Shown: positions 1 to 64,000 of the stretch, piece by piece
Numbering within the stretch: the stretch's first letter is position 1
Layout: each line of letters begins with the position of its first letter
Origin: Thelephora terrestris
Lineage: Eukaryota > Basidiomycota > Agaricomycetes > Thelephorales > Thelephoraceae
DNA: 64,000 nucleotides
Assembly: GCA_015956445.1 (NCBI GenBank)
Contig: WIUZ02000005.1
Location: 62,001 to 126,000, forward strand
Direction: 5' to 3'
The notes under the pieces: generated by a model
What the model was told of the DNA's origin: nothing
Database searches by the model: none
Seen by the model: the letters and a program-made list of their open reading frames with translations, nothing else
Program-made: the position numbers and the translations under genes

Positions 1-11
1 ACTATCCACAC

Positions 12-160
12 GACTCTACATGGTTCTAGACATATTTTTCGAGCCTTTTAAGGGAGATGATGGGACCCCGACCGCTCGGTAGGGTCAGGAACCCCGCGAA
101 ACTCTGCAACTGGCACCCTGCTACGACGGATATAATTATGTCCAGAATTGTGGATAGTCA
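12..160. repeat. Left arm of long imperfect inverted repeat
   Basis: This arm aligns base by base with the reverse complement of 6541-6684. The best block is TTTTTCGAGCCTTTTAAGG, followed by shared GGGTCAGGAAC, ACGACGGATAT/ACGACAGATGT and TGTGGATAGTC/TGCGGATAGTC blocks, roughly 70% identical over about 150 bp. Similarity stops outside position 12, which may be the true end. No target-site duplication is visible. The arms could be the terminal inverted repeats of a 6.6-kb element or two inverted copies of a dispersed repeat. Confidence 0.7.
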
Positions 161-466
161 CCCACTCTTGATTTTGTAATGCGACAACTCGATGTCCGTG
201 CTGTATGTTCCTAACACATGACAAGCACGACATATGTCAGGTTCTCGTAAGTTGCAACAAATATTTAGCAAAACAAAATTCTAGAGTACACGCTTGGTAT
301 GACGTTGGACTCTTGGAGAAATTTTCGGAATAAGCGAGTTTGGCCTGCCGTGAGGGCTACCCTCGTAGATAACATTTTACGCTGGTCGCACGAAGCCATC
401 GAACTCAACGCTCAACGTTGCCCCAGACTCCGCCGCTTGTCAACCCTAGGCCTTGCGTAATACGCA

Positions 467-1319
467 TCATTTCCTAAACCTCCGTCCATGACTGTGGGCA
501 GCTGGCGTAGAAATTACCCAGCTTGGAGTTCCATCGGAGCGGACGGTGAGGATCCTGTCACGACAAGAGGGGTGGGATGTGTGAGTTATGTCGTTAACAA
601 CTTTCCAACCAGCATCCGCTTCGAATAGCCAAATCTGGCGGAACTTCTTTGAGGTGTTGAAATGAATATACAGTGTACCGGCGACGACTTGAAGGCCAGA
701 TGGAGGAATGAGCAAGTCATGCGACGACTCGGTCGTATACCATATCGTCGCTCCACGAGCACCAGTTGGGAAGGGACGTTCGTGTTTGAATGGCACGGGG
801 GAGGAAGAAGGCGGGAACGGTGGGGTGAGAACTGTGAGCGAGGTGACGGGAGGCTGGTCGGGAGCTTGAGGGCTGAAACAACACAAAGAGTCAGCTGCAC
901 GTCATGAGATTACAATCAAAGACTCACATATCTGTATCCTTGGGAGGGTTGCCCACTAGTTGCGCAGACTCCAGATTCTGCACGAGGGATTCCAAGATTG
1001 TTGGATTGATGTTGTGCTCGGCACAAATGGTAGGGATAGACTCCCGAAAAGCCTCCGGATTTTGCACAATCGCTGGGATTATACTATTCAGCGTCCGCGC
1101 AGCAGCAGCAGACTCGGAAGGGTGTGCGTGGGATTGGCTGGGGACGGGTGTTCGAGAGCGGGGTGGCAGGTCACGGGTGGGAACGACACCGGCACCGTAC
1201 GGTCGTGAACGTCTGTTCGAACAGGGTACGACGTCAAACGTCTGAGCCGGAGTAGGATGAAAAAGAGCGGACGCACGCTTCTCTGCTGACGTTCCGAGAT
1301 CTACAGACAAGGCCTCCAT
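467..1319 (-). CDS. Hypothetical protein, two exons resolved, possible extra 5' exon
   Basis: I do not recognise this protein. Two exons splice cleanly: 1319-928 and 872-467, joined across a 55-nt intron (GTGAGT donor at 927, GCTGAC branch point, TTTCAG acceptor) that keeps the frame and gives 265 aa. The N-terminal half is Pro/Ser-rich and includes a helical stretch with the motif FRESIPTICAEHN; the C-terminal half is better ordered (IWYTTES, WLFEADAGWKVVND). The same frame stays open upstream to 1400, then meets TAG (1403-1401), and is open again to an ATG at 1502 preceded by a TATAAA. So either a 27-nt micro-intron (GTTTGT...GTTAG) removes the stop, or the upstream piece is a separate leader ORF. 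It is divergent from the gene at 1918. The exon pair is secure, the start is not. Confidence 0.6.
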
Positions 1320-1538
1320 CCTCGTCGATGCTGTATCGGCGGAATGGAAAGCGACGTCGGTCGATAGACTAATAACAAAAAGTTCAGGACGTCGTTGCCT
1401 CTAACGGCAGAAGGACAGGAGACAAACCTCTGGTACAATTCGCGAGGTGGAATATCCACCAGACGACGGCAAGAAGATCGTTCGAGGGGAGGTGTTGTTC
1501 ATGGTGGTAAGGTGAATCGAACCCACCAGCCAACGCCG

Positions 1539-1544
1539 TTTATA
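1539..1544 (-). promoter_or_regulatory. TATA box upstream of minus-strand gene
   Basis: TATAAA on the minus strand lies 37 bp upstream of an ATG at 1502. That ATG opens a 33-codon frame in phase with the gene at 467-1319. The placement supports transcription of the gene starting above 1500 and not at the downstream ATG. Confidence 0.45.
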
Positions 1545-1917
1545 AGTAAATGTTGGGTCGCACATGGTTGGTAAGGAGTCTTTCTTTCTTCCTTTGAGCC
1601 TCTTGTGGAACGGGTCATAGAGGCGGTGATCGTAGGATCGCGCGTTGTTTCGATCCTTTGAGTCCTTACCATCACTATCGTCTTCGTTTCTTTCCTTTCC
1701 TCAGTCTTTACCATCGCTATCATCATCTTTTCTTTTCTTTCCTCATCTCATCTCTGAGCAAGCACGATGCCCAGGCAAGGTAAAAGAGAGGCGAAGAGAG
1801 GCGGGTGATATAAACCAATCACCGCCCGACCTCTAGCCCACCACGCCGTCACCCTCCTCGCTCCTCGTCTCTGCCCGTTTTCTTCTGTTTCTGGTCCTAC
1901 GTTTCTATCGCAGCAAA
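1545..1917. promoter_or_regulatory. Divergent intergenic region with pyrimidine-rich tract
   Basis: The spacer between the two divergent genes holds a plus-strand CT-rich tract (about 1630-1760, with repeated TCTTTCCTTTCCTC-like runs and two similar TTTACCATCGCTATC-type segments). CT-rich leaders are common just upstream of start codons in filamentous fungal genes. No discrete operator was recognised. Confidence 0.35.
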
Positions 1918-2495
1918 ATGCCCGTTCTTCGAGTTCACCCGACAGGGGAGATTGTGAGCCATTGTATCTACTCAATGAAATGCACCTTGCTGACCGCGCC
2001 AAAGGAGGATGGAACGACTGAGGGATACATCTTCCGCTCACAGAGGCATCGCCGCCTCCCCATTCACTTCAAAACCATCGTCCCACTCGCCGAGACGTTC
2101 GAAAACCCACGGTACATTCGCGTCGAGGATGAGTTTTCTCAGCCGATCGCTGGGAACGAAATCCACGATTGCAAGGTCATAGTCGATAAGAACGTCTTTC
2201 TCATCACTGCCTATTGGAAGGAAGACGGTCAAAGAAATATGGCCGTTGAGAGCGTAGGCAAGGGTTTGCGTTGGAAAGGGGAAATAGCAGTCGTCCAGGT
2301 CGGGAAATTCACGCCTTTTTACAAACGTCCCAAGAATCCCTCTTCCGTCAACAAGGCGATTGCCCGGTGAGTTTATCCGACATGGAGCTGGGTGCTGTAC
2401 CTGACCCTTCTGTGCTTTCTAGATTTGTGACGGAGTTCACTTTTTGCACAGCGCTGTCCAAGCCATGCCCAACTTATATCGACATGGATGACTAG
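1918..2495 (+). CDS. Small hypothetical protein, two exons, 173 aa
   Basis: I do not recognise this gene. Exons 1918-2366 and 2423-2495 join across a 56-nt intron with GTGAGT donor, CTGAC branch point and CTTTCTAG acceptor; the join (CG|A) keeps the frame and ends at TAG 2493-2495. The start ATG follows a CT-rich leader and the sequence AGCAAAATG, a good eukaryotic context. The protein is soluble, with no signal peptide or membrane segment, rich in beta-strand-like alternation (HFKTIVPL, KVIVDKNVFLITAYW) and ending in PTYIDMDD. It is divergent from the minus-strand gene at 467-1319. Nothing suggests decay. Confidence 0.65.
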
Positions 2496-3139
2496 CACGC
2501 GAACGGAATTCCAGATGCGTCCCCAGTCTCTTGTCCGGGTAGTTTCGTTCTATTCGCTGTTTTACTGCTTCGCGATGTTGTAATCAAATGTCTAAAATAC
2601 CCCCTCTGGATGTTGTGTCTTTGCGTTCTCTTTGACTTGCGTCTCGGAAGTGTGAGGGCGGTCCGGCACATCCGCCACTCGACAACTTCCGCGCAACTTC
2701 GTGCCAACATTCAATCACAGTCACCTCGAGGCATCGCCTACATGCAGGATCAGATCATGATCACCAAAAGATCCGTGGTAGGGTCCCTATGGTAGAAAGT
2801 TCATGTTCATTTCTTCATCTCTTGCGGTCACGATGATGGCCAGATAAGAAAAACTCTCCGGCTTTGGATGGAAGTTGGATGTGCTCATAACACTCGTTCG
2901 AGGTCTCAAATCTCAGATCTCAGATCCCAGGCACGATCTTTATGTATTGCCAACCGATCCACTTGTTTCAGGTCTATAGGTCAGGGCGCGCTTACATGTT
3001 GCACTGCGCTTACGCAGAAAGAGCATCTATACAGCAATCTCGATCTTTGGGTCAACTAATCCGACATTCAAATCATTTCATAACTGACCCGATCGACCCC
3101 CAGCTGTTACCTAGTAAGCTTTTATTTATACATTTCCCT
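2496..3139. other. Intergenic stretch without a supported gene
   Basis: Several short open frames exist on both strands but none shows splice-consistent continuation or a recognisable motif. A short triplicated segment (TCAAATCTCAGATCTCAGATCCCAG) lies near 2905. Confidence 0.5.
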
Positions 3140-3780
3140 TTGTCTTTCAGGCCCTCGACGCAAAGAAAGGTGAGAACACGATCTTCCCCATTATACCCCA
3201 AGTACTGACGTACTTATTTGTTTTAGCGCCTAAACCTCCACAGTCCAAAAATTGCCGCCAGCACTGCTGAACCTTTTACAAACCTCTTAGACGGCCGTCA
3301 CATCCGTGATTTCGCTGCACCGGTTGATCACCAGCTGGACCCGGCACTACTCGGTTTTGGAAGCCCGCAAATTACTCATTCATCCGTAAGTTCCTGCCTC
3401 TGCCCTGCAAAATTGTTCTCACATGACATTGGCACAGCCCGTGAATGGGCGACCCCATTAAGCGGACCAGGAGACCACCACTCCAGTCGACCAGGGTGTA
3501 TTTCTGGCGGCCTCTGCATAGGGCGACGATCTGGGCAAGCCAGAGACGGTCTTAATACCCCCAGGTTCACATTGAGCCCATACCTGCCCTCAGTGGCTAC
3601 AACTACTCACCCCTGCTTCACTCCGAGGTGCTCGCCTGCGGCCTCTACGAATCTTCCGACATCTTATGCACGCAATCGTCCCTCGGATACCCCCAGAATA
3701 TGCTCGTGATGGATTCCGCACCGACCGGTTCCCTTGAAGCTGCCGCCGTTGATTTATACGGGGGGTGAGCTCATACCTTC
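3140..3780 (+). pseudogene. Decayed spliced gene, unrecognised
   Basis: Good exon-like blocks are visible but cannot be joined into one frame. A short exon ending in CCTCGACGCAAAGAAAG (donor GTGAGA) joins, after a GTTTTAG acceptor, to an exon coding for a 52-residue soluble segment (NLLDGRHIRDF, PALLGFGSPQITHSS) ending at a GTAAGT donor near 3390. After the next acceptor (GGCACAG) the expected frame hits TAA within eight codons. Plausible coding continues in other frames with two internal stops (TTTPVDQGVFLAASA, then PETVLIPPGSH, then PEYARDGFRTDRFP). It may be the broken 5' part of the transcription unit at 4317-6327. No function can be assigned. Confidence 0.45.
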
Positions 3781-4316
3781 GCGTTCACCCTTCCGTTTTC
3801 GCCAGACCATCTATATTCAGGTTCCAACCCGCTTCCTTGGCGTTGAAGTCCTAGTCCCCAAATGCACTTGGTCCCTTGCTGTTTCGTACCTCTATGTTTT
3901 GGGCTTCAATGCTAGCTAGGGAGGATCCCAGCGCACCAAACGCAGGTGGGCTCGTCATTGTTCCTAGGTGCTTGTAACCATGTTGAGGTTCGATGACGGG
4001 CGACCAGAGAGGAGACTTAGATCAATAGATGGCAATTTAAATTCGTTACTGTGGAGAGTTGAATTTGGATTCGGCGGATCAACTAATTGTATCGCACCCG
4101 CGTTGACCATCTATCCCGCGCGAAGCCATCCAATAACGATTATTCTGCGGCTTCACAATGTGTCCTTTCCCACCGCTCCCGTAAAATAGATTGGCCATTC
4201 TAGTGTGCGTGACCAGCTGGGGAGGCAACAGGGCTGCCTCGTGGTGTAGCTTCCCCTCTGTCACACGGCACCGACAAAACCCGCCACTCCTCCCTCAGTC
4301 ATTCTAAACGCAAGTC
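3781..4316. other. No gene seen
   Basis: The stretch between the relic and the next exon chain has only short open frames without splice support. I see no repeat or promoter element worth naming. Confidence 0.4.
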
Positions 4317-6327
4317 ATGTCGCCCATCAGTCGTTCCCTCACAAAACTGGCCCTGCCTCCTGAATTGGCCGCGAATATCGCATCGTTTGGTTGTTTCCTT
4401 GTTTCAGCACAACTCAACCCATTGCTCATACCCGCTGCGTTCATAGTGGGCCAAACAACCAGCGCAGCCACTCTTGCTGGTAACAATTCTTTGGAGGCTG
4501 ACACTTCCCAGGTAACGGCCATTCGCAATCTCTCGCTAGATGTAGTTTTCAAGCTTGCGAACCATTCACAGCTAGGCCAAAACTCGACCGCGAGTGGCTC
4601 GGGACTGAGGGAAAATGTGAGGGTTGCTTTCCTGCAGATACGTCAGTTTCACTGAAAGACTGCCTGAAGCTTATTCAGCTGTCAATCCCTGACAATTCAA
4701 CGGAAATATATTTCGATCCAGGGACCGGAGAGTGTTACGCAGCTACAGAAGAGATCGAGAGCGAAAGCGAAAGCGATGATCAAGACAGAACTCTCTTAGA
4801 CAGTGCGAGCCGGCTCGCGCATCAGGTATGTGGAAGAGGCTTTGCCTTGAGCTTGGGATTCACTGGCGCACAGTTCCAGGAGTTCGGCGTCCACGACCTT
4901 TCACCAACCCACCACTCAACACCGACAACCAGTATTCGTGTGAGTTTGGGTTATTTCTTTCGTGAATAAGTGACCCAATATCATCGCAGCACGGCAGAAC
5001 TCGTTCACGCGTCCACTTCGAGCGCCAACGAAGTCCAGTGTCTGGGACCCAACACGAAGGTAGGGGTTCCAACCGCGGTTCACGGGACAGAGGGGTTGGC
5101 GATCCCGGCGAACCACCCAGGAGAAGTGCACCGCGAACGCCACGACGAGACGGCCAAGTAAGTTTTCTTGAAAGATGTAGATCGGTACGTCCGCGATTAC
5201 ATCCACGTTGACTAGGACGGGTGGGCGACAGTGGACGACATAAACAACCTTGCCGAATCGATAAACCAGGGCTACGAAAGAATCATCTCAATCATCCAGG
5301 CCAACTCTCATGGAAATCGCAATGGGGTTGACCCGCATCCAGACAGAGAAAGTAACAGCGCTCGTCCAACACGCAGGGTCCCACCTGTTGGAAGCGCACG
5401 TTCCCCTTTTGAGAACGAGCTCTCTGTTGGCTTCCTTTACTCTTTGTGGTCGCTCAATTACTAATCGGACTGTAGGACCTGATCAGAATCCACATCGATC
5501 ACTTGATGCCTTCCGCAAAGGCTCATGTAAACACTGTGACTGATGCTGATTTGGAGGCATTCGATCCCCGGCGAGGCAAATGTTGCACGGCGTCGAATTT
5601 TCGGTTCAACCTGGGTGGCACCGCATGGGATGTTTGGAACAAGTCTGCAACGCGTGTTTTTGTCAATCACTTTCTGGAGAAACACACCCGTTACCCGGCG
5701 AATGATAAAGTTGTCCGTTCTATGGTGACGGAGAAGACGACTTCGGCCATCGGAAGTATTATTAGATCCTATCGCCTCAGGGATACGCCTCGCGATGACC
5801 TCAAGGTATCCCGAAAGAAGAGAGCCCGAAGGGAGCGAAAACGGACGGTCCGTATTTTCTCGGAGATTTTTGCAGTTCTGTCGGTGACCTTGATGCCTTT
5901 CATTCAGTTGTTCATCCGCCGGCGTAATCTCACGCGCTTTTACCCAGGCCTTATGTCTCAACAGAAGAAGTTAGATCAGCTGGGAGTATCTGGTATGTCT
6001 AGCGACGAGACATCGGACAGCGGCGGTACCAAGCAATGGAGGATCTTGGCTCCTCAGTGGAGGTCAGACGCAGTCACCGCGTGGGTCCGCTACTTCGATG
6101 CCCTCTACCACCGCGCCAAGCGAGACCGCCGTTTCGGCAACGATCGCGGGGCATTGCCTCGCGTTCGCAAGAACGCCAAGAACTACAGCAACAACACGAA
6201 ATTTGTGGGTGATTTGCCCAAGAACGCATACCGGCCGCAGTGGTTGAACGAGCAAATCGACATCGTAAACACCGTGCGGCCCGGCCCCAACGTATCTTGG
6301 ATGCATGAACCCGCTATAGTCGAGTGA
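4317..6327 (+). CDS. Spliced accessory ORF of unknown function, transposon-linked type
   Basis: Five exons chain in frame: 4638-4825, 4880-4939, 4990-5157, 5216-5425 and 5476-6327, with introns of 54, 50, 58 and 50 nt and canonical donors and acceptors. The 5' exon (from ATG 4317) is uncertain because no simple splice joins it in phase to 4638. The protein starts with an acidic Ser-rich segment (EIESESESDDQD), then a basic low-complexity part, then a well-ordered C-terminal domain with DLEAFDPRRG, a KKRARRERKR cluster, the motif GVSGMSSDE, then WRSDAVTAWVRYFDALYH and NTKFVGDLPKNAYRPQWL. From memory, this C-terminal arrangement recurs next to transposons in agaricomycetes. I know no activity for it. 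It lies just inside the right inverted-repeat arm and upstream of the Plavaka gene. Confidence 0.6.
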
Positions 6328-6927
6328 GTCACTATTACACATTCAATCAGTCCGCTTTTGTCTCACAGCAGCTGCAGGATGGTTGTGGGGTCACAGGCAA
6401 TGCCTGAAAATGCAACTAGAAACGAACGCATGCCCGAGGATTAGGCGAGCCCGACAGGATTTTATAAGAACAACCCGGCGATGGTTCCGTAGTCATTATG
6501 AATAGATCATATCGTGTCAACGGAGGGTATCAAGTGACCCTAGGCGACTATCCGCAATTTTAAATTTAATAACATCTGTCGTCGAAGGGTGCGGGTTGCC
6601 GAAGTCCAGTGTTCCTGACCCCATAGAGCTTCACGGTGCCTTCCTTAAAAGGCTCGAAAAATGTGTTCAGAAACGGGTGGAGTCTTAAGATCTTATGGGC
6701 AGTCAGTAATGAGTGTTGCAGCTGCCTCAGACTGCCTGGTGTTTATTGAATGTCACGAGACTGATAGGAACGTTCCCGGAAATAAAAATTATTAAAAAAT
6801 TGCAGAAGTTTGATATTCGGTCAATCGCCCACATCCTAGAGAGCGACGCCCAGGTAAGCGCTGGCGTCGCCGATCCATCCCAATCCTATCGCTGAAACAA
6901 ATTCTGCCCAAGACCATCCACTCCGGT
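6328..6927. other. AT-richer spacer carrying the right inverted-repeat arm
   Basis: Between the accessory ORF and the transposase, the only structure I can support is the inverted-repeat arm at 6541-6684. A short exon-like piece near 6700-6855 (IKIIKKLQKF..., ending at a GTAAGC donor) could be a leader exon of the transposase gene but cannot be proven. Confidence 0.4.
6541..6684. repeat. Right arm of long imperfect inverted repeat
   Basis: Reverse complement of the arm at 12-160. It contains CCTTAAAAGGCTCGAAAAA and the shared GTTCCTGACCC block. The interval between the arms carries the two small genes, a relic and the accessory ORF, but no transposase; the Plavaka gene begins just outside. 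Confidence 0.7.
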
Positions 6928-9900
6928 ATGAAGAAGGTGCTCTGCAGGTGTCGATCTCACTGCACGAGATACGATCCAAGCACCGGCATATATGTGGGCC
7001 CTGGTGTCCCTATTCCTTCCAAGACGGCTGGACGACACGCTCTCGAGGATCAATTAGCTGAAGCCGCCAAAAACTTCATTGGGACCTCCGATCCCAGATC
7101 AGATTCTCCCGCTCCGCCTGCTGGCGGCGGTGCTTTCGAGGTTGATGACCCATCCCAGGAAGAACTATACGCATTGGAGGCAGAGATTGCCGGAAGAACC
7201 GTATGGTCTCCAACCAACCACCCTCTGGTCTTCCTTACCGAGCCGGGCCCCTCGCAGGGGTTCGTACTTCCGAACCCATCCGAAATCCATCTTTCAAATC
7301 ACGGTCCCCACGCCTTAGACCCTACCCACCATTCAAATATAGCCTACATTGAAAACGAAATGAGGCTTTGCGAGATACTTGTCCAGTTGCGTGAACTGCG
7401 ACATTCAGGGACACCGTTAGAAGATCTGGAGGAGAAAGTTTCCGAGGGGCTTGCTAGGATGTGGAGGCATAAAGAGGTGGAATGGAGCAGGCGTCGTTAC
7501 CGGTCGGTAGCGATACATCACGGCATTCCCGTTGTTGAGACAGGTATGTTTCCGTTTTTAGTCTGGAATGCACGGATCTGATTGCGTTCAGCTGCCTATT
7601 TCCAAACGCCTGTACCCACAAACCCCATAATCGCCATTGCGTTATTGACCATCCTTATCCTCCATCTCTTTTTCCGTGTCCCGTGAAGAGCCACGCTCGT
7701 CATGATTGCCGGGTTTCGTTCAATGCTCGCGACAATATCCCAGGAAGAAGGTGTTCCCACCAGTATTCCAAGCGACCCCAGAACAATCGTTGGCCACTTT
7801 GACCTCGACCCTCGTACCGTCTATCATCTCCAGTGCCCCGCATGTTACGCTCTTTATACCCACGCAGCCACCGGTAACAGTCCCTCGACTCTTCCAGACG
7901 TCGAACGGTGCACCTTCCGGTCAACACTGACAAGCGAACCATGTAACGTCCCCTTGTGGACAGAACGCCGTGTTGGTGCCCGTACTATCCGCACTCCTCG
8001 GAGGAAGTACGTTCACCAAAGCCTCAAAGAGTGGATGGGCCGACTCATAGCGCAACCTGGCGTGGAGGATATCCTTGATCGTCCACTCGAACGGCCACAC
8101 ACTGATCGTCTCAATGATATCTGGGATTCCCCTGTATTCAGAAATTTCCACGATGATGATAAATCCCCTTTTTTCGCAAAGCATGGGGACGAGGCGAGGT
8201 TCGCGTTTAGTCTCGGAGCCGATAGCTTTCATCCCCTCCATAACCTCGAGGCGAAGCAGCTCATGAGCGCCACCGCAATCTTCTTGGTCCTGTTAAATTT
8301 TCCAGAGGATCAACGTTACAAGTCCAAGAACATGTACCTCGCCGGAGTCATTCCTGGCCCCGGAAAACCATCCCTTGAACAAATCAATCACGTCCTATCG
8401 CTCATTGTGAAGGAACTTCTGGAGTTCTGGAAAGGCGTCTACTTCACTCGCAGTGCGAAGTTTCCCAACGGTCGGTTTTCCAAAGGCGCGTTGATCCCCC
8501 TCGTTTGTGATATGCTGGCCGCTCGACAGATTGCTGGGCTTGGGAGCGTCAACTCAAAATTTTTCTGCACCTTCTGCTTGCTAACAATCCAAGAAATCGA
8601 GAACCTTGACAAATCGACCTGGCCAGAGCGTCGGTTGTACGAACAGTTGACTCGGGCGGAGGAGTGGAAGGCATGCCCCAGCGAACGCGGTCGAGAGTCA
8701 TTGTTCAAGCTCCACGGCATACGGTGGTCCGCCCTTTTGGATCTTCCGTACTGGAACCCAATCCTGTTTTCCGTCGTGGACCAGATGCATGCTGCTTACC
8801 TTGGCCTCTATCAAACCCACTGCAGAAAGCTATGGGGCATCGATCTCTCAGTCGAAGGCGGCGATGGTACTATCTTGTCCACTCACGAGCCCCCCTCACG
8901 GCCAGAAGACCCGGTTCTTGAACACTGGCTGGACCTCATTCGAAGAAACCCCCCGAACCTGCTAGCGCGACTTTCAGCAAAAGGCACACCCAAAAAAGTC
9001 CTTTGGCACATCTGTTTCGACAATGATCTACGATATGCCGGCAGCAAAAGTATGCTTGCGAAAGCGATCACGGAATGGGTAAGTGGCCCCGTGGTGTCAT
9101 AGATCGAAAGGCTCAAACGTTTTGGACATAGCGAGCCAAAACGTCCCCCCAAGATATCGTTCTCAGGCAGACGAACGACGGCAGAGGTGACGAGACAGGC
9201 CAAAATCATAACACCGAGGACGCAGATCGTGTGTTTCAAGAGAGGTATGCACACGCAATGAGGATCTTCAAGGAGTACACGGAAGGGGCCGGTTTTATCA
9301 ACAATGTGACTCGAGACATCCTTTGTGCCATGTGCGAGGCAGAGGACTTGCCTACTACCGGATACAAGATTGATTTACTCACGCGACTCAAGAAATGGGT
9401 TTGTGGCCCTAAGATCAAAGCTTGCTTTCACTTACGCCTGGTTTGATCTAGCGCGAGGAGAACATTCTCCGCCCTGCCCCGAGACAGGAAACCTCACCTC
9501 GTGGAGCAGTTTTGGGACGGGACGTCATGGAGGAGGTTTGGAACGATATGAAGCTGACAGAGCTCCCTTCGTGGATGAGTCCTGCACCCCCAAATTGGGG
9601 CACAACTGCAAGGGGGAAGCTAACTGCCGACCAGTGGATGGTTGTCTGCACAGTCCACTTGCCTGTCACCCTCATAAGGCTCTGGGGTAACCTTAGAGAT
9701 CGGCGCTTCGAGCTACTCTGCAACTTCATGGATTTGACGTCTGCCATACAACTTGCAACCCAGCGGTCAATCACAGCACAAATGATCAACGACCACGAAC
9801 TTCTCATCGTGCGATACTTGAACAACATGAAACGATTATTCAAGGGAAGCAAAGTTCAACCGATCCACCATGTCGCCCAACATACTGCAGACTTCCTTCG

Positions 9901-10815
9901 TCTATTTGGTCCTACCCATGCCGTCCAGGCTTTCGGTGGTGAAAGGTTACTCGAGGTCCTGGGTCTCCAGAACACTAATCTTAAATCTGGTATGCTCCAC
10001 TCCGAATACTGCTACCCACCGCTTAGTCCGCAATTATAGGAGAGCTGGAAGCCACGTTTACAATTGCTATCTGCAGAAGTTCAAACTTGCAGAGTATCCT
10101 GGATCGTAACGACATCACAAGCGATGCTCGACCACTCATCGAGGCGTTCACAAAGGTTGCCAACGAGGACCATCGTGGCACTCGTTTGGCTGATGAAACG
10201 CACCACCCCCCAACCAAGCCCCCAAAGGCTTTATGCCTATCAGACGACGTCCATCAACTCTTGGTTTCTCTGCTGAATCGGCGGTACCAGACTAGACGTT
10301 TCACAACCATACGCAACAGCCCTTGGTTTGTGCAACCGGCTGTCCTCAAGTTAGACAAGTTGTCTATACGAGGGGTCATTTACGCCAGCGCTGAATCCTT
10401 ACCGCGAGACAGCAACATTATCTTTCGGAAGCCTGGCGATCCGACGCTACGGGTAGGGAAGATCAAGACCATATTCTCTTCAACAAACCACGAGGCGGCG
10501 GAAATCGCTTATTTGGTCATGGAAGAATGGTTACCTGTCATGGATCCCACCGCGCAACGAACCTACCAACAATTCGGGTTCGCTGGTGGGTTCCTCTGCC
10601 AGAACAGAACCACGGAGACAGCGTCTGTGATCGAGAATTGCGATGTCGTTTGCCACTTTGCGAAAACGTTCCTGGGACAACGGAATGGTGAAACATTTCA
10701 CGCCCTCCCCCTTGATAAGGTAAGAGAATTCTTTTGTTTTGCATCAGCCTCTTATCATGGCCCTCAGATGCTCGACTCCTACACGATTCCGTTGGAAAGG
10801 AATTTCCATTCTTGA
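6928..10815 (+). pseudogene. Plavaka (CACTA-like) Tnp2-domain transposase with one nonsense codon
   Basis: Exons 6928-7543, 7592-9078, 9132-9398, 9452-9989 and 10040-10815 join in frame across introns of 48, 53, 53 and 50 nt, giving 1227 codons, the usual size of this family. The N-terminus has the Cys/His start CRCRSHC; the core has the Tnp2-type signature with NMYLAGVIPGPGKPS, KGALIPLVCDMLAARQIAG, FCTFCL and a DQMHAAYLGLYQTHCR segment. Exon 2 begins with a hydrophobic stretch (IAIALLTILILHLFFRV) and is interrupted by TGA at 7684-7686, directly followed in the same frame by RATLVMIAGF, which is the expected continuation. A CGA-to-TGA change would explain it. All other exons are open, so the copy is recent or still rescued. 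The last 30 codons are less typical. No terminal repeats were found for it. Confidence 0.85.
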
Positions 10816-11160
10816 TGCAAGGAACACCACTCGGTCGCCTCGTTTGACTAAACTAGTACGCAAACGAGTCTGAGCTTTTGGACAGTAATCAATAATCAAA
10901 TCAAAATATGCGAGGGAATTGTTAAGTAGCATAATGCTGATTATCTCGTAGCATACTACCAATTATTCCACGGAACCTTTTTGATCACCAATAACGGTCT
11001 ACGGTAGTAGCATAATAACAAGGCCACGCGTCATGGTCATGGCTAGTAATTTACAATAAAAATACCAGGTTTTGCCCTTGATGCATGATGCATCGATCAC
11101 TGGTCTCCCGCAGCGTGTACTATCATACCGTTCTATCGTTTCAAGTCATCAACTACCTCC
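10816..11160. other. AT-rich spacer
   Basis: This separates the transposase from the WD40 gene. It holds AT-rich sequence with repeated TAGCATAAT motifs (10929 and 11008) but no gene. It probably contains the promoter of the WD40 gene. Confidence 0.4.
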
Positions 11161-12550
11161 ATGTGTACGCTCGTGGGCACTCTCGACGGTCACAAGGACT
11201 CAATAAATGCAACCCAGTTCTCTCCCAACGGAGCTTACCTTGCCAGCGGTGGCGAGGATGGGTTGTTATTAATCCATTCCGTTAACAACTGGCGACCTCT
11301 TCTCCGATTTGTCGATGCCTCGCCGATAACATCACTGGTGTGGCATCCCACGATTCAGAGGCTCCTCTTTTGTGGCTGCAACAGTGGCGATATACACATG
11401 ATACGATTTTCAGCGTCCGGCGTGCGTTCCCGTTTCTTGCAGCGATGAACGTTCATTGCACTAACAGATGTTCAAATCTCAGCAAGATGTTCGCATCTCT
11501 TTGAACGAGACACAGGACGAGATACATTGCATGGCACACCACCGCAGAAAGAACTTGCTGGCGGTCGGATGCGGCCAAGACGTGTTTATGATCAACTACG
11601 AAATCCGCGGGGAAGGTAAATCCAGCTGGGTCGTAACATCAAAAACGTCGTTCCCGCCTCCCCCTCGGCCCCCTGGTTCCAGCGGGTTCCTCTCTAACCC
11701 ACTTGCGCGTTCAATCAGCTTTTTGAAGGCGGACTGTCTCCTCATCGCCTATCTGGATCACAGAATAGTGTGGGTGGGCTTACGTTACCGGACCGTACAA
11801 CGCTGATGATCAAGGTTTCAGCTGTTGGGACCTGAAGATTTCAGCTCTCACCTGGCATATCACGCCAAGGGGATGTCGAACGTACGCCTTGTCCCACGGG
11901 CGTCTTACGCTGTCAATGCTGAAATTTACCACAGAGGTAGAGCAGCAGTCTCCCCCAATGAGAGCAAGCTAGCCGTGACAAATCTATTCGATGGGGTGGA
12001 TGTGTATTCCATGGCTGACCAGAGTAGGCTGAACTCCGTTTCAGTGGACGTGAAGGAGAACGTCTCCACGGCGGTGGCCTTTTTGAGTGATAACACCGTC
12101 GTATTTGGAGGGGGATCTGGCGTCGCATATATCGCCGAAGGCACGCCACTGATGGTTACTCGCATTCTCAGACACGGTGGTATGTCTTTCTTCTTGTCCG
12201 TTGGCTCGGTTCTGATCTGGTGGAGCAGGAGGCGATCTTGTCCAGGCCCTGGTAAAGTTCTTGCCATTATACATGTAATCGCTGATGCCTGTACCTAGGC
12301 ATTTTGTACGCTTTGTTGGGGCAAATGCCTCATAGCAACGGGGACGTCTGAGCAGCAAGAACGGACGGCGGTGAGGATATGGAAAATGGACCACCCCGAT
12401 GGCATTCGAAGTTTCCTCTCCTGGGTATGGAGTAATGCTATGTCTCCTGGTTCAATTCATAATACAATCATTCGTCAGGTTCATATCCATTTCATCCTAC
12501 TCACACTCGTCTGTCTATCCTGGTGCGCAAACCGTCCCCCCCTCCGTTGA
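11161..12550 (+). CDS. WD40-repeat protein with C-terminal hydrophobic tail, seven exons
   Basis: Exons 11161-11421, 11468-11769, 11822-11881, 11935-12179, 12229-12251, 12299-12424 and 12479-12550 give an uninterrupted 362-aa product; the six introns are 46-54 nt with canonical ends. The N-terminus reads as a WD40 blade (GTLDGHKDSINATQFSPNG, GGEDGLLLIHSV), a second blade follows (SPITSLVWHP), and a later blade starts at SPNESKLAVTNLFDGVDVYS. The C-terminal exon adds a hydrophobic segment (HFILLTLVCLSWCA, about residues 342-355) that could be a membrane anchor. I recall this as a family greatly expanded in agaricomycetes with no assigned role; WD40 propellers generally act as protein-binding scaffolds. 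It sits alone between transposon debris. The complete, in-phase splicing makes a live gene likely. Confidence 0.8.
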
Positions 12551-12865
12551 CGAGACTAACTCCGATCAGCTTTACCTGGTGGCCCAGGCAAGAATCTTCA
12601 ACACATGATGTATCGCCATGAACCGGAATTTGGAGGCTCAGGCCTCAGGCCTCAGGTAGGAAGCGTCATCGTTGGAAGTGTTTTGAAACAATACAATTCA
12701 AATATCATGGAATGGGAAGTCGGGCAGGCAAACGGTCGTACTTTTTTGATCTGGCAGCCACTATATGTGTGTCTTGTGGACTACGTCAATAATACCCAGA
12801 TCCTGGAAGCATAGAACCGCCCGAACATCTTTATAACTTGGGACCGACTCAAGATCGACTCGCCC
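12551..12865. other. Spacer after the WD40 gene
   Basis: No supported gene. A short direct repeat (CAGGCCTCAGGCCTCAGG near 12640) is visible. Confidence 0.4.
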
Positions 12866-14022
12866 ATGCGACCGATTTTCAACATCTCGGCAACTACCGG
12901 GGTCAGCGTCTCAATTTACCTTGACCACCACCTACCTTCCAATTCGCCCATCGCTCCGAGGATCCTTTCCCAACACCGACCCCACCACCAAGAAAATGCT
13001 CTTGAGCCCACTCTCAAGTCCATTCAATGAATTCGACTCAAGGTCAACTCCTACCTGGTCCTCGAGGTCGCTGCAGATGGTCCCGGCCTGCGTATCGTAG
13101 GCACTTATCGAAGGCTCTGGTTAGGCGGCGATGAAACTCACCATTAGTGCGGAGGTCGCCGAAACTGTCAGCAGATAGCAGGTACGTCCCCCCATCCTCA
13201 CTCTGAGCACTTGGGATTCCCCGCCCTGACCGGATTCTCTAGGCTGCCAACTCCCCCCATTCGATCAATGGTGATGTCTTCAACCTAGTCCCGGTCTTCG
13301 TGTGGCTGACTGCGCCTCACCCTTGACGTTGTCTACATTTGAATCACTTCTTCCCTGACTCTCCCATCACGACTCCCGACACCGGCACCGACCCCTTCCT
13401 ACAGGCACCACACACGCGAAACCCGGATCGTGCTTCTGTCGCTTCGGACATGTCATTTCGCTCAACGACGCGGTAGCACCCTCAACGAAAGCCCTGGTAC
13501 ACCTCCACAAGGTTACGGACGCCTCCTGGATCGTGCCAACCGACAAATCGCTCGCGACAAGAAGCACGATCCTGATCCATTCCTCAAACCTGGCACGGCC
13601 ACTCCTAATAGTTGAGTCGATCTCGACGAGAAACAGAATTCCCTCCTGAACCAGGCCATCGCAGGTTATCTTGCTGTCTCAGTTTGAACCCAAAAACGCT
13701 CAACCTTGACCTCGTAGATTTGCAACGCGGGGTTTGCCGTACCTCCGAACCATCGGAACAAAGTGTACGGACGTGTTCTCGCACTTGTTGGATGACGAAA
13801 AAACGTTGCGGTTGCCGCATTGATGATGTCGGTATGTTGCCGCTACGTCGCGCTCCTTTTCTAACGCGTTATTAAAGCAGCACTTACACGACGCCGACTC
13901 GACCGCACCGTGCTTCCACAACAGCGACTCAAGTACACCGTGCTTCAACCACGCGGACTCGACCGTAACCGTGCTTCAACACCCTGCTTACACGACGCCA
14001 TCTCGACCACAACTTTACGATC
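12866..14022 (+). repeat. Dispersed repeat R1, copy A (head plus tail, helicase missing)
   Basis: From 12929 this copy matches 33471-34760 almost base for base (about 95% by eye). The 5' 60 bp contain the head motif AACATCTCGGCAACTACCGG, which in the copy at 30527 lies upstream of the helicase body. Here the head runs directly into the tail, so the helicase part is absent. The block includes a former intron (GTACGTCCCC to TTCTCTAG) and short open frames, but no frame stays open throughout. The far end is an array of imperfect 20-25 bp units around CGTGCTTCAACCACGCGGACTCG. Confidence 0.75.
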
Positions 14023-14985
14023 AACTTTGATGACGCACATCACGCATCATCATTGACATGTATCATACGCTTTCGTCAAGCACCTTTTATGCTACAGGAA
14101 AAGACTTCCTGAATTGTTCCGCTGCCATAACCGCGCGCACTTCGGCCACCCGTCGGAGGCCGCTGGTAGACGTTGCCATTTGATCTGGTTGACTCTTCTC
14201 TGCTGGTACAACGATACATACATCAATTCTTGAAGACATGCAGATCGACAACAGCATTGGATGTATTCAACCGGACAACCGCGATGGAAACTCGAGAGGG
14301 GCATATAGCGAACTGATACACGATTGTGCGACTCCAATTGAAGGGCTTCAATCGTGCTGTTGGCGGTTGGGTCACGGCGGTTGTGACCTACCCCAGAATC
14401 GAATCGGCCTCGAGTTCCCTGCGTCGAAGCATTTCGACTCACTGTAGAAAAATATTCAGATAATCGACCAAAGCCTGGTTATACTTATGAGGAAATTCCC
14501 GGGACGTAAGTACTTCAAGCTTCAAGCTTCAAGAGTCGCTAGTCAACGTGTTTTAAATTTCCAACACCAACATTTGCGCGCCCCAGCATTCTTTCAAGAT
14601 CCCTCTTCGGACGGGGACGCCCTCCGACTATCTTGGCTGCCAGCTGTATGGTATCTGAACAGGTTTCCGATTTTACTTTTGGCGCGCTGGGCGCAGACAG
14701 CTTTTCTCGTGAGTCATTCTTTCGTATCGTTATAATACCCAGTATGCATGACACCAGATATCAGAGACTGATGTAGATTCCCCACCTCAAGGACTCCGAC
14801 AAGGCAACTTGCCAACATCTCGGAAGTCTCCGAGACAAGTTTCTGCGTGGCGCTGGGCTCAACTGATTCGTAACCTCACTAGGGACGCTCCCCTTCCTCT
14901 TCCACCACACCCGTTCCTTCCACACGATTTTCTACGACTTCCATCTGACCATCCGGAGTGCTGGCCTATATCAAGTTCTTCCCTC
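14023..14985. other. No supported gene
   Basis: Only unspliced short open frames on both strands, with no family motif. A triplet of AAGCTTCAAGCTTCAAG lies near 14515. Confidence 0.4.
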
Positions 14986-16830
14986 CCCCGCCAGAGATGG
15001 CCCCCGATCGTTTCTCGATTGCTCGTCAACTCCGTCGCAACAGGTCCCTGAACGTTGAACAGCTGCTGGTAAGGATCAGCTATCATCCTGGGCGTACGTT
15101 TGTCGCGCTCACTCTTTTGACGATTGTAGGCCACAAGCTCAAGCGGCAAATTTCACTCAAATTTTGAATCGGATCGGATCCCATGATCGGATCCCATAAC
15201 CCCCACCTAACCCGCGCCCCCAGGGTCTACCGCATCCTCCTGGTACCCAAACCTCCTCCATTCCCTTCGTTACGCATTCGCCAGTCCGCGACGACTCTTG
15301 CGTTGGTAGGAGGTCCGACGCTGTCCGATAAGGCTACAACCGGCTCCGTTTGTCCTTGATGGGGATCTGGACCATTCCTAGCGGCTGTGCGCGGAAGAGA
15401 TGAAAATGTGAGCCACCTGTTCGTCCCATCCCGTGTCCTCAGGCTTCACTGCTCACCTTCTGGCTTCAAGTACGACATCTTCAGCCGCGGCCGATGGACC
15501 ATCAATAGTCCGTTCATGTATTTTGTGTACTCAAAGGCAAGCGTTGACTCGCAAGAGACCCGATCCGCTGCTGACCCGACTCTATCAAGCTCATCACCCG
15601 CAAGAGGTTCCCATTTTGCCGCTACAGTTTCCGAGAGGATGGAAGTTTGGTTGTGAGGGAAAAGCAGCAAGTCAACCGAGATTCGTGAGTGTGAGGTTCC
15701 TGATTTTGACTTCAAGATCTCGTTCTCAAGCTCTGCCCAGCCGTGACTGGGCATCTCAAGGTTATTCGACGTCTAGGAGTCTGTACTCGAACGAAGCAAA
15801 ATACAACCACCAACAACCACTACCCCGCCCCCGATCCCACTCCGAACCCTTCGCTCAGCCAGCCCACGGTCCTAAAGAACCTCACCGGGGGTTCGTCTTA
15901 TTCCAGAACATGGAACGCGAGGCTCAAAATGACCAAATGGATCACAGTCGTCCCATCGCCAGCCTTTCCAGTAAAGCACATGACCGATTTATCCGGTCAA
16001 GGCATCGGAGTCGAGGACGAACGGGACAGGGAGGGGTCCCAGTCGAGGAACGATGACACCGCAGAAGCCCGCTTCCTACACTACCTCATCTCCCTCATCT
16101 CCATCGACCTCCGCCACTAGCCGCATTCCCAAAGCCAGAGCTCTACCTCCCACCACGGATGACGAGGAGCCAATCCTCTCAATCGGATGGGTTCGTCAGC
16201 TCGGTTGGAGTCCTTCCATCTTCTACCACGTGCAGCACATCACACCGGGACTACAGTGGGTCTCACCAGCCACAGCAAGTACCGTTGTACGAGACGTCAA
16301 CCGATCTACACGGTCAAAGCATCGGAGTCGAGGACAAACGGGACAAGGAGGGTTTCCGAATCGAGGAACGACGCAACGCCGAAGAAGCCTGCTTCCCACA
16401 CTGCCTCATCTCCATCGACTTCCGCCGCTAGCGACATCCCCAAGAACAAAGCTCTACCTCCCACCCCGCAAAAAAATACGCCGCGACCTAGGGCAGCAAT
16501 ACCTCTTCTTCACAGACTGCTCAGCCCACAATCGAAGTCACCGCGCCGCCCTCTCCCACGTTCCCTCATCCGGAGACAGACGGGGTAAGTGGTTTACGCA
16601 TGAATATCAAAGGGACGGGAAGCTAATTGGCCAAGACCCACAGGACTGGAACGTCGTTGGACAAGATCGGATTCGCGAAGCTCTGCGGGGGATCTCGGTC
16701 CATGGTGGACTCCACGAACGGCAAGGTGAGGTCGACCGTGGACGGCCCGACAACATGAGTTCAAGGCAAGCTCATACCACCGTTCCCAACCTCCGCCTTG
16801 GCTCAAACTCCAGCCCTTCGCTGTTATGAA
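14986..16830 (+). other. Low-complexity coding relics, including one small spliced ORF
   Basis: A tidy two-exon ORF lies at 14997-15068 and 15130-15186 (61-nt intron, GTAAGG to TTGTAG), giving a basic 42-residue peptide starting MAPDRFSIARQLRRNRS. Downstream, Ser/Pro/Arg-rich open frames change phase repeatedly (15433-16056, 16053-16829) and include a KALPPTP motif typical of fungal signalling scaffolds. I cannot link them into one gene, and the tandem duplication inside suggests decay. Treat as remnants of an unrecognised multi-exon gene. Confidence 0.3.
16003..16470 (+). repeat. Direct duplication of a 150-bp segment
   Basis: Segments at about 16003-16155 and 16312-16470 share the order GGTCAAGGCATCGGAGTCGAGG, GAGGAACGA, CTACCTCATCTCC and AGCTCTACCTCCC(A)C. 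They encode two copies of a Ser/Thr/Pro-rich stretch ending near LPPT. The copies have diverged clearly, so the duplication is not recent. Confidence 0.5.
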
Positions 16831-18507
16831 TGTGGATCTGTCCTAGTCCGCACGAACGTTCTGGACAGCGTATGGCTGGCCGGCAGACTCCCGAATCTTC
16901 AACCTCCCTCCGGTGGGCCAGGGTAGGTCATTTGTCACACCCACGTACATCTAAGCCTCGCGCCGTCCAAACAAGGGCTCCCCTACGTCCAACCTCGTCT
17001 CACCCAAGTCTCACCCAAACAACATCTGCATGTGTTACCGAGTCTGTCTCTCCAAGTTGACGGGCACGGCGAATTTTGAGAGGGCCGATCTGTGGGAGAA
17101 TTCAAACCGCATGAGACAGCAAACGGGTTGTATGTTCTGTACACCTTTGAAACTTCCCTCCATGGGTTCTAAAATTGATTTTGTGTTTGCAGGCTGTACT
17201 TTAGAATGTTAGGGGTCAAACGTCGAAGCTCCCCACTTTGCGCCGGTTCACGTTGACTGCAACTGCTGTCGGAAAGATCGAGGAAGGGAAGATTGGTGAG
17301 CCCAAGAAACTACAGCCCTCGCAATTCCTTCTCACACCAAAATCGCTCAATATCTCTCGCAGCCCATCCAATATCCAAACAGCTTGAGATCAGCTCGCAG
17401 TATGCGTCGAACCCGGCGAGTCTTTGAAACGACAACCTATTTCTTATGTTCTAGCGTCGTCATTCCCACTGGCAACCAACAACCTCGACGCGCCATCCCG
17501 ACCACAGCACCAAGGCGACTCACAATGCCTTCTGACCAGTGTAGGCATCCCACGTGCCATCTCCGCTTTGCATTTCGCACATCTCTTCCCATCACCCCAC
17601 GCCACACCGGATTGCCACTCACCCCGCCCTAGTCCTGCACACCGTATACCTCAATCGTCCGGGCAAGCTTCCTGGCACTCAGAGCAAATACTTTTCTTCC
17701 CGCCTGCTGGATATGGAGCAATCCACCCCGCCAACTCCTTTCAATTACCATCCTCTCGACTCAAACGCGTGAGACATGCATACGACTCAAAACGACCCCA
17801 GCACTGACTTGTAACACAGGATCAATCCCGTTGCAACCCTCCCGGTTGATGCCCTGACATGTGTCTGTGAACAACTGGAGTCCTCCAGTGCCAAGGATGT
17901 CACTATGCTGAAACATGAAGTGAACCAGACCAACTACTCCGCTCGAAGATTCAACACCCGAAGACCACTCAACTTCTCTCGAGGAAGCTTGAACCCGTTT
18001 CTCCTAAGTTTCTCTCCATCACCTGCGGTGGCTCTCCCGGCTTGCGGGTGAACCCTAAATTTAGTGATTCGAACGGTCACGACAGTTGTAGCCATCCACC
18101 AAGTCCAACTATCACCTCAGACCAGGATCTTGGTTGTCGTGCTCTTTCTTTAATGGAGGAGGTTGGTTTCGCAATACCTCACCCACGGAGGTATCTTGTC
18201 CTGACCCCATGTTTGCGCTTAACGGTTCCGATGAGTTGTGATCGGACGGTTTCCCGTAGGTTGTGACTGACAAGTTGCTGATATCAATCGATATCAACCA
18301 GGAGAACAGAACACGCCCACCAGTTCCACTGGTCAGGGCAGGTTTCCTCACCTCTCATATAGATAAATCATTTATAGAACGTCGCTGATAACCGCTAACG
18401 AAAATACCCACAATGCCGGCCACTACATCCAGCTGTTCCCGCAAGGTGATGGTATGTTGCCTCGAGGCATTTCATTCAAAATGTCACAAATGATCACGTG
18501 GGTACAG
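16831..18507. other. No gene recognised
   Basis: Many short open frames on both strands, none with family motifs. A possible leader exon with an ATG at 18413 and a GTATGT donor at 18452 precedes the exon at 18508, but its phase does not agree with the downstream frame used below. Confidence 0.35.
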
Positions 18508-19629
18508 TGTCTTTCCACTATCTCTCTCGACCTCAACCTACTCGACATCCTTTCACTTTTGCAAGCTGGCTTCCGGTCACAAACGCTCGCTCTCCCCTCT
18601 CGCGGTCCAAGGTCACGGCCGCCAGAAAGTCGTTTGCCCAAGCAGTCGCACGAAACCGCAACCGCGAGCGGCTCTGGGTCTGTCGACCAGATACCAGAAG
18701 TGGGCACGCACCCCCCAGCGCGCGCTAGGAGAAACTGGTGGCTCCGCATTTACCTTTGGCAGTGCTCAAGGTATCGCCATTTTCTCGTCTGTAGAGAATG
18801 ACTAAGAAATATGTTCTTTCAGCCGCGTGCCGATTCACCTTCTCCTCTCGCCACCCGTTCAAGAAAGCTGCCCCGCCCGACGATAACATCGCTCCTCTCG
18901 AGAGCGACTGTGTCAGCGTAAACGCTTCAAGCGATATCCCCTCGATGGGCGGTTCGAGGACCATTGCGATCCCCACATTGTCCAACCCCACGACTCGTGT
19001 GTTTTTCCCAATCCGCTCTCCAAGTCTGGCCATTGAGAGGTCCGCGGGAGAAATTGTTCCTGCAGATGACCCCATGGACGCGTACGAAGGTACGTTCAGA
19101 AGCTCCTTTTGAAAAAATCCAACCACTCGCTATTAATATAGACGAGACTGTACCTCATGGCTCCAGGTTGCCCTTCGTAGCGATATCTTCTAGGGAGCAC
19201 TCAACGTATCGATCTCGCAGGCGTGGATCTCGTGGGTCAGACGGATCGTCTGCCGCTGAGGTCCTTCAGTACCTGGTCAACCCAGATGTTCGAGCCACCA
19301 ACCCACCCACCGGCGAAGGCACTCAGACTTTCGATCCTATCACTGGTGTCCCCATACAGCCCCAACATTCACGAACCAGCATCGCAGACATCCGTTTAAA
19401 CGATATTCCCGAGGATATCGGGAGCCCCACCGGACCAACCGATACTCCCAACGGCCTGCATGGAGGCACTGCACCAGGAGTCAGCACGAGGGCTCCTTCC
19501 AATCCTCTTCGTCCCATCCGGACCAGGGGTGCTTTCATCATTGGCAATGGTGCTCCCATCAAGATCGACGACAGCCTAGAGGTCCATTTGAGGGATGGTG
19601 CTGATGGGCAGGTTGACTTCATTATCTAA
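18508..19629 (+). CDS. 3' part of a hypothetical Ser/Pro-rich protein
   Basis: Three exons join in one frame: 18508-18770, 18823-19089 and 19142-19629, with two 52-nt introns (GTATCG to TTTCAG, GTACGT to ATATAG) and a TAA stop at 19627-19629. The product has spaced aromatic motifs (SAFTFGSAQ, RFTFSSRHPF) reminiscent of FG-type disordered proteins, then Pro/Ser-rich stretches, and ends in a compact tail with APIKIDDSLEVHLRDGADG. I do not recognise it. The 5' end is unresolved: the next upstream intron (18452-18507) fits a different phase, so the gene may be truncated or frameshifted. Confidence 0.45.
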
Positions 19630-19918
19630 AAATGTGTTCGCTTCCACTCCGCTCGATGTCAGATTTCCTTCGTCCCCTTTTGTATTACATCCACTGCTAT
19701 CTATGAAGTATCCCGAGTGCTGAAATTTTTCCCTTCCACGGATGTCGTCGTGCGTGACACTCACAACCAACAGCAGTATGGCCGTGAGGTCGGAAGCGCG
19801 TGCCGAGACGTTGAAGAGTTGAGCGATTACCCGACGACCTCCAAACGACACAATAGGTAATGTTTAGTAGGCCCAGGCTAGCGTCGTCCTTCTGGCATGA
19901 AATGGTCGCTCAATGTTA

Positions 19919-20189
19919 CAGCGAGTTGCAAAACGATAGACGTGTTTTTGAAAAGACAGGACTGTATTTTTTTGTTTACACTGTGACATATAAACAAAGA
20001 TATTTGAATTCAAAATCGGACGGGAATCAAAATCGGGTGTCGATGGATGGTGCCGTGGGACGGCAAACCACGGAGAGCACTCAGTTCAATGGGCCTGAGG
20101 TCAGAAACCTTTGTTTACGTGTCACGGTGTAAACAAAAAAAAACTATCCTGTCTTTTCAAAAACACGTCTATCGTTTTGCAACTCGCTG
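19919..20189. mobile_element. 271-bp MITE with TA duplication, Tc1/mariner type
   Basis: The ends are inverted repeats of about 80 bp starting CAGCGAGTTGCAAAACGATA; the arms match nearly perfectly for 45 bp and then with a few changes. The element is flanked by TA at 19917-19918 and 20190-20191. TA duplications are the hallmark of Tc1/mariner/pogo elements, and there is no coding capacity inside, so it is a non-autonomous copy. It sits in a spacer and breaks no gene I can see. Confidence 0.8.
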
Positions 20190-20191
20190 TA

Positions 20192-20501
20192 TCACACCCG
20201 GGACGACATCGTCATGATCCTTTGTCGATCGACAGTGAACATTCGATCGCGTGGCCCGCAGCTTAGTAAATAAACATAGATACTGGCTACATCTCAGTCG
20301 GAACACGTCCAAGTTCTTTCCACGGAGAGTTCGAATATATACGTTCGAATATATATTCAGCAATTTTGAGGCCGGACTTCACAAAAAAAATCGCGTTCGA
20401 ATGACCACCTGCTGCCAGACTAAGTTGACGTTTTCAATTTTGCCTGCAGACTTGTGACTCAGTGTGACTTGCCCTGATCCGCCAAGGATTCAACGGCTAT
20501 C
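20192..20501. other. Spacer upstream of the RING gene
   Basis: Contains a near-tandem GTTCGAATATATA at 20328 and 20342 and no gene. Likely includes the promoter of the RING gene. Confidence 0.35.
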
Positions 20502-21547
20502 ATGCAGAAACAGCCTGCTGCAGCTCACGAGAGTGACACGCAGACCAGGCGTACTCAAGACCTTCGCGACCGGCCTTCTCACCCCGCCTTCGATAGGCTC
20601 GAGGAGATGGAGGTCAAAGAACTGCAAGAGGTGAGTACACGTCCTGTCCTCTCCGGGGTGGGCTAGTTCTCACGAACTTGTAATCGTTCAGGACCACGAC
20701 ACACTGAAGAAGGGTTTCAACCGGCTCCTCGAAATGCACATCGAATCCGCGGGGAAGATCACGACCCTGGAGAAGGACTTCGATCAGTGCCGCGAGCTGA
20801 AGGTGCAACTCGAAGCGCGAGTTGAACATCTCGAAGCCCAGATTATCGCGGCAAACAAAGCGAACTCTATGCTGCGCAAAGTAAGTAAATCCATTCTACC
20901 TGCTTACTTGTTGACTTATTCGCCTATAGGAGGTTTCCTCGATCATTTTTCCGTGGTTTCGCTCCCAATTAACTCCCTTTTCAGGTCTTCAACGAAGTCA
21001 GCGAAAAACTTAAATGTATGATTTGCCTCGGATTGTTCACCATACCGTATAGGTACGGACTTCTGCCTCCAAGTACCTCATTCACATTTAACCAGCCTGT
21101 TGTTCTAGCCTCGACTGCCGCCACGTGTATTGCGGGCCCTGCTTGGTCGAATGGTTCACTTCCCAGAGAGCCACAACCTGCCCTGCGTGTCGCGTCGACA
21201 GTGTCAACCTACCTCAACGCGACTACGCCCTGAGCGACATCCTCCCATTGGTATATGAGGCTCAAGGAGCCACTGTTCCGACAACCATCTCCGAAAATTT
21301 CGACCCCAAGATCTTTGTCACCATCTACGCTGATAAAGCGGCACTACTAGTAGGAAGACAAGGAGGAGGACTAGGAAGACTAGGAGGAGGACCAGGAAGA
21401 CCAGGAGGAGGACCAGGAAGACCAGGAGGAGGACCAGGAAGGCTAGGAGGAGGACCAGGAAGACTAGGAGGAGGTCAAGTAACTCGACTCGGACATTCGG
21501 TTCCACCTCCTGATGTAATTGATGTCGACATGGAGGAGGAAATTTAA
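20502..21547 (+). CDS. C3HC4 RING-finger protein with coiled coil and GGGPGR repeats
   Basis: Exons 20502-20630, 20692-20880, 20985-21052 and 21109-21547 give 274 aa; adding a 3-nt exon GAG at 20930-20932 gives 275. Residues 44-106 form a charged heptad-like coiled coil. The RING domain reads C118-x2-C121-x11-C133-x-H135-x2-C138-x2-C141-x12-C154-x2-C157, a complete C3HC4 zinc-binding set, so E3 ubiquitin ligase activity is likely. The intron at 21053-21108 lies inside the RING. The C-terminus holds five 7-residue GGG[PL]GR[PL] repeats and an acidic end (VIDVDMEEEI). All splice junctions are canonical. Substrate unknown; the coiled coil suggests oligomerisation. The gene appears intact. Confidence 0.8.
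21357..21475 (+). repeat. 21-bp minisatellite inside the RING gene
   Basis: Five near-identical 21-bp units made of GGAGGAGGACCAGGAAGAC variants. They stay in frame and encode GGG[PL]GR[PL]. Unit-length changes would be tolerated without frameshift. Confidence 0.85.
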
Positions 21548-22136
21548 TCTTTAGCCATTTTCACCGACATTTCTCTGTTTTTGAATCTCATCATCTCCTG
21601 CACGTCCCAACTCCGCCTCCCACACTTCCAAGCGCCGCCCGGCTGTTGTCGACGAAATGATTGATGATGCTTGATTAGTCCCACTGCCCAATGTCCCTTC
21701 TGTTCTTATATTCTCAAAAGTGTTCGTTATGATCGTTGGGCGGTTTTTGTATTTCGTGCAAAACAAATAAGCTTGTTTGGTTTACTAATCCGGCTGCGTG
21801 CAAGAAGTACATAAAACCCTAAACGAAAAGGCGTCCGATGGACTCAGGGACCGGCGCCCTGCGCCGTTACGATATGTTGAAATCTATCGAAAAAATATCT
21901 CTCAAGCTACGGCTCGCGAACTTATTCAAAAGATATTGATCACAAAGTTTAAATCATATTTAAAACAATTTTTCGATAATTTCGCGGAAATTTCAGTGGC
22001 CGGGGTTCTGAATTATTCGTTACGGGTGCCTCTCACCCCCGTGGTACGGGTTCACGAGTTTCAAGAAAATTTGATAGACAACTGTACAGTAAATTTAAGA
22101 ACCTGTAGAACCAACGTCCCACTCCTGGCTAACACA
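21548..22136. other. AT-rich spacer, no gene seen
   Basis: Convergent intergenic region between the plus-strand RING gene and the minus-strand gene below. The open frame on the plus strand (from 21798) is AT-biased and lacks features of a real gene. Confidence 0.4.
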
Positions 22137-22826
22137 CTAATCTGGAAAAGAAAAGATAGCAGATTCTTTGCCGTTCAACAGCAACAAAGTATGGTGTACA
22201 ATGGGCCAAATGAAGATGAGGCACACCACAATACGGAAAGAAGCGGCCATAGCACCATGGATTGTCTTGAAATCCCAGCGAGGCCTGAAATCTTCATCAT
22301 CGTGAGCCGGGGTTGGGGAACGATCACGGACCGGGGTTGGGGAGCGATCGCGGGCCGGAGTTGGGGAACGATCGCGGGCCGGGGTTGGGGAACGATCACT
22401 TCTGTTGGAGGCCAAGGTCGACTCCCATAGGGATGATATGACTTTGATGTCGTTATCAAGGAGGCTGACGAGATCACCGCGAATGATGTATGGAAGAAAT
22501 GGGGTGATCCCCCTCGGATCCAACTGGAGGCATGGGTTAAAGACTACGAACTGATTAGTGGCGAATCCGGGCAGATGGGATGGGTTGATGAACGGACAGT
22601 GTTGTAGATTGTCTGGGTACTTAGCTTCAGCATCGTTGAGGGCGTCAAAGTTGTCCGCTATATCTGTGTGTGGGTTGCCGTTAGGCACTGCAAAGAGGAA
22701 GAGTCCTGGGAGGAGGGGGAGGTATCGCGGGTCACGTCCCGCTGCCTCAAGGATATCTGTCGAGATTTGTGAGGAGGGATGCGGTACGATGGTGCACAGC
22801 GAGAGAATGCTTACAACGTTTGACAT
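22137..22826 (-). CDS. Hypothetical membrane protein with SPTPARDR repeats, 229 aa
   Basis: The frame opens at ATG 22826 (MSNVVSILSL) and runs to a stop at 22137-22139. A TATAAG lies about 75 bp upstream on the minus strand. The N-terminus is hydrophobic and could be a signal anchor. The middle is ordered (PGLFLFAVPNGNPHTD, NQFVVFNPCLQLDP, GITPFLPYIIRGDL). It is followed by four 8-residue units of the type RDRSPTPA and a second hydrophobic segment near the C-terminus (IVVCLIFIWPIVHHTLLLL). No intron is needed. I do not recognise the family. The TTG further upstream is not a credible start in a eukaryote. Confidence 0.55.
   Translation of the reverse strand: MSNVVSILSLCTIVPHPSSQISTDILEAAGRDPRYLPLLPGLFLFAVPNGNPHTDIADNFDALNDAEAKYPDNLQHCPFINPSHLPGFATNQFVVFNPCLQLDPRGITPFLPYIIRGDLVSLLDNDIKVISSLWESTLASNRSDRSPTPARDRSPTPARDRSPTPVRDRSPTPAHDDEDFRPRWDFKTIHGAMAASFRIVVCLIFIWPIVHHTLLLLNGKESAIFSFPD
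22303..22400. repeat. 24-bp tandem repeat
   Basis: Four units of GGGGTTGGGGAACGATC with GCGGGCC or ACGGACC spacers, encoding RDRSPTPA on the minus strand. The units differ by a few bases. Confidence 0.85.
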
Positions 22827-22903
22827 GAGCGTCGGGACGCTGACCTGAGACCATGGCGGGGTAGAAAATCTGCCAGTCAGATGCAATTCAGCGGGGCCTT
22901 ATA

Positions 22904-25900
22904 AAGAAAACGACGCCTCACCGTGCTTCAAACGTTGAGAATTTGAAAGGCTAGGTACGATCGGGTGTGATCGTTATCATGTCGTTCATCGACATCGTAT
23001 TGGATCTTGATTATGTAAATCAAGATCACTGCATCTGACCCTTCCAGGGTGGCAGTCGCGTGGTGTTGTGAACCACCCGAGGATCAATCCCTCACCACTG
23101 CGGGGAGGCAGGGAATTCGGTCGGAAGACTTGTTTCTTAGCCATGGTGAACAGCCAGGTTGCTCCTCTATGTTGGCGACGAGACTGACTTCAATCAGGTA
23201 TGCGTAGCGGCACAGGTGGGCCATTTTCAAGCAGCGCAACTTGGCAACCTGAGCCTTGTGTTGACAACGTGTTCAGGATTGTCAGATGCCATCTTTTAGT
23301 GACTCGAGCGTCTTGCCTCGAGGTATTACGACTAAATCTCAACATCCCGGAGACCGCCGAGGCGTGTTAACAGCAAGTCCCAGACATGTCTCAAAACCAC
23401 TCTGGGCGTTTGCCGCCTCACCTTACCTGTCCCGGACATGATGACTCGGATTCGAAGTCAACCGACATCTTGTCACGGCCCTCAGGGCATCTCAGCCCGG
23501 AGACTCCAACCTATGTCACAGCATACTGCAACTGTACGTCCTGACTTCTGCACCTTGTGATAAATAGGTCTAGGTTTCGAAGACCCTTCTCCCCAGAATG
23601 GACGTGAAGTATGATGCGAGGCGTCCTTGGTATCGACACCAGGGTAAGCATGTCCGGTGATTCTTGGCGTGTAGCTCCCGGTCTAAAGCCTAGCGGTGAG
23701 CAGCGCTCTCAGAACCCTTCTTCTGACAAAAGGTTTTCGTCGACCATTCCTCAACGACTCGTCAATCCCATCAGGAAAAACGCACGCTTCTCGACCATGC
23801 AACGCATGTCACCAAGCTTCTTCTTCGGTCCGAGAACAATGCTTGATTACTCGTCCATCGGTGAAACTGACGACGAGATCTCCCATGAGACGGTGCTCAA
23901 ACACAACCTATCGCTCTCCCCACTTCTGGTTCGCCCTCCCTCGACACGAACACCGCGCAGGTCAGGTGTCCGAGAGTTATGCTTGTGCGTCGGGCAAACC
24001 ATATATCATCCCTGTAGGGAGGTACCACAACGATTGATAAAAAAATCGTCAGGTGTTTGGTGGAGACCACAGGTCAAACCGACGTTGTCCTGTCTCGCCC
24101 ACACAAGGGTGGATCTGGCCACGTTAGAGCAAACGCGCCACAGAGGATGGTGAGCCAAACAGCCCGAGGAGGCGCTTCAACGATCTGTGGCTGATCATCT
24201 CCATTTTCCTTGCAGGCGGACGAAGTTGTCGGATCTCATAGCTCTCCTGATCAATGCGATCGCGGCAGTAACCCAACAATCTAGCTTGCGGGTTTTTCGC
24301 GATGGCTGGGCTCCTTTCGTCTCTTCTCCCATCTTGCCGTGCCATTCTTGCTCCTCGCATCGAACCCACGCATCCAGAAGGGTCAACCAACTCCACCTCG
24401 AGTTCACGGAAAGGCTGATCGAAGCCTATGCCAGGTACGATATCAATCTTTTGCTTTCGGATCCGTGCGTGGCAGACCACGGCCAGAACCCGTCCATCCA
24501 TCCTCCATGGCCCGCGATGAGGCTCACCGGTCTAGACTGAATCGAACTTACAGGGTCAATCCGCCCACTTCTGAGCTAGAGCGTCTGTCCGCGATCTGTA
24601 TATCTCGCCCCCGTGATTTTCTACTCGCCTTGGAATTTTGCCGCCTTCAGACATGCGACAAAGGATGAGGATACAACGCGCAGGACGCCTCCGCCGCAAT
24701 GGCATGCAAATTGACGAGGTAGAGATTTCCTATTGCGACTGTCTCGTTCAATCGTTAATATATTACTTAGACTCGACTTCGCCATTGTCCACACCTCTTC
24801 GTCGGTCCCACAGTGAGGAGACCATGGCTGGATCTGCCGCCGGGCGCTGCCACAAGTCTCGACCCCGAAAGCGCGGTGAGGTTATTGCCCACACAACTAC
24901 TCCCCCGAGCACTCCAACTCTCGGTGTCCAAAGGTCGAGGAGGCGCGAGTGAACTTGTATGTCACAATTATATTTCTAACTATTTGCGATGTCTATCTAA
25001 CGACACCTTTCAACAAAACACAAAACACCGACCGGGAGCAGTACAAAAAAGAAGAGGCCGAGAGAGAAGAGGCCAAAAAGGAAGAGGCCGAGAAAGAAAC
25101 TTAGATGGGTCGTGGTGTCTGTCGCGAGAGGGTGTGGGTAGGGCGTGGCGGAAGGGTGTGGTATGGGGACGGGAGGATGTTAGACATCGGTAGACCGCGT
25201 CGAACGTCACCGTCTTTAGCTCCGAATAGAAATTGTTTGCTCTCGCTCGATCCCGGTGTGAATGCAAGATCTGTTTGGATCTACTATATAATCTATTCAA
25301 ATTTAACCGTACAAATGAGACCATTGTAAGTTAAACACCGCTACAATTAGAAACTAATGGACCGAATCTAAGGAATGTGCCGTTTGCGCGAGTTATCCAA
25401 TCCGGTCAACTATCCGATCAATTTCGAACGGGTTCGCCCGGGTTCGACTTCGACCGGTTTTTCACTGGGGACCAACACGGGGGTCGTTGGCCTTGTCTCA
25501 TCTGGCCTCTTCGCACCCTGCGGCTTGCCTCCACGCGCTCCTGAGGGTTCTCCACTTGGACTTGCGCTGGACTCAACCCCCTCCCTCCCTGCACTGCACG
25601 ACGACCTCGTCGTTGGGACTGGAGGTGAGAGACCTAAATCGGACCTGTGTGTTACATGCTGATCTGGACCCCTCAGCTGCATCCATGGCGTAGAAGCCTT
25701 AACAACATCCGCCTCAATCGAGCGTAAACGCCAAGTTCCCGACATCCACCTCAATCGGGCGTGAACACCTTACCAACATCCACCTCAATTGGATCGTGCC
25801 TTATCACAACTTCCTGAGAGTGAGTTGACGATTGACAAGAGCACCCCCACTGAGGCTCTGACAGGTTGAATCTTTGTGGTTTATGAAGTTGGGTCCGTCC

Positions 25901-26319
25901 TGGACCCATTTCTCGACTCTATTCTCGGCCTTGTCGAGGAAGGAGTCGACGCCCTCACGAATACGGAGACAAGGGCTAGGAGGGACAAAGACCTGGCTTT
26001 CGTCGTTGGCAGTTGGCGTGAGGCCGCTGCCGCAGTACCTGGCCGATTTGGGGACCCAACCGGCAGTCGGTGCGCTGATCATGGCTTGTATGCCAAGTGC
26101 CAAACTCTTCTGCCTTGCCATAATCATCAACCGCAGACCTGTTGCCTCCTGGGGATCGCGCGTGACCGAACGCAGGAGAGGAGGCTGCCCGTGGGAACGA
26201 CGTGGAGAATGGGCGAAATGGCTGAGAAGACGATGCACTGAAGAGATGGAGGACGAGGTTAAGGGACAAGAGGGGGTGGTCTAACTAACGAGCCTTCCCT
26301 CTCCTCCGCTGCCAGTGCG
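22904..26319. other. Accessory stretch with only relics
   Basis: No gene can be supported. Visible items: a copy of the AATCTCAACATC(C/T)CGG motif at 23334 related to the R1 head; open frames at 23611-24153 and 24187-24540 without splice partners; a charged, coiled-coil-like tail (KEEAEREEAKKEEAEKE, stop at 25100-25102) that looks like the 3' end of a lost gene; and both-strand open frames at 25804-26284 that I could not choose between. Confidence 0.4.
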
Positions 26320-27830
26320 TCGATCGTCAACTCACAGCACCGTGCCAAATCAGGGGGGCTGGGAGTATCTCTGGCCGGAAATGCTCCCGCGGTCTCTCAG
26401 GCCAGATCGGATTTCACTCGTTTTGCTGATGCTTTGTCTGATTATCCCAAGATTGCCCACCTCGTCTAATAGCCGAGTCCTATCGCGCCTCCTCGGATGT
26501 CCTCGTATGACCTCGCCAGACCATTCGCGACCCGGTTCCATCGCTGAGCTCGTGCGCCAACAACAAGGCAGCGAAGCGTGAGCTCAGCGAATCGGTACAC
26601 TTCTTTCCTTGCCTTTACGTTGCGCCTGGGACTTGTACTGTACTAGTTGTGTTGAATATTATTGGTTTTTTTTTCTTATCATATCCGGTGACGGCCTCGT
26701 GAGATTGAACTGCTTTTTTCGACGGCCTGCTGACTCGAATCACGACAACGCCGGCTCCTCGATCACGATCACACGTCCTTTTCGGGTTCGTCAGTTGCTC
26801 CTGAGCGTCGAAAAATGCTCCCTCCGCTTTTCCGCACGGAGCAACTGTTCGGGCACGAGTTTTCTTTTTTTTAATCTCTTTTTCGTCCATCCCGCTCGCT
26901 CCCACCCAAGTCCGTCTCTCCCGGTTCAAAAACTGAGACCGCTCCGCTGACTATAGGTATCGTCCCATTCCGAATCGCGTCCTCCTCGCCTCTGAATTCG
27001 AGGCTGGATTCCAGCCTACCACTGATGGTTTCAAAGGCGAACTTAGGGAACGACAGAACAAAGGCAGAATATTTCAACATGGTGTGCCACGAAATCTCAG
27101 GCTGGTGTCCAGCACAGCAGAGTCGCACCACCGCAACGCCCGTCCAGTCAAGACGTAGGTCTCCATCTCATCCGTGAGCTAAACCTCAACGGCGAGCGAC
27201 AGTTTGGCTTCCCGACTCCGTTCACCGGCCGCGAGCTTATGGAGATGTGGCCCGCCCTCGCTCGCCCCTCAGACGCCCGATCTCCGCAGTTCGACTTACT
27301 TTCGCTCTCAAGAACGGGCCTTCTTCTCTTGAGAAAACTCGTTTTTCCGATTCCGAGTCCCAATCGATATTGATGGACCCTACGCTTGGGGCAGTTCCAT
27401 AAAGCAGGAAAAGGGTAAGGCTCGAGCTGAGCCTCCGCAGCTTTCCGTTATCCCACGCCCGCATCCACAGCAACAACATCAGCCGCCATTGCAACAACCC
27501 TCACCTTCTTCATCGTGGACCATCTCCCCTCCATCTCAGCACCAGTCGCCTACTGAGTGACGGAGGGCGCATGCTCTTACCACAACCGCACAAACTTCAT
27601 CGTTCGCAAACGATTCCGATTAACCCCCTCCCTGTTTTCGCCGGCCCGACGAATAACCACCGCGTGGGCCAATATCAGGTGGCGGGACATCATTCGCAAT
27701 ACCCATATCCACCGCCCGAACTTAGACACAAATCACCCACCATCATCGAAGACGATGCCTGGCGACGCCCTACGCCCTATTCTGAGCGAAGGAGAGCCGG
27801 GAAAGCCCCGAGGAGGAAATGTGGTTAGCA
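26320..27830 (+). pseudogene. Decayed multi-exon coding relic
   Basis: Several blocks read like real protein but sit in different frames separated by stops. One near 26290-26460 includes ARSDFTRFADALSDYPKIAHLV; one near 26950-27155 includes RPIPNRVLLASEFEAGF; one near 27190-27330 includes PTPFTGRELMEMWPALAR; a Gln/Pro-rich one near 27420-27560 continues in another frame to 27828. They could be exons of one disabled gene, but I cannot name the family. Confidence 0.3.
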
Positions 27831-28624
27831 TGTATATCTCTCCCCTTGTTTTCCGCGGAGCGTGCTTCTCCTCGTTACCATCATCCTCGCGCTGATTCAT
27901 CGATGCTCCCTTCTGTTGCATTTCCTCGTTCATGGTTTTTTTTTTGCCATCTCCGCACTTTTCCGTGTTGATTATCGATTACGCTATGAAAAATGAATTG
28001 CGATTGCCTGCACCGCCTTACAGAGCACTGCGACAAACGCTGACCAGTTTCAAAGGTCAGGGGGGGTGCCACTTGATTCATTTTGGAATATTACGGCGCG
28101 CGAGATGGATGTGAATTGGCGAGGTTGTAAAACTCGGAGTACCGCTGCAGCGTTCTGTTTGGATGGCGCTTATAGTGAGGAGCAAGGGAATATTGTACTT
28201 GGTTCGCGATTTTCAAACTCCTTCCACGAGGCTGCAGAGCTGACCAAAAGTTCGATCGATCGTTGCCGCGAGGTTCTTAGCGCCCTGCGGATCAACAGCC
28301 AGCGGACTCCGGAGCACCCAACGCCCGTGTGCATTCCACCGTTTACATTCGTTCCGCCCCCTTGCTGGGTTTACTGCTACCAGAAGCTCCTTGAGCTTTT
28401 CTGCTTGCAGTTGCTTTACACGTTCCTTCTGGTTGGACCGCGTCCGTTTCTTCTGCGAGGGTCAAGCTTCGCACGGTTTCTGTACCCCGCCTCCAGTTCG
28501 TTGGGAACCTGCTTGGTTCTGGCTATCTTTCACGGCCTCAACTTCAACCTCGCTGCCCCATCAATAGTCAGATTCCACCGTTTATCGTAATCCCCGCCAG
28601 CAACAAATACGCCAATCCGTCAAT
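27831..28624. other. Spacer upstream of the dioxygenase gene
   Basis: An unspliced open frame (28066-28590) has an unconvincing composition and no motif, so I do not call it. The promoter of the dioxygenase gene should lie at the right end, but no clear TATA box was identified. Confidence 0.4.
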
Positions 28625-30353
28625 ATGAAGTGAGGGTGCTTTGTTGTCCAAAATTACGTCCGCTAACCGTCGCAGAAATTTGCGGCTTCGTCAGAATTCC
28701 CCAGCTGTGCAAAGGGCTAAAGCCGATGCGGAGAAAAGCTCTTGTACGGAGGTTAGTATGTGTTATTTATCCCGGCATTCTCGTTCTGATAGAGAAAAGT
28801 CCATATTTCTAGACGTCGATATTCACATCAACGATGCCGTTGAGAAATCTATGGCAATCCAGGACCGTCTCTTTTGCCGACCGCGGTCGTGGAGCCTTTC
28901 ATCGCTCTCCTCGCTGTCGTCGATTGACAGCGATTGCCCGTGTTGTGCCTCTGCAGATGGTTCACCTGCCAACAACCCCACCGCCGTGGATGATACCCCG
29001 TTCGTTTGCAAAATTCTGCTCGCCGATACCGTTCAGGCCCGCCCATCCGCCAGCGCCACGCCGCCCACCATCACCGTCCAGGCCCAACCGTCCACCGATG
29101 CCGTACCGTTTGCCGTTTCCGTTGCCGAAACCCAACGACCCTCCAAAAAACGACGGCGACGTGCCCAGAAGGAAGGCGAACAGAGTCACCAGTCCAAGAG
29201 GTACAAACGGAACCCACCTGTCCGAAACTTGTCCCGAAGGGAACACATGCAAAATGGGAGGGAAAAGAAGGCTGCTGGCGAAGCAGTCCACGCAGCTGTG
29301 AGCTGGGCCGAGCTTCGGGGCTCGCGTATGGAAAATCTATCCAACAAGTTGTACACGTTGGAGGAGGTTGAGTTGATGGGACTAAAGGTGGTGAGCTGGG
29401 ACGGAATGTGAGCAACGTTACGTTTCCTGTTTCACTCCAGTTTCTCACTGTAATTTCAGCACCACAAAGCCTATTCTCACCCGGTCAAAGGAGCTAGTGG
29501 CTCTCCTTGCAGGAAGGCCAAACGACGCTAGTTTCGTAGATTCCCTTCGAGATCTAGAAGGTAAAATGGACGCAGCAAACAAATGCACCCCTGAGAAGTG
29601 GGCCAAAAGGAAAAGGGACGGCCGTGGACATCACGTTGCAGTTTCCATGGGGCTATCTTATGGCGGAGGGTCTAAGGTTCGTTTGTTATCTGGCAGGTTT
29701 CACGATCCTTACTGTCTTTCCAGCACCCAGGCCAACTCAAGATAGCGTCAAGAAGCACCTTTCAGACCGCCAAGTCTTTTGTTGAACATTTAGGAATGCG
29801 TCGACTAGTTGGATTTACTAGAGGTGAGCATGAGCTTTCCCAATGCTGCGTCTACGGCTGAGGCGACTTTTCAGCTACCACCTCAACGTATGCACCCTCC
29901 TTGTGCAACTTCGTCACCGAAAGTCTGGAAAAGCTCAAGAACGAAAACAAACGCTTCAAGACAATCTACGAAGGCCCGTACTCCGCAGTGACGTTCAACC
30001 TGGGTGGGAAGGTCTGCAATTTCCCCCACAGGGACTATAAGAACCTTGCCTGGGGTTGGTGTGCTGTCACTAGCCTAGGAACCTACGATCCTAGACTGGG
30101 AGGACATCTTGTCCTCTGGGAACTCGGCATTGCGGTGGAATTTCCACCATACTCCACCATCATGCTACCCTCTGCGATTCTCACGCACTTCAACATCGCC
30201 ATCCAAGAAGGAGAGAAGAGGCTGTCTATTGTTCAGTACAACTCTTCGGGCCTGTTTCGGTGGTTGGCGTATGGCGGTCCAAAAGGGAACAAAGATAAAA
30301 GCGGGAATGCTTGGTGGGACGATCCTTCCCATATGTTTAACGTTCTCGATTAG
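28625..30353 (+). CDS. TET/JBP-like 2-oxoglutarate Fe(II) dioxygenase, six exons
   Basis: Exons 28625-28629, 28676-28755, 28813-29407, 29460-29676, 29724-29823 and 29875-30353 give 491 aa without a stop; introns are 46, 57, 52, 47 and 51 nt. The N-terminal third is disordered with a segment DVDIHINDAVEKSMAIQ, an Ala/Pro stretch and a basic cluster KKRRRRAQK. The catalytic core carries the iron-binding HxD pair (H384, D386 in PHRDYKN), the distal histidine H437 (AILTHFN) and a candidate 2-oxoglutarate-binding R448, with GWCAVTSLG, GGHLVLW and SGLFRW as expected for the fungal branch. Family members oxidise 5-methylcytosine in DNA; this copy is inferred to do so. The family is strongly expanded in mushrooms and often linked to DNA transposons. 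It neighbours a helicase relic and MITEs here. It appears intact. Confidence 0.8.
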
Positions 30354-30880
30354 TTCTTAGCACCGTCTAACAACGAGGTATCGGGGTGCTGTTAGCCAAA
30401 GTTTGATGACAAACATCTGGATGCCGTCGGTTGGGGTGACGGCGAGCAACTTCCCGCTGGGCTTGATTAGACAACAAATATATATGTTTGCCGTATAAGT
30501 TACTGCCTAATCTTAAGCCATGTGACCGATTCCCAACATCTCGGCAACTACCGGGGTAAGCACAGCGCCAACGTCTTCTTCCAAAACAACAACTTGATCC
30601 TGGCCCCCCTCATACCCTACGTCCGCGACGCCGTCTTCGCTGCCGGTAAGAAGGGAGAGTGAACCGCCAGAAGTGAATATTGGGGAACGAGATTTCTTGC
30701 AAGACTTCGTTGGAAAAGCATGGGTTTTTCATGGAGCGCATCACCGCTGCGCTTTACTTGGATCTGGGACTCTTCATCCGCACCGCGTTTGATATCACCT
30801 CAGATAAAGACACGCAGGGCTCCGTGGCCGCTTATAAGTCCGTTCTTGGGCGAGCGCAAACCTAGTATTCCCTTGACTTA
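30354..30880. other. Spacer with R1 head motif
   Basis: At 30527-30562 lies AACATCTCGGCAACTACCGG, the head shared with R1 copies A and D, followed by a short coding-like segment (SANVFFQNNNLILAPLIPYV) that probably belongs to the N-terminal region of the helicase unit downstream. Confidence 0.5.
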
Positions 30881-33470
30881 CGCGCCCTGAGAAAAACTTT
30901 CGCTGAACAGCGGTTCGACCGATCAAACCCAGACCTGTTTGCTTTACGCGCTTGGGCTTGCTACATCGGAGTGCAGGGACTCCTCTCAACAAGCTGGGTG
31001 CGGTTGGCACATCAATCAAGGTCAAGGAGGCACATTCCAATTTTCAGCCATGTCTGGTTTCTATCTGACTGCTCTCCGCGTTAGGACCTGGAACGGATGT
31101 GCAAATGCGTCCGAGATACCAATCGTTTGGATTCTTTGAAACCCCACTACACCAAAAACGACATCAGCCCTGAGATCGGTGTCACCAAGCGCGGCCTAGA
31201 TCTTAAGGCACACGCTTCAAAAATCGCATCCGGAAGTCTGAGGACCAGGTGAGGGCCTATTTTTTTTACGCCCTCCAGCATCACACCTGATTGATCTGTC
31301 GGATGGTCCCGCATAGCACCTCCGTTTCAAAACTGACCAAGGCAAATTCAAAGGTCGCGTGAAGGGAGTTTCAGGCAAATCTGTCAAGGTCGCCCCGAAG
31401 ACCAAATTCAGTGAAACTGCCAAAATCGAATACGTCGTCACGGTTGGCAAGGAGGGCCTCACCATCGCTGGAACCTCCCGCGCGAGTCTGGTCTTAGGCG
31501 CTTTCGAGGGTGCAGGTGCACTCCTTTCTAGCCCGTTTGTACGAAAGATTTTCTTCCCGGATTTCCACTTCACACGTTGAAGCGGCCCAAGATGCCCAAG
31601 ACTCAGCCCAAGATCAACTTTACCTACCGGCCCTTGAACGCACCTCAGAGGAAGGCAGGGGAGAAGTGCCTTAGTAATGAGGAGGAAGACCGCCGCGTTG
31701 TCGTTGTTGTAAGCTCACGCATCCTTGTTGCCTTGGTTCGGCTCACAGCGGGTAACAGGGGCCGCCAGGGACCGGCAAGACCACCGTAATCGCGGCCGCT
31801 GTACAGAGAAAAGTCGCAGAGCGCGGGTCAAATACAGTCTGGGTCATTGCGCAGTCAAACGTCGCAGTCAATAAACGTCGCGGAGAAATTTGTCGACTCT
31901 AGTTTCTTGTATTTCAAGCTCCTCGTCTCGCAGGATTCCCATTTCGACTGGTAATGCTTTTCTGAATATGCTACCTCGTTCTCTTTGATTGACCGAGGCC
32001 GAATGGCACTCAAGGCATGAACATCTGTACGAAGCCATCCTCGACAACATGATCGACTCTGGGGAGTTCCAAAAGTCAATAGTCGACAATGAAGGTCTCT
32101 TGATGGGAAGTCGGGTCATCCTTTGCACGACAAGTATGCTGTCGGGGAACAGGGTCATGGACTGTGGGTTCACGACGCTATAGCGGCTCCTTACGGACAA
32201 GAGGACATCCCGGAGCTAAGGAGCGTGTTTGAGTGGTCGTACCTCAGGGACAATGAAGTCTTCCTCAATACCCAACGTATGTTTTCTTCCTCTCCCAAGC
32301 TGATCATCACGTTTTCTCTTTCTTATCAGATCGAATGCCAACAATCATCAGAAGCTTTATATCTCGCCACGTCTACTCTTCGAAACTCCACACCGAACGC
32401 AATATTCGACTCGAACCTGCTGTCGCTTCGTTGGCGTGAGCAACGGAGGGGAGACCAAGAAGGGTGTTAGTTGGGTATGCAAGGCTCTCTCCAAACACGA
32501 ATCCATCGCTGAGGCTGAAAATCCGCGCCCTGTTTAGAGCAAGGGCGAAATTCAAGCCGCAGTCCGTATAGCCAAGCAACACATCCAGGAGGGCAAAAAC
32601 TTCAAGATCATCACCCCTTACGGTGCCCAACGAAACGCGATCGAGAACGCGCTCAAGACGGCAGGCCTCACCTGGGAAAACGCCGTGTTCAACGTCGACT
32701 ATTTCCAGGGAAACGAGAAAGACCACATCGTAGTCTCGGTCGTCCGAACGTCATCTCTCACTGGGGGCAAGGGCACCTGGAATTGGTGATTACATCTTGA
32801 TTACATGGTGAGTTCATGTGCACTTTTCAATGATTGTAATCGCCGATTCCAGGTTGATTACATTTCAAATGTTACCTTGACATGTAATCCAACCAATGTC
32901 CACCAATTCCATTTGAAATGTTCTCACCAAATGTTTCTGGGATGTTTTTTACCTGTCGGCAAAAATGATATTGCAATGTAGTCAACATGTTCTTCAATCG
33001 TCCGAGATGTAATCTAAATGCACTCAAAAACATGAGATGTTTTCACAATGTGCCCAGTAGGCACATTCAGGAAACATTGCTTGGGAACATTTTGAGGAAA
33101 TTTCAAATAGAGTTGGTGGGCACAGTTGAATTACATGTCAAGGTAACATTTGAAATGTAATCAACCTGGAATCGGCGATTACAATCATTGAAAAGTGCAC
33201 ATGAACTCACCATGTAATCAAGATGTAATCACTGATTCCAGGTGCCCCTGCCCCCAGTGTCTGGGGTTCACGAAGAACATGAGGCGGACGAACGTGATGC
33301 TTTCGAGGTGTAAGAAGAGCATGGTGAACTTGACTCATTGTTTGTTCTTGCAGAAAAAAGCGGTCGCAAAGGCAGTTTGCGAAGGAACACGTACCCAAAA
33401 CTGGCTGGGTGACTTTGGAAGATCTGATTCTTCGCCGGTGGCAAGCCGTTCGACCCGTTTGATATCGGGG
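30881..33470 (+). pseudogene. UPF1-like SF1 helicase, internally deleted and interrupted
   Basis: Recognisable SF1 helicase pieces in order: a leading domain (RFDRSNPDLFAL; GVSGKSVKVAPKTKF near 31370), motif I GPPGTGKT after a 50-nt intron (31708-31757), motif Ia-like VWVIAQSNVAV, the segment GSRVILCTTSMLS, motif III-side APYGQEDIPELRSVFE, then FKIITPYGAQRNAIE, FQGNE and VVSVVRT, and finally MRRTNVMLSRCKKSM. Between GFTTL and APYGQ the Walker B segment (DEAS-type) is missing, a deletion that would abolish ATP hydrolysis. Several stops and frame changes follow, and a 501-bp MITE lies between motif VI and the MRRTN segment. From memory, this helicase is heavily amplified in Agaricomycetes. Here it is certainly dead. 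Confidence 0.8.
32759..33259. mobile_element. 501-bp palindromic MITE, CACTGGGGGC ends, TSD TCT
   Basis: The ends are CACTGGGGGCAAGGGCACC and its inverted partner (GGGGCAGGGGCACC type). The arms match for about 130 bp, with GATTACATCTTGATTACATG and GCCGATTCCAGG in both. The flanks are TCT at 32756-32758 and 33260-33262. CACTA-superfamily elements begin CACT and make 2-3 bp duplications, so this is best read as a non-autonomous CACTA-type element. It has no coding capacity. It landed inside the helicase relic. Confidence 0.85.
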
Positions 33471-34760
33471 CACCTACCTTCCAATCCGCCCATCGCTCCA
33501 AGGATCCTTTCCCAACACCGACCCCACCACCAAGAAAATGCTCTTGAGCCCACTCTCAAGTCCATTCAATGAATTCGACTCAAGGTCAACTCCTACCTGG
33601 TCCTCGAGGTCGCTGCAGATGGTCCCGGCCTGCGTATCGTAGACTCTTATCGAAGGCTCTGGTTCGGCGGCGATGAAACTCATCATTGGTGCGGAGGTCG
33701 CCAAAACTGTCAGCAGATAGCAGGTACGTCCCCTCATCCTCACTCTGAGCACTTGGGATTCCCCGCCCTGACCGGATTCTCTAGGCTGCCAACTCCCCCC
33801 ATTCGATCAATGGTGACGTCCTCAACCTAGTCCCGGTCTTTGTGTGGCTGACTGCGCCTCACCCTTGACGTTGTCTACATTTGAGTCGCTTCTTCCCTGA
33901 CTCTCCCATCACGACTCCCGACATTGGCACCGACCCCTTCCTACAGGCACCACACACGCGAAACCCGGATCGTGCTTCTGTCGCTTCGGACATGTTGTTT
34001 CGCTCAACGGGGCGGTAGCACCCTCAACGAAAGCCCTGGTACACCTCCACAAGGTTACGGACGCCTCCTGGATCGTGCCAACCGACAAATCGCTCGCGAC
34101 AAGAAGCACGATCCTGATCCATTCCTCAAACCTGGCATGGTCGCTCCTAATCGTCCCCTCGGTTCTCACTCCCGCGTCTCCTCTGTTGAGTCGATCTCGA
34201 CGAGAAACGGAATTCCCTCCTGAACCAGGCCGTCGCAGGTTATCTTGCTGTCTCAGTTTGAACCCCAAAACGCTCAACCTTGACCTCGTAGATTTGTAAT
34301 GCGGGGTTTGTCGCACGTCCAAACCATTGGAACAAAGTGTACGGACGTGTTCTCGCACTTGTTGGTTGACGAAAAAACGTTGCGGTTGCCGCATTGATGA
34401 TGTCGGTATGTTGCCGCTACGTTGCGCTCCTTTTCTAACGCGTTATTAAAAAAGCATTTCCATGTTATCAAGACTACACACGAAGTAAAGCCAAACCACC
34501 CCAAAGGTTTCATTTCGGCTGAAGAGGTGCTCTTTACCTCCAACGTTTAAACTAACAGTTTCTCCACCATCACTTACACGACGCAGACTCGACCACAACG
34601 TGCTTCCACAACAGTGACTCGAGTACACCGCGCTTCAACCACGCGGACTCGACCGTAACCGTGCTTCAACCACGCGGACTATACCGCGCCCTGCTACACG
34701 ACACCGTCTCGACCGCACCGTGCTTACAAGATAAGATGCCGACTCGATCACAACAACGCC
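33471..34760 (+). repeat. Dispersed repeat R1, copy B (tail of the helicase unit)
   Basis: Starts where the helicase C-terminal coding (FDIGAPTFQ-type) ends and matches copy A from 12929 on. It carries an extra segment of about 110 bp at roughly 34450-34565 that copy A lacks, placed between GCGTTATTAAA and CACTTACACGACGC. The order helicase then R1 tail suggests that R1 is the 3' flank of a larger mobile or amplified unit. Confidence 0.75.
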
Positions 34761-37479
34761 GGCCCCTCGATCACGATCACATGGCGGTTATGCAATGTGG
34801 ACCCGACTGCACCACGATGCAGACCCAACCACACCTGTATCTCCCAGCAACACCAACCTCACCCCTGAGAACCCATGCCCCCCTCGGTCATGGGTCTAGC
34901 AAATCCTAGCTGTCATGTCACCAATATGATCATCCGACCTAGGTACGGCTCGTCGGCCGCAACCGGAAAGGGGTGAGTCCCAGCTAAATCTTCTGCTTGC
35001 GGTTCGCTGAGTCCCAAAATTGTAGGCATCATACCCTACAAGCAATTCTTCTTGGTCCGGAAGGTAGGCTCAGCCCCTCGAACCTCCGCCACGACCATTC
35101 GTAGAACGATATAACCCAGGTTCTGATCCTGAAGCGATAGACGCAGGTACGATTCTTGCTAGATGTCAAGCCATGCTCGACACGAAGTCTATCATGCCTG
35201 GCGGACATCGCACGATCCATCACGACCGCAACCGGCAAATGATCTGGAGGTACGACCAAATGTTACCCGCGCACCCTAACGGCATGAAATTCTCAGCGTT
35301 CAATGAAGGGGGTAACTCAATTGGAATTAGTATGTGAACCCCTGTCGTGTTGGTAATCTGCGGCGGACGCTGACTGCTGTTCTTCATTTAGCTTGCTCTG
35401 GCATCGGTCATCTTCGTCGGAGGCTTACGGACTAAGCGCCATGTGGGTGCCCCAGAGCAAGCTGACGTGAGGGATTGAGAATGCCAGTGCCGGACTCTAC
35501 TCCCACCGGTCGGACTCGCGAATCAACAGCAGGAGACCTCGTCAAAGGTACACGCCCCGCCAATGCCAGGAGACAGCGGCTACCCCGCCGCATCCCTAGC
35601 AAAGTCTCAACCAGGTCTCTTCCAGCGTACGTTAAGGAACTCAAGGACAACGTAGTCGTTATATATTGGTATGCGCTCTGATACTCTCGTACTTTGGACA
35701 TCTCTCATCCGATTATACACGAGCAGCGGTCTAGAAGACATGGAAGAAGAGACGGGAGGATGAAGTTGAAATACACAGAACCGCACGACTACGACCACCG
35801 AAATGATTTGGGCATAGGGCGTACTGGCAGTGGCTCTCATGGCGAAACTCATGCCCTCCTGCCATTCCGCACCGGCTCACCAGAGTTGATGCAACGCAGT
35901 TGACTCGGGGCAGCTGCCGATTGCCAGGGCTCGGAAGACAACCACGCTCGCATTATGGCACAGCGAGGTAATTCGGAGTGAGTATGGACGAGTACTGGCA
36001 GGGTTTGTATCTGACTGGGTCCGTGTTCTTGCATCAGCGGGATGATCGAGCGTCGTACCACTCCACTCAGCCGCGGTCAAGCTTCGTTCCTTCAAACTTT
36101 TCAGACGCGGGGTACATCCCTAGCCGAAACCGCTGTGAACGGTGTTTCAGTTCTTCATGACCATGCTCGCGGTGGTTAGGCTCTGTAACAAGCCTTGACT
36201 GACTTTTCTTTGCCTCGGTCTAGGATCTCCTTGGGCCTCGCATAGATCAGACAACACGGAAGTCTTGGGTACAACCACGCGGTACGACCACGCCACCACA
36301 ATCACCGCGACGCCAAGTCCTTCCGTGACTCATGTCATCACACAGGCGGCATCTTCGGTCCACCGTGTTTCTGTCGAATTCAACGATTAACACAACACAC
36401 ATCCTCCAATCAGCCGATACCGTACATCGCAAATACCGGCTCTTTTCTGTTTGGCCACTGCTTGGGGATTGCATGTGCGTGTAGCTTTTGGCACGGGTCC
36501 CGGTTAGTCCGCACCTTTGTATTGTCGTTCGCGAATCCTTACCCATTCCATAGTTTCTGCTGGGGTCGCGTTTTCCATCAGGGCTGGACAACTCGACGGT
36601 GGGGACGGTGGGCCATCAGGGGTTGCACGGCATCCATTATCCTCTCGGTGTCCGGATCCGTGTTTTTCACCGATTTACTGAAGCCCTCGTAGGCACTTTC
36701 GCCGTTGGACGCATCGCAAGAAGCCTGCAACTGCGGTTTTGATCATCTTTACTCTCGTGCGCGGCTTCGAACCTGGCGTGATTTGGAGGTACAAGATTAC
36801 CATCTGCGCCGCGTCTTACCTTGGCAAGTTCCGTGGATGCTCTATTTCAGCAAGTCTTGTTGGCGTGGATCCACGACCGGCGAGTCCTCGATGAGCTGTA
36901 AGGGGGAAAATCACCCCTCCGGTACTTCTTCTCGACTAAACACTCACACCACCCATATCGACGTTGGCCTCTCGGCTGAATTTTTTGACCGGAGACGACA
37001 CTTCCTCATGGATACGCGAGGTGGAAATCTCGGGTTCCGTTTCTAGCCAAGCTTCCCGTCCCCAGTCCCTTTCCATCTTTATATATCAGCTACACGCTCA
37101 CCAACCTCCCCAGGTAGAATCTCGGCTCGCGACTCCCCCAGAATGCAGCAGAGATCCAAGCCAGTTGTTGCCTTCTCAACACCAGGCCTGGCCCACCTTC
37201 CCACTTCCACGACCAGACTGTGACCGACAACCTTGTTGGGATGGACCATTTTGGAACCGAAACGCGGCGATTTGGACTGGACGTGTTCAAGGCCTTGAGG
37301 TCCAAGGGGATGCCATGCCCCTCACGAAGGGCGTTACTAAAGCTATTAGGCATGTTGACTTGCAGTCCATGGGCCTCAGCCTTGACCGCAACGAAATCAA
37401 GACTGTGGACTCTGCGCGCGGTGCATTTTTCACCCATGGGTGCGTTTTTCATGGTGTGCCTCCCCTAATCTGTGCGTCT
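34761..37479. other. Gene-poor stretch with scattered relics
   Basis: Apart from the possible dehydratase remnant at 35190-35330, nothing is supported. The segment at 34740-34785 is a diverged duplicate of 26730-26775 (ACAACGCCGGC, TCGATCACGATCAC). The open frames at 36462-36692 and 36964-37611 have no motifs. Confidence 0.4.
35190..35330 (+). pseudogene. Possible L-serine dehydratase fragment
   Basis: One exon-like block encodes MIWRYDQMLPAHPNGMKF followed by SAFNEGGN and ends at a GTATGT donor. HPNGM(K/R)F followed by a Gly-Asn turn resembles the conserved segment of iron-sulfur L-serine dehydratases. The next block after the acceptor does not continue the family. It is too short for certainty. 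Confidence 0.3.
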
Positions 37480-38514
37480 AGAACCGTCGACATTCATTCA
37501 CTTATGGGTGTTGAGCCGTCTCCTTCGCTCCCAGACTCTTTGGGGACCTGTGATGCAATATTCCGATCGCGGTACGCGCCCGTCTCGTTCCTAGTCCTAC
37601 CCCACACCTGATTGTTTCCTTAGCTATGTCTCAACTTGCATTCGACCACCTTCTAAACCTCTCTTTGTATTGGCATGTGCGCCGGAAGACTGGGGAAGTA
37701 CTCAGGATTCTGGACAGAGGTGCAGCCATCAACCGCACTCTTGAGGTGAGTACTTCAATGAGTGTGAGAGAACTCGACTCACTAGAAAATTCATAGCTCA
37801 TCCTGTTCAACATCGTTCCCACATTTGTTGACATTATTGTTGCACTCGTAATTTTCGTCGTTATCTTTGACTGGACATTGGTCGTTGTTATCGCCGTCGC
37901 GACCAGTGCATACAGTATGTCCCCACTATCTGCCCTTGTTACCGCATATTGACCTTACCCTCAGTCATCGCCACCGTCGTCCTGACCCGCCGGAGAACAA
38001 AGCTTCGCAGACAAATGAACGACAAGGATATCGTCACCCGAGGAATACATACCGACTGCCTCCTGAACTACGAAACCGTGAAGTACTTCAATGGTGAGCA
38101 ACACGAGGGAGAGCGATACCGTGCCGCCCTTGCCAGCTACCAGGCTCTTGAATACCGTGTTATCGGTGGGTCACATTTTCGAAGTGGCTGTCCTGTTCTC
38201 ATTCCGCTTCTAGTTTTCCTTGACTTGCTCAATCTGGTGCAAAACTTGATTCTAGTGTGTCTTACTGCTGGCTCGAGCGTCTCTTTGGTCTGACTCTGCA
38301 TTAGACTCTCGGTTTTCTCGTTGGATCGATCGTCGTGGCCCTGCGAGTAACAAACGGACAGAGCACCGCTAGCGACTTCGTCATTTATGTTGCATACATC
38401 GTCCAACTCTACGAACCCTTGAACATGCTCGCTTCCATCTATCGCTCCATCAATACCGCTTTGGTGGACACCGAGAAGTTACTCAAACTTCTCAATGAAC
38501 CGGTTGGTGGAAGC
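37480..38514 (+). pseudogene. ABC transporter membrane-domain fragment (HMT1/ABCB6-like)
   Basis: Six exons splice in frame with 46-52 nt introns: about 37480-37571, 37624-37745, 37797-37914, 37965-38161, 38210-38256 and 38307 onward. They encode the transmembrane domain of a mitochondrial/vacuolar half-transporter of the HMT1/ATM1 type: MSQLAFDHLLNLSLYWHVRR, RRKTGEVLRILDRGAAIN, a long hydrophobic pair (VDIIVALVIFVVIFDWTL), then DKDIVTRGIHTDCLLNYETV, KYFNGEQHEGERYR and ALVDTEKLLKLLNEP. The fragment stops at that last motif, exactly before the nucleotide-binding domain, and no start or earlier exons are recognisable upstream. Without the ATPase domain it cannot be a transporter. It abuts the kinase gene at 38528. 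Confidence 0.75.
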
Positions 38515-38527
38515 GGAACCGCCCGCG

Positions 38528-39464
38528 ATGTCCACTTCACAAGTCCTACAACGCCTCTATTCACTCAATGCTTCTTCTCCTGTTGTCTCGCGCTGCCTCT
38601 ACTGCTTGTTCCAAAGTGACGATGAAGGACACTATTTGACCACTCTTCGAGGATCGGAGTTGACTCGCCTCGTCAATTTTCTTGACGAAGTGCGTTTTCC
38701 CTTTTGAACTCATTCCCACTTACAGAACAGATTGAACAGATCCTTGATGTCACTCCGAATACCGATGACGTTTTCCGACGATGCCTACACAAACTGCGAA
38801 CCATATGTGGCGATCATGCGATCTTGCCATCTTCTTATACGATTTCGGGCGATCTCTCCCGAGTTGATCATGACCCGGCCGGCGGCGGCGGTTTTTCCGA
38901 GGTATGGAAAGGCACTCTCAACGGCCGCAAGGTCTGCATCAAGGATCCAAAATTTCATGCTCAAAATTGTGAGGCCGTCAAGAAGGTGAGTATCTGGTAT
39001 TGGCTTATCTACCAAAAGATGCTAACATCACGTAGTCGTTTTGCAAGGAGGCAATCACGTGGAAAAGGTTGGAACATCCAAATGTCGTTGCTTTCATTGG
39101 TGTTACGCGAAATCCCTTGCAAATTGTCTCGGACTGGATGCCAAATGGTACTTTAAGGGAATACATCATCAATAGTCCAGGGGCAAATCGGGTTGACTTG
39201 GTGAGTTTTTTCCTCTCCAATCAGTGCTTGACCGTAAACTTTTTTCCAAGTTGTTGGATGTGGCAGAAGGTCTCGAGTACATCCATGCAAACCACACAAC
39301 GGACGGGGACTTTGGGAACAAGAGAGCGTACGTCGCTTCGAATGTGGGACGGTCTCTGCTCGACTAAGACATTTTTGTACAGGCATATCGAGAACGGCTC
39401 TGAAGACGACAGCGACGACATGTATTCCCTTTTGTCTCTTGCGAAGTGCTTGAAGAATAATTGA
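38528..39464 (+). CDS. Truncated protein-kinase-like gene, N-lobe only, 246 aa
   Basis: Exons 38528-38689, 38731-38985, 39036-39200, 39251-39327 and 39383-39464 give an uninterrupted frame starting MSTSQVLQRL; introns are 41, 50, 50 and 55 nt. After an N-terminal helical region come the glycine-rich loop (GGGGFSEVWKG), the ATP-binding lysine (VCIKD), a helix C region (SFCKEAITWKRLEHPNVVAF) and the hinge (IVSDWMPNGTLREYI). The catalytic loop is degenerate: where HGDLRxxN is expected one reads DGDFGNK. The whole C-lobe is lost, replaced by a short acidic tail (NGSEDDSDDMYSL). It belongs to the kinase family common in agaricomycetes. It cannot be catalytic; it is a degenerating copy or an expressed truncated form. 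Confidence 0.65.
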
Positions 39465-39799
39465 GGCCGATAGCACCATGCTCGATGAATCTTCTTCTAA
39501 GCGCGACGTCGCATCTGTCACTATAGAGTCTCGGCATGGTTGGCGGGGTGCTCGAGGCATTAAAACTGCATCTCAACATCTCGGAAACAGTTGCCGGTGA
39601 GTCTGCAGGTACCTCAAAACCACCCTGGCATTTACTGGTTTCTCCCTGCTCTTCTGACTTAGCCGTTTCCCACCTGACGACCACTCGCGGTGTCTCAACT
39701 GGGTATTGACTACTGCCGGTCGCAAGAGTCGTCACCGAATCGATTATCCCCCGGTGTGTCCCGTTCGCTTTTCCTCCAGGTTCTTGCACGACCAGGCCG

Positions 39800-40290
39800 A
39801 CAGCGGGATTCTCCACCCTGACCCGATTCTCTAGGCTACCAACTCCCCCCATTCGATCAATAGCGACGTCCTCAACCTAGTCCCGGTCTCCGTGTGGCTG
39901 ACTGCGCCTCCCCCTCGATGTTGTCTACATTTGAATCACTTCTTCCCTGACTCTCCCGTCGTGACTTTCGACATCGGCACCGACCCCTTCCTACAGGCAC
40001 CACACACGCGAAACCCGGATCGTGCTTCTGTCGCTTCGGACATGTTATTTCGCTCAACGGGGCGGTAGCACCCTCAACGAAAGCCCTGGTACACCTCCAC
40101 AAGGTTACGGACGTCTCCTGGATCGTGCCAACCGACAAATCGCTCGCGACAAGAAGCACGATCCTGATCAATTTCTTAAACCTGGCATGGCCGCTCCTAA
40201 TCGTCCCCTCGGTTCTCACTCCCGCGTCTCCTCTGTTGAGTCGATCTCGATGAGAAACAGAACTCCCCTCTGACCAGGCCATCGCAGCCG
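39800..40290 (+). repeat. Dispersed repeat R1, copy C (partial)
   Basis: Matches copies A and B from the TTCTCTAGGCT acceptor-like site through the ACCAGGCC(A/G)TCGCAG region and then diverges. About 260 bp upstream (39560) a related head motif, CATCTCAACATCTCGG, is present, as in the helicase unit. The middle (CGAAACCCGGATCGTGCTTC onward) is almost identical to the other copies. Confidence 0.7.
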
Positions 40291-41274
40291 TAAGTTTTCT
40301 CACATCGCTCGATTATTTCTTGCTTATCCTGGTCCAGTTCACGGATGCGGACGGTGGTGTTGCCTCCGACAAGGTCAAGAGGGATAAACTACCGAGTGCC
40401 GCCATTGTCAGGTCTTGACAGCGTGATTCTATTTGGGGAACTCCCTCTAGCGTCGATTACTCCCGACCATCCTGTAGGAGATCATGCCCTGATGCGTCTT
40501 TCCTGAACCTGACTTGTTTGCTCTAAGCCCAGGGGGACGTGTGGTGTCTATTCAGGCCCTCGCAGACGATGAATTGGCGAAGGTGGCAAACAACGTAGAT
40601 GGCTTAAGGGTTTCCCTCTCGTTGTCGGCAGAGCGTTGTTCATCCCGCGTCCCTAGGTGCCAAGGCAGCCGATCATATGGATAAGCCATTCAGAAAGTGG
40701 TTGCGAGTGTTGCGGAGAATTGCGGCGTACGGGGCCACTCCGTCCTGCTAGATCTCTGAGGCTTTGTCGTCCGTGAGCAAACATCCGGTCGCGTTTGGTG
40801 GCCTTTCTGACATATTTAACGGGCTTGCACGGATGTCTGCGCAGCAAACGCTCGAATATGAGCCACCAGTGATGTGGGCCCAGGTTAGACAGGCAAGTCA
40901 TTGATTCAACTTTTGGTTGGATCCCTGCTGACGAACGAGTTTTACAGTTGTTTTCTAAGGAAGCTGCGGCCGCCCTGTGCCCTTGACATCGGAGTTGTAT
41001 CCGCCTCACGATAGATTACAGATTTTTTCACGCGGACGAAGGTGCATCCCAGGCTGCTGTGCCTTGTAGTTTGACTCCAGCTGCACGTCTCTCAGCAGGG
41101 AAGAGCGAGCCAAGCCATTTCTTTTCGAGTCCGATGTCAAAGTTTCACGTTCGACATGCTAGGCGTAGACGACGTCCTCTCATTATCTTTGTACAGTTAG
41201 AAAATTTGTATATACGTCGCAATACACGCCCGGCCGTCCGCGATTAGTGACCGCCTAATCTCTCAAAGCCTTCC
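40291..41274. other. No supported gene
   Basis: An exon-like block just after a CTGGTCCAG acceptor at about 40336 encodes FTDADGGVASDKVKRDKLPS and ends near a TTGTCAG site, but no partner exon was found. The rest shows only short open frames. Confidence 0.4.
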
Positions 41275-41870
41275 GACAAATTTCTAACATCTCGGCCACT
41301 ACCGGGGTCAGCACCCTTCCGCCCCGCCCTACGCCCTCCTACGCCCTACATTGCCATCGACAACATAGCCTTATTCACTATCGGCTCCATCGCTTCGAGG
41401 ATCCTCTCCAATCACCGACCCCACCACCAAGGGAAATGCTCCTGAGCCCACACAAGTCCATCCAACGAATCCAACTCACGGTCGACTCTTACGCCTTCTC
41501 TGTCCTGGTCTCCGGAGTCGCTGTAGATGGTCGCGGCCTGCGTAGTGTGGACTCTTTTCGGCGGCGATGAAACCCACTGTTGCTGCGGAGGTCGTCGAAC
41601 CCGTCAGCAGATAGCGGGTACGTCCCCCACCCTCACTCTGACCATTAGGATTCCCCACACTGACCCGATTCTCTAGGCTACCAACTCCTTCCTTACAGTC
41701 GATGGCGACCTCCTCAACCTACTCTACGGTTCCCTCGTGGCTGACGGCGCCTCCCCCTTCACCTTGCTGATGTCTTCACGACCAAAGTCCCTACATTTGA
41801 AGTCACTTCTTCTTGCCTCCGACGCGGCCGGTTCGCGGATTACGAAAAGCATCTTCCAAGAGCCCGACTA
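41275..41870 (+). repeat. Dispersed repeat R1, copy D (diverged head plus tail)
   Basis: Carries the head motif (AACATCTCGGCCACTACCGG) at 41288 followed closely by tail sequence equivalent to 12950-13330. It is more diverged than A-C (roughly 80% by eye) and has lost the helicase in between, like copy A. Similarity fades after about 41800. Confidence 0.6.
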
Positions 41871-42144
41871 TGTGACAGGTACCCACCGATGCCTCTTTAC
41901 GAGCTTAAAATGCGCCGGCGATGAGTACGTCTCGTTCTTCTACACTCGCCTGCCTTATCGTGTGCATCGCTCACATAATCTACCTCATACTTCCCCGAGT
42001 CGACTACACATATAACATGGCCTTCAACCTCGCCCTCAGCCTCACGCAGAACTTCCTCTGGACTATCTACTCCCTCCTGTCCTCTCGTTCGCCCCTTCCT
42101 TGATTTCCACTCCGGACCAAGGACCATCTTCCGGTGCTCTTCAC

Positions 42145-42983
42145 ACTGGGGGCAATGGGACACTTACCCAGCAAATGCATTGTGATTGCATTGTGATTTT
42201 TTAGACAATGTGTCCAGCCTTTGGCCAGGAGGTACATGCTGAGTTCTTTTACAAAGTGCCCATCAATGCGACCACAATGTGGCCAGTGGGTCCATCCCGA
42301 TCACTTTTACAAAGTGCCCATCAATTCGATCACAATGTGTCCTGTGGGTCCATGCAGGATACATTGTAAAAGTATCCATCAAAGTGGCCACTGGGCACTT
42401 TGTGAAAGAAACCCCTGGTTTCTTTCACAATTTTGCTTACAATGTGTCCAGCATACACCTGAGCCACTCATTGAGAGTTCTTTCAGAAAGTATCCAGCAA
42501 TGTGTCCACAAAGTATCCAACCAGATACTCAATGGTTTCTTTGAGAGTTTGTTGTGAAATCCAACCACATTGAGAGTTCATTGTGAAAACATTAAGAAGA
42601 ACCCCCTGGGGACATTTTGGTCACATTGCTGGTTACTTTTTGAAAGAACTCTCAATGAGTGGCTCAGGCACCCAGTAGGATACATTGTGAACAAAATTGT
42701 GAAAGAAACCAGGGGTTTCTTTCACAAAGTGCCCAGTGGCCACTTTGATGGATACTTTTACAATGTATCCTGCATGGACCCACAGGACACATTGTGATCG
42801 AATTGATGGGCACTTTGTAAAAGTGATCGGGATGGACCCACTGGCCACATTGTGGTCACATTGATGGGCACTTTGTAAAAGAACTCAGCATGTACCTCCT
42901 GGCCACAGGCTGGACACATTATCTAAAAAATCACAATGTAATCACAATGTAATTGCTGGGTAAGTGACCTATTGCCCCCAGTG
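42145..42983. mobile_element. 839-bp fold-back element, CACTGGGGGC ends, TSD TCA
   Basis: Arms of about 345 bp form a near-perfect hairpin starting CACTGGGGGCAATGGG/CACTGGGGGCAATAGG. The arms are rich in variants of TTACAAAGTGCCCATCAA and CACAATGTGTCC. Flanks are TCA at 42142-42144 and 42984-42986. The open frames found on both strands inside are mirror images of the palindrome and not genes. The termini match the MITE at 32759, but the interior is different sequence. Confidence 0.85.
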
Positions 42984-42986
42984 TCA

Positions 42987-43614
42987 GCTTCTCGCTGTTC
43001 TACTCACGACAACCGCCACCGCGCTGGGTCTTGTCGTGGTGTCCGATGGTGGAAATCTGCCGGTAAGTAACACACACGGTTCTCAGTCTCGGTCACTAAT
43101 GTGTCCAGTGTCTTCCCGCCGTTGTCTCCTTCTGATTAACCTTGACCACCCACCCCGACTACCAGCCCGGATTTCTCACAAGTGCGCAACGCGCGGAGTT
43201 GGAGTTGGACTCGCCAAGCGTCAACAAAAAGAACAGGAACAGAGAGAAAAGGCAGAGCGCAGATTTCAAGACCGAGAGTTCTAGAACGTGAGGCCGAAGG
43301 GTACCGGGCTCGCGACCTGGGTCGCAACAGGGAATCTAGGTATGGTTCAAGTGGTGCACGTCGATTGATTTATGTGTTACGAACTCATGCTGCTTCAGTC
43401 GTCGACCTCAAACACAACGCAACCCCCGACCTCGCCATCCAACCCAGAAACCACCCCAGATCTCTCGCCAATGTCTGACACGGACGCGGATCTCAGCGCG
43501 ATCCGGTCCTGGTCTCTTCCAGCTCCAACCCCATCTACGCCGATCTTTAGATTGATCACCAACGACAACTCAACCGCCCAACTCAACTCCAATGCCAATG
43601 CCAACTGCTCAACT
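42987..43614. other. Coding relics
   Basis: Contains a hydrophobic block (LLAVLLTTTATALGLVVVSD) with a GTAAGT donor, a charged block (AKRQQKEQEQREKAERRFQ) and a Ser/Thr/Pro-rich frame. They may be exons of one disrupted gene, but the frames do not agree. Confidence 0.3.
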
Positions 43615-43770
43615 TAACCTCAACCCAACCTCGACTCGACCTCGACCCAACCTTAACTCGACCTCGACCCAACCTCAACTCGACCCCGATCCAACCGCAA
43701 CTCGACTCCGATTCAACTGCAACCTAACCTAGACCCCCCTCAACTCAACCCCAACCTCAACCTCAACACA
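43615..43770. repeat. Simple CTCAACC/CTCGACC array
   Basis: About 150 bp of imperfect 6-12 bp units such as CCTCAACCCAA and CTCGACCTCGACC. It lies exactly where the left end of the following mobile element should be. Confidence 0.75.
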
Positions 43771-44535
43771 TGTTTGTAAAAGTGTTGGAATTCCGTCGCG
43801 ATGTGTCCACCCTGTACCCGATGGGCACATTTTAATTACATTATATATACATTTAAAATGTGTTCGTAATGAACTCAACGAATACATTTACAATGCGATC
43901 AACAAGTACCCACCAAATTTGCTCGGCAAGGACATCGGGAAGACATTCAAAATGTCGGCCCGATGGTTCCGACCAGCACATTGAAAACACATGGCGTGAA
44001 CACATTGTGAATGTGCGCCGCATGTCCCCACCCGCGTACATTGTGATCGAAATGCGGGAGACATTTAAAATGTGTCAGGTGGATTTGTGTTGATGACATT
44101 TTAGGTACATTTTGAATGTCCCTTGGATATGTTCATGCCGTGCCCCAGGCTGCACATTGAAAAGACTTGACCAAGCACATTTTGATTGTGAACAAAATGC
44201 TGGCACAGTACACATTGTGATGGCATTCACCCTGATGTCTGGCATGCACATTTAAAATGTACTCTAATTTTTGTCTAGAATGTGCGTGTTAAGTACAGGG
44301 TGGGTACATACAAAATGTGTTTGCGCTGTCCCCGAAAATGTAATGAAAGGGTACAGGTTGAGCACATTCAAAATGCGATCATGATGAGATCATAAGCAAC
44401 ATGGAGGTCCCATTGGTGGGTACATTTAAAATGTGTTCAAACTAACCTCAGTGGGCACATTGGGGTCACATATTGACTGTATCCCCAATGTGTTCAGCAT
44501 GTACTGACCGGGTATTTGGGCCCTCGCCCCCAGTG
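43771..44535. mobile_element. Left-truncated relative of the CACTGGGGGC elements
   Basis: Only the right terminus is intact: GCCCCCAGTG at 44526-44535. The interior has many short palindromic ACATTT(A/T)AAATGT-like motifs at intervals of roughly 40-70 bp, different from the other two elements. No matching CACTGGGGGC is found on the left, where a simple repeat array begins instead. The subterminal palindromes resemble clustered transposase-binding sites (inference). Confidence 0.55.
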
Positions 44536-45925
44536 ACTGCTATCGTGCCTTCTGCAGCTACCCAGCCCCTTCTCCCAGCCCCTTCTTCAGATCTTGTTCT
44601 CGCCCATTCCTCGGCTCTTCTTCCTACCCCTTCCTCAGATCTTGTTCCTGCCCCAGTTCTTGATTCTTGCCAGGCTGATGTTGATCGCGTTGTTCTTGAA
44701 CCCACTCCCGTCACTGCTCTCCCGATCTCCCACATGACCCCCGAAATTCCTCCCAGCCAGCGTTCCGGTTCACCTGGCGATGGCTCGGAAACGGCAGCGG
44801 CTGCTACGAGTACCTACAAAGCTCGAAGCAAACCCAATGTGACCGCCACTACGGCACCACGACGCGATTCCATCGAAGGAGCGCCGGAGATCATTTTGAC
44901 GCTGATCGGGTCCGGGTATGAACTTCTGAAGCAACCGGATGTCCCATCATTTGCCACGTCTTCTCCCCCCACGTCTTCTTCCCCCACACCTTCCACTACA
45001 TCGTTCGGGGAGATTGTACCCTCATCGCAACAGTCACTCGAGGGGTTTTTGACAATTCCCTCCGATACCTCCCTTGCTCTTGAACATCCCCCCCCATCAC
45101 ACCAGCCACTCGACGGACCTTCCATCGCCACCGAGTGCTCTACCCTCCTCGCCTCTCGGATCACCCCCAGTTACCGAATCGACAGATCGGACATTCCCTC
45201 TTGGCTCATCGAACGTGGAAGGCTCGACTCCGTATTAATGGTGGAGGCAGGAAGTCTATGGGAGAGACTCATTGCCCTCTGGCTCCGGCAGGAAAGAAGA
45301 CTTGGGTTTGGCCTTGACGAAAAGATCGTACGTTCAGGATTTTGTTCTCCTCTCTCGCATTCTCTAACAATATCTTCATAGGGAACAAACTTGCCCATGA
45401 CGAACAAGCCCCAAATCCTCAAAGAATACTTCAAATGGCGCCACGACCCTTCCAAGGGGGATGCAGTCACGTTACCAGAGTTTGGCAAGGAGGTTACGCT
45501 CTGGTGGTCAACTATTCAACCCAAGTGGCAACACGGGGGCCAGACCTCCCCCAACAATAGCAATGATTACTCCTACGCGCTTGCCGGTGGAAAGAAGGGC
45601 GTCTTCCTCCTTATCTTATGCCTGGCTTGGTGGGATCACAGTTTCGGTAAGAACCTGAACCGCACGAAGGAAGAACGTCGCGCAGGACGACGCCGCCTTG
45701 GATTTCAGCGACCTACCTACCTACGATGCTGATTGGTCAAACATTGTCAATGACCTCATCTTCGTCTTGGAGCTCGCACAGGGCTGGCCAGTTCCCACCA
45801 AGGGTACTCCCGAGACCCCAGTGGTAACATCTGGACAACCGGAGACCAAAAGGGTAGCATCTGGGCGAAAGAAGAGAGCGGCTGAGGGAACAAACACTTC
45901 ACGAAAGAGACAGAAGTCGTCTTGA
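44536..45925 (+). CDS. Unrecognised agaricomycete family gene, frame slip near the 3' end
   Basis: The frame runs from inside the upstream element to 45327, then splices (GTACGT donor, 54-nt intron, TTCATAG acceptor at 45381) into 45382 onward. The first plausible ATG is 44734. The N-terminal half is Pro/Ser/Thr-rich. The C-terminal half is ordered: SDIPSWLIERGRLDSVLM, WERLIALWLRQERRLGFG, LPEFGKEVTLWWSTIQPKW, KKGVFLLILCLAWW, and finally DADWSNIVNDLIFVLELAQG with a basic tail (RKKRAAEG, SRKRQKSS). I recall this ordered part as a recurrent orphan domain near mushroom transposons, with no known role. To reach the last block the frame must shift by one near 45650-45700; a GTAAGA...GCAG 39-nt intron does not restore phase. 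The 5' end is probably truncated by the element. Confidence 0.5.
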
Positions 45926-46832
45926 TCATTCCTCTATCGTTGTTCCTGTTGCCACCCCATCCTTAGCTAACGACCTGAATTGCCTGTGCCCTTCTCAGGG
46001 TCGTCCCCACACGTTTCCTATCGTCCAACCACATTCCACCCTCCTGTCTTTTCGTCTACCCATACAGTTGTATATCGCTCCCGTCGTTTTTCCTTGGCTT
46101 TGCCACTGGTCCGTTGTCGTTACGCCACCACAGTTACTCTTCCGTACAAGTAGCTACTTATACCGCTTGTATTCAGCACCTCTAGGCATGTCCGATAAGC
46201 TGTTCTTTGACATGCCTGTGCCAAATTGATCGCATTGAGTCTTGAACGGGAGATGTCACGAACAATCGATGACCGTATTCATTATCGGGTTTGTTCCGAT
46301 GGCCGCTGTCCATTGACTGACATTTTTGTCCTAGATTGCCGGCAGGCACTGTATGTCAGCCTCCCGGCAGGACTTCGATTCCAAATGGGGAGGGTAGTTG
46401 ACCTCCCAAGTCTTCCATTCCCTAACTTGGCCATCGGGCGATCTTGCCATCGACCCATGCGTTGTCACAATAAAAGCGCAGTCGTGCAGGCGTATGGCGC
46501 GGCCTGCATTCCCCCAGCCCTCCTCATGCAGCACAGCGCAAGGATGTGTTCCCCTGCCCCCTGCGATTTCCGCACCGGTCACTCGAACCGTTTGACACCT
46601 GTCACGCCTACTCCGAAACGTGCCCAAGGCAGCAGTGACCTCACGCGAAGCCCCATCTCCGCAGTCGAGTTCTCCGCGAAGAAGTCTAGCCGGGACGACA
46701 GTGTCTTTCGCAAATATAAGGCAAGTTTGAGACTTGCGACAACCCTTGTCACCTTCGAATGGGATGCCGAAAATTCGAAGGGTACTCTTGTGCCCATTCA
46801 GTAGTGAGCCGTTTCGGTCTCCTGCTGAGAAC
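45926..46832. other. Possible relic exon chain upstream of the next gene
   Basis: An open frame to 46804 includes the coding-like block FSAKKSSRDDSVFRKYK, ending at AAG|GCAAGT (46720/46721), a textbook GC-AG donor. None of the acceptors downstream keeps phase with the gene at 46833. It may be the 3' end of a separate, unrecognised gene. Confidence 0.3.
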
Positions 46833-47583
46833 ATGCTGACTCATTCACGGACAAGCCCTTTAGACGGGGACGGACAGCCAGTCGATCCATTGCAGCTCCC
46901 AAATTTCCTGGAGACACGCAACTGGGACAGACCGTCGTGTTTCTGTCTGCTGTGTGGATCCCACCACAAGGCTCAGTTCCTTGTTCCAACCTGGCGTGAT
47001 TCGCCATCGTATAACGCGATGTGCCTGGTTTGTCCCGAATCAGAGTGTTCTTATTTCGGTGAGTCCCACAAGCTGTCTGCTTCACAAACGGTTACGGTAA
47101 CTTTGACATACAGTGAATGTTAGTGAACTGATGGAAAAGTACAAGGATCAAGTTCTGTCCGTGAAGGACACCGATTCCACTGAAGGTGACTCGGAGGCGT
47201 CGAACGTTGGTGAGTACATATCAACAGAACCACTTACTCTAACCTGAACTGTGTCTGACTACTGGATGTTTACCCTAGATATCACGGCGGAGGCTGGCCC
47301 GAAGAAACGCAAGCGTGATCTTCGAAAGAAGGTCTCCAGGAAGATCGAAACGGTGCCTGGTCACGGTGTTGGCCCGTCGTCCGAGAGCCGCCCTCAGTCA
47401 CATCCAGACGACCAACTGTCTGCGGGGCTGGCTTCAACGATCTCCAACCTCCTCTGCAGACACGGGGTCCTACAGGAACAATTCTATAAGGAATTCCGTG
47501 TGTGTGACTACTGTCGCAGAATTGTTTGCAACGATACCTCCCGGCGTGATGGCCATGTTTGTGTAATTGAGGTAGAAGACTAG
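46833..47583 (+). CDS. Unrecognised three-exon gene with Cys pairs, 208 aa
   Basis: Exons 46833-47058, 47114-47209 and 47279-47583 join in frame across introns of 55 and 69 nt (GTGAGT donors, ACATACAG and CCCTAG acceptors) and end at TAG 47581-47583. The N-terminal part has CFCLLC and, 23 residues on, CLVC followed by C, a plausible zinc-binding arrangement. The middle is a short acidic helix (ELMEKYKDQVLSVKD), then a nuclear-localisation-like KKRKRDLRKKVSRK. The C-terminus has CDYCRRIVC and HVC, a second possible metal site. DNA or RNA binding is an inference from the basic cluster and cysteines. The start is the first ATG of the open exon; an upstream exon cannot be excluded. Confidence 0.55.
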
Positions 47584-48239
47584 TGCCCGCTTAATTTTGT
47601 GTCGAACGAATCATCTACAGTTGCGCCAATATATTTCTTGTCATTGATGCGTGCAGAAGCGTCTATCCCGAGGTTTTCGAAAGAATATCTACTTTAATTT
47701 ACAGCCTGGGAAGACGCCACGTGCATCAGACTCTAGAACTTGTAAGTTATATGTTGTCGCGCCGGCGAAGACAGGGGTGTTGATCCCAGCGGCCGCAACT
47801 TCTTGTTGTCATTTCTAAGAAGGTGCGGGTTGGTGGCCACGTATGTTGCATTGCAGGCTCAATGATAACAAATATTATAATAATGTCGGGAAAAACAAAC
47901 TCGGTTACAATCGTTTACAGTTACAATCAATTACAGTTAAAGAGACCGGTGGAGCCCCGCAAAGGCTATCGAGAGTGTCCTTCGATAACTCGCCAATTGG
48001 GACCGTCGCGTGTATCAGGGTGAATGGGAGAATGATTGTTGAGGACACTGGGGAACGTGGGAGGCGGTTACAAGACATCGTGGAAGGCTGAACGGTATCT
48101 ACCAGCCAGTTTGAGGTGCACGCTGAACTAGCTGAACACTCCGGGTAATCGGATACCCTAAAAAGAGTGTACAAGCAGTTGAGGTGGGTACCGGTTGAGT
48201 GTTGAGTTCTGTACGACCACCGGAACAGAAGATCTGTTC
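47584..48239. other. Spacer with a short open frame
   Basis: The plus-strand frame ending at 48091 contains a block (VSFDNSPIGTVACIRVNGRM) with protein-like character, but no start or splice support. Upstream is AT-rich (ATATTATAATAATG). Confidence 0.3.
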
Positions 48240-50361
48240 AGAGATGCCCGAAGATGTCTGGAGAATCGCCGGGGAAGACCGCAACGACTAGAGTAAAGCG
48301 CGAGTTTCGAGACAAAGCAGAGGGGGATAGGAACCGAGGTTGCGGAGAGTTGCGATGGAGAATCACTGCGAAGTCGTAAAGTAGCTGAGGCAGGCTTTTG
48401 GTAGGAGCAAGAGAGAAGGCACAGAGAAGCCGAGAACTTGACTTGAGAACTGGAGAGCGAACCGGAGAACTGGAGAACTCGGACTGAAACTGAACTGGGG
48501 GATCTGAGTCAATGCATTCCAGGTTATCTAAGACACAGTATATAAAGGAAACCGAAGAATCTCCTAAATAAGCAGTGTCGAGATAGTCCATGAGAGAGAA
48601 GGGGAACGGAAAAGCAAAACTAAGAGGAACTTGGTAAGAGGGGTAACTACTAGGGGGGGGGAAACGACGACGAAGGCTGAGTAACTACAGGGACGATGAC
48701 GAAGGGGTGACGACGGCATGAGAGGAAGCCGCGTCATACAGGAGAAAACGCAGGGGAACAGAAATTGAGAGCGGAAGATAGCAATGGAGGCAAATGCCCG
48801 GAGAACGGAACGGTGCGGGGAATGGAACTGATCGATCGACCGGGAAGTTCCGATCAATAAGGAATCGCAGGGACGAGAGCGCAGAACGATGGGATAACCG
48901 GAGATCGATGGCGGGAGGGATCGATAACGATAGATAGCGATGGCGAAGGGCTAGAACGAGAGTCGAAACGAGGATGGAAGGCGAGGGGAACGAGGCGTTG
49001 GGGATATCAGAGTTCCGGAGGGTCGGATAGCGTGTGGCGGATGGCAGAACACGAGGATTCAAAACAGGGTTCCCGAGGGGAGGTGCGAAGCGGGGAAGAA
49101 TGTCCGAGAAACAATAGAGGCGGTCCGGTGATCAGGCTGAAGGCTGCTTCGAGGCAGTCGCGAGGCCAAGAAGAGTCCGGAACTCAATGGAGTCGAACGA
49201 CCAATAGGAAGGAATCGGAGATTGGGAGTTTCGACGTCGCGACAACACGGATCGGGAGAAGTCGTTACCAACAATGGAAGGGGGTGCGGAAGGGGGTGAG
49301 TGAAACGGGCCGAACTTACCGAGCTGGCGGGTAGGAAGCACGGATCGAGGACGAGGAGATGAGACGCTCGTTGACCAAGTAAGAAATCTACATACTGTAT
49401 AGATTCAGGTAGGGTTGCGGGCGAACGTGGGGATGCGGTAAAGCGGGGTGTCGATGACGAAACTGAGGAGATAGAAAGGGACTTCACAAAAGGGAAGGGT
49501 ACTTGCACAAAGGATGATCCGGAGAGTGGGGTGTCATTGTCCAATCAGAACGCAGCGTCTGCAAACAGCGCGGAGGATAATGAACATTTGTTGCTCACGG
49601 TGGCGTACATTAAGAGAAAAGATGAATGAAAGGGGTTGGGGGATTGTCAAACAAGGCAGGAAGGAAAGTGTATCGAGGAAAGTGTCGACCAATCATCGCG
49701 CAGCGTCTGCGGAGCATGCGAAGGATTCGGGACGGGTCTGCTCACGCGGGACGCAACAGATGAAAGAGATCAATAAAATGGGAAGGGAAATGCACAAAGA
49801 AGTACGTATCGGGAAAAACGAGGACCAATGGAACTGGGGCATGAGAGAGGCGCCTGAGAATGCAGGGAAGTCCCGTTGCTGACCGTAAACATGACAAACG
49901 GCGGTGCAAGCGATACAGGAAAGGGCTTACCAAACAGAGCAAGAGAAGAGCGGTTGTCGGGTGTCAGGATGTGCCAGCATCAACCAATCGACGCAGAGCA
50001 GCGTGCGGAGAAATAGGGAGAGGCAATCTTCTTTCGGCGGAACGTGGATAGGAAAAGGGACCGGAAAGGCAAAGGAGTTGCCAAGCAGAACAAGAAGGGA
50101 GCGGGAGGCGGGACGTCGATAAGGAAACAGAACGGAAAGGGAGCTGCAAAGCTGAGCAGGGAGGGAGCGCAAGGCGGGAGGCTTACTGGGCGTCGACCGA
50201 CGGCAGAGCGGCGTCTACGAAGCGCACATGGGGGTGGGAGGGTCGTTACGGAAAGGGGCAAGGGAGGGAAAGGGAAAGGGAGTCGCCAAGTCGAGCAGGG
50301 AGGGAGCGCAAGGAGGGAGGCTCACTGGGCGTCGACCGATGGCAGAGCAGCGTCTACAAAG
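48240..50361. repeat. Purine-rich tract with degenerate minisatellite
   Basis: The plus strand is strongly G/A-biased for 2 kb (GGGAAGGG, AGGAGGGAGG), so the minus strand shows many open Ser/Pro/Leu-rich frames that are compositional artefacts. Near the right end a unit of about 140 bp repeats: GGCGTCGACCGACGGCAGAG at 50190 and a near copy at 50329, both preceded by GAGCAGGGAGGGAGCGCAAGG. Weaker relatives with CCAATC and GCAGCGTCTGC occur at 49541, 49690 and 49984. A TATATAAAGG lies at 48539. No gene is called. Confidence 0.5.
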
Positions 50362-50699
50362 CAGTAGTCCTTATTAAAAACATTAATGTTTTAGGAGTTT
50401 TTGTCGCAAATTTGAATGATTTTTCTCATGAGTTTTTGAATGGCCTGAGGGGGGATATTTTACTCATAAAGTTTTAATGGAAATTATGGGGGGGACTGGG
50501 ACCCAGCTTACTGGGCACTGGTGCTCCCAATTAGGCAGGTGCCGACAGTGTGGGTGGCCCGGGGGAGTGGATTGCTTATATAATAAAAATTGAAAAATTC
50601 AGGGAAATTCCAGAAAATTCTGAAAAATTCCCACAGGTGTCAGGGAGGGCAGAAAATGAAAAATGGACTGTGGGAATTCTGATCAAAATTTCCCAAAAA

Positions 50700-51085
50700 G
50701 GAAATTTTTGATGGCTTACATAAGCAACTCAAAAATGATTTTGATATTGAATTTCCTTTTTGGGAAATTTTGATGGCTGACATAAGCAGGTCATGTGACT
50801 GAAAAAAGTGGGTGTTGCTTATGTAATCAGGTCATGTGACCGACCAAAAAAGGAAAGTTTTGATGGCTTACATAAGCATCTCAAAATGCTTTTGGAGGGG
50901 TCTTTCCTAAAAAGGAAATTCCTTTTTAGGAAATATTTGATGGATTACCAAAAAAGGAAATTTTGATGGCTTACATAAGCAGCTCAAAAACGCTTTTTGC
51001 AAAAGTTACCAAAAAAGGAATTTTCCTTTTTAGGAAAGAGTTTCCAAAAAAGGAAATTTTGATGGCTTACATAAGCAACTCAAAA
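50700..51085. repeat. AT-rich direct repeats in left arm (mirror in right arm at 53490-53870)
   Basis: Six copies or variants of TTGATGGCTTACATAAGCA spaced 50-100 bp apart, usually framed by runs like AAAAAAGGAAATTTT. Two copies are linked to GGTCATGTGACCG, itself nearly palindromic. The same set is inverted in the right arm. Confidence 0.8.
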
Positions 51086-51483
51086 ATTATTTTGGCAAAA
51101 ATTACCAAAAAAGGAAATTTCTTAAAAAGGAAATTATATGCTAGAAAATTCGGAAAAAGGCCAGAAAAATCCTAAAAAATACTGAAAAAATTCCCACACG
51201 TCTAGAAAGTGCCCAAAATGGTAAATTATTCCCAGAAATATTCAAAAAATTGTTTTTCCGGCCGGAAAAATCAGGAAAAAATTCCAAAAAAATTCCAAAA
51301 ATTCCAGAGTATAGATAAATATTTTATAAAAATTATTCCAATTTTTTTGGTCCATTGAATAGCTCATAATTTCAATATTAATATATTTTTTGCCCAAAAA
51401 ATTCATAAAAATAGGAAAATACAAATATATCTGTAATATTCATTATATCATGAAGTACAGACCAGTTTGTGGTCATAAACTAG

Positions 51484-51745
51484 CCCTAAACCTAGTCCTG
51501 GACCTAACCTAACCTAACTTAGCCTAACCTTAACTCTAACCCTAACCTAGCCTAACCCTAACTCTAACCCTAACCTAGACCTAAACCTAACCTAACCTGA
51601 CCTAACCTAACCTAACCTAACCTAACCTAAACCTAACCTAACCTAACCTAAACCTAACCTGCCCTAAACCCAGCCTGCCCCAAACCTATCCTAGCACCAA
51701 ACCTAAACCTAAACCTAAACCTAACCTGCCCTAAACCTAACTCTG
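51484..51745. repeat. Degenerate telomere-like CCTAA array, left arm
   Basis: Mixture of CCTAA, CCTAAA and CCCTAA units (for example AACCCTAACTCTAACCCTAA). It resembles degenerated fungal telomere repeat (TTAGGG) but most units lack one C. It is interstitial here, with unique sequence on both sides. Confidence 0.8.
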
Positions 51746-51763
51746 ACCTGGCCTAGTTCAGCC

Positions 51764-51769
51764 TTATCT

Positions 51770-51800
<31 letters not shown>

Positions 51801-51812
51801 TCTTACCTACCC
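51764..51812. repeat. TATCT array, left arm (about 8 units)
   Basis: Tandem TTATC units ending in TATCTATCTTA. The inverted counterpart in the right arm is roughly twice as long. Confidence 0.85.
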
Positions 51813-52250
51813 TAGACCCAACCTAACCTGACATAGTCAACTTAACCTGGTCCACCACAGATCACCCAACCTAACCTAAAGTGGTCTACCTGACCTAGAC
51901 TGATGCAACTTGAGTTTATCTCTTCTAATCAGCTGTTATCCTATCTGGCCTTAATCTAAATACCGTAGCTAACCAACATCTAACCCAACCTCACCTGGCT
52001 CACCAGCAAGTAACTGGGCTACAGGAACACACTGCGAGCTGCACCATCCCATATCCTGTATCCAACTGTCACTCAAACACAAGAACTGTGGTGGACCTAC
52101 AAGTTAAGTGGACCCATAAGCCCACAGACCCACAAGTATAGGCTGTTCACTCAGTGGAAACATCTGTTATCCATCCTCACTCACGTACCACCCTCACCCT
52201 GTGTTCTGTGCCAGACTGCAACTTCACCACAGCTCATGTTCAGCCACCTA

Positions 52251-52299
52251 GCTAAACCCATGTACAATCAGGTCTACAAATCCATGGATCCATAACAAG
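52251..52299. other. Central 49-nt spacer of the palindrome
   Basis: The only non-mirrored stretch. It contains ATCCATGGATCCAT, itself a small palindrome, which would form the tip of the hairpin. Confidence 0.8.
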
Positions 52300-52744
52300 T
52301 AGGTGGCTGAACATGAGCTGTGGTGAAGTTGCAGTCTGGCACAGAACACAGGGTGAGGGTGGTACGTGAGTGAGGATGGATAACAGATGTTTCCACTGAG
52401 TGAACAGCCTATACTTGTGGGTCTGTGGGCTTATGGGTCCACTTAACTTGTAGGTCCACCACAGTTCTTGTGTTTGAGTGACAGTTGGATACAGGATATG
52501 GGATGGTGCAGCTCACAGTGTGTTCCTGTAGCCCAGTTACTTGCTGGTGAGCCAGGTGAGGTTGGGTTAGATGTTGGTTAGCTACGGTATTTAGATTAAG
52601 GCCAGATAGGATAACAGCTGATTAGAAGAGATAAACTCAAGTTGCATCAGTCTAGGTCAGGTAGACCACTTTAGGTTAGGTTGGGTGATCTGTGGTGGAC
52701 CAGGTTCAGTTGACTATGTCAGGTTAGGTTGGGTCTAGGGTAGG

Positions 52745-52759
52745 TAAGACAGAATAAGA

Positions 52760-52790
<31 letters not shown>

Positions 52791-52826
52791 AGATAAGATA
52801 AGATAAGATAAGATAAGATAAGGCTG
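52745..52826. repeat. AGATA array, right arm (about 15 units)
   Basis: Inverted counterpart of the 51764 array but about twice as long, so the two arms have changed length independently. Confidence 0.85.
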
Positions 52827-52849
52827 AACTAGGCCAGGTCAGAGTTAGG

Positions 52850-53105
52850 TTTAGGGCAGGTTAGGTTTAGGTTTAGGTTTGGTGCTAGGATAGGTTTGGG
52901 GCAGGCTGGGTTTAGGGCAGGTTAGGTTTGGGGTTAGGTTAGGTTAGGTTAGGTTAGGTTAGGTTAGGTTAGGTTAAGTCAGGGTTAGGTTAGGTTAGGT
53001 TAGGTTTAGGTTTAGGTTAGGTGTAGGTTTAGGTCTAGGTTAGGGTTAGGGTTAGGCTAGGTTAGGTTAGGTTAGGTTAGGTCCAGGACTAGGTTTAGGG
53101 CTAGT
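52850..53105. repeat. Degenerate telomere-like TTAGG array, right arm
   Basis: Inverted counterpart of 51484-51745: GGTTAGGTTAGG runs with TTTAGG and TTAGGG units (GGTTAGGGTTAGGGTTAGG near 53040). Order and number of units differ slightly from the left arm. Confidence 0.8.
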
Positions 53106-54211
53106 TTATGACCACAAACTGGTCTGTACTTCATGATATAATGAATATTACAGATAAATTTGTATTTTACTATTTTTATCAATTTTTTTGGGATTTTTTT
53201 GAATTTTTTGGGCAAAAAATATATTAATATTGAAATTATGGGCTGTTCAATGGACCAAAAAAATTGAAATAATTTTTATAAAATATTTATCTATACTCTG
53301 AAATTTTTGGAATTTTTTTGGAATTTTTTCCTGATTTTTCCAGCCAGAAAAACAGTTTTTTGAATATTTCTGGGAATAATTTACCATTTTGGGCACTTTC
53401 TAGACGTGTGGGAATTTTTTCAGTATTTTTTAGGATTTTTCTGGGATTTTTCCGAATTTTCTAGCATATAATTTCCTTTTTTGGTAATTTTTGAGTTGCT
53501 TATGTAAGCCATCAAAATTTCTTTTTTTGGAAACTCTTTCCTAAAAAGGAAAATTCCTTTTTTGGTAACTTTTGCAAAAAGCGTTTTTGAGCTGCTTATG
53601 TAAGCCATCAAAATTTCCTTTTTTGGTAATCCATCAAATATTTCCTAAAAAGGAATTTCCTTTTTAGGAAAGACCCCTCCAAAAGCATTTTTGAGATGCT
53701 TATGTAAGCCATCAAAACTTTCCTTTTTTGGTCGGTCACATGACCTGATTACATAAGCAACACCCACTTTTTTCAGTCACATGACCTGCTTATGTCAGCC
53801 ATCAAAATTTCCCAAAAAGGAAATTCAATATCAAAATCGTTTTTGAGTTGCTTATGTAAGCCATCAAAAATTTCCTTTTTGGGAAATTTTGATCAGAATT
53901 CCCACAGTCCATTTTTCATTTTCTGCCCTCCCTGACACCCGTGGGAATTTTTTCAGAATTTTCTGGAATTTCCCTGAATTTTTCAATTTTTATTATATAA
54001 GCAATCCACTCCCCCGGGCCACCCACACTGTCGGCACCTGCCTAATTGGGAGCACCAGTGCCCAGTAAGCTGGGTCCCAGTCCCCCCCATAATTTCCATT
54101 AAAACTTTATGAGTAAAATATCCCCCCTCAGGCCATTCAAAAACTCAGAAAAATCATTCAAATTTGCGACAAAAACTCCTAAAACATTAATGTTTTTAAT
54201 AAGGACTACTG

Positions 54212-54945
54212 GATGATTGCCAAATAGGAGGGTGTGCGCATCGATTGGGACGAGAGGGGGGGTGTCGACCAATCAGTGGTTGGCGATGGAACATCCCAGT
54301 CGCCCTTGGGTAGGGGATGCCCATTCGAGGGGAACCTGATAAGCGGAAAACTTTCCTGAGAGGGAAGGTAGATTACTCACTTGATCTAACGTTCGGACGA
54401 CCCGATTGGTCTGGGAGTTGGGGGAAACGGGTTCCACGTCATCGCGAGCTGGCAGGACAGACAGCCCGAGGACGGTAGCCGCGTAGATGGTGAGGGGAAG
54501 GGGTGAGAGGGGAAATGCAGTTGCAGCACGCGGAACCGAGATCAGCTTGATCGGGGGAATCCGAACCAATTGTGGCGTGGGGTGCCATTCCCACGGTCGC
54601 GACGCTTTGCTGGGTACGGGAAACCACCCTGGGGACGGGCAGGAACGTTCCCTATGCAGAAATCCAAGGAGGGAACCCATCAGGGAAAGAGGCGCCTGGG
54701 ATTCCCGCCTGATCGCGGGATGTGGTCACGCCATCACTAACGAAGTCCATATTTCACACGGTTGCTACTCGCGCTCGCGTTGGGAAGGGCGTCGAAGAAC
54801 CAAGAAAAATATCAAATATATATATATATGGCCTACATGTCACTATTTATGGGGGGGGGCAGTGGTCAGTTGTCGGCGAGCACAGAGGCTGACCTCAAAC
54901 CATTAGCCCCATTTGGAAGGTGGGTCCCAGCCTGGCTGCCGGCTG
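54212..54945. other. Right flank of the palindrome, no gene seen
   Basis: Begins with sequence resembling the degenerate units left of the palindrome (CGACCAATC at 54268). A minus-strand open frame at 54273-54680 is Pro/Ser-rich with no motif, and a GTGAGT donor lies at about 54381 on that strand. A short (AT)n run lies near 54818-54829 and a G10 run at 54852. Confidence 0.45.
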
Positions 54946-55740
54946 CTACCAGTGGCCATCGTGCAAATACCTACAACCAGTTTGTCGGCCAGAATAACAC
55001 AACCAGTTGGCGCGGTTATTGCAGATTTTACAAACAATGGGGACCACCACTAGTGGGGCGGCGGCCAACAGTCCTGGGCTTCGTTGGCCGAGGGGTGGGA
55101 CGTTGACGTCCATTACCTCTTCCATGGTAGGCACGTTGTCGGGCACCGGTAGCTCGATAGTACGCCCTAGCCTTGGAGGGCTGGGTTCCGACGGTGGCGT
55201 CAACAACGTCTGCAACGGCCCTTCCTTCAGCCTAGGACACTGCTGACAGCCACAAGAACACTCACCATAAGTAGTTGACTCCGTTTTGGCAACGTCTGGG
55301 GCAGTAGATTCGAGAGGGGCGAGGTTTTCAAGGTATGCTACACCTTCGCTTTTTATACCCAAATTTACATTTATTTTCTTTCTGACTTCATCCTCAGGGT
55401 GGTCTGAACCCTTTTCACAAGTTCCCACAGGTTTTGAATCGATAAGGTGGCTGCGGCCCTTATCGTTTGCAAATTTATTCCAACTTTGTGCTTGGGCGCC
55501 AGTCGTTCCAGCGGAGGTCTGTGGGTCTCTTCCGTATTTGGGAAGACCCCAGCGCTTCTCGTCTTGATGCCGGTACCTATCGTTTCGTTCGTCGCCGGAG
55601 TCAGACTCCTCTGACATGCTGTCGTAAGCATTCTTGGTCCGTGGTTTAGTCCTTTCGTGGTAAAGTCCGGTGCATACCCTGAGTTTTCCGTCTTCTAGCT
55701 TATCGACCGTGTACATCCGGACTTTTTCGCCCTTGACCAT
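54946..55740 (-). CDS. Continuation of the long acidic ORF after an in-frame TGA
   Basis: This 264-codon frame lies in the same reading frame as the 724-aa ORF upstream and follows its TGA by two codons (CAC CCC, then ATG GTC AAG). It starts MVKGEKVRMYTVDKLEDG, passes through a charged low-complexity region and a Cys cluster (CSCGCQQC), and ends with ICKIC-like VCKICNNRANWLCYSG and QTGCRYLHDGHW, a compact Cys/His end that could bind zinc. No intron is needed to extend it. It is either a second cistron, the 3' part of one readthrough product, or the second half of a gene broken by a nonsense mutation. I do not recognise the family. Confidence 0.55.
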   Translation of the reverse strand: MVKGEKVRMYTVDKLEDGKLRVCTGLYHERTKPRTKNAYDSMSEESDSGDERNDRYRHQDEKRWGLPKYGRDPQTSAGTTGAQAQSWNKFANDKGRSHLIDSKPVGTCEKGSDHPEDEVRKKINVNLGIKSEGVAYLENLAPLESTAPDVAKTESTTYGECSCGCQQCPRLKEGPLQTLLTPPSEPSPPRLGRTIELPVPDNVPTMEEVMDVNVPPLGQRSPGLLAAAPLVVVPIVCKICNNRANWLCYSGRQTGCRYLHDGHW

Positions 55741-55746
55741 GGGGTG

Positions 55747-57921
55747 TCAGTTCATGTCGTCGATTACGCCCTCGAGTTCTTCCTTCCTTACGGCGTTCCA
55801 TTTTATTTCGTTTCCTCCTTTAGTTTTGGTTGTGGTCTCCGTCGAGAGCACGGTCGCGCCACCTCCAAGATGCACGCCTCTACGGAACACGTACTCATGC
55901 GCTCGCCTAACCTTATTCCTGACAGGCACGTAAATCACGTCACCCGGTTCCGGTTCATCAAGCCTTAACGTCACGTCTCCATGATACACGGTCCTGTTCC
56001 CTGCGGGGCCCTCTATCACTAATGTCACGTCAGACGCGTGTAGGTGTCGCTGACCTAGATCTTCGTCCTGTGCGAAAATCACCATCTCCTTCAACGCCAA
56101 CAGTCCTCGCGGACGATATCCCGGTTCCGGTAAGTACCTTAGTGTTACTCGTTGTCTTGGCGTACTGATCCGATTTTGCAGGGGACCATCCTCTTCGTTG
56201 TAGATTGCTCCTTCCCCTATGCTTCCATCTTCGGTACGGTCAGAAGCAGGGTCGTCCTCGCTGTCTTCCCATCGTCCGCGACTCCACTTGCTCCGTTCCT
56301 GGTTCCTTGTTCCTGGCGTGGTTACGCGTTCGATCTCATCCCGGATCGACACCATCCTGTCTTTCCTCTCTTCAGACGTTGTTCTGGTTCCGGCTCCACT
56401 TCGTGAAACCAGTCCGTTGTCCTCTGATCCGGACTTATCTTGGTAAGTTCCTTCTTGTCTTATCACCTCTGTCCTGGGCTTATCGTTTCTCAGGGTCTGA
56501 TGCTGTTGCCCGTCGTACAGCCTTGTTACGCCATGGCGTCGTACGGCATTATCGTCCGTGGATTCTTCCGCCGCCGACAACTCTTCGTCGACGTCTCCAG
56601 GTACATCGTACGGCATCCTTCTCTTGTATTCGACCCTGACCTTTTCCTTATTAGATCCATCTACGTCCTTCTCACGGATTCGAAACGAGCTAAGTTCTTC
56701 AGGGTTTCTTTTAGGCTCATTTCCTCGTGTCTCACCATTCCATAGGTTTCGAGCTAATTCCTCCTTTCCCTGAATATCTCCTTTATCGACCACCTCAGGG
56801 TCTTCACCTTTACCCTCTTGGGCCGACACCGGCTTATCTGGTGTGCCTGTTTCGTGGGACACACTTTTCATGGTAAGCTCAGGTCCTTCTCGGTTGTTCT
56901 CCGTACTAATACCGCTTATCGCAGATTCATAGCCATCCGTTTCATCAGGCATTGATCCTTCAAGACTATTTCTGCTGGTTACTAGGCCAAATCCGTCTTC
57001 CTCTTCCACTTCAAGACTCACGGCACGCCTTCGGGCATCTCGGAAGGTTAGTCCTTCCTTATTGGGAAGTCCGAGCCTTTGTAAACTAATGACGTCGTCG
57101 CCATCAATTTCATTAGCCTTCTGGCGTTCCACCAACAGCTTCGGTGTCACGTCATCCATCACTTCATCGTCTTCATCGTCGCCCTCGCTTCCGTCATCCC
57201 ATTCGTTCGACAGGTCAGATTCCGGTATTCGGCACGAGTACGCTGCCGCAGGCCTTTCCTTGTTACGTGTCCTTGTCGTTTCACGCGTCTGCCGTTCCTT
57301 GTGGTGGTACCTTCCTATATACCTTAGATATTCTTCTCCTTGAGCTTTCTCTGTCTGGTAACTAGTCCGGCTCGTCCGTCGTAGCTTAGTCGTCCGAGTT
57401 CTTCTTTTCATGCCTCCGGGTCCTTTCCGCCTTCGGCTAGTAGGTACATCGCTCGGTAATTCTTGTTCGGGTTCGTCGTCCGGTATGTCCAGCATTTGCG
57501 AGGGCTCCGCTTCTCCACTGTCTTGCTCGTCTTCTAAATTAGGCTCTTCCCTGTAGTCATCAATGTCAAACTCCTCTGTTTCTTCCAAGGTGTTGTCATC
57601 GCATAGCCTTCTCCATCGCGCTTCATCATTCTGCTTCTCTTGTTGCATCATTTGCTGAAACTCCTCCCAGTCTTGATCTGTCACTCCCCTTAGCACCTTT
57701 TGTATCAGTGTTTCATGTAGAACCGACCGAACGGTAGACTCCTCAATTTGAGTATTTAACTCTGCCTGATTTCCTGGGTGTTCCGGTCCCTGGGCTTCTT
57801 CTTCTTCCGCTGCTCCAACTTCATACTCGTCCATCCCTTGTTCTTCTTCCTTGTCAGATTCTTCTACTTCTCGTCGCTGTCCTGGTTCTGGTGGATCCAT
57901 TTTGTCACAAACGCGTGACAT
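55747..57921 (-). CDS. Very acidic 724-aa ORF of unknown function, retroelement-associated
   Basis: Open from ATG 57921 (or 57900, MDPPEPGQRR) to TGA at 55747-55749. The first 550 residues are highly charged and disordered (long Glu/Asp runs, RRRKGPGGMKRRTRTTKLRR). The last 150 residues are ordered: RYLPEPGYRPRGLLALKEM, DVTLVIEGPAGNRTVYHGDV, PGDVIYVPVRNKVRRAHEYV and FRRGVHLGGGATVL. The repeated DVTL and the Gly turns suggest a beta-rich domain. No polymerase, nuclease or integrase motif is visible. The TGA separates it from an in-frame continuation. The orientation matches the gag-protease ORF at 60176-62989, so it could be the distal gene of one element in place of pol (inference). Confidence 0.6.
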   Translation of the reverse strand: MSRVCDKMDPPEPGQRREVEESDKEEEQGMDEYEVGAAEEEEAQGPEHPGNQAELNTQIEESTVRSVLHETLIQKVLRGVTDQDWEEFQQMMQQEKQNDEARWRRLCDDNTLEETEEFDIDDYREEPNLEDEQDSGEAEPSQMLDIPDDEPEQELPSDVPTSRRRKGPGGMKRRTRTTKLRRTSRTSYQTEKAQGEEYLRYIGRYHHKERQTRETTRTRNKERPAAAYSCRIPESDLSNEWDDGSEGDDEDDEVMDDVTPKLLVERQKANEIDGDDVISLQRLGLPNKEGLTFRDARRRAVSLEVEEEDGFGLVTSRNSLEGSMPDETDGYESAISGISTENNREGPELTMKSVSHETGTPDKPVSAQEGKGEDPEVVDKGDIQGKEELARNLWNGETRGNEPKRNPEELSSFRIREKDVDGSNKEKVRVEYKRRMPYDVPGDVDEELSAAEESTDDNAVRRHGVTRLYDGQQHQTLRNDKPRTEVIRQEGTYQDKSGSEDNGLVSRSGAGTRTTSEERKDRMVSIRDEIERVTTPGTRNQERSKWSRGRWEDSEDDPASDRTEDGSIGEGAIYNEEDGPLQNRISTPRQRVTLRYLPEPGYRPRGLLALKEMVIFAQDEDLGQRHLHASDVTLVIEGPAGNRTVYHGDVTLRLDEPEPGDVIYVPVRNKVRRAHEYVFRRGVHLGGGATVLSTETTTKTKGGNEIKWNAVRKEELEGVIDDMN

Positions 57922-58173
57922 AGTGGCCAAGATCACACAAATAGTTCAAGACATTGGTCGCATTCGCAGTAATAATAGTACAAAGATAACTAACAAAAAC
58001 TACAGAATCAAACAAGAACAAACAGGTCCACGTCGCAAGCACAGTCCTGAGCAAACGGACAACGATGAGCAAAGTGGTGAGGGTTATGAACACTCTCAGG
58101 ACAGTACGAATATGCTCGCGTTACCGGATCCTGCCAACATTCCCTACATCCCAACACGTCATGATACAAACTA

Positions 58174-58917
58174 TCATGCATCTCCCGCTTCACGTCCGAC
58201 AAGGCTGCGCTCACTAAGGCGAACCCATAGCGGTCTTGGAGACCCGCCACTTCCACCTTCAACTTCATCCGAACCTGACGTGACTTGTCGGAGGGACGAC
58301 AGCGTTGACCAGAACGAGTCATCGGACTCTTGCGGCTCTTCTTCTTCAGGGACCTCTCCACCATCTGACGAACTGGGACAGGACTCCAGGGAGGGGATGG
58401 AGGGAGAGGAACGCCCTGATCCTGGTGGTGGCGAAGGGACGACTGGGGACTTGCAAGGGGGGTCGGTGCAATAAGCCCCATGGCATTGGTGTCCGAAATG
58501 TCGGAAGAGAGATGCCTGAAAAGGTCCCCAATGTTCCAAAGCAAAGTGAGAGAAGTCATCATTCAAGCTGTTCATGATGACGTACATGAGGTCCACACGC
58601 TTTTCCAACTTCGCAATCCTATCCTCCCTCTCCCTCTCCATGGCGTCCAACAAAAGGACGGCTCCAGGATGTCTAGCCTCAACTTGAGGCCTAGCAAGTC
58701 GAGGGTCTTCGTATCCGGCTTGTTCCCAGAATTCAGCGGGAGCATTGTGAGCGGTCAAGAAGTTTACAGCCACCTGATTGTCGTGAGCGATGTTGGCGGG
58801 AGTATCGTATAGGTGTTGTTCCACGTCGAAGGGAGCGTCCGTCTCATAGGACGGAGTGAGGACGAAAGGAGTAGCAGCGGCGTTGAGAGGGGTGTTGCTA
58901 GCGATGAAAGAAGACAT
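58174..58917 (-). CDS. Hypothetical 247-aa ORF with helical N-terminal part
   Basis: Starts at ATG 58917 (MSSFIASNTPLNAAATPFVL); the frame is open further upstream, but only without ATG in good context, and a TATTTAA lies 86 bp upstream. The ordered part includes IAHDNQVAVNFLTAHNAPAE, AVLLLDAMEREREDRIAKLE (a short coiled coil) and EHWGPFQASLFRHF, followed by CHGAYCTDPPC, a Cys/His knuckle-like cluster. The C-terminal third is Ser/Pro/Glu-rich. A plus-strand frame overlaps it in antisense (57851-58474), but that one is low-complexity throughout. I remember similar proteins beside gypsy-like elements in mushrooms, without assigned function. Confidence 0.55.
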   Translation of the reverse strand: MSSFIASNTPLNAAATPFVLTPSYETDAPFDVEQHLYDTPANIAHDNQVAVNFLTAHNAPAEFWEQAGYEDPRLARPQVEARHPGAVLLLDAMEREREDRIAKLEKRVDLMYVIMNSLNDDFSHFALEHWGPFQASLFRHFGHQCHGAYCTDPPCKSPVVPSPPPGSGRSSPSIPSLESCPSSSDGGEVPEEEEPQESDDSFWSTLSSLRQVTSGSDEVEGGSGGSPRPLWVRLSERSLVGREAGDA

Positions 58918-59002
58918 AGTAAGATTGGTTGAGAGTAGGAGTGGTGGGTTTGGTGGGAGTGGAAAGGAAACGATGAGGGAAACGACCATTAACCCCCCTG
59001 AC

Positions 59003-59009
59003 TTAAATA
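59003..59009 (-). promoter_or_regulatory. TATA-like box for the 247-aa ORF
   Basis: TATTTAA on the minus strand lies 86 bp upstream of ATG 58917, with a CT-rich leader between them. This supports the chosen start. Confidence 0.45.
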
Positions 59010-59411
59010 TGTCCTGACTCAAAGGAAAACCGGAAAAGGAAAACAATAACCCATCATCCACCATCGTCCCAATCAGGGTAAATGAACCCTCAGCCCCAAT
59101 CGCGATCCCATCAGTTCAGAGAAATCCCCATTGATCATGGGAAATCCCCACCACGCTTCTATTGCTACCATTGATCCAGAGAAATCCCCGTCATGGGAAA
59201 TCCCCATCACGCTTCTACTGCTACCATGAAACACGAGAAATCCCCGAATGCTTCTATCAACTCGTGCCCCTATTGTTCCCGTATGAGTAATTACCATCTG
59301 TCGTTCTAAGTCCCCTCATTCTGACTCATTTACCCTACCCTAAACTACGCACAGACCATGTTGATTCCTGTTTGACTCGTTGTAGAATAATGACTCCTGT
59401 AGAGAATTGGG

Positions 59412-59490
59412 TATATAAGGAAGAGCGTTCGCTCCTTCTTTTCCCCATTCTCAATCTCTTCTGTACTCCGTTACCCACAACTTGAATAAA
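59412..59490 (+). promoter_or_regulatory. LTR-like TATA and AATAAA cassette
   Basis: TATATAAG at 59412 is followed by a CT-rich stretch and AATAAA at 59485. A TATA box with a polyadenylation signal about 70 bp downstream is the usual R-region layout of an LTR. It drives toward the 207-aa ORF and diverges from the minus-strand 247-aa ORF. No second copy of this LTR-like block was found, so it may be a solo or co-opted LTR. Confidence 0.5.
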
Positions 59491-59564
59491 CAAAGTAAGC
59501 TGAGGAATTCTCCTCACGTCTTACTCTCTCTGACTCATTCAAGCAGGAATCCTCCTGCTAGTGT

Positions 59565-60188
59565 ATGTTCAGTCCCCCCAACCCTTTCCCCTCTACTAGT
59601 CCGGTCCAACGACCAAACGTTCCTGACGCCAGGAGATCTATCTGGGAGTATAAACTCATCAGGAGTCTCCAAGTAAACCGAACAGCCGGTTTACTCACCC
59701 ATTTCCCTTATTATCGACCCTTCGCAGCTCTCGACGCCGGAGTCACTACTCCTCCTTTCCTCTTAGGAGCAGATCACCAATTCCTCTGGAATTCAGATCT
59801 CACGGAAAGCGTCCTTGCGACCGTCTACTTCAGTATCAGTCCCGCCTTTTATTTTCCTTCCCCACGTATTCATCTTACTACTAACATCCATACCCACTCT
59901 CCTGCTATCATCGTTCTCTGGTGGGAGATCCCAACTGAATTACCTTATTCGGTTATAGAATACCTCGTCAACTTCGAACGTCTTAGCGACCAAGACTTCG
60001 AACCCTTTGTGCAACAACTCAGTCAGTTCTGCCAAGACTACCACTCGCCCGTCCACCCGTATCAGACAGAGTCACCCCTCTCCCTTGATATTCCCCCTCT
60101 TCTCGTCTCTACACCCGGAACCCCCTTCAAAACTCGACCCGACACCCCTCACCCATCCGCTAATCCTCTAGCGCCTCACAAACAGTAA
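59565..60188 (+). CDS. Hypothetical 207-aa ORF downstream of the LTR-like cassette
   Basis: Unspliced frame from ATG 59565 to TAA/TAG-type stop at 60186-60188. It has a Pro-rich start (MFSPPNPFPS), an ordered middle with aromatic clusters (SIWEYKLIRSLQ, LTHFPYYRPFAALDAG, FLLGADHQFLW) and IIVLWWEIPTELPYSVIEYL, and a Pro-rich end. No signal peptide and no known motif. It converges on the gag-protease ORF and overlaps its 3' end by 13 bp. The 75-bp distance from the cassette suggests transcription from it. No family is recognised. Confidence 0.5.
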   Translation: MFSPPNPFPSTSPVQRPNVPDARRSIWEYKLIRSLQVNRTAGLLTHFPYYRPFAALDAGVTTPPFLLGADHQFLWNSDLTESVLATVYFSISPAFYFPSPRIHLTTNIHTHSPAIIVLWWEIPTELPYSVIEYLVNFERLSDQDFEPFVQQLSQFCQDYHSPVHPYQTESPLSLDIPPLLVSTPGTPFKTRPDTPHPSANPLAPHKQ

Positions 60189-62989
60189 GCAGGCCTACAA
60201 CCCTGACACATTTCTCCAATTGCCACAGGTGAGTAGGGAAAATCTCTCCCTCTATCTTCTAGGCCCTGGGCTCCAATATGAGCTACGTTGCTTCCTATGT
60301 CGTCATCCTCTTCTTCTTCATCCGTTTCTGGTACTTCCTGTGCTTCCCTAATGGCATAGACTTCGGCCGGACTTTGCTTCCGTTCTGTCTGTGGTGTATT
60401 GGTCCCTTGCCTTTTTAGGTTAGAGATAGGGGTTATGTTGTGCCATCCGTTCTTGGTCCGGAATGCTATTCTTGTTCCCTCATTGTCTTCAATGAGATGA
60501 GCCCGATTCCTACGTCCCCAGGGTCTTCCCAAGAGTAGCTGAAATCCGACTCGAGGATTGACATACAAGTTTCCCCTGGTTAAGATTGGTCCATCATCAG
60601 TTTCAATCGTTATTTCAGCCATTGGTACCATTCCTGCACATCTGGTTAGGTTACCATCAACTGACAATAATTGAATTTGGTGCGGTTCAGCATCTAACCA
60701 AGGTATTCCTGCCTTTTCTGCCAAGTTCTGACTGATGACGTTGAGCTGGGATCCACTGTCAAATATTCCAGTCATCCGTGCTCTTCCTATCCTCACTGGT
60801 ACTTTCAACAAGTCTCCCTTCTCCGTCGTTATCTGGGGTTCCTTTACCTGTTCACTGAGGTAAGCTTCTTCTTCCTCCTCCTCTCCCTCTTCTTCCTCTG
60901 ACATTTCTGCATCAGATGGGTCTGAGTGATCGTCCTCGTAAATCCCAACAAAACCTGTTTTGTCCTGAGCTGGGGCCAAAGCCTCATGCTGTGGTCTCAT
61001 GGCGCTCACTAGGTTTCGTCGCAAGGAAGGCGCATTACTCACAATCTCCTGTACTGTTAGGGTAACTGGGGTGCTCAGAATTTCCTTGGTTATTTCTGAA
61101 CTGTCTCTTCCCACAGGCCCAGTATTAGCGACTTTGATGATGTTGGGTTTAGGTTGATGCGTAGGCTCCTTCCTTGTGCTCTTTATGGGTTTTATGGGGA
61201 TTGTCTTGTCGATGTTCATTGGCACCGCCTGTATGTCAGCTGTCTCCTCAGCTATGCCCTTGTTGATGTTCATGGTTCCCATTCCTTTGGGGTTCCTTCC
61301 TTGGTGGCCATTAGGATTGACGCTTACCTTGATGGGGGCTTCCTTCCTACCCAGACCATTTGCTTTGCCACCCCTGGGGAGTTTCTTCACCCCTTGGGCA
61401 CTGCTAGGTAAGTCTCCCTGGGCTACGTTTTTCCTATGAGCTTTGCTGACCTGTTCTGTCCTTATTGCGCTATAAGCTTGGTAATTTCCTACCTGCCCAG
61501 AGGCCCATCCTAGTTCCTCTTGTGCATCTGTCCCAGTGTCTTCTTCCTCGTATTCTACTTCCATGTAATTACATGCTGCGTCGTCTTCATCATGTTCATA
61601 TGTCCCAATTCGTGTGAAATGAACTTCTGCTACCTCACGCTGGATTGCCTGGACCCAAGTTTCTTCTTGAGCCCGGATTATTCGTGAGCTGTCAGGTCGT
61701 TGGAGTCTTCCACTGTTTGGTTCTCTCACAACTTTCCCTTGCTGGATTAGCTTGTTCACTTCCTCACAATACCTGATATGGTGCCCTGGCTGTCCACAAC
61801 CATAGCAGGTAATACTAATTCCAATTGCATTGGCTCCTGTTCCCAGAGCAAAACTCTTCTGAGGGGGTTTACTTGGTTGCTGAGGATTGGGGTTGGTTCG
61901 TTGTTGGGAAGGGGAATTGAATTGTTGACGGGGAGGGTTGTTGAATCTCTGATGGGGAGGAGGGTCTCTCTGGAATGTTCCACCTTGCCAAGAGGATCTG
62001 CTTGGGCCTTGTTGAACTGGGGCCTCTATTATGCCTTTGAGCTCTGGGTAGTTCCTGACAAGATTGACGTACTTTACTAGGTAGTCTGGTTTGTTGAGTT
62101 TCAGCCCACTCATGCTTTCAACTAGCTTGTTAAGTTCCTTGTCATCTTTCCCTTTGCCCTTCTTGGTCCTGGGAGGTGTCTTGGGTGGGGTGATGGGTGA
62201 CTTCCGTTGTGTAAGGGGTTTTACATCATGGTCTGACTCATCTCCAGAACTGTATCCGTGCTTCTTCTCCTTCTCATCATCATCCTCATCTGAGTCAGAT
62301 TCAGAGTCCGAGGAATCGTACCTAGTCCTTGTAGTGAGATGCTGGTCAAACCTGTTGGGGTTGAGGACTGAGTTAGCCGCCTTCTCTATGTCAGATATTT
62401 CAAATGGGATGGTAACATCCAACTCAGGGTTCACCATCCTCATATGAGATTCTGCCTGTCTTCTGAACAAGGAATTCAGTCCTTCCCAGAAATATCTGCG
62501 AACCTCTCGGTTGGAGATCCTCTTCCTTTCTTTGGCTAGGCCAACCAGCTTCCAGAATTCTAGCTGATATTTCTTAAACTCATCCAAGGTACGCATCTTG
62601 CGTTGTCTCCATTTGGCTGTGAATCCATCGATTTTTCCCATGTTCAGACATACTTCTTTGACTCCAAAGTAGTACTCCAAATCCTTCAAGAGATCGTGGT
62701 AATCTCTCTCAGCATGGGAAGGCAAACTCCGGAGCTTCCGAGCTACCTTATCACTGCAATATCTAATAAGCCCTTGGTACTTTTCTCTGGATGAGGTCAC
62801 TCTGTAACGCTCACAGAGGTGCTCATATGTCTCCAGGAAAGGTTCCAGGCTGTAGGGCTCCCCATCAAAGGTTCGGGGTGCTCTTGATCTGTTGGGGGAG
62901 GGCAGTTCCAAATAGGAACCAGAGTAGTGTCGATCTTCATTCCTGAAGATGGGGGAGTGTTCGTTTTCTGACTCTGATAGACGAGTCAT
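60176..62989 (-). CDS. Ty3/gypsy-type gag-protease polyprotein, 937 aa
   Basis: Intact frame from ATG 62989. Order: a capsid-like gag domain (RTFDGEPYSLEPFLETYEHL, then KVARKLRSLPSHAERDYHDL), a long charged linker, a CCHC zinc knuckle (C395-x2-C398-x4-H403-x4-C408), an acidic and basic linker (residues about 450-710), and a retropepsin-like aspartic protease with catalytic D744-S-G (IFDSGSQLNVIS) and the second hydrophobic segment FQLLLGRPWGRR. Gag forms the particle and the protease matures it. Family members are normally followed by pol (RT, RNase H, integrase). Here the frame stops after RPAYCL and no pol is found downstream. A primer-binding site and LTR edge precede it. No frame disruption is seen. 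Confidence 0.85.
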   Translation of the reverse strand: MTRLSESENEHSPIFRNEDRHYSGSYLELPSPNRSRAPRTFDGEPYSLEPFLETYEHLCERYRVTSSREKYQGLIRYCSDKVARKLRSLPSHAERDYHDLLKDLEYYFGVKEVCLNMGKIDGFTAKWRQRKMRTLDEFKKYQLEFWKLVGLAKERKRISNREVRRYFWEGLNSLFRRQAESHMRMVNPELDVTIPFEISDIEKAANSVLNPNRFDQHLTTRTRYDSSDSESDSDEDDDEKEKKHGYSSGDESDHDVKPLTQRKSPITPPKTPPRTKKGKGKDDKELNKLVESMSGLKLNKPDYLVKYVNLVRNYPELKGIIEAPVQQGPSRSSWQGGTFQRDPPPHQRFNNPPRQQFNSPSQQRTNPNPQQPSKPPQKSFALGTGANAIGISITCYGCGQPGHHIRYCEEVNKLIQQGKVVREPNSGRLQRPDSSRIIRAQEETWVQAIQREVAEVHFTRIGTYEHDEDDAACNYMEVEYEEEDTGTDAQEELGWASGQVGNYQAYSAIRTEQVSKAHRKNVAQGDLPSSAQGVKKLPRGGKANGLGRKEAPIKVSVNPNGHQGRNPKGMGTMNINKGIAEETADIQAVPMNIDKTIPIKPIKSTRKEPTHQPKPNIIKVANTGPVGRDSSEITKEILSTPVTLTVQEIVSNAPSLRRNLVSAMRPQHEALAPAQDKTGFVGIYEDDHSDPSDAEMSEEEEGEEEEEEAYLSEQVKEPQITTEKGDLLKVPVRIGRARMTGIFDSGSQLNVISQNLAEKAGIPWLDAEPHQIQLLSVDGNLTRCAGMVPMAEITIETDDGPILTRGNLYVNPRVGFQLLLGRPWGRRNRAHLIEDNEGTRIAFRTKNGWHNITPISNLKRQGTNTPQTERKQSPAEVYAIREAQEVPETDEEEEDDDIGSNVAHIGAQGLEDRGRDFPYSPVAIGEMCQGCRPAYCL

Positions 62990-63070
62990 ACTGTGAGTGG
63001 GGTGGGGATTAAGGGTAGAAGAGGGTCTAATGGTGAATGAGATGTCCTGGGTGATGTGGGTTTGTTTACT

Positions 63071-63093
63071 GGAATCCCTCGCCGTGGGCTCCA
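63071..63093 (-). other. Primer-binding site of the gag-protease element
   Basis: On the minus strand TGGAGCCCACGGCGAGG begins two bases after the presumed LTR end (CGACA). A TGG start complementary to a tRNA CCA end, next to the LTR and about 80 bp upstream of the gag ATG, is the expected layout. The tRNA used was not identified. Confidence 0.55.
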
Positions 63094-63095
63094 GT

Positions 63096-64000
63096 TGTCG
63101 GGTTCGTGGGGAGTGTAGTGTTATTTCCTATACGGAAGATAACTAACACCCTTTGGTTTGCTTAGAGACTAGAGTATAGAAACCAAGCAGGCTGGTTGAT
63201 TAGTCAATGAACTCAACTAACAACTCCACAGGGTAGAGCGGGGTTCCTCTTTCCGGCTCTTGGTCCTGATGAGTTCGCTGGGGATCTACTAGTAGTGTGT
63301 CCCTCAGTAATTATTCTAGGGAATCAGTAATGTTATCACTCAGGGGCTCTGTACACTCTGATTAGACACCTAACTTCACCGTGGGAATCTATGTTCTGAT
63401 AGGAATGGGGTTCCTGACTCAAGGATGGGCCTTGAGGCTGTGCTTGAGGCTGTGTAATAGTCCTGTCCTTAGGCTGTACCTAAAGCTGTGTCGAGGCTGT
63501 GTCGTGAAACTAAACCAAATAAGGAAGGTGTACGCTTACACCTGAGGCTGTGCTTGATATGTCGTAAAAGTGACAAGATATGTCGTAGAGCTTATAGAGG
63601 TATGTCAGATACCTTAAACTTGCTACAGATGATGCCTAGTGCGTCAAACAAATATAACTTCAAACAAACTTGGGATAAAATGATATGTCGTAGAATATGT
63701 CGTAGACCTTTGTAGTACCTGCTAAATCTGGCTGTTACCTAGACAAACACTCTTCTGAAGTGGAGGGCTATCTGCCTAAAGTATCAGACTTCAGCAATAC
63801 AGACACCAAAAACTCCAACGTCACAAGTGTGCTAGGCTTGATCAGTACTTCTGACTTAGTGCTTCTTCACACAGAGGATGAGGCTGAAAGTGGTATGTGA
63901 TTACTCAAAATCACTCAACCAATCAGTCCTAAGGGGTAGGGGGTAGATGAAAAGTTGTGGGGGAAAACTAGCAAAGAGAGCCTCAGTCTAGGTGAAGACT
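63096..64000 (-). repeat. 5' LTR of the gag-protease element, cut by the window edge
   Basis: Starts on the plus strand with TGTCGGGTTCGTGG, so the minus-strand LTR ends in CA. The region contains short tandem motifs, GAGGCTGTG (63431-63555, several copies) and ATATGTCGTA (63556-63705), as often seen in U3. The far end lies beyond the window, and no second copy was found inside it, so the LTR status is inferred from its position and the primer-binding site. Confidence 0.5.

Follow-up and report, generated by a model that had tools for sequence, protein, structure and literature searches.

The 3,850-bp palindrome at 50362..54211 of the window (the whole 64,000-nucleotide stretch of Thelephora terrestris DNA that was analysed), delimited by self-alignment and by copies across the genome, is a copy of a high-copy, non-autonomous family of foldback DNA transposons. 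We regard it as probable that this family is moved in trans by a Kyakuja-like transposase from the KDZ superfamily and that many of its copies have been altered at their flanks. The kind of element, a foldback transposon, is known, and its duplication-free mode is the unexplained part; some copies seem to have jumped in cleanly, and others seem to sit where adjacent DNA was lost or flipped.

Structure and genomic distribution of the palindrome

Self-alignment of the window gave an inverted repeat at exactly 50362-54211, with a left arm (50362..52250, + strand), a central spacer of 49 nt (52251..52299) and a right arm that is the reverse complement of the left (52300..54211, - strand), in agreement with the initial annotation, which had described a near-perfect, gene-free palindrome of 3.85 kb with arms of about 1.9 kb. 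A global alignment of the arms, each without its innermost 50 bases, showed 24 substitutions among 1,803 aligned bases and 16 gaps, for which "near-perfect" is a fair description. Many of the differences lie in or around the CCTAA-like array described below, and the window copy is among the less perfect ones, zero arm-arm substitutions being found in 7 of the 19 copies compared. The absence of genes was likewise upheld: no open reading frame of at least 100 amino acids (table 11) overlaps the element, save for 6 bp of one at its left edge, and no Rfam family scored above the gathering threshold.

The element starts with CAGTAGTCCTTATTAAAAAC, and its 139-bp left terminal segment (50362..50500, + strand), defined by copy scoring and divergence bins, is highly conserved, with 100% identity in the best 40 of 114 candidates and, among 16 left arms of the first subfamily, the lowest between-copy divergence of the arm's 200-bp bins (0.44% vs 1.2-2.8%). 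The right terminal segment (54076..54211, - strand) is 97.8% identical to the left one over 139 alignment columns, and the ends of a second subfamily are about 80% identical to the left segment. Further inside, five copies of the subterminal motif GATGGCTTACATAAGC (starts 50710, 50772, 50862, 50965 and 51061; 50710..51076, + strand; at most two mismatches) are mirrored by five in the right arm (starts 53498, 53594, 53698, 53788 and 53850; 53498..53865, - strand), and the motif is absent from the remainder of the window at up to two mismatches. Self-alignment also outlined a telomere-like CCTAA/CCTAAAC array in the left arm (51476..51755, + strand) and a mirrored TTAGG array in the right arm (52830..53108, - strand). 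A TTATC array in the left arm (51764..51798, + strand) and a GATAA array in the right arm (52762..52821, - strand) are of unequal length, 35 bp and 60 bp, respectively. The stricter telomere word CCCTAA has 45 matches in the genome, 29 of them inside end pairs of the palindrome family and none within 50 kb of any contig end, so that a telomere origin of the array was rejected and telomere fusion is unlikely; the looser telomere word is far commoner (1,763 matches, 100 of them listed). The observed/expected ratio of CpG is 0.17 in the element and 0.93 in the rest of the window.

The ends had been proposed to be terminal repeats, and as such they are real: across the 40.6 Mb of the genome, the 18-base end word has 106 matches, 54 of them forward and 52 in reverse, against 0 for the reversed control word. 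Flanks were read for 103 of the 106 ends, of which 88 form convergent pairs (44 pairs) and 15 are single, and the search for the ends at other loci gave no sign of an origin from half-elements. An exact 7-bp target duplication is present at 14 of the 44 pairs (one scores as 8) and absent from 30; L037, a subfamily copy outside this set, has CCTCGGA at both sides. Paralogous empty sites with a 7-bp overlap were found for five of the nine duplicated copies compared (L012, L022, L023, L024 and L025), and for the other four no empty site was present among the retrieved loci compared. It is the recurrent end word, the 7-bp duplications and the empty sites together that identify the family as a high-copy, non-autonomous foldback transposon. 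Long inverted repeats, inside which modular repeats are found, make up most of the element, and dispersed copies, identical ends and target duplications characterise the family, though not the window copy itself. The suggestion of a fold-back element was thus confirmed by dozens of dispersed palindromes bounded by the same ends, whereas the arm differences, the many copies and their unrelated flanks leave that of a freshly made inverted duplication without support.

In 18 of 19 two-armed copies, the nearest relative of an arm was the other arm of its own copy, and arms of different copies diverged by a median of 2.25% (range 0.25-9.24%); one copy is a chimera of two subfamilies. The arms of the window copy differ by 1.33% from each other and by 1.55-2.74% from the other arms listed, and therefore a simple hybrid of two sampled copies is not supported. 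Arm-to-arm gene conversion or hairpin templating may keep the arms of a copy near identical, as their identity suggests.

Flanks of copies without target duplications

The window copy was correctly described as having no target duplication, the left flank word being TACAAAG (50355..50361) and the right one GATGATT (54212..54218), and this coincides with a loss of host DNA. Comparison with a paralogous empty copy, located where contig C1 begins, shows that 71 bp are missing, a figure from a 98.8% alignment (secondary 88-90% alignments to a tandem unit gave -68 and 209); TACAAAG is found in the empty copy, followed by the 71 bp that are absent here, and at GATGATT the host sequence picks up again. 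At L015, 68 bp of host DNA were replaced, many LTR-like copies having 66-67 bases between the matched halves, and at L014, where a MITE abuts the junction, 65 bp were replaced, or 70 with the final five bases of the flank counted as filler. In all three cases the element has exact ends on both sides. Larger losses are suggested at L034 (approximately 201-257 bp missing relative to the window copies, or 161-217 by a cruder extrapolation) and at L016 (approximately 1,445 bp relative to the window copies, with a right match of only 74 bp), both comparisons being confounded by host-repeat variation.

The flanks of L017 derive from different repeats, and at L042 the colinear match does not resume within approximately 340 bp. 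No colinear empty copy was found in the flank searches of L026, L030 and L017 (39 of 39 candidates scored), among the best 40 of 385 candidates for L010 and L035, or for L042, one flank search of which covered the best 40 of 410 candidates; a search with the left flank of L034 yielded nothing further. The comparison leaves out L018, whose flanks are a tandem array, and at least 11 pairs without duplication for which only about 30 bp of flank was read. An excision footprint considered at C5:490925-491432 (508 bases for a 500-base joined query) was not supported, the 81 bases read there still holding the start of the 68-bp stretch.

The losses of 71, 68 and 65 bp with exact element ends are what would be expected if copies without duplications had a regular origin of their own, the ends joining host DNA approximately 65-71 bp apart and replacing it, and were not the outcome of later random deletion. 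Such a regular replacement is represented by three sites only, however, and at one of them, L014, the junction also has an unrelated MITE; the end-word search itself picks exact ends, and the losses at L034 and L016, though confounded, fall outside this range. The mixed-repeat flanks of L017 and the lack of colinear continuation at L042 indicate that other routes exist, and we consider the regular event rather unlikely. An equally tentative place is given to the wider proposal that this second settling mode exists and that the same end-cutting chemistry gives rise to inversions and inverted duplications where palindromes are paired. If the second mode were true, the family would continually drive the rearrangement of chromosomes, and a full palindrome would have the advantage that each of its arms can act as either end. 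In the preferred reading, that of a foldback transposon with flanks altered in many copies, adjoining DNA was lost or exchanged right at the element ends. These outcomes are seen in the genome and may be due to deletions that accompanied or followed insertion, to inversions between copies, or to recombination of one subfamily with another; the window copy, without its 71 bp of host sequence, is such a case of flank loss.

Exchanged flanks were also found. Flank swaps that resemble inversions lie on C59 (850-938 kb) and C45 (1240-1282 kb); in one such pair the copies are separated by 83 kb and their flanks are swapped in the way that an inversion would leave them. Chimerism of the two C59 partners was not seen, each partner's arms being closer to each other (0.14% and 0.06% apart) than the arms of different partners are (0.37-0.73%), so that recombination and aberrant transposition are indistinguishable at this site; for the C45 junction, no spanning copy was present among the retrieved loci. 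The copy at C16:590314-597975 lies inside an inverted duplication, its flanks being mutually inverted over at least 1,514 bp. Ectopic reciprocal exchange or misjoins were rejected as the main cause of the missing duplications, since shuffled flanks would keep their 7-bp partners, and among the ends read an exact partner exists for only four of the 75 orphan end words, which form two pairs, and for none of the other 71 (a count that excludes three of the 106 ends and diverged ends). With one mismatch allowed, partner matches were in no excess over the same-orientation control (11 vs 11); that control contained a single exact match, from the mirrored pair at C16, and no match came from the reversed control.

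Candidate transposase and residual readings

The window element carries no transposase and is almost wholly made up of long inverted terminal repeats. A KDZ-superfamily (Kyakuja-like) transposase encoded elsewhere would recognise the common CAGTAGTNC ends, the enzyme and its binding sites being predicted, and would insert the element at staggered 7-bp cuts, consistent with the target duplications. A coding member of 12.4 kb (C3:1044747-1057121) has the family end word, a 7-bp duplication (GCCGTGA), terminal inverted repeats of 1,283 bp at 100% identity, and KDZ (PF18758, E 1.1e-34) and CxC2 (PF18803, E 7.4e-33) domains, both as fragments. Since a palindromic MITE of 0.86 kb is nested in its KDZ gene and interrupts it, this member is no intact driver. 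Nevertheless, the shared end word, the 7-bp duplication and the two domain fragments make a KDZ enzyme the likely mover of the palindromes, as judged from sequence.

Similarity of the C3 member to the window ends is limited to approximately 155 terminal bp (82% identity over the first 155 bp), the motif GATGGCTTACATAAGC was not found in it, and just two of the 125 KDZ matches in the genome lie inside an end pair, both in this member (coordinates compared by eye). The short similarity and the low number of enclosed matches would also fit a foldback element of the same kind moved by another 7-bp superfamily (e.g. hAT7-like or P/Galileo-like), the KDZ member being there by chance or secondarily; in the excerpted sources, hAT7 families of Puccinia have 7-bp duplications (PMC12730594), and the P-superfamily foldback Galileo has 7-bp duplications and similar arm behaviour (PMC2775673). 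We hold another mover to be improbable, however, as the KDZ and CxC2 fragments are flanked by perfect long inverted repeats with the family end word and an intact duplication, and tnp2 (CACTA-type) genes, searched as an alternative, gave 73 matches, none of them inside end pairs. CACTA/EnSpm elements have CACTA-like ends and make target duplications of 2-4 bp; given the 7-bp duplications and the lack of enclosed tnp2 matches here, they are not supported as the driver. One tnp2 match lies approximately 4 kb from the single end at C12:938106.

Long palindromes are error-prone in assembly, and the mirrored flanks at C16 and the flank swaps on C59 and C45 could come from misassembly. It is nevertheless highly improbable that the palindrome is a fold-back artefact of the assembly or library, or host DNA that was duplicated in inverted form on a single occasion, and this is largely refuted for the family: a fold-back read would give identical arms, unlike those of the window copy, the flanks differ among the 44 end pairs, 14 of which have exact duplications, empty sites exist, and the partnerless orphan end words are beyond what swapped flanks alone can make. 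A transcript could fold into a hairpin of approximately 1.9 kb, but it is very doubtful that the palindrome serves the cell by supplying hairpin RNA for silencing, given that no Rfam family was matched and that the copies behave as mobile DNA with target duplications.

Comparison with known systems

Tm1 of root-knot nematodes differs from the palindrome family in duplication length and driver. The foldback architecture is common to both, and Tm1 is Mutator-related, unlike the probably KDZ-linked family described here (PMC3169594, in excerpt). Foldback transposons have been linked to P-type (PMC2775673) and Mutator-type (PMC3169594) enzymes and to natural inversions in flies (PMC2775673), according to excerpts of these papers. 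With a family that is tied to KDZ, palindromic throughout and present in dozens of near-perfect copies, this link would extend to another transposase superfamily; in the excerpted literature on foldback elements or long inverted repeats with fungi or KDZ, no palindromic KDZ elements were found described. Its copies offer natural material for studying how the arms of a palindrome stay identical, why two thirds of end pairs have no target duplications, and how often the elements rearrange chromosomes.

KDZ1-KDZ3 of Cryptococcus likewise combine a KDZ transposase with terminal inverted repeats (139-241 bp, with 8-bp or 4-8-bp duplications), and no palindromic members are described for them in the excerpted text, unlike here (PMC12810828). 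The family resembles Kyakuja/KDZ elements of Agaricomycotina in its 7-bp duplications and CA..TG ends, both reported for Kyakuja of Laccaria, and in the KDZ transposase (plus CxC2) of its coding member (PMC12730594, in excerpt); the CxC2 domain is described in Pfam as associated with KDZ transposases. In the same excerpt, Kyakuja of Laccaria is reported without terminal inverted repeats (PMC12730594), whereas those of the coding member here are perfect over 1,283 bp and the non-coding members are palindromic throughout, and the family is therefore filed as probably working in a KDZ-like manner and not as a proven member of Kyakuja.

Galileo of Drosophila (P superfamily) differs from the present family in its host and in its enzyme, the single coding partner found here being KDZ and not P; two thirds of the copies here are also without duplications. 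According to the excerpted account, Galileo shows exchanged target duplications at inversion breakpoints, and its inversion copies are chimeric, whereas the C59 pair is not (PMC2775673). In the same account, its inverted repeats are >99% identical within each of two copies and approximately 7% divergent between them (PMC2775673), and the two systems share long, internally repetitive inverted repeats, 7-bp duplications, and arms that are near identical within copies and more divergent between copies.

Structure and dispersal of the palindrome

Self-alignment of the window placed the bounds of the palindrome at exactly 50362-54211, with arms of about 1.9 kb on either side of a 49-nt spacer (52251-52299), and arm-to-arm comparison gave 24 substitutions over 1,803 aligned bases plus 16 gaps. 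From the end inward, each arm consisted of a terminal segment, five subterminal motifs, a CCTAA-like array and a TTATC array leading to the spacer; the subterminal motif, GATGGCTTACATAAGC, occurred five times per arm with up to two mismatches and nowhere else in the window at that threshold. Except for a 6-bp overlap at the left edge, no ORF of at least 100 aa was found in the palindrome, and no Rfam family matched it at the gathering threshold. The CpG observed/expected ratio was 0.17 within 50362-54211 and 0.93 for the rest of the window.

The KDZ/CxC2 transposases and retroelements of the genome point to a fungus as the probable host. The genome assembly (40.6 Mb, 60 contigs) was searched with the left arm, which detected many further palindromes (256 matches; the best 40 of 341 candidates were scored), and with the 18-base terminal sequence (end word), which was found 54 times in forward and 52 times in reverse orientation (reversed control, 0). 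Flanks were read at 103 of the 106 ends; of these, 88 form 44 convergent pairs and 15 stand alone. Pair lengths spanned 1.2-17.8 kb (3.6-4.1 kb in 28 of the 44), and the surplus length of several long pairs was an insertion within one arm. An exact 7-bp target duplication was present in 14 pairs (8 bp by score in one), and the remaining 30 mismatched at 3-7 of the 7 flank positions (mean, 5.3). A subfamily copy outside the 44 pairs (locus L037), whose sequence differs beyond the first 15 bases, also had a 7-bp duplication, CCTCGGA. Locus L038 (C7:455900-461900), with an interior that is mostly N, carried the intact duplication GTCTAGG.

Paralogous empty sites were sought by comparing the flanks of 24 copies that have both ends against the window and the fetched loci. 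Empty copies overlapping by 7 bp were obtained for five of nine duplicated copies (L012, L022, L023, L024 and L025), and no empty-site partner was found in these sequences for the other four; secondary alignments gave a few additional values, such as -13 for L012 and 45 for L022. The palindrome family is a transposon. Given the dispersed end pairs and their duplications, the initial annotation was correct in kind in reading the window palindrome as a fold-back element, and its other proposal, a freshly made inverted duplication, was not borne out.

Other repeats and ORFs were noticed. A palindromic MITE at window 42143-42984 (arms of about 371 bp; ends, CACTGGGGG..CCCCCAGTG; apparent 3-bp duplication, TCA) has copies on contig C16 (95%) and inside the KDZ-coding element on C3 (97%). 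Part of another palindromic MITE, at 32759-33259 (CACTGGGGG ends; apparent 3-bp duplication, TCT), recurs at L032, where the first part of a copy forms the palindrome's left flank. An ORF at 7702-9102 (+) resembles a tnp2 (CACTA) transposase, and one at 60176-62989 (-) shows weak likeness to a retroelement aspartyl protease, below Pfam cut-offs. Overlapping matches to the CCTAA-type array word numbered 834 in forward and 929 in reverse orientation genome-wide; among the 100 matches listed, about 13 places outside the palindrome family (e.g., C1:1314511-1315880, C3:210160-211003 and C2:481794-482546) included seven forward-reverse pairs about 0.7-1.3 kb apart, which suggests further palindrome families.

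Loss of host DNA and rearrangement

Two thirds of the end pairs have exact ends, yet no duplication. The flanks of the window copy matched one site, at the start of C1 (left, 98.8%; right, 96.2%), where the two matches lie 71 bp apart; because paralogues arranged in tandem, both in the window and on C1, carry the first part of these 71 bp, the 71 bp was lost at the window copy. The C1 copy of the flanks, with its empty site, is a segmental duplication or a second haplotype. Contig C1 opens (L044, C1:1-6000) with 96-99% identical duplicates of window segments 44536-48126, 49248-50361 and 54212-55055. At L015, 68 bp were missing, and 66-67 bases, with each matched half overlapping the query junction by about one base, separated the halves in many LTR-like copies (one read). 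At L014, 65 bp were missing relative to three empty copies (70 if the last five flank bases are filler), and an unrelated CACTGGGG-type MITE of about 0.72 kb (L014 4967-5690, C21) abuts the palindrome's right end exactly, with no duplication of its own evident at that junction. A loss of 65-71 bp was found in three of the five copies with usable colinear partners, and these losses agree within 6 bp; larger losses, of about 201-257 bp and about 1,445 bp, are suggested at L034 and L016 respectively, although the host repeat varies there.

Among 75 orphan ends, two exact inversion-sense cross-matches were detected, C59:853824/937192 and C45:1243353/1281367, both with partners on the same contig. 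With letter-shuffled control words, matches averaged 0.206 overall and 0.024 on the same contig; two matches overall were reached in 1.75% of 2,000 shuffles, and two same-contig matches in none. The C59 flanks joined in the inverted sense were unbroken across the junction in L009, L035 and L040, and so were formerly adjacent; the fetched loci contained no copy spanning the C45 junction. At both places the match is confined to the right-hand words; a simple exchange should also have left matching left-hand words, and there are none. Neither C59 partner has chimeric arms, which leaves room for both recombination and aberrant transposition; misassembly is a third candidate explanation of the inversion.

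At L017 (C2:467134-470858), the left and right ends come from different subfamilies, the arms differ at 98 of 1,572 sites and the flanks derive from different repeats; this copy is a recombinant. The element at C16:590314-597975, whose arms are identical across 1,643 bp and whose flanks repeat one another in inverted orientation over at least 1,514 bp, is the centre of an inverted duplication, either real or an assembly fold; beyond it a repeat is mirrored at precisely symmetric sites, 588703-588852 and 599437-599586 (97% and 99% to one query).

Identity of arms within copies

After exclusion of L010, L020, L022, L038 and L042 (arm inserts, missing sequence or short size), both arms could be used in 19 copies; in 18 of these an arm was closest to its own partner within the copy, and in seven the two arms showed no substitution. 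Divergence of arms between copies, with the second subfamily (ends about 80% identical to those of the window) included, had a median of 2.25% (quartiles, 1.87 and 7.11%; range, 0.25-9.24%). Duplicated copies (3, 11, 2, 0, 6, 0 and 0 substitutions) and those without duplication (2, 1, 0, 0, 98, 1, 4, 0, 0, 1, 10 and 24) were not distinguishable by arm identity. Judged from these sequence comparisons, the arms are evidently homogenised within copies, which may occur by arm-to-arm gene conversion or by copying through a hairpin; the data favour neither.

Candidate KDZ driver and known systems

The pair at C3:1044747-1057121 (12,375 bp; target duplication, GCCGTGA) is bounded by 1,283-bp inverted repeats (100% identity) that enclose domains of a KDZ transposase (PF18758, E 1.1e-34) and of CxC2 type (PF18803, E 7.4e-33). 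A 0.86-kb palindromic MITE splits the KDZ sequence into two parts, which probably leaves this copy defective. Over its first 155 bp the element shares 82% identity with the window ends, and the subterminal motif was absent from the pieces read. Its CpG is not depleted (observed/expected, 0.86-1.17). By comparison of coordinates by eye, none of 73 tnp2 matches and two of 125 KDZ matches lay inside any end pair, both of the latter in this element; the scarcity of KDZ matches inside pairs slightly reduces confidence in the overall explanation. The family comprises foldback transposons, and a KDZ enzyme is the likely agent that moves the palindromes.

No description of such foldback elements with a KDZ link was found in the parts of the literature examined. 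Kyakuja, a KDZ-type transposon of Laccaria, is reported to have 7-bp duplications and CA..TG ends and to be without inverted repeats (PMC12730594), in contrast to the 1,283-bp repeats of the C3 member, and KDZ elements of Cryptococcus have inverted repeats of 139-241 bp (PMC12810828). In Galileo, a P-superfamily foldback element of Drosophila, arms are reported to be >99% identical within copies and about 7% divergent between two copies (PMC2775673), a pattern similar to that of the palindrome family described here.
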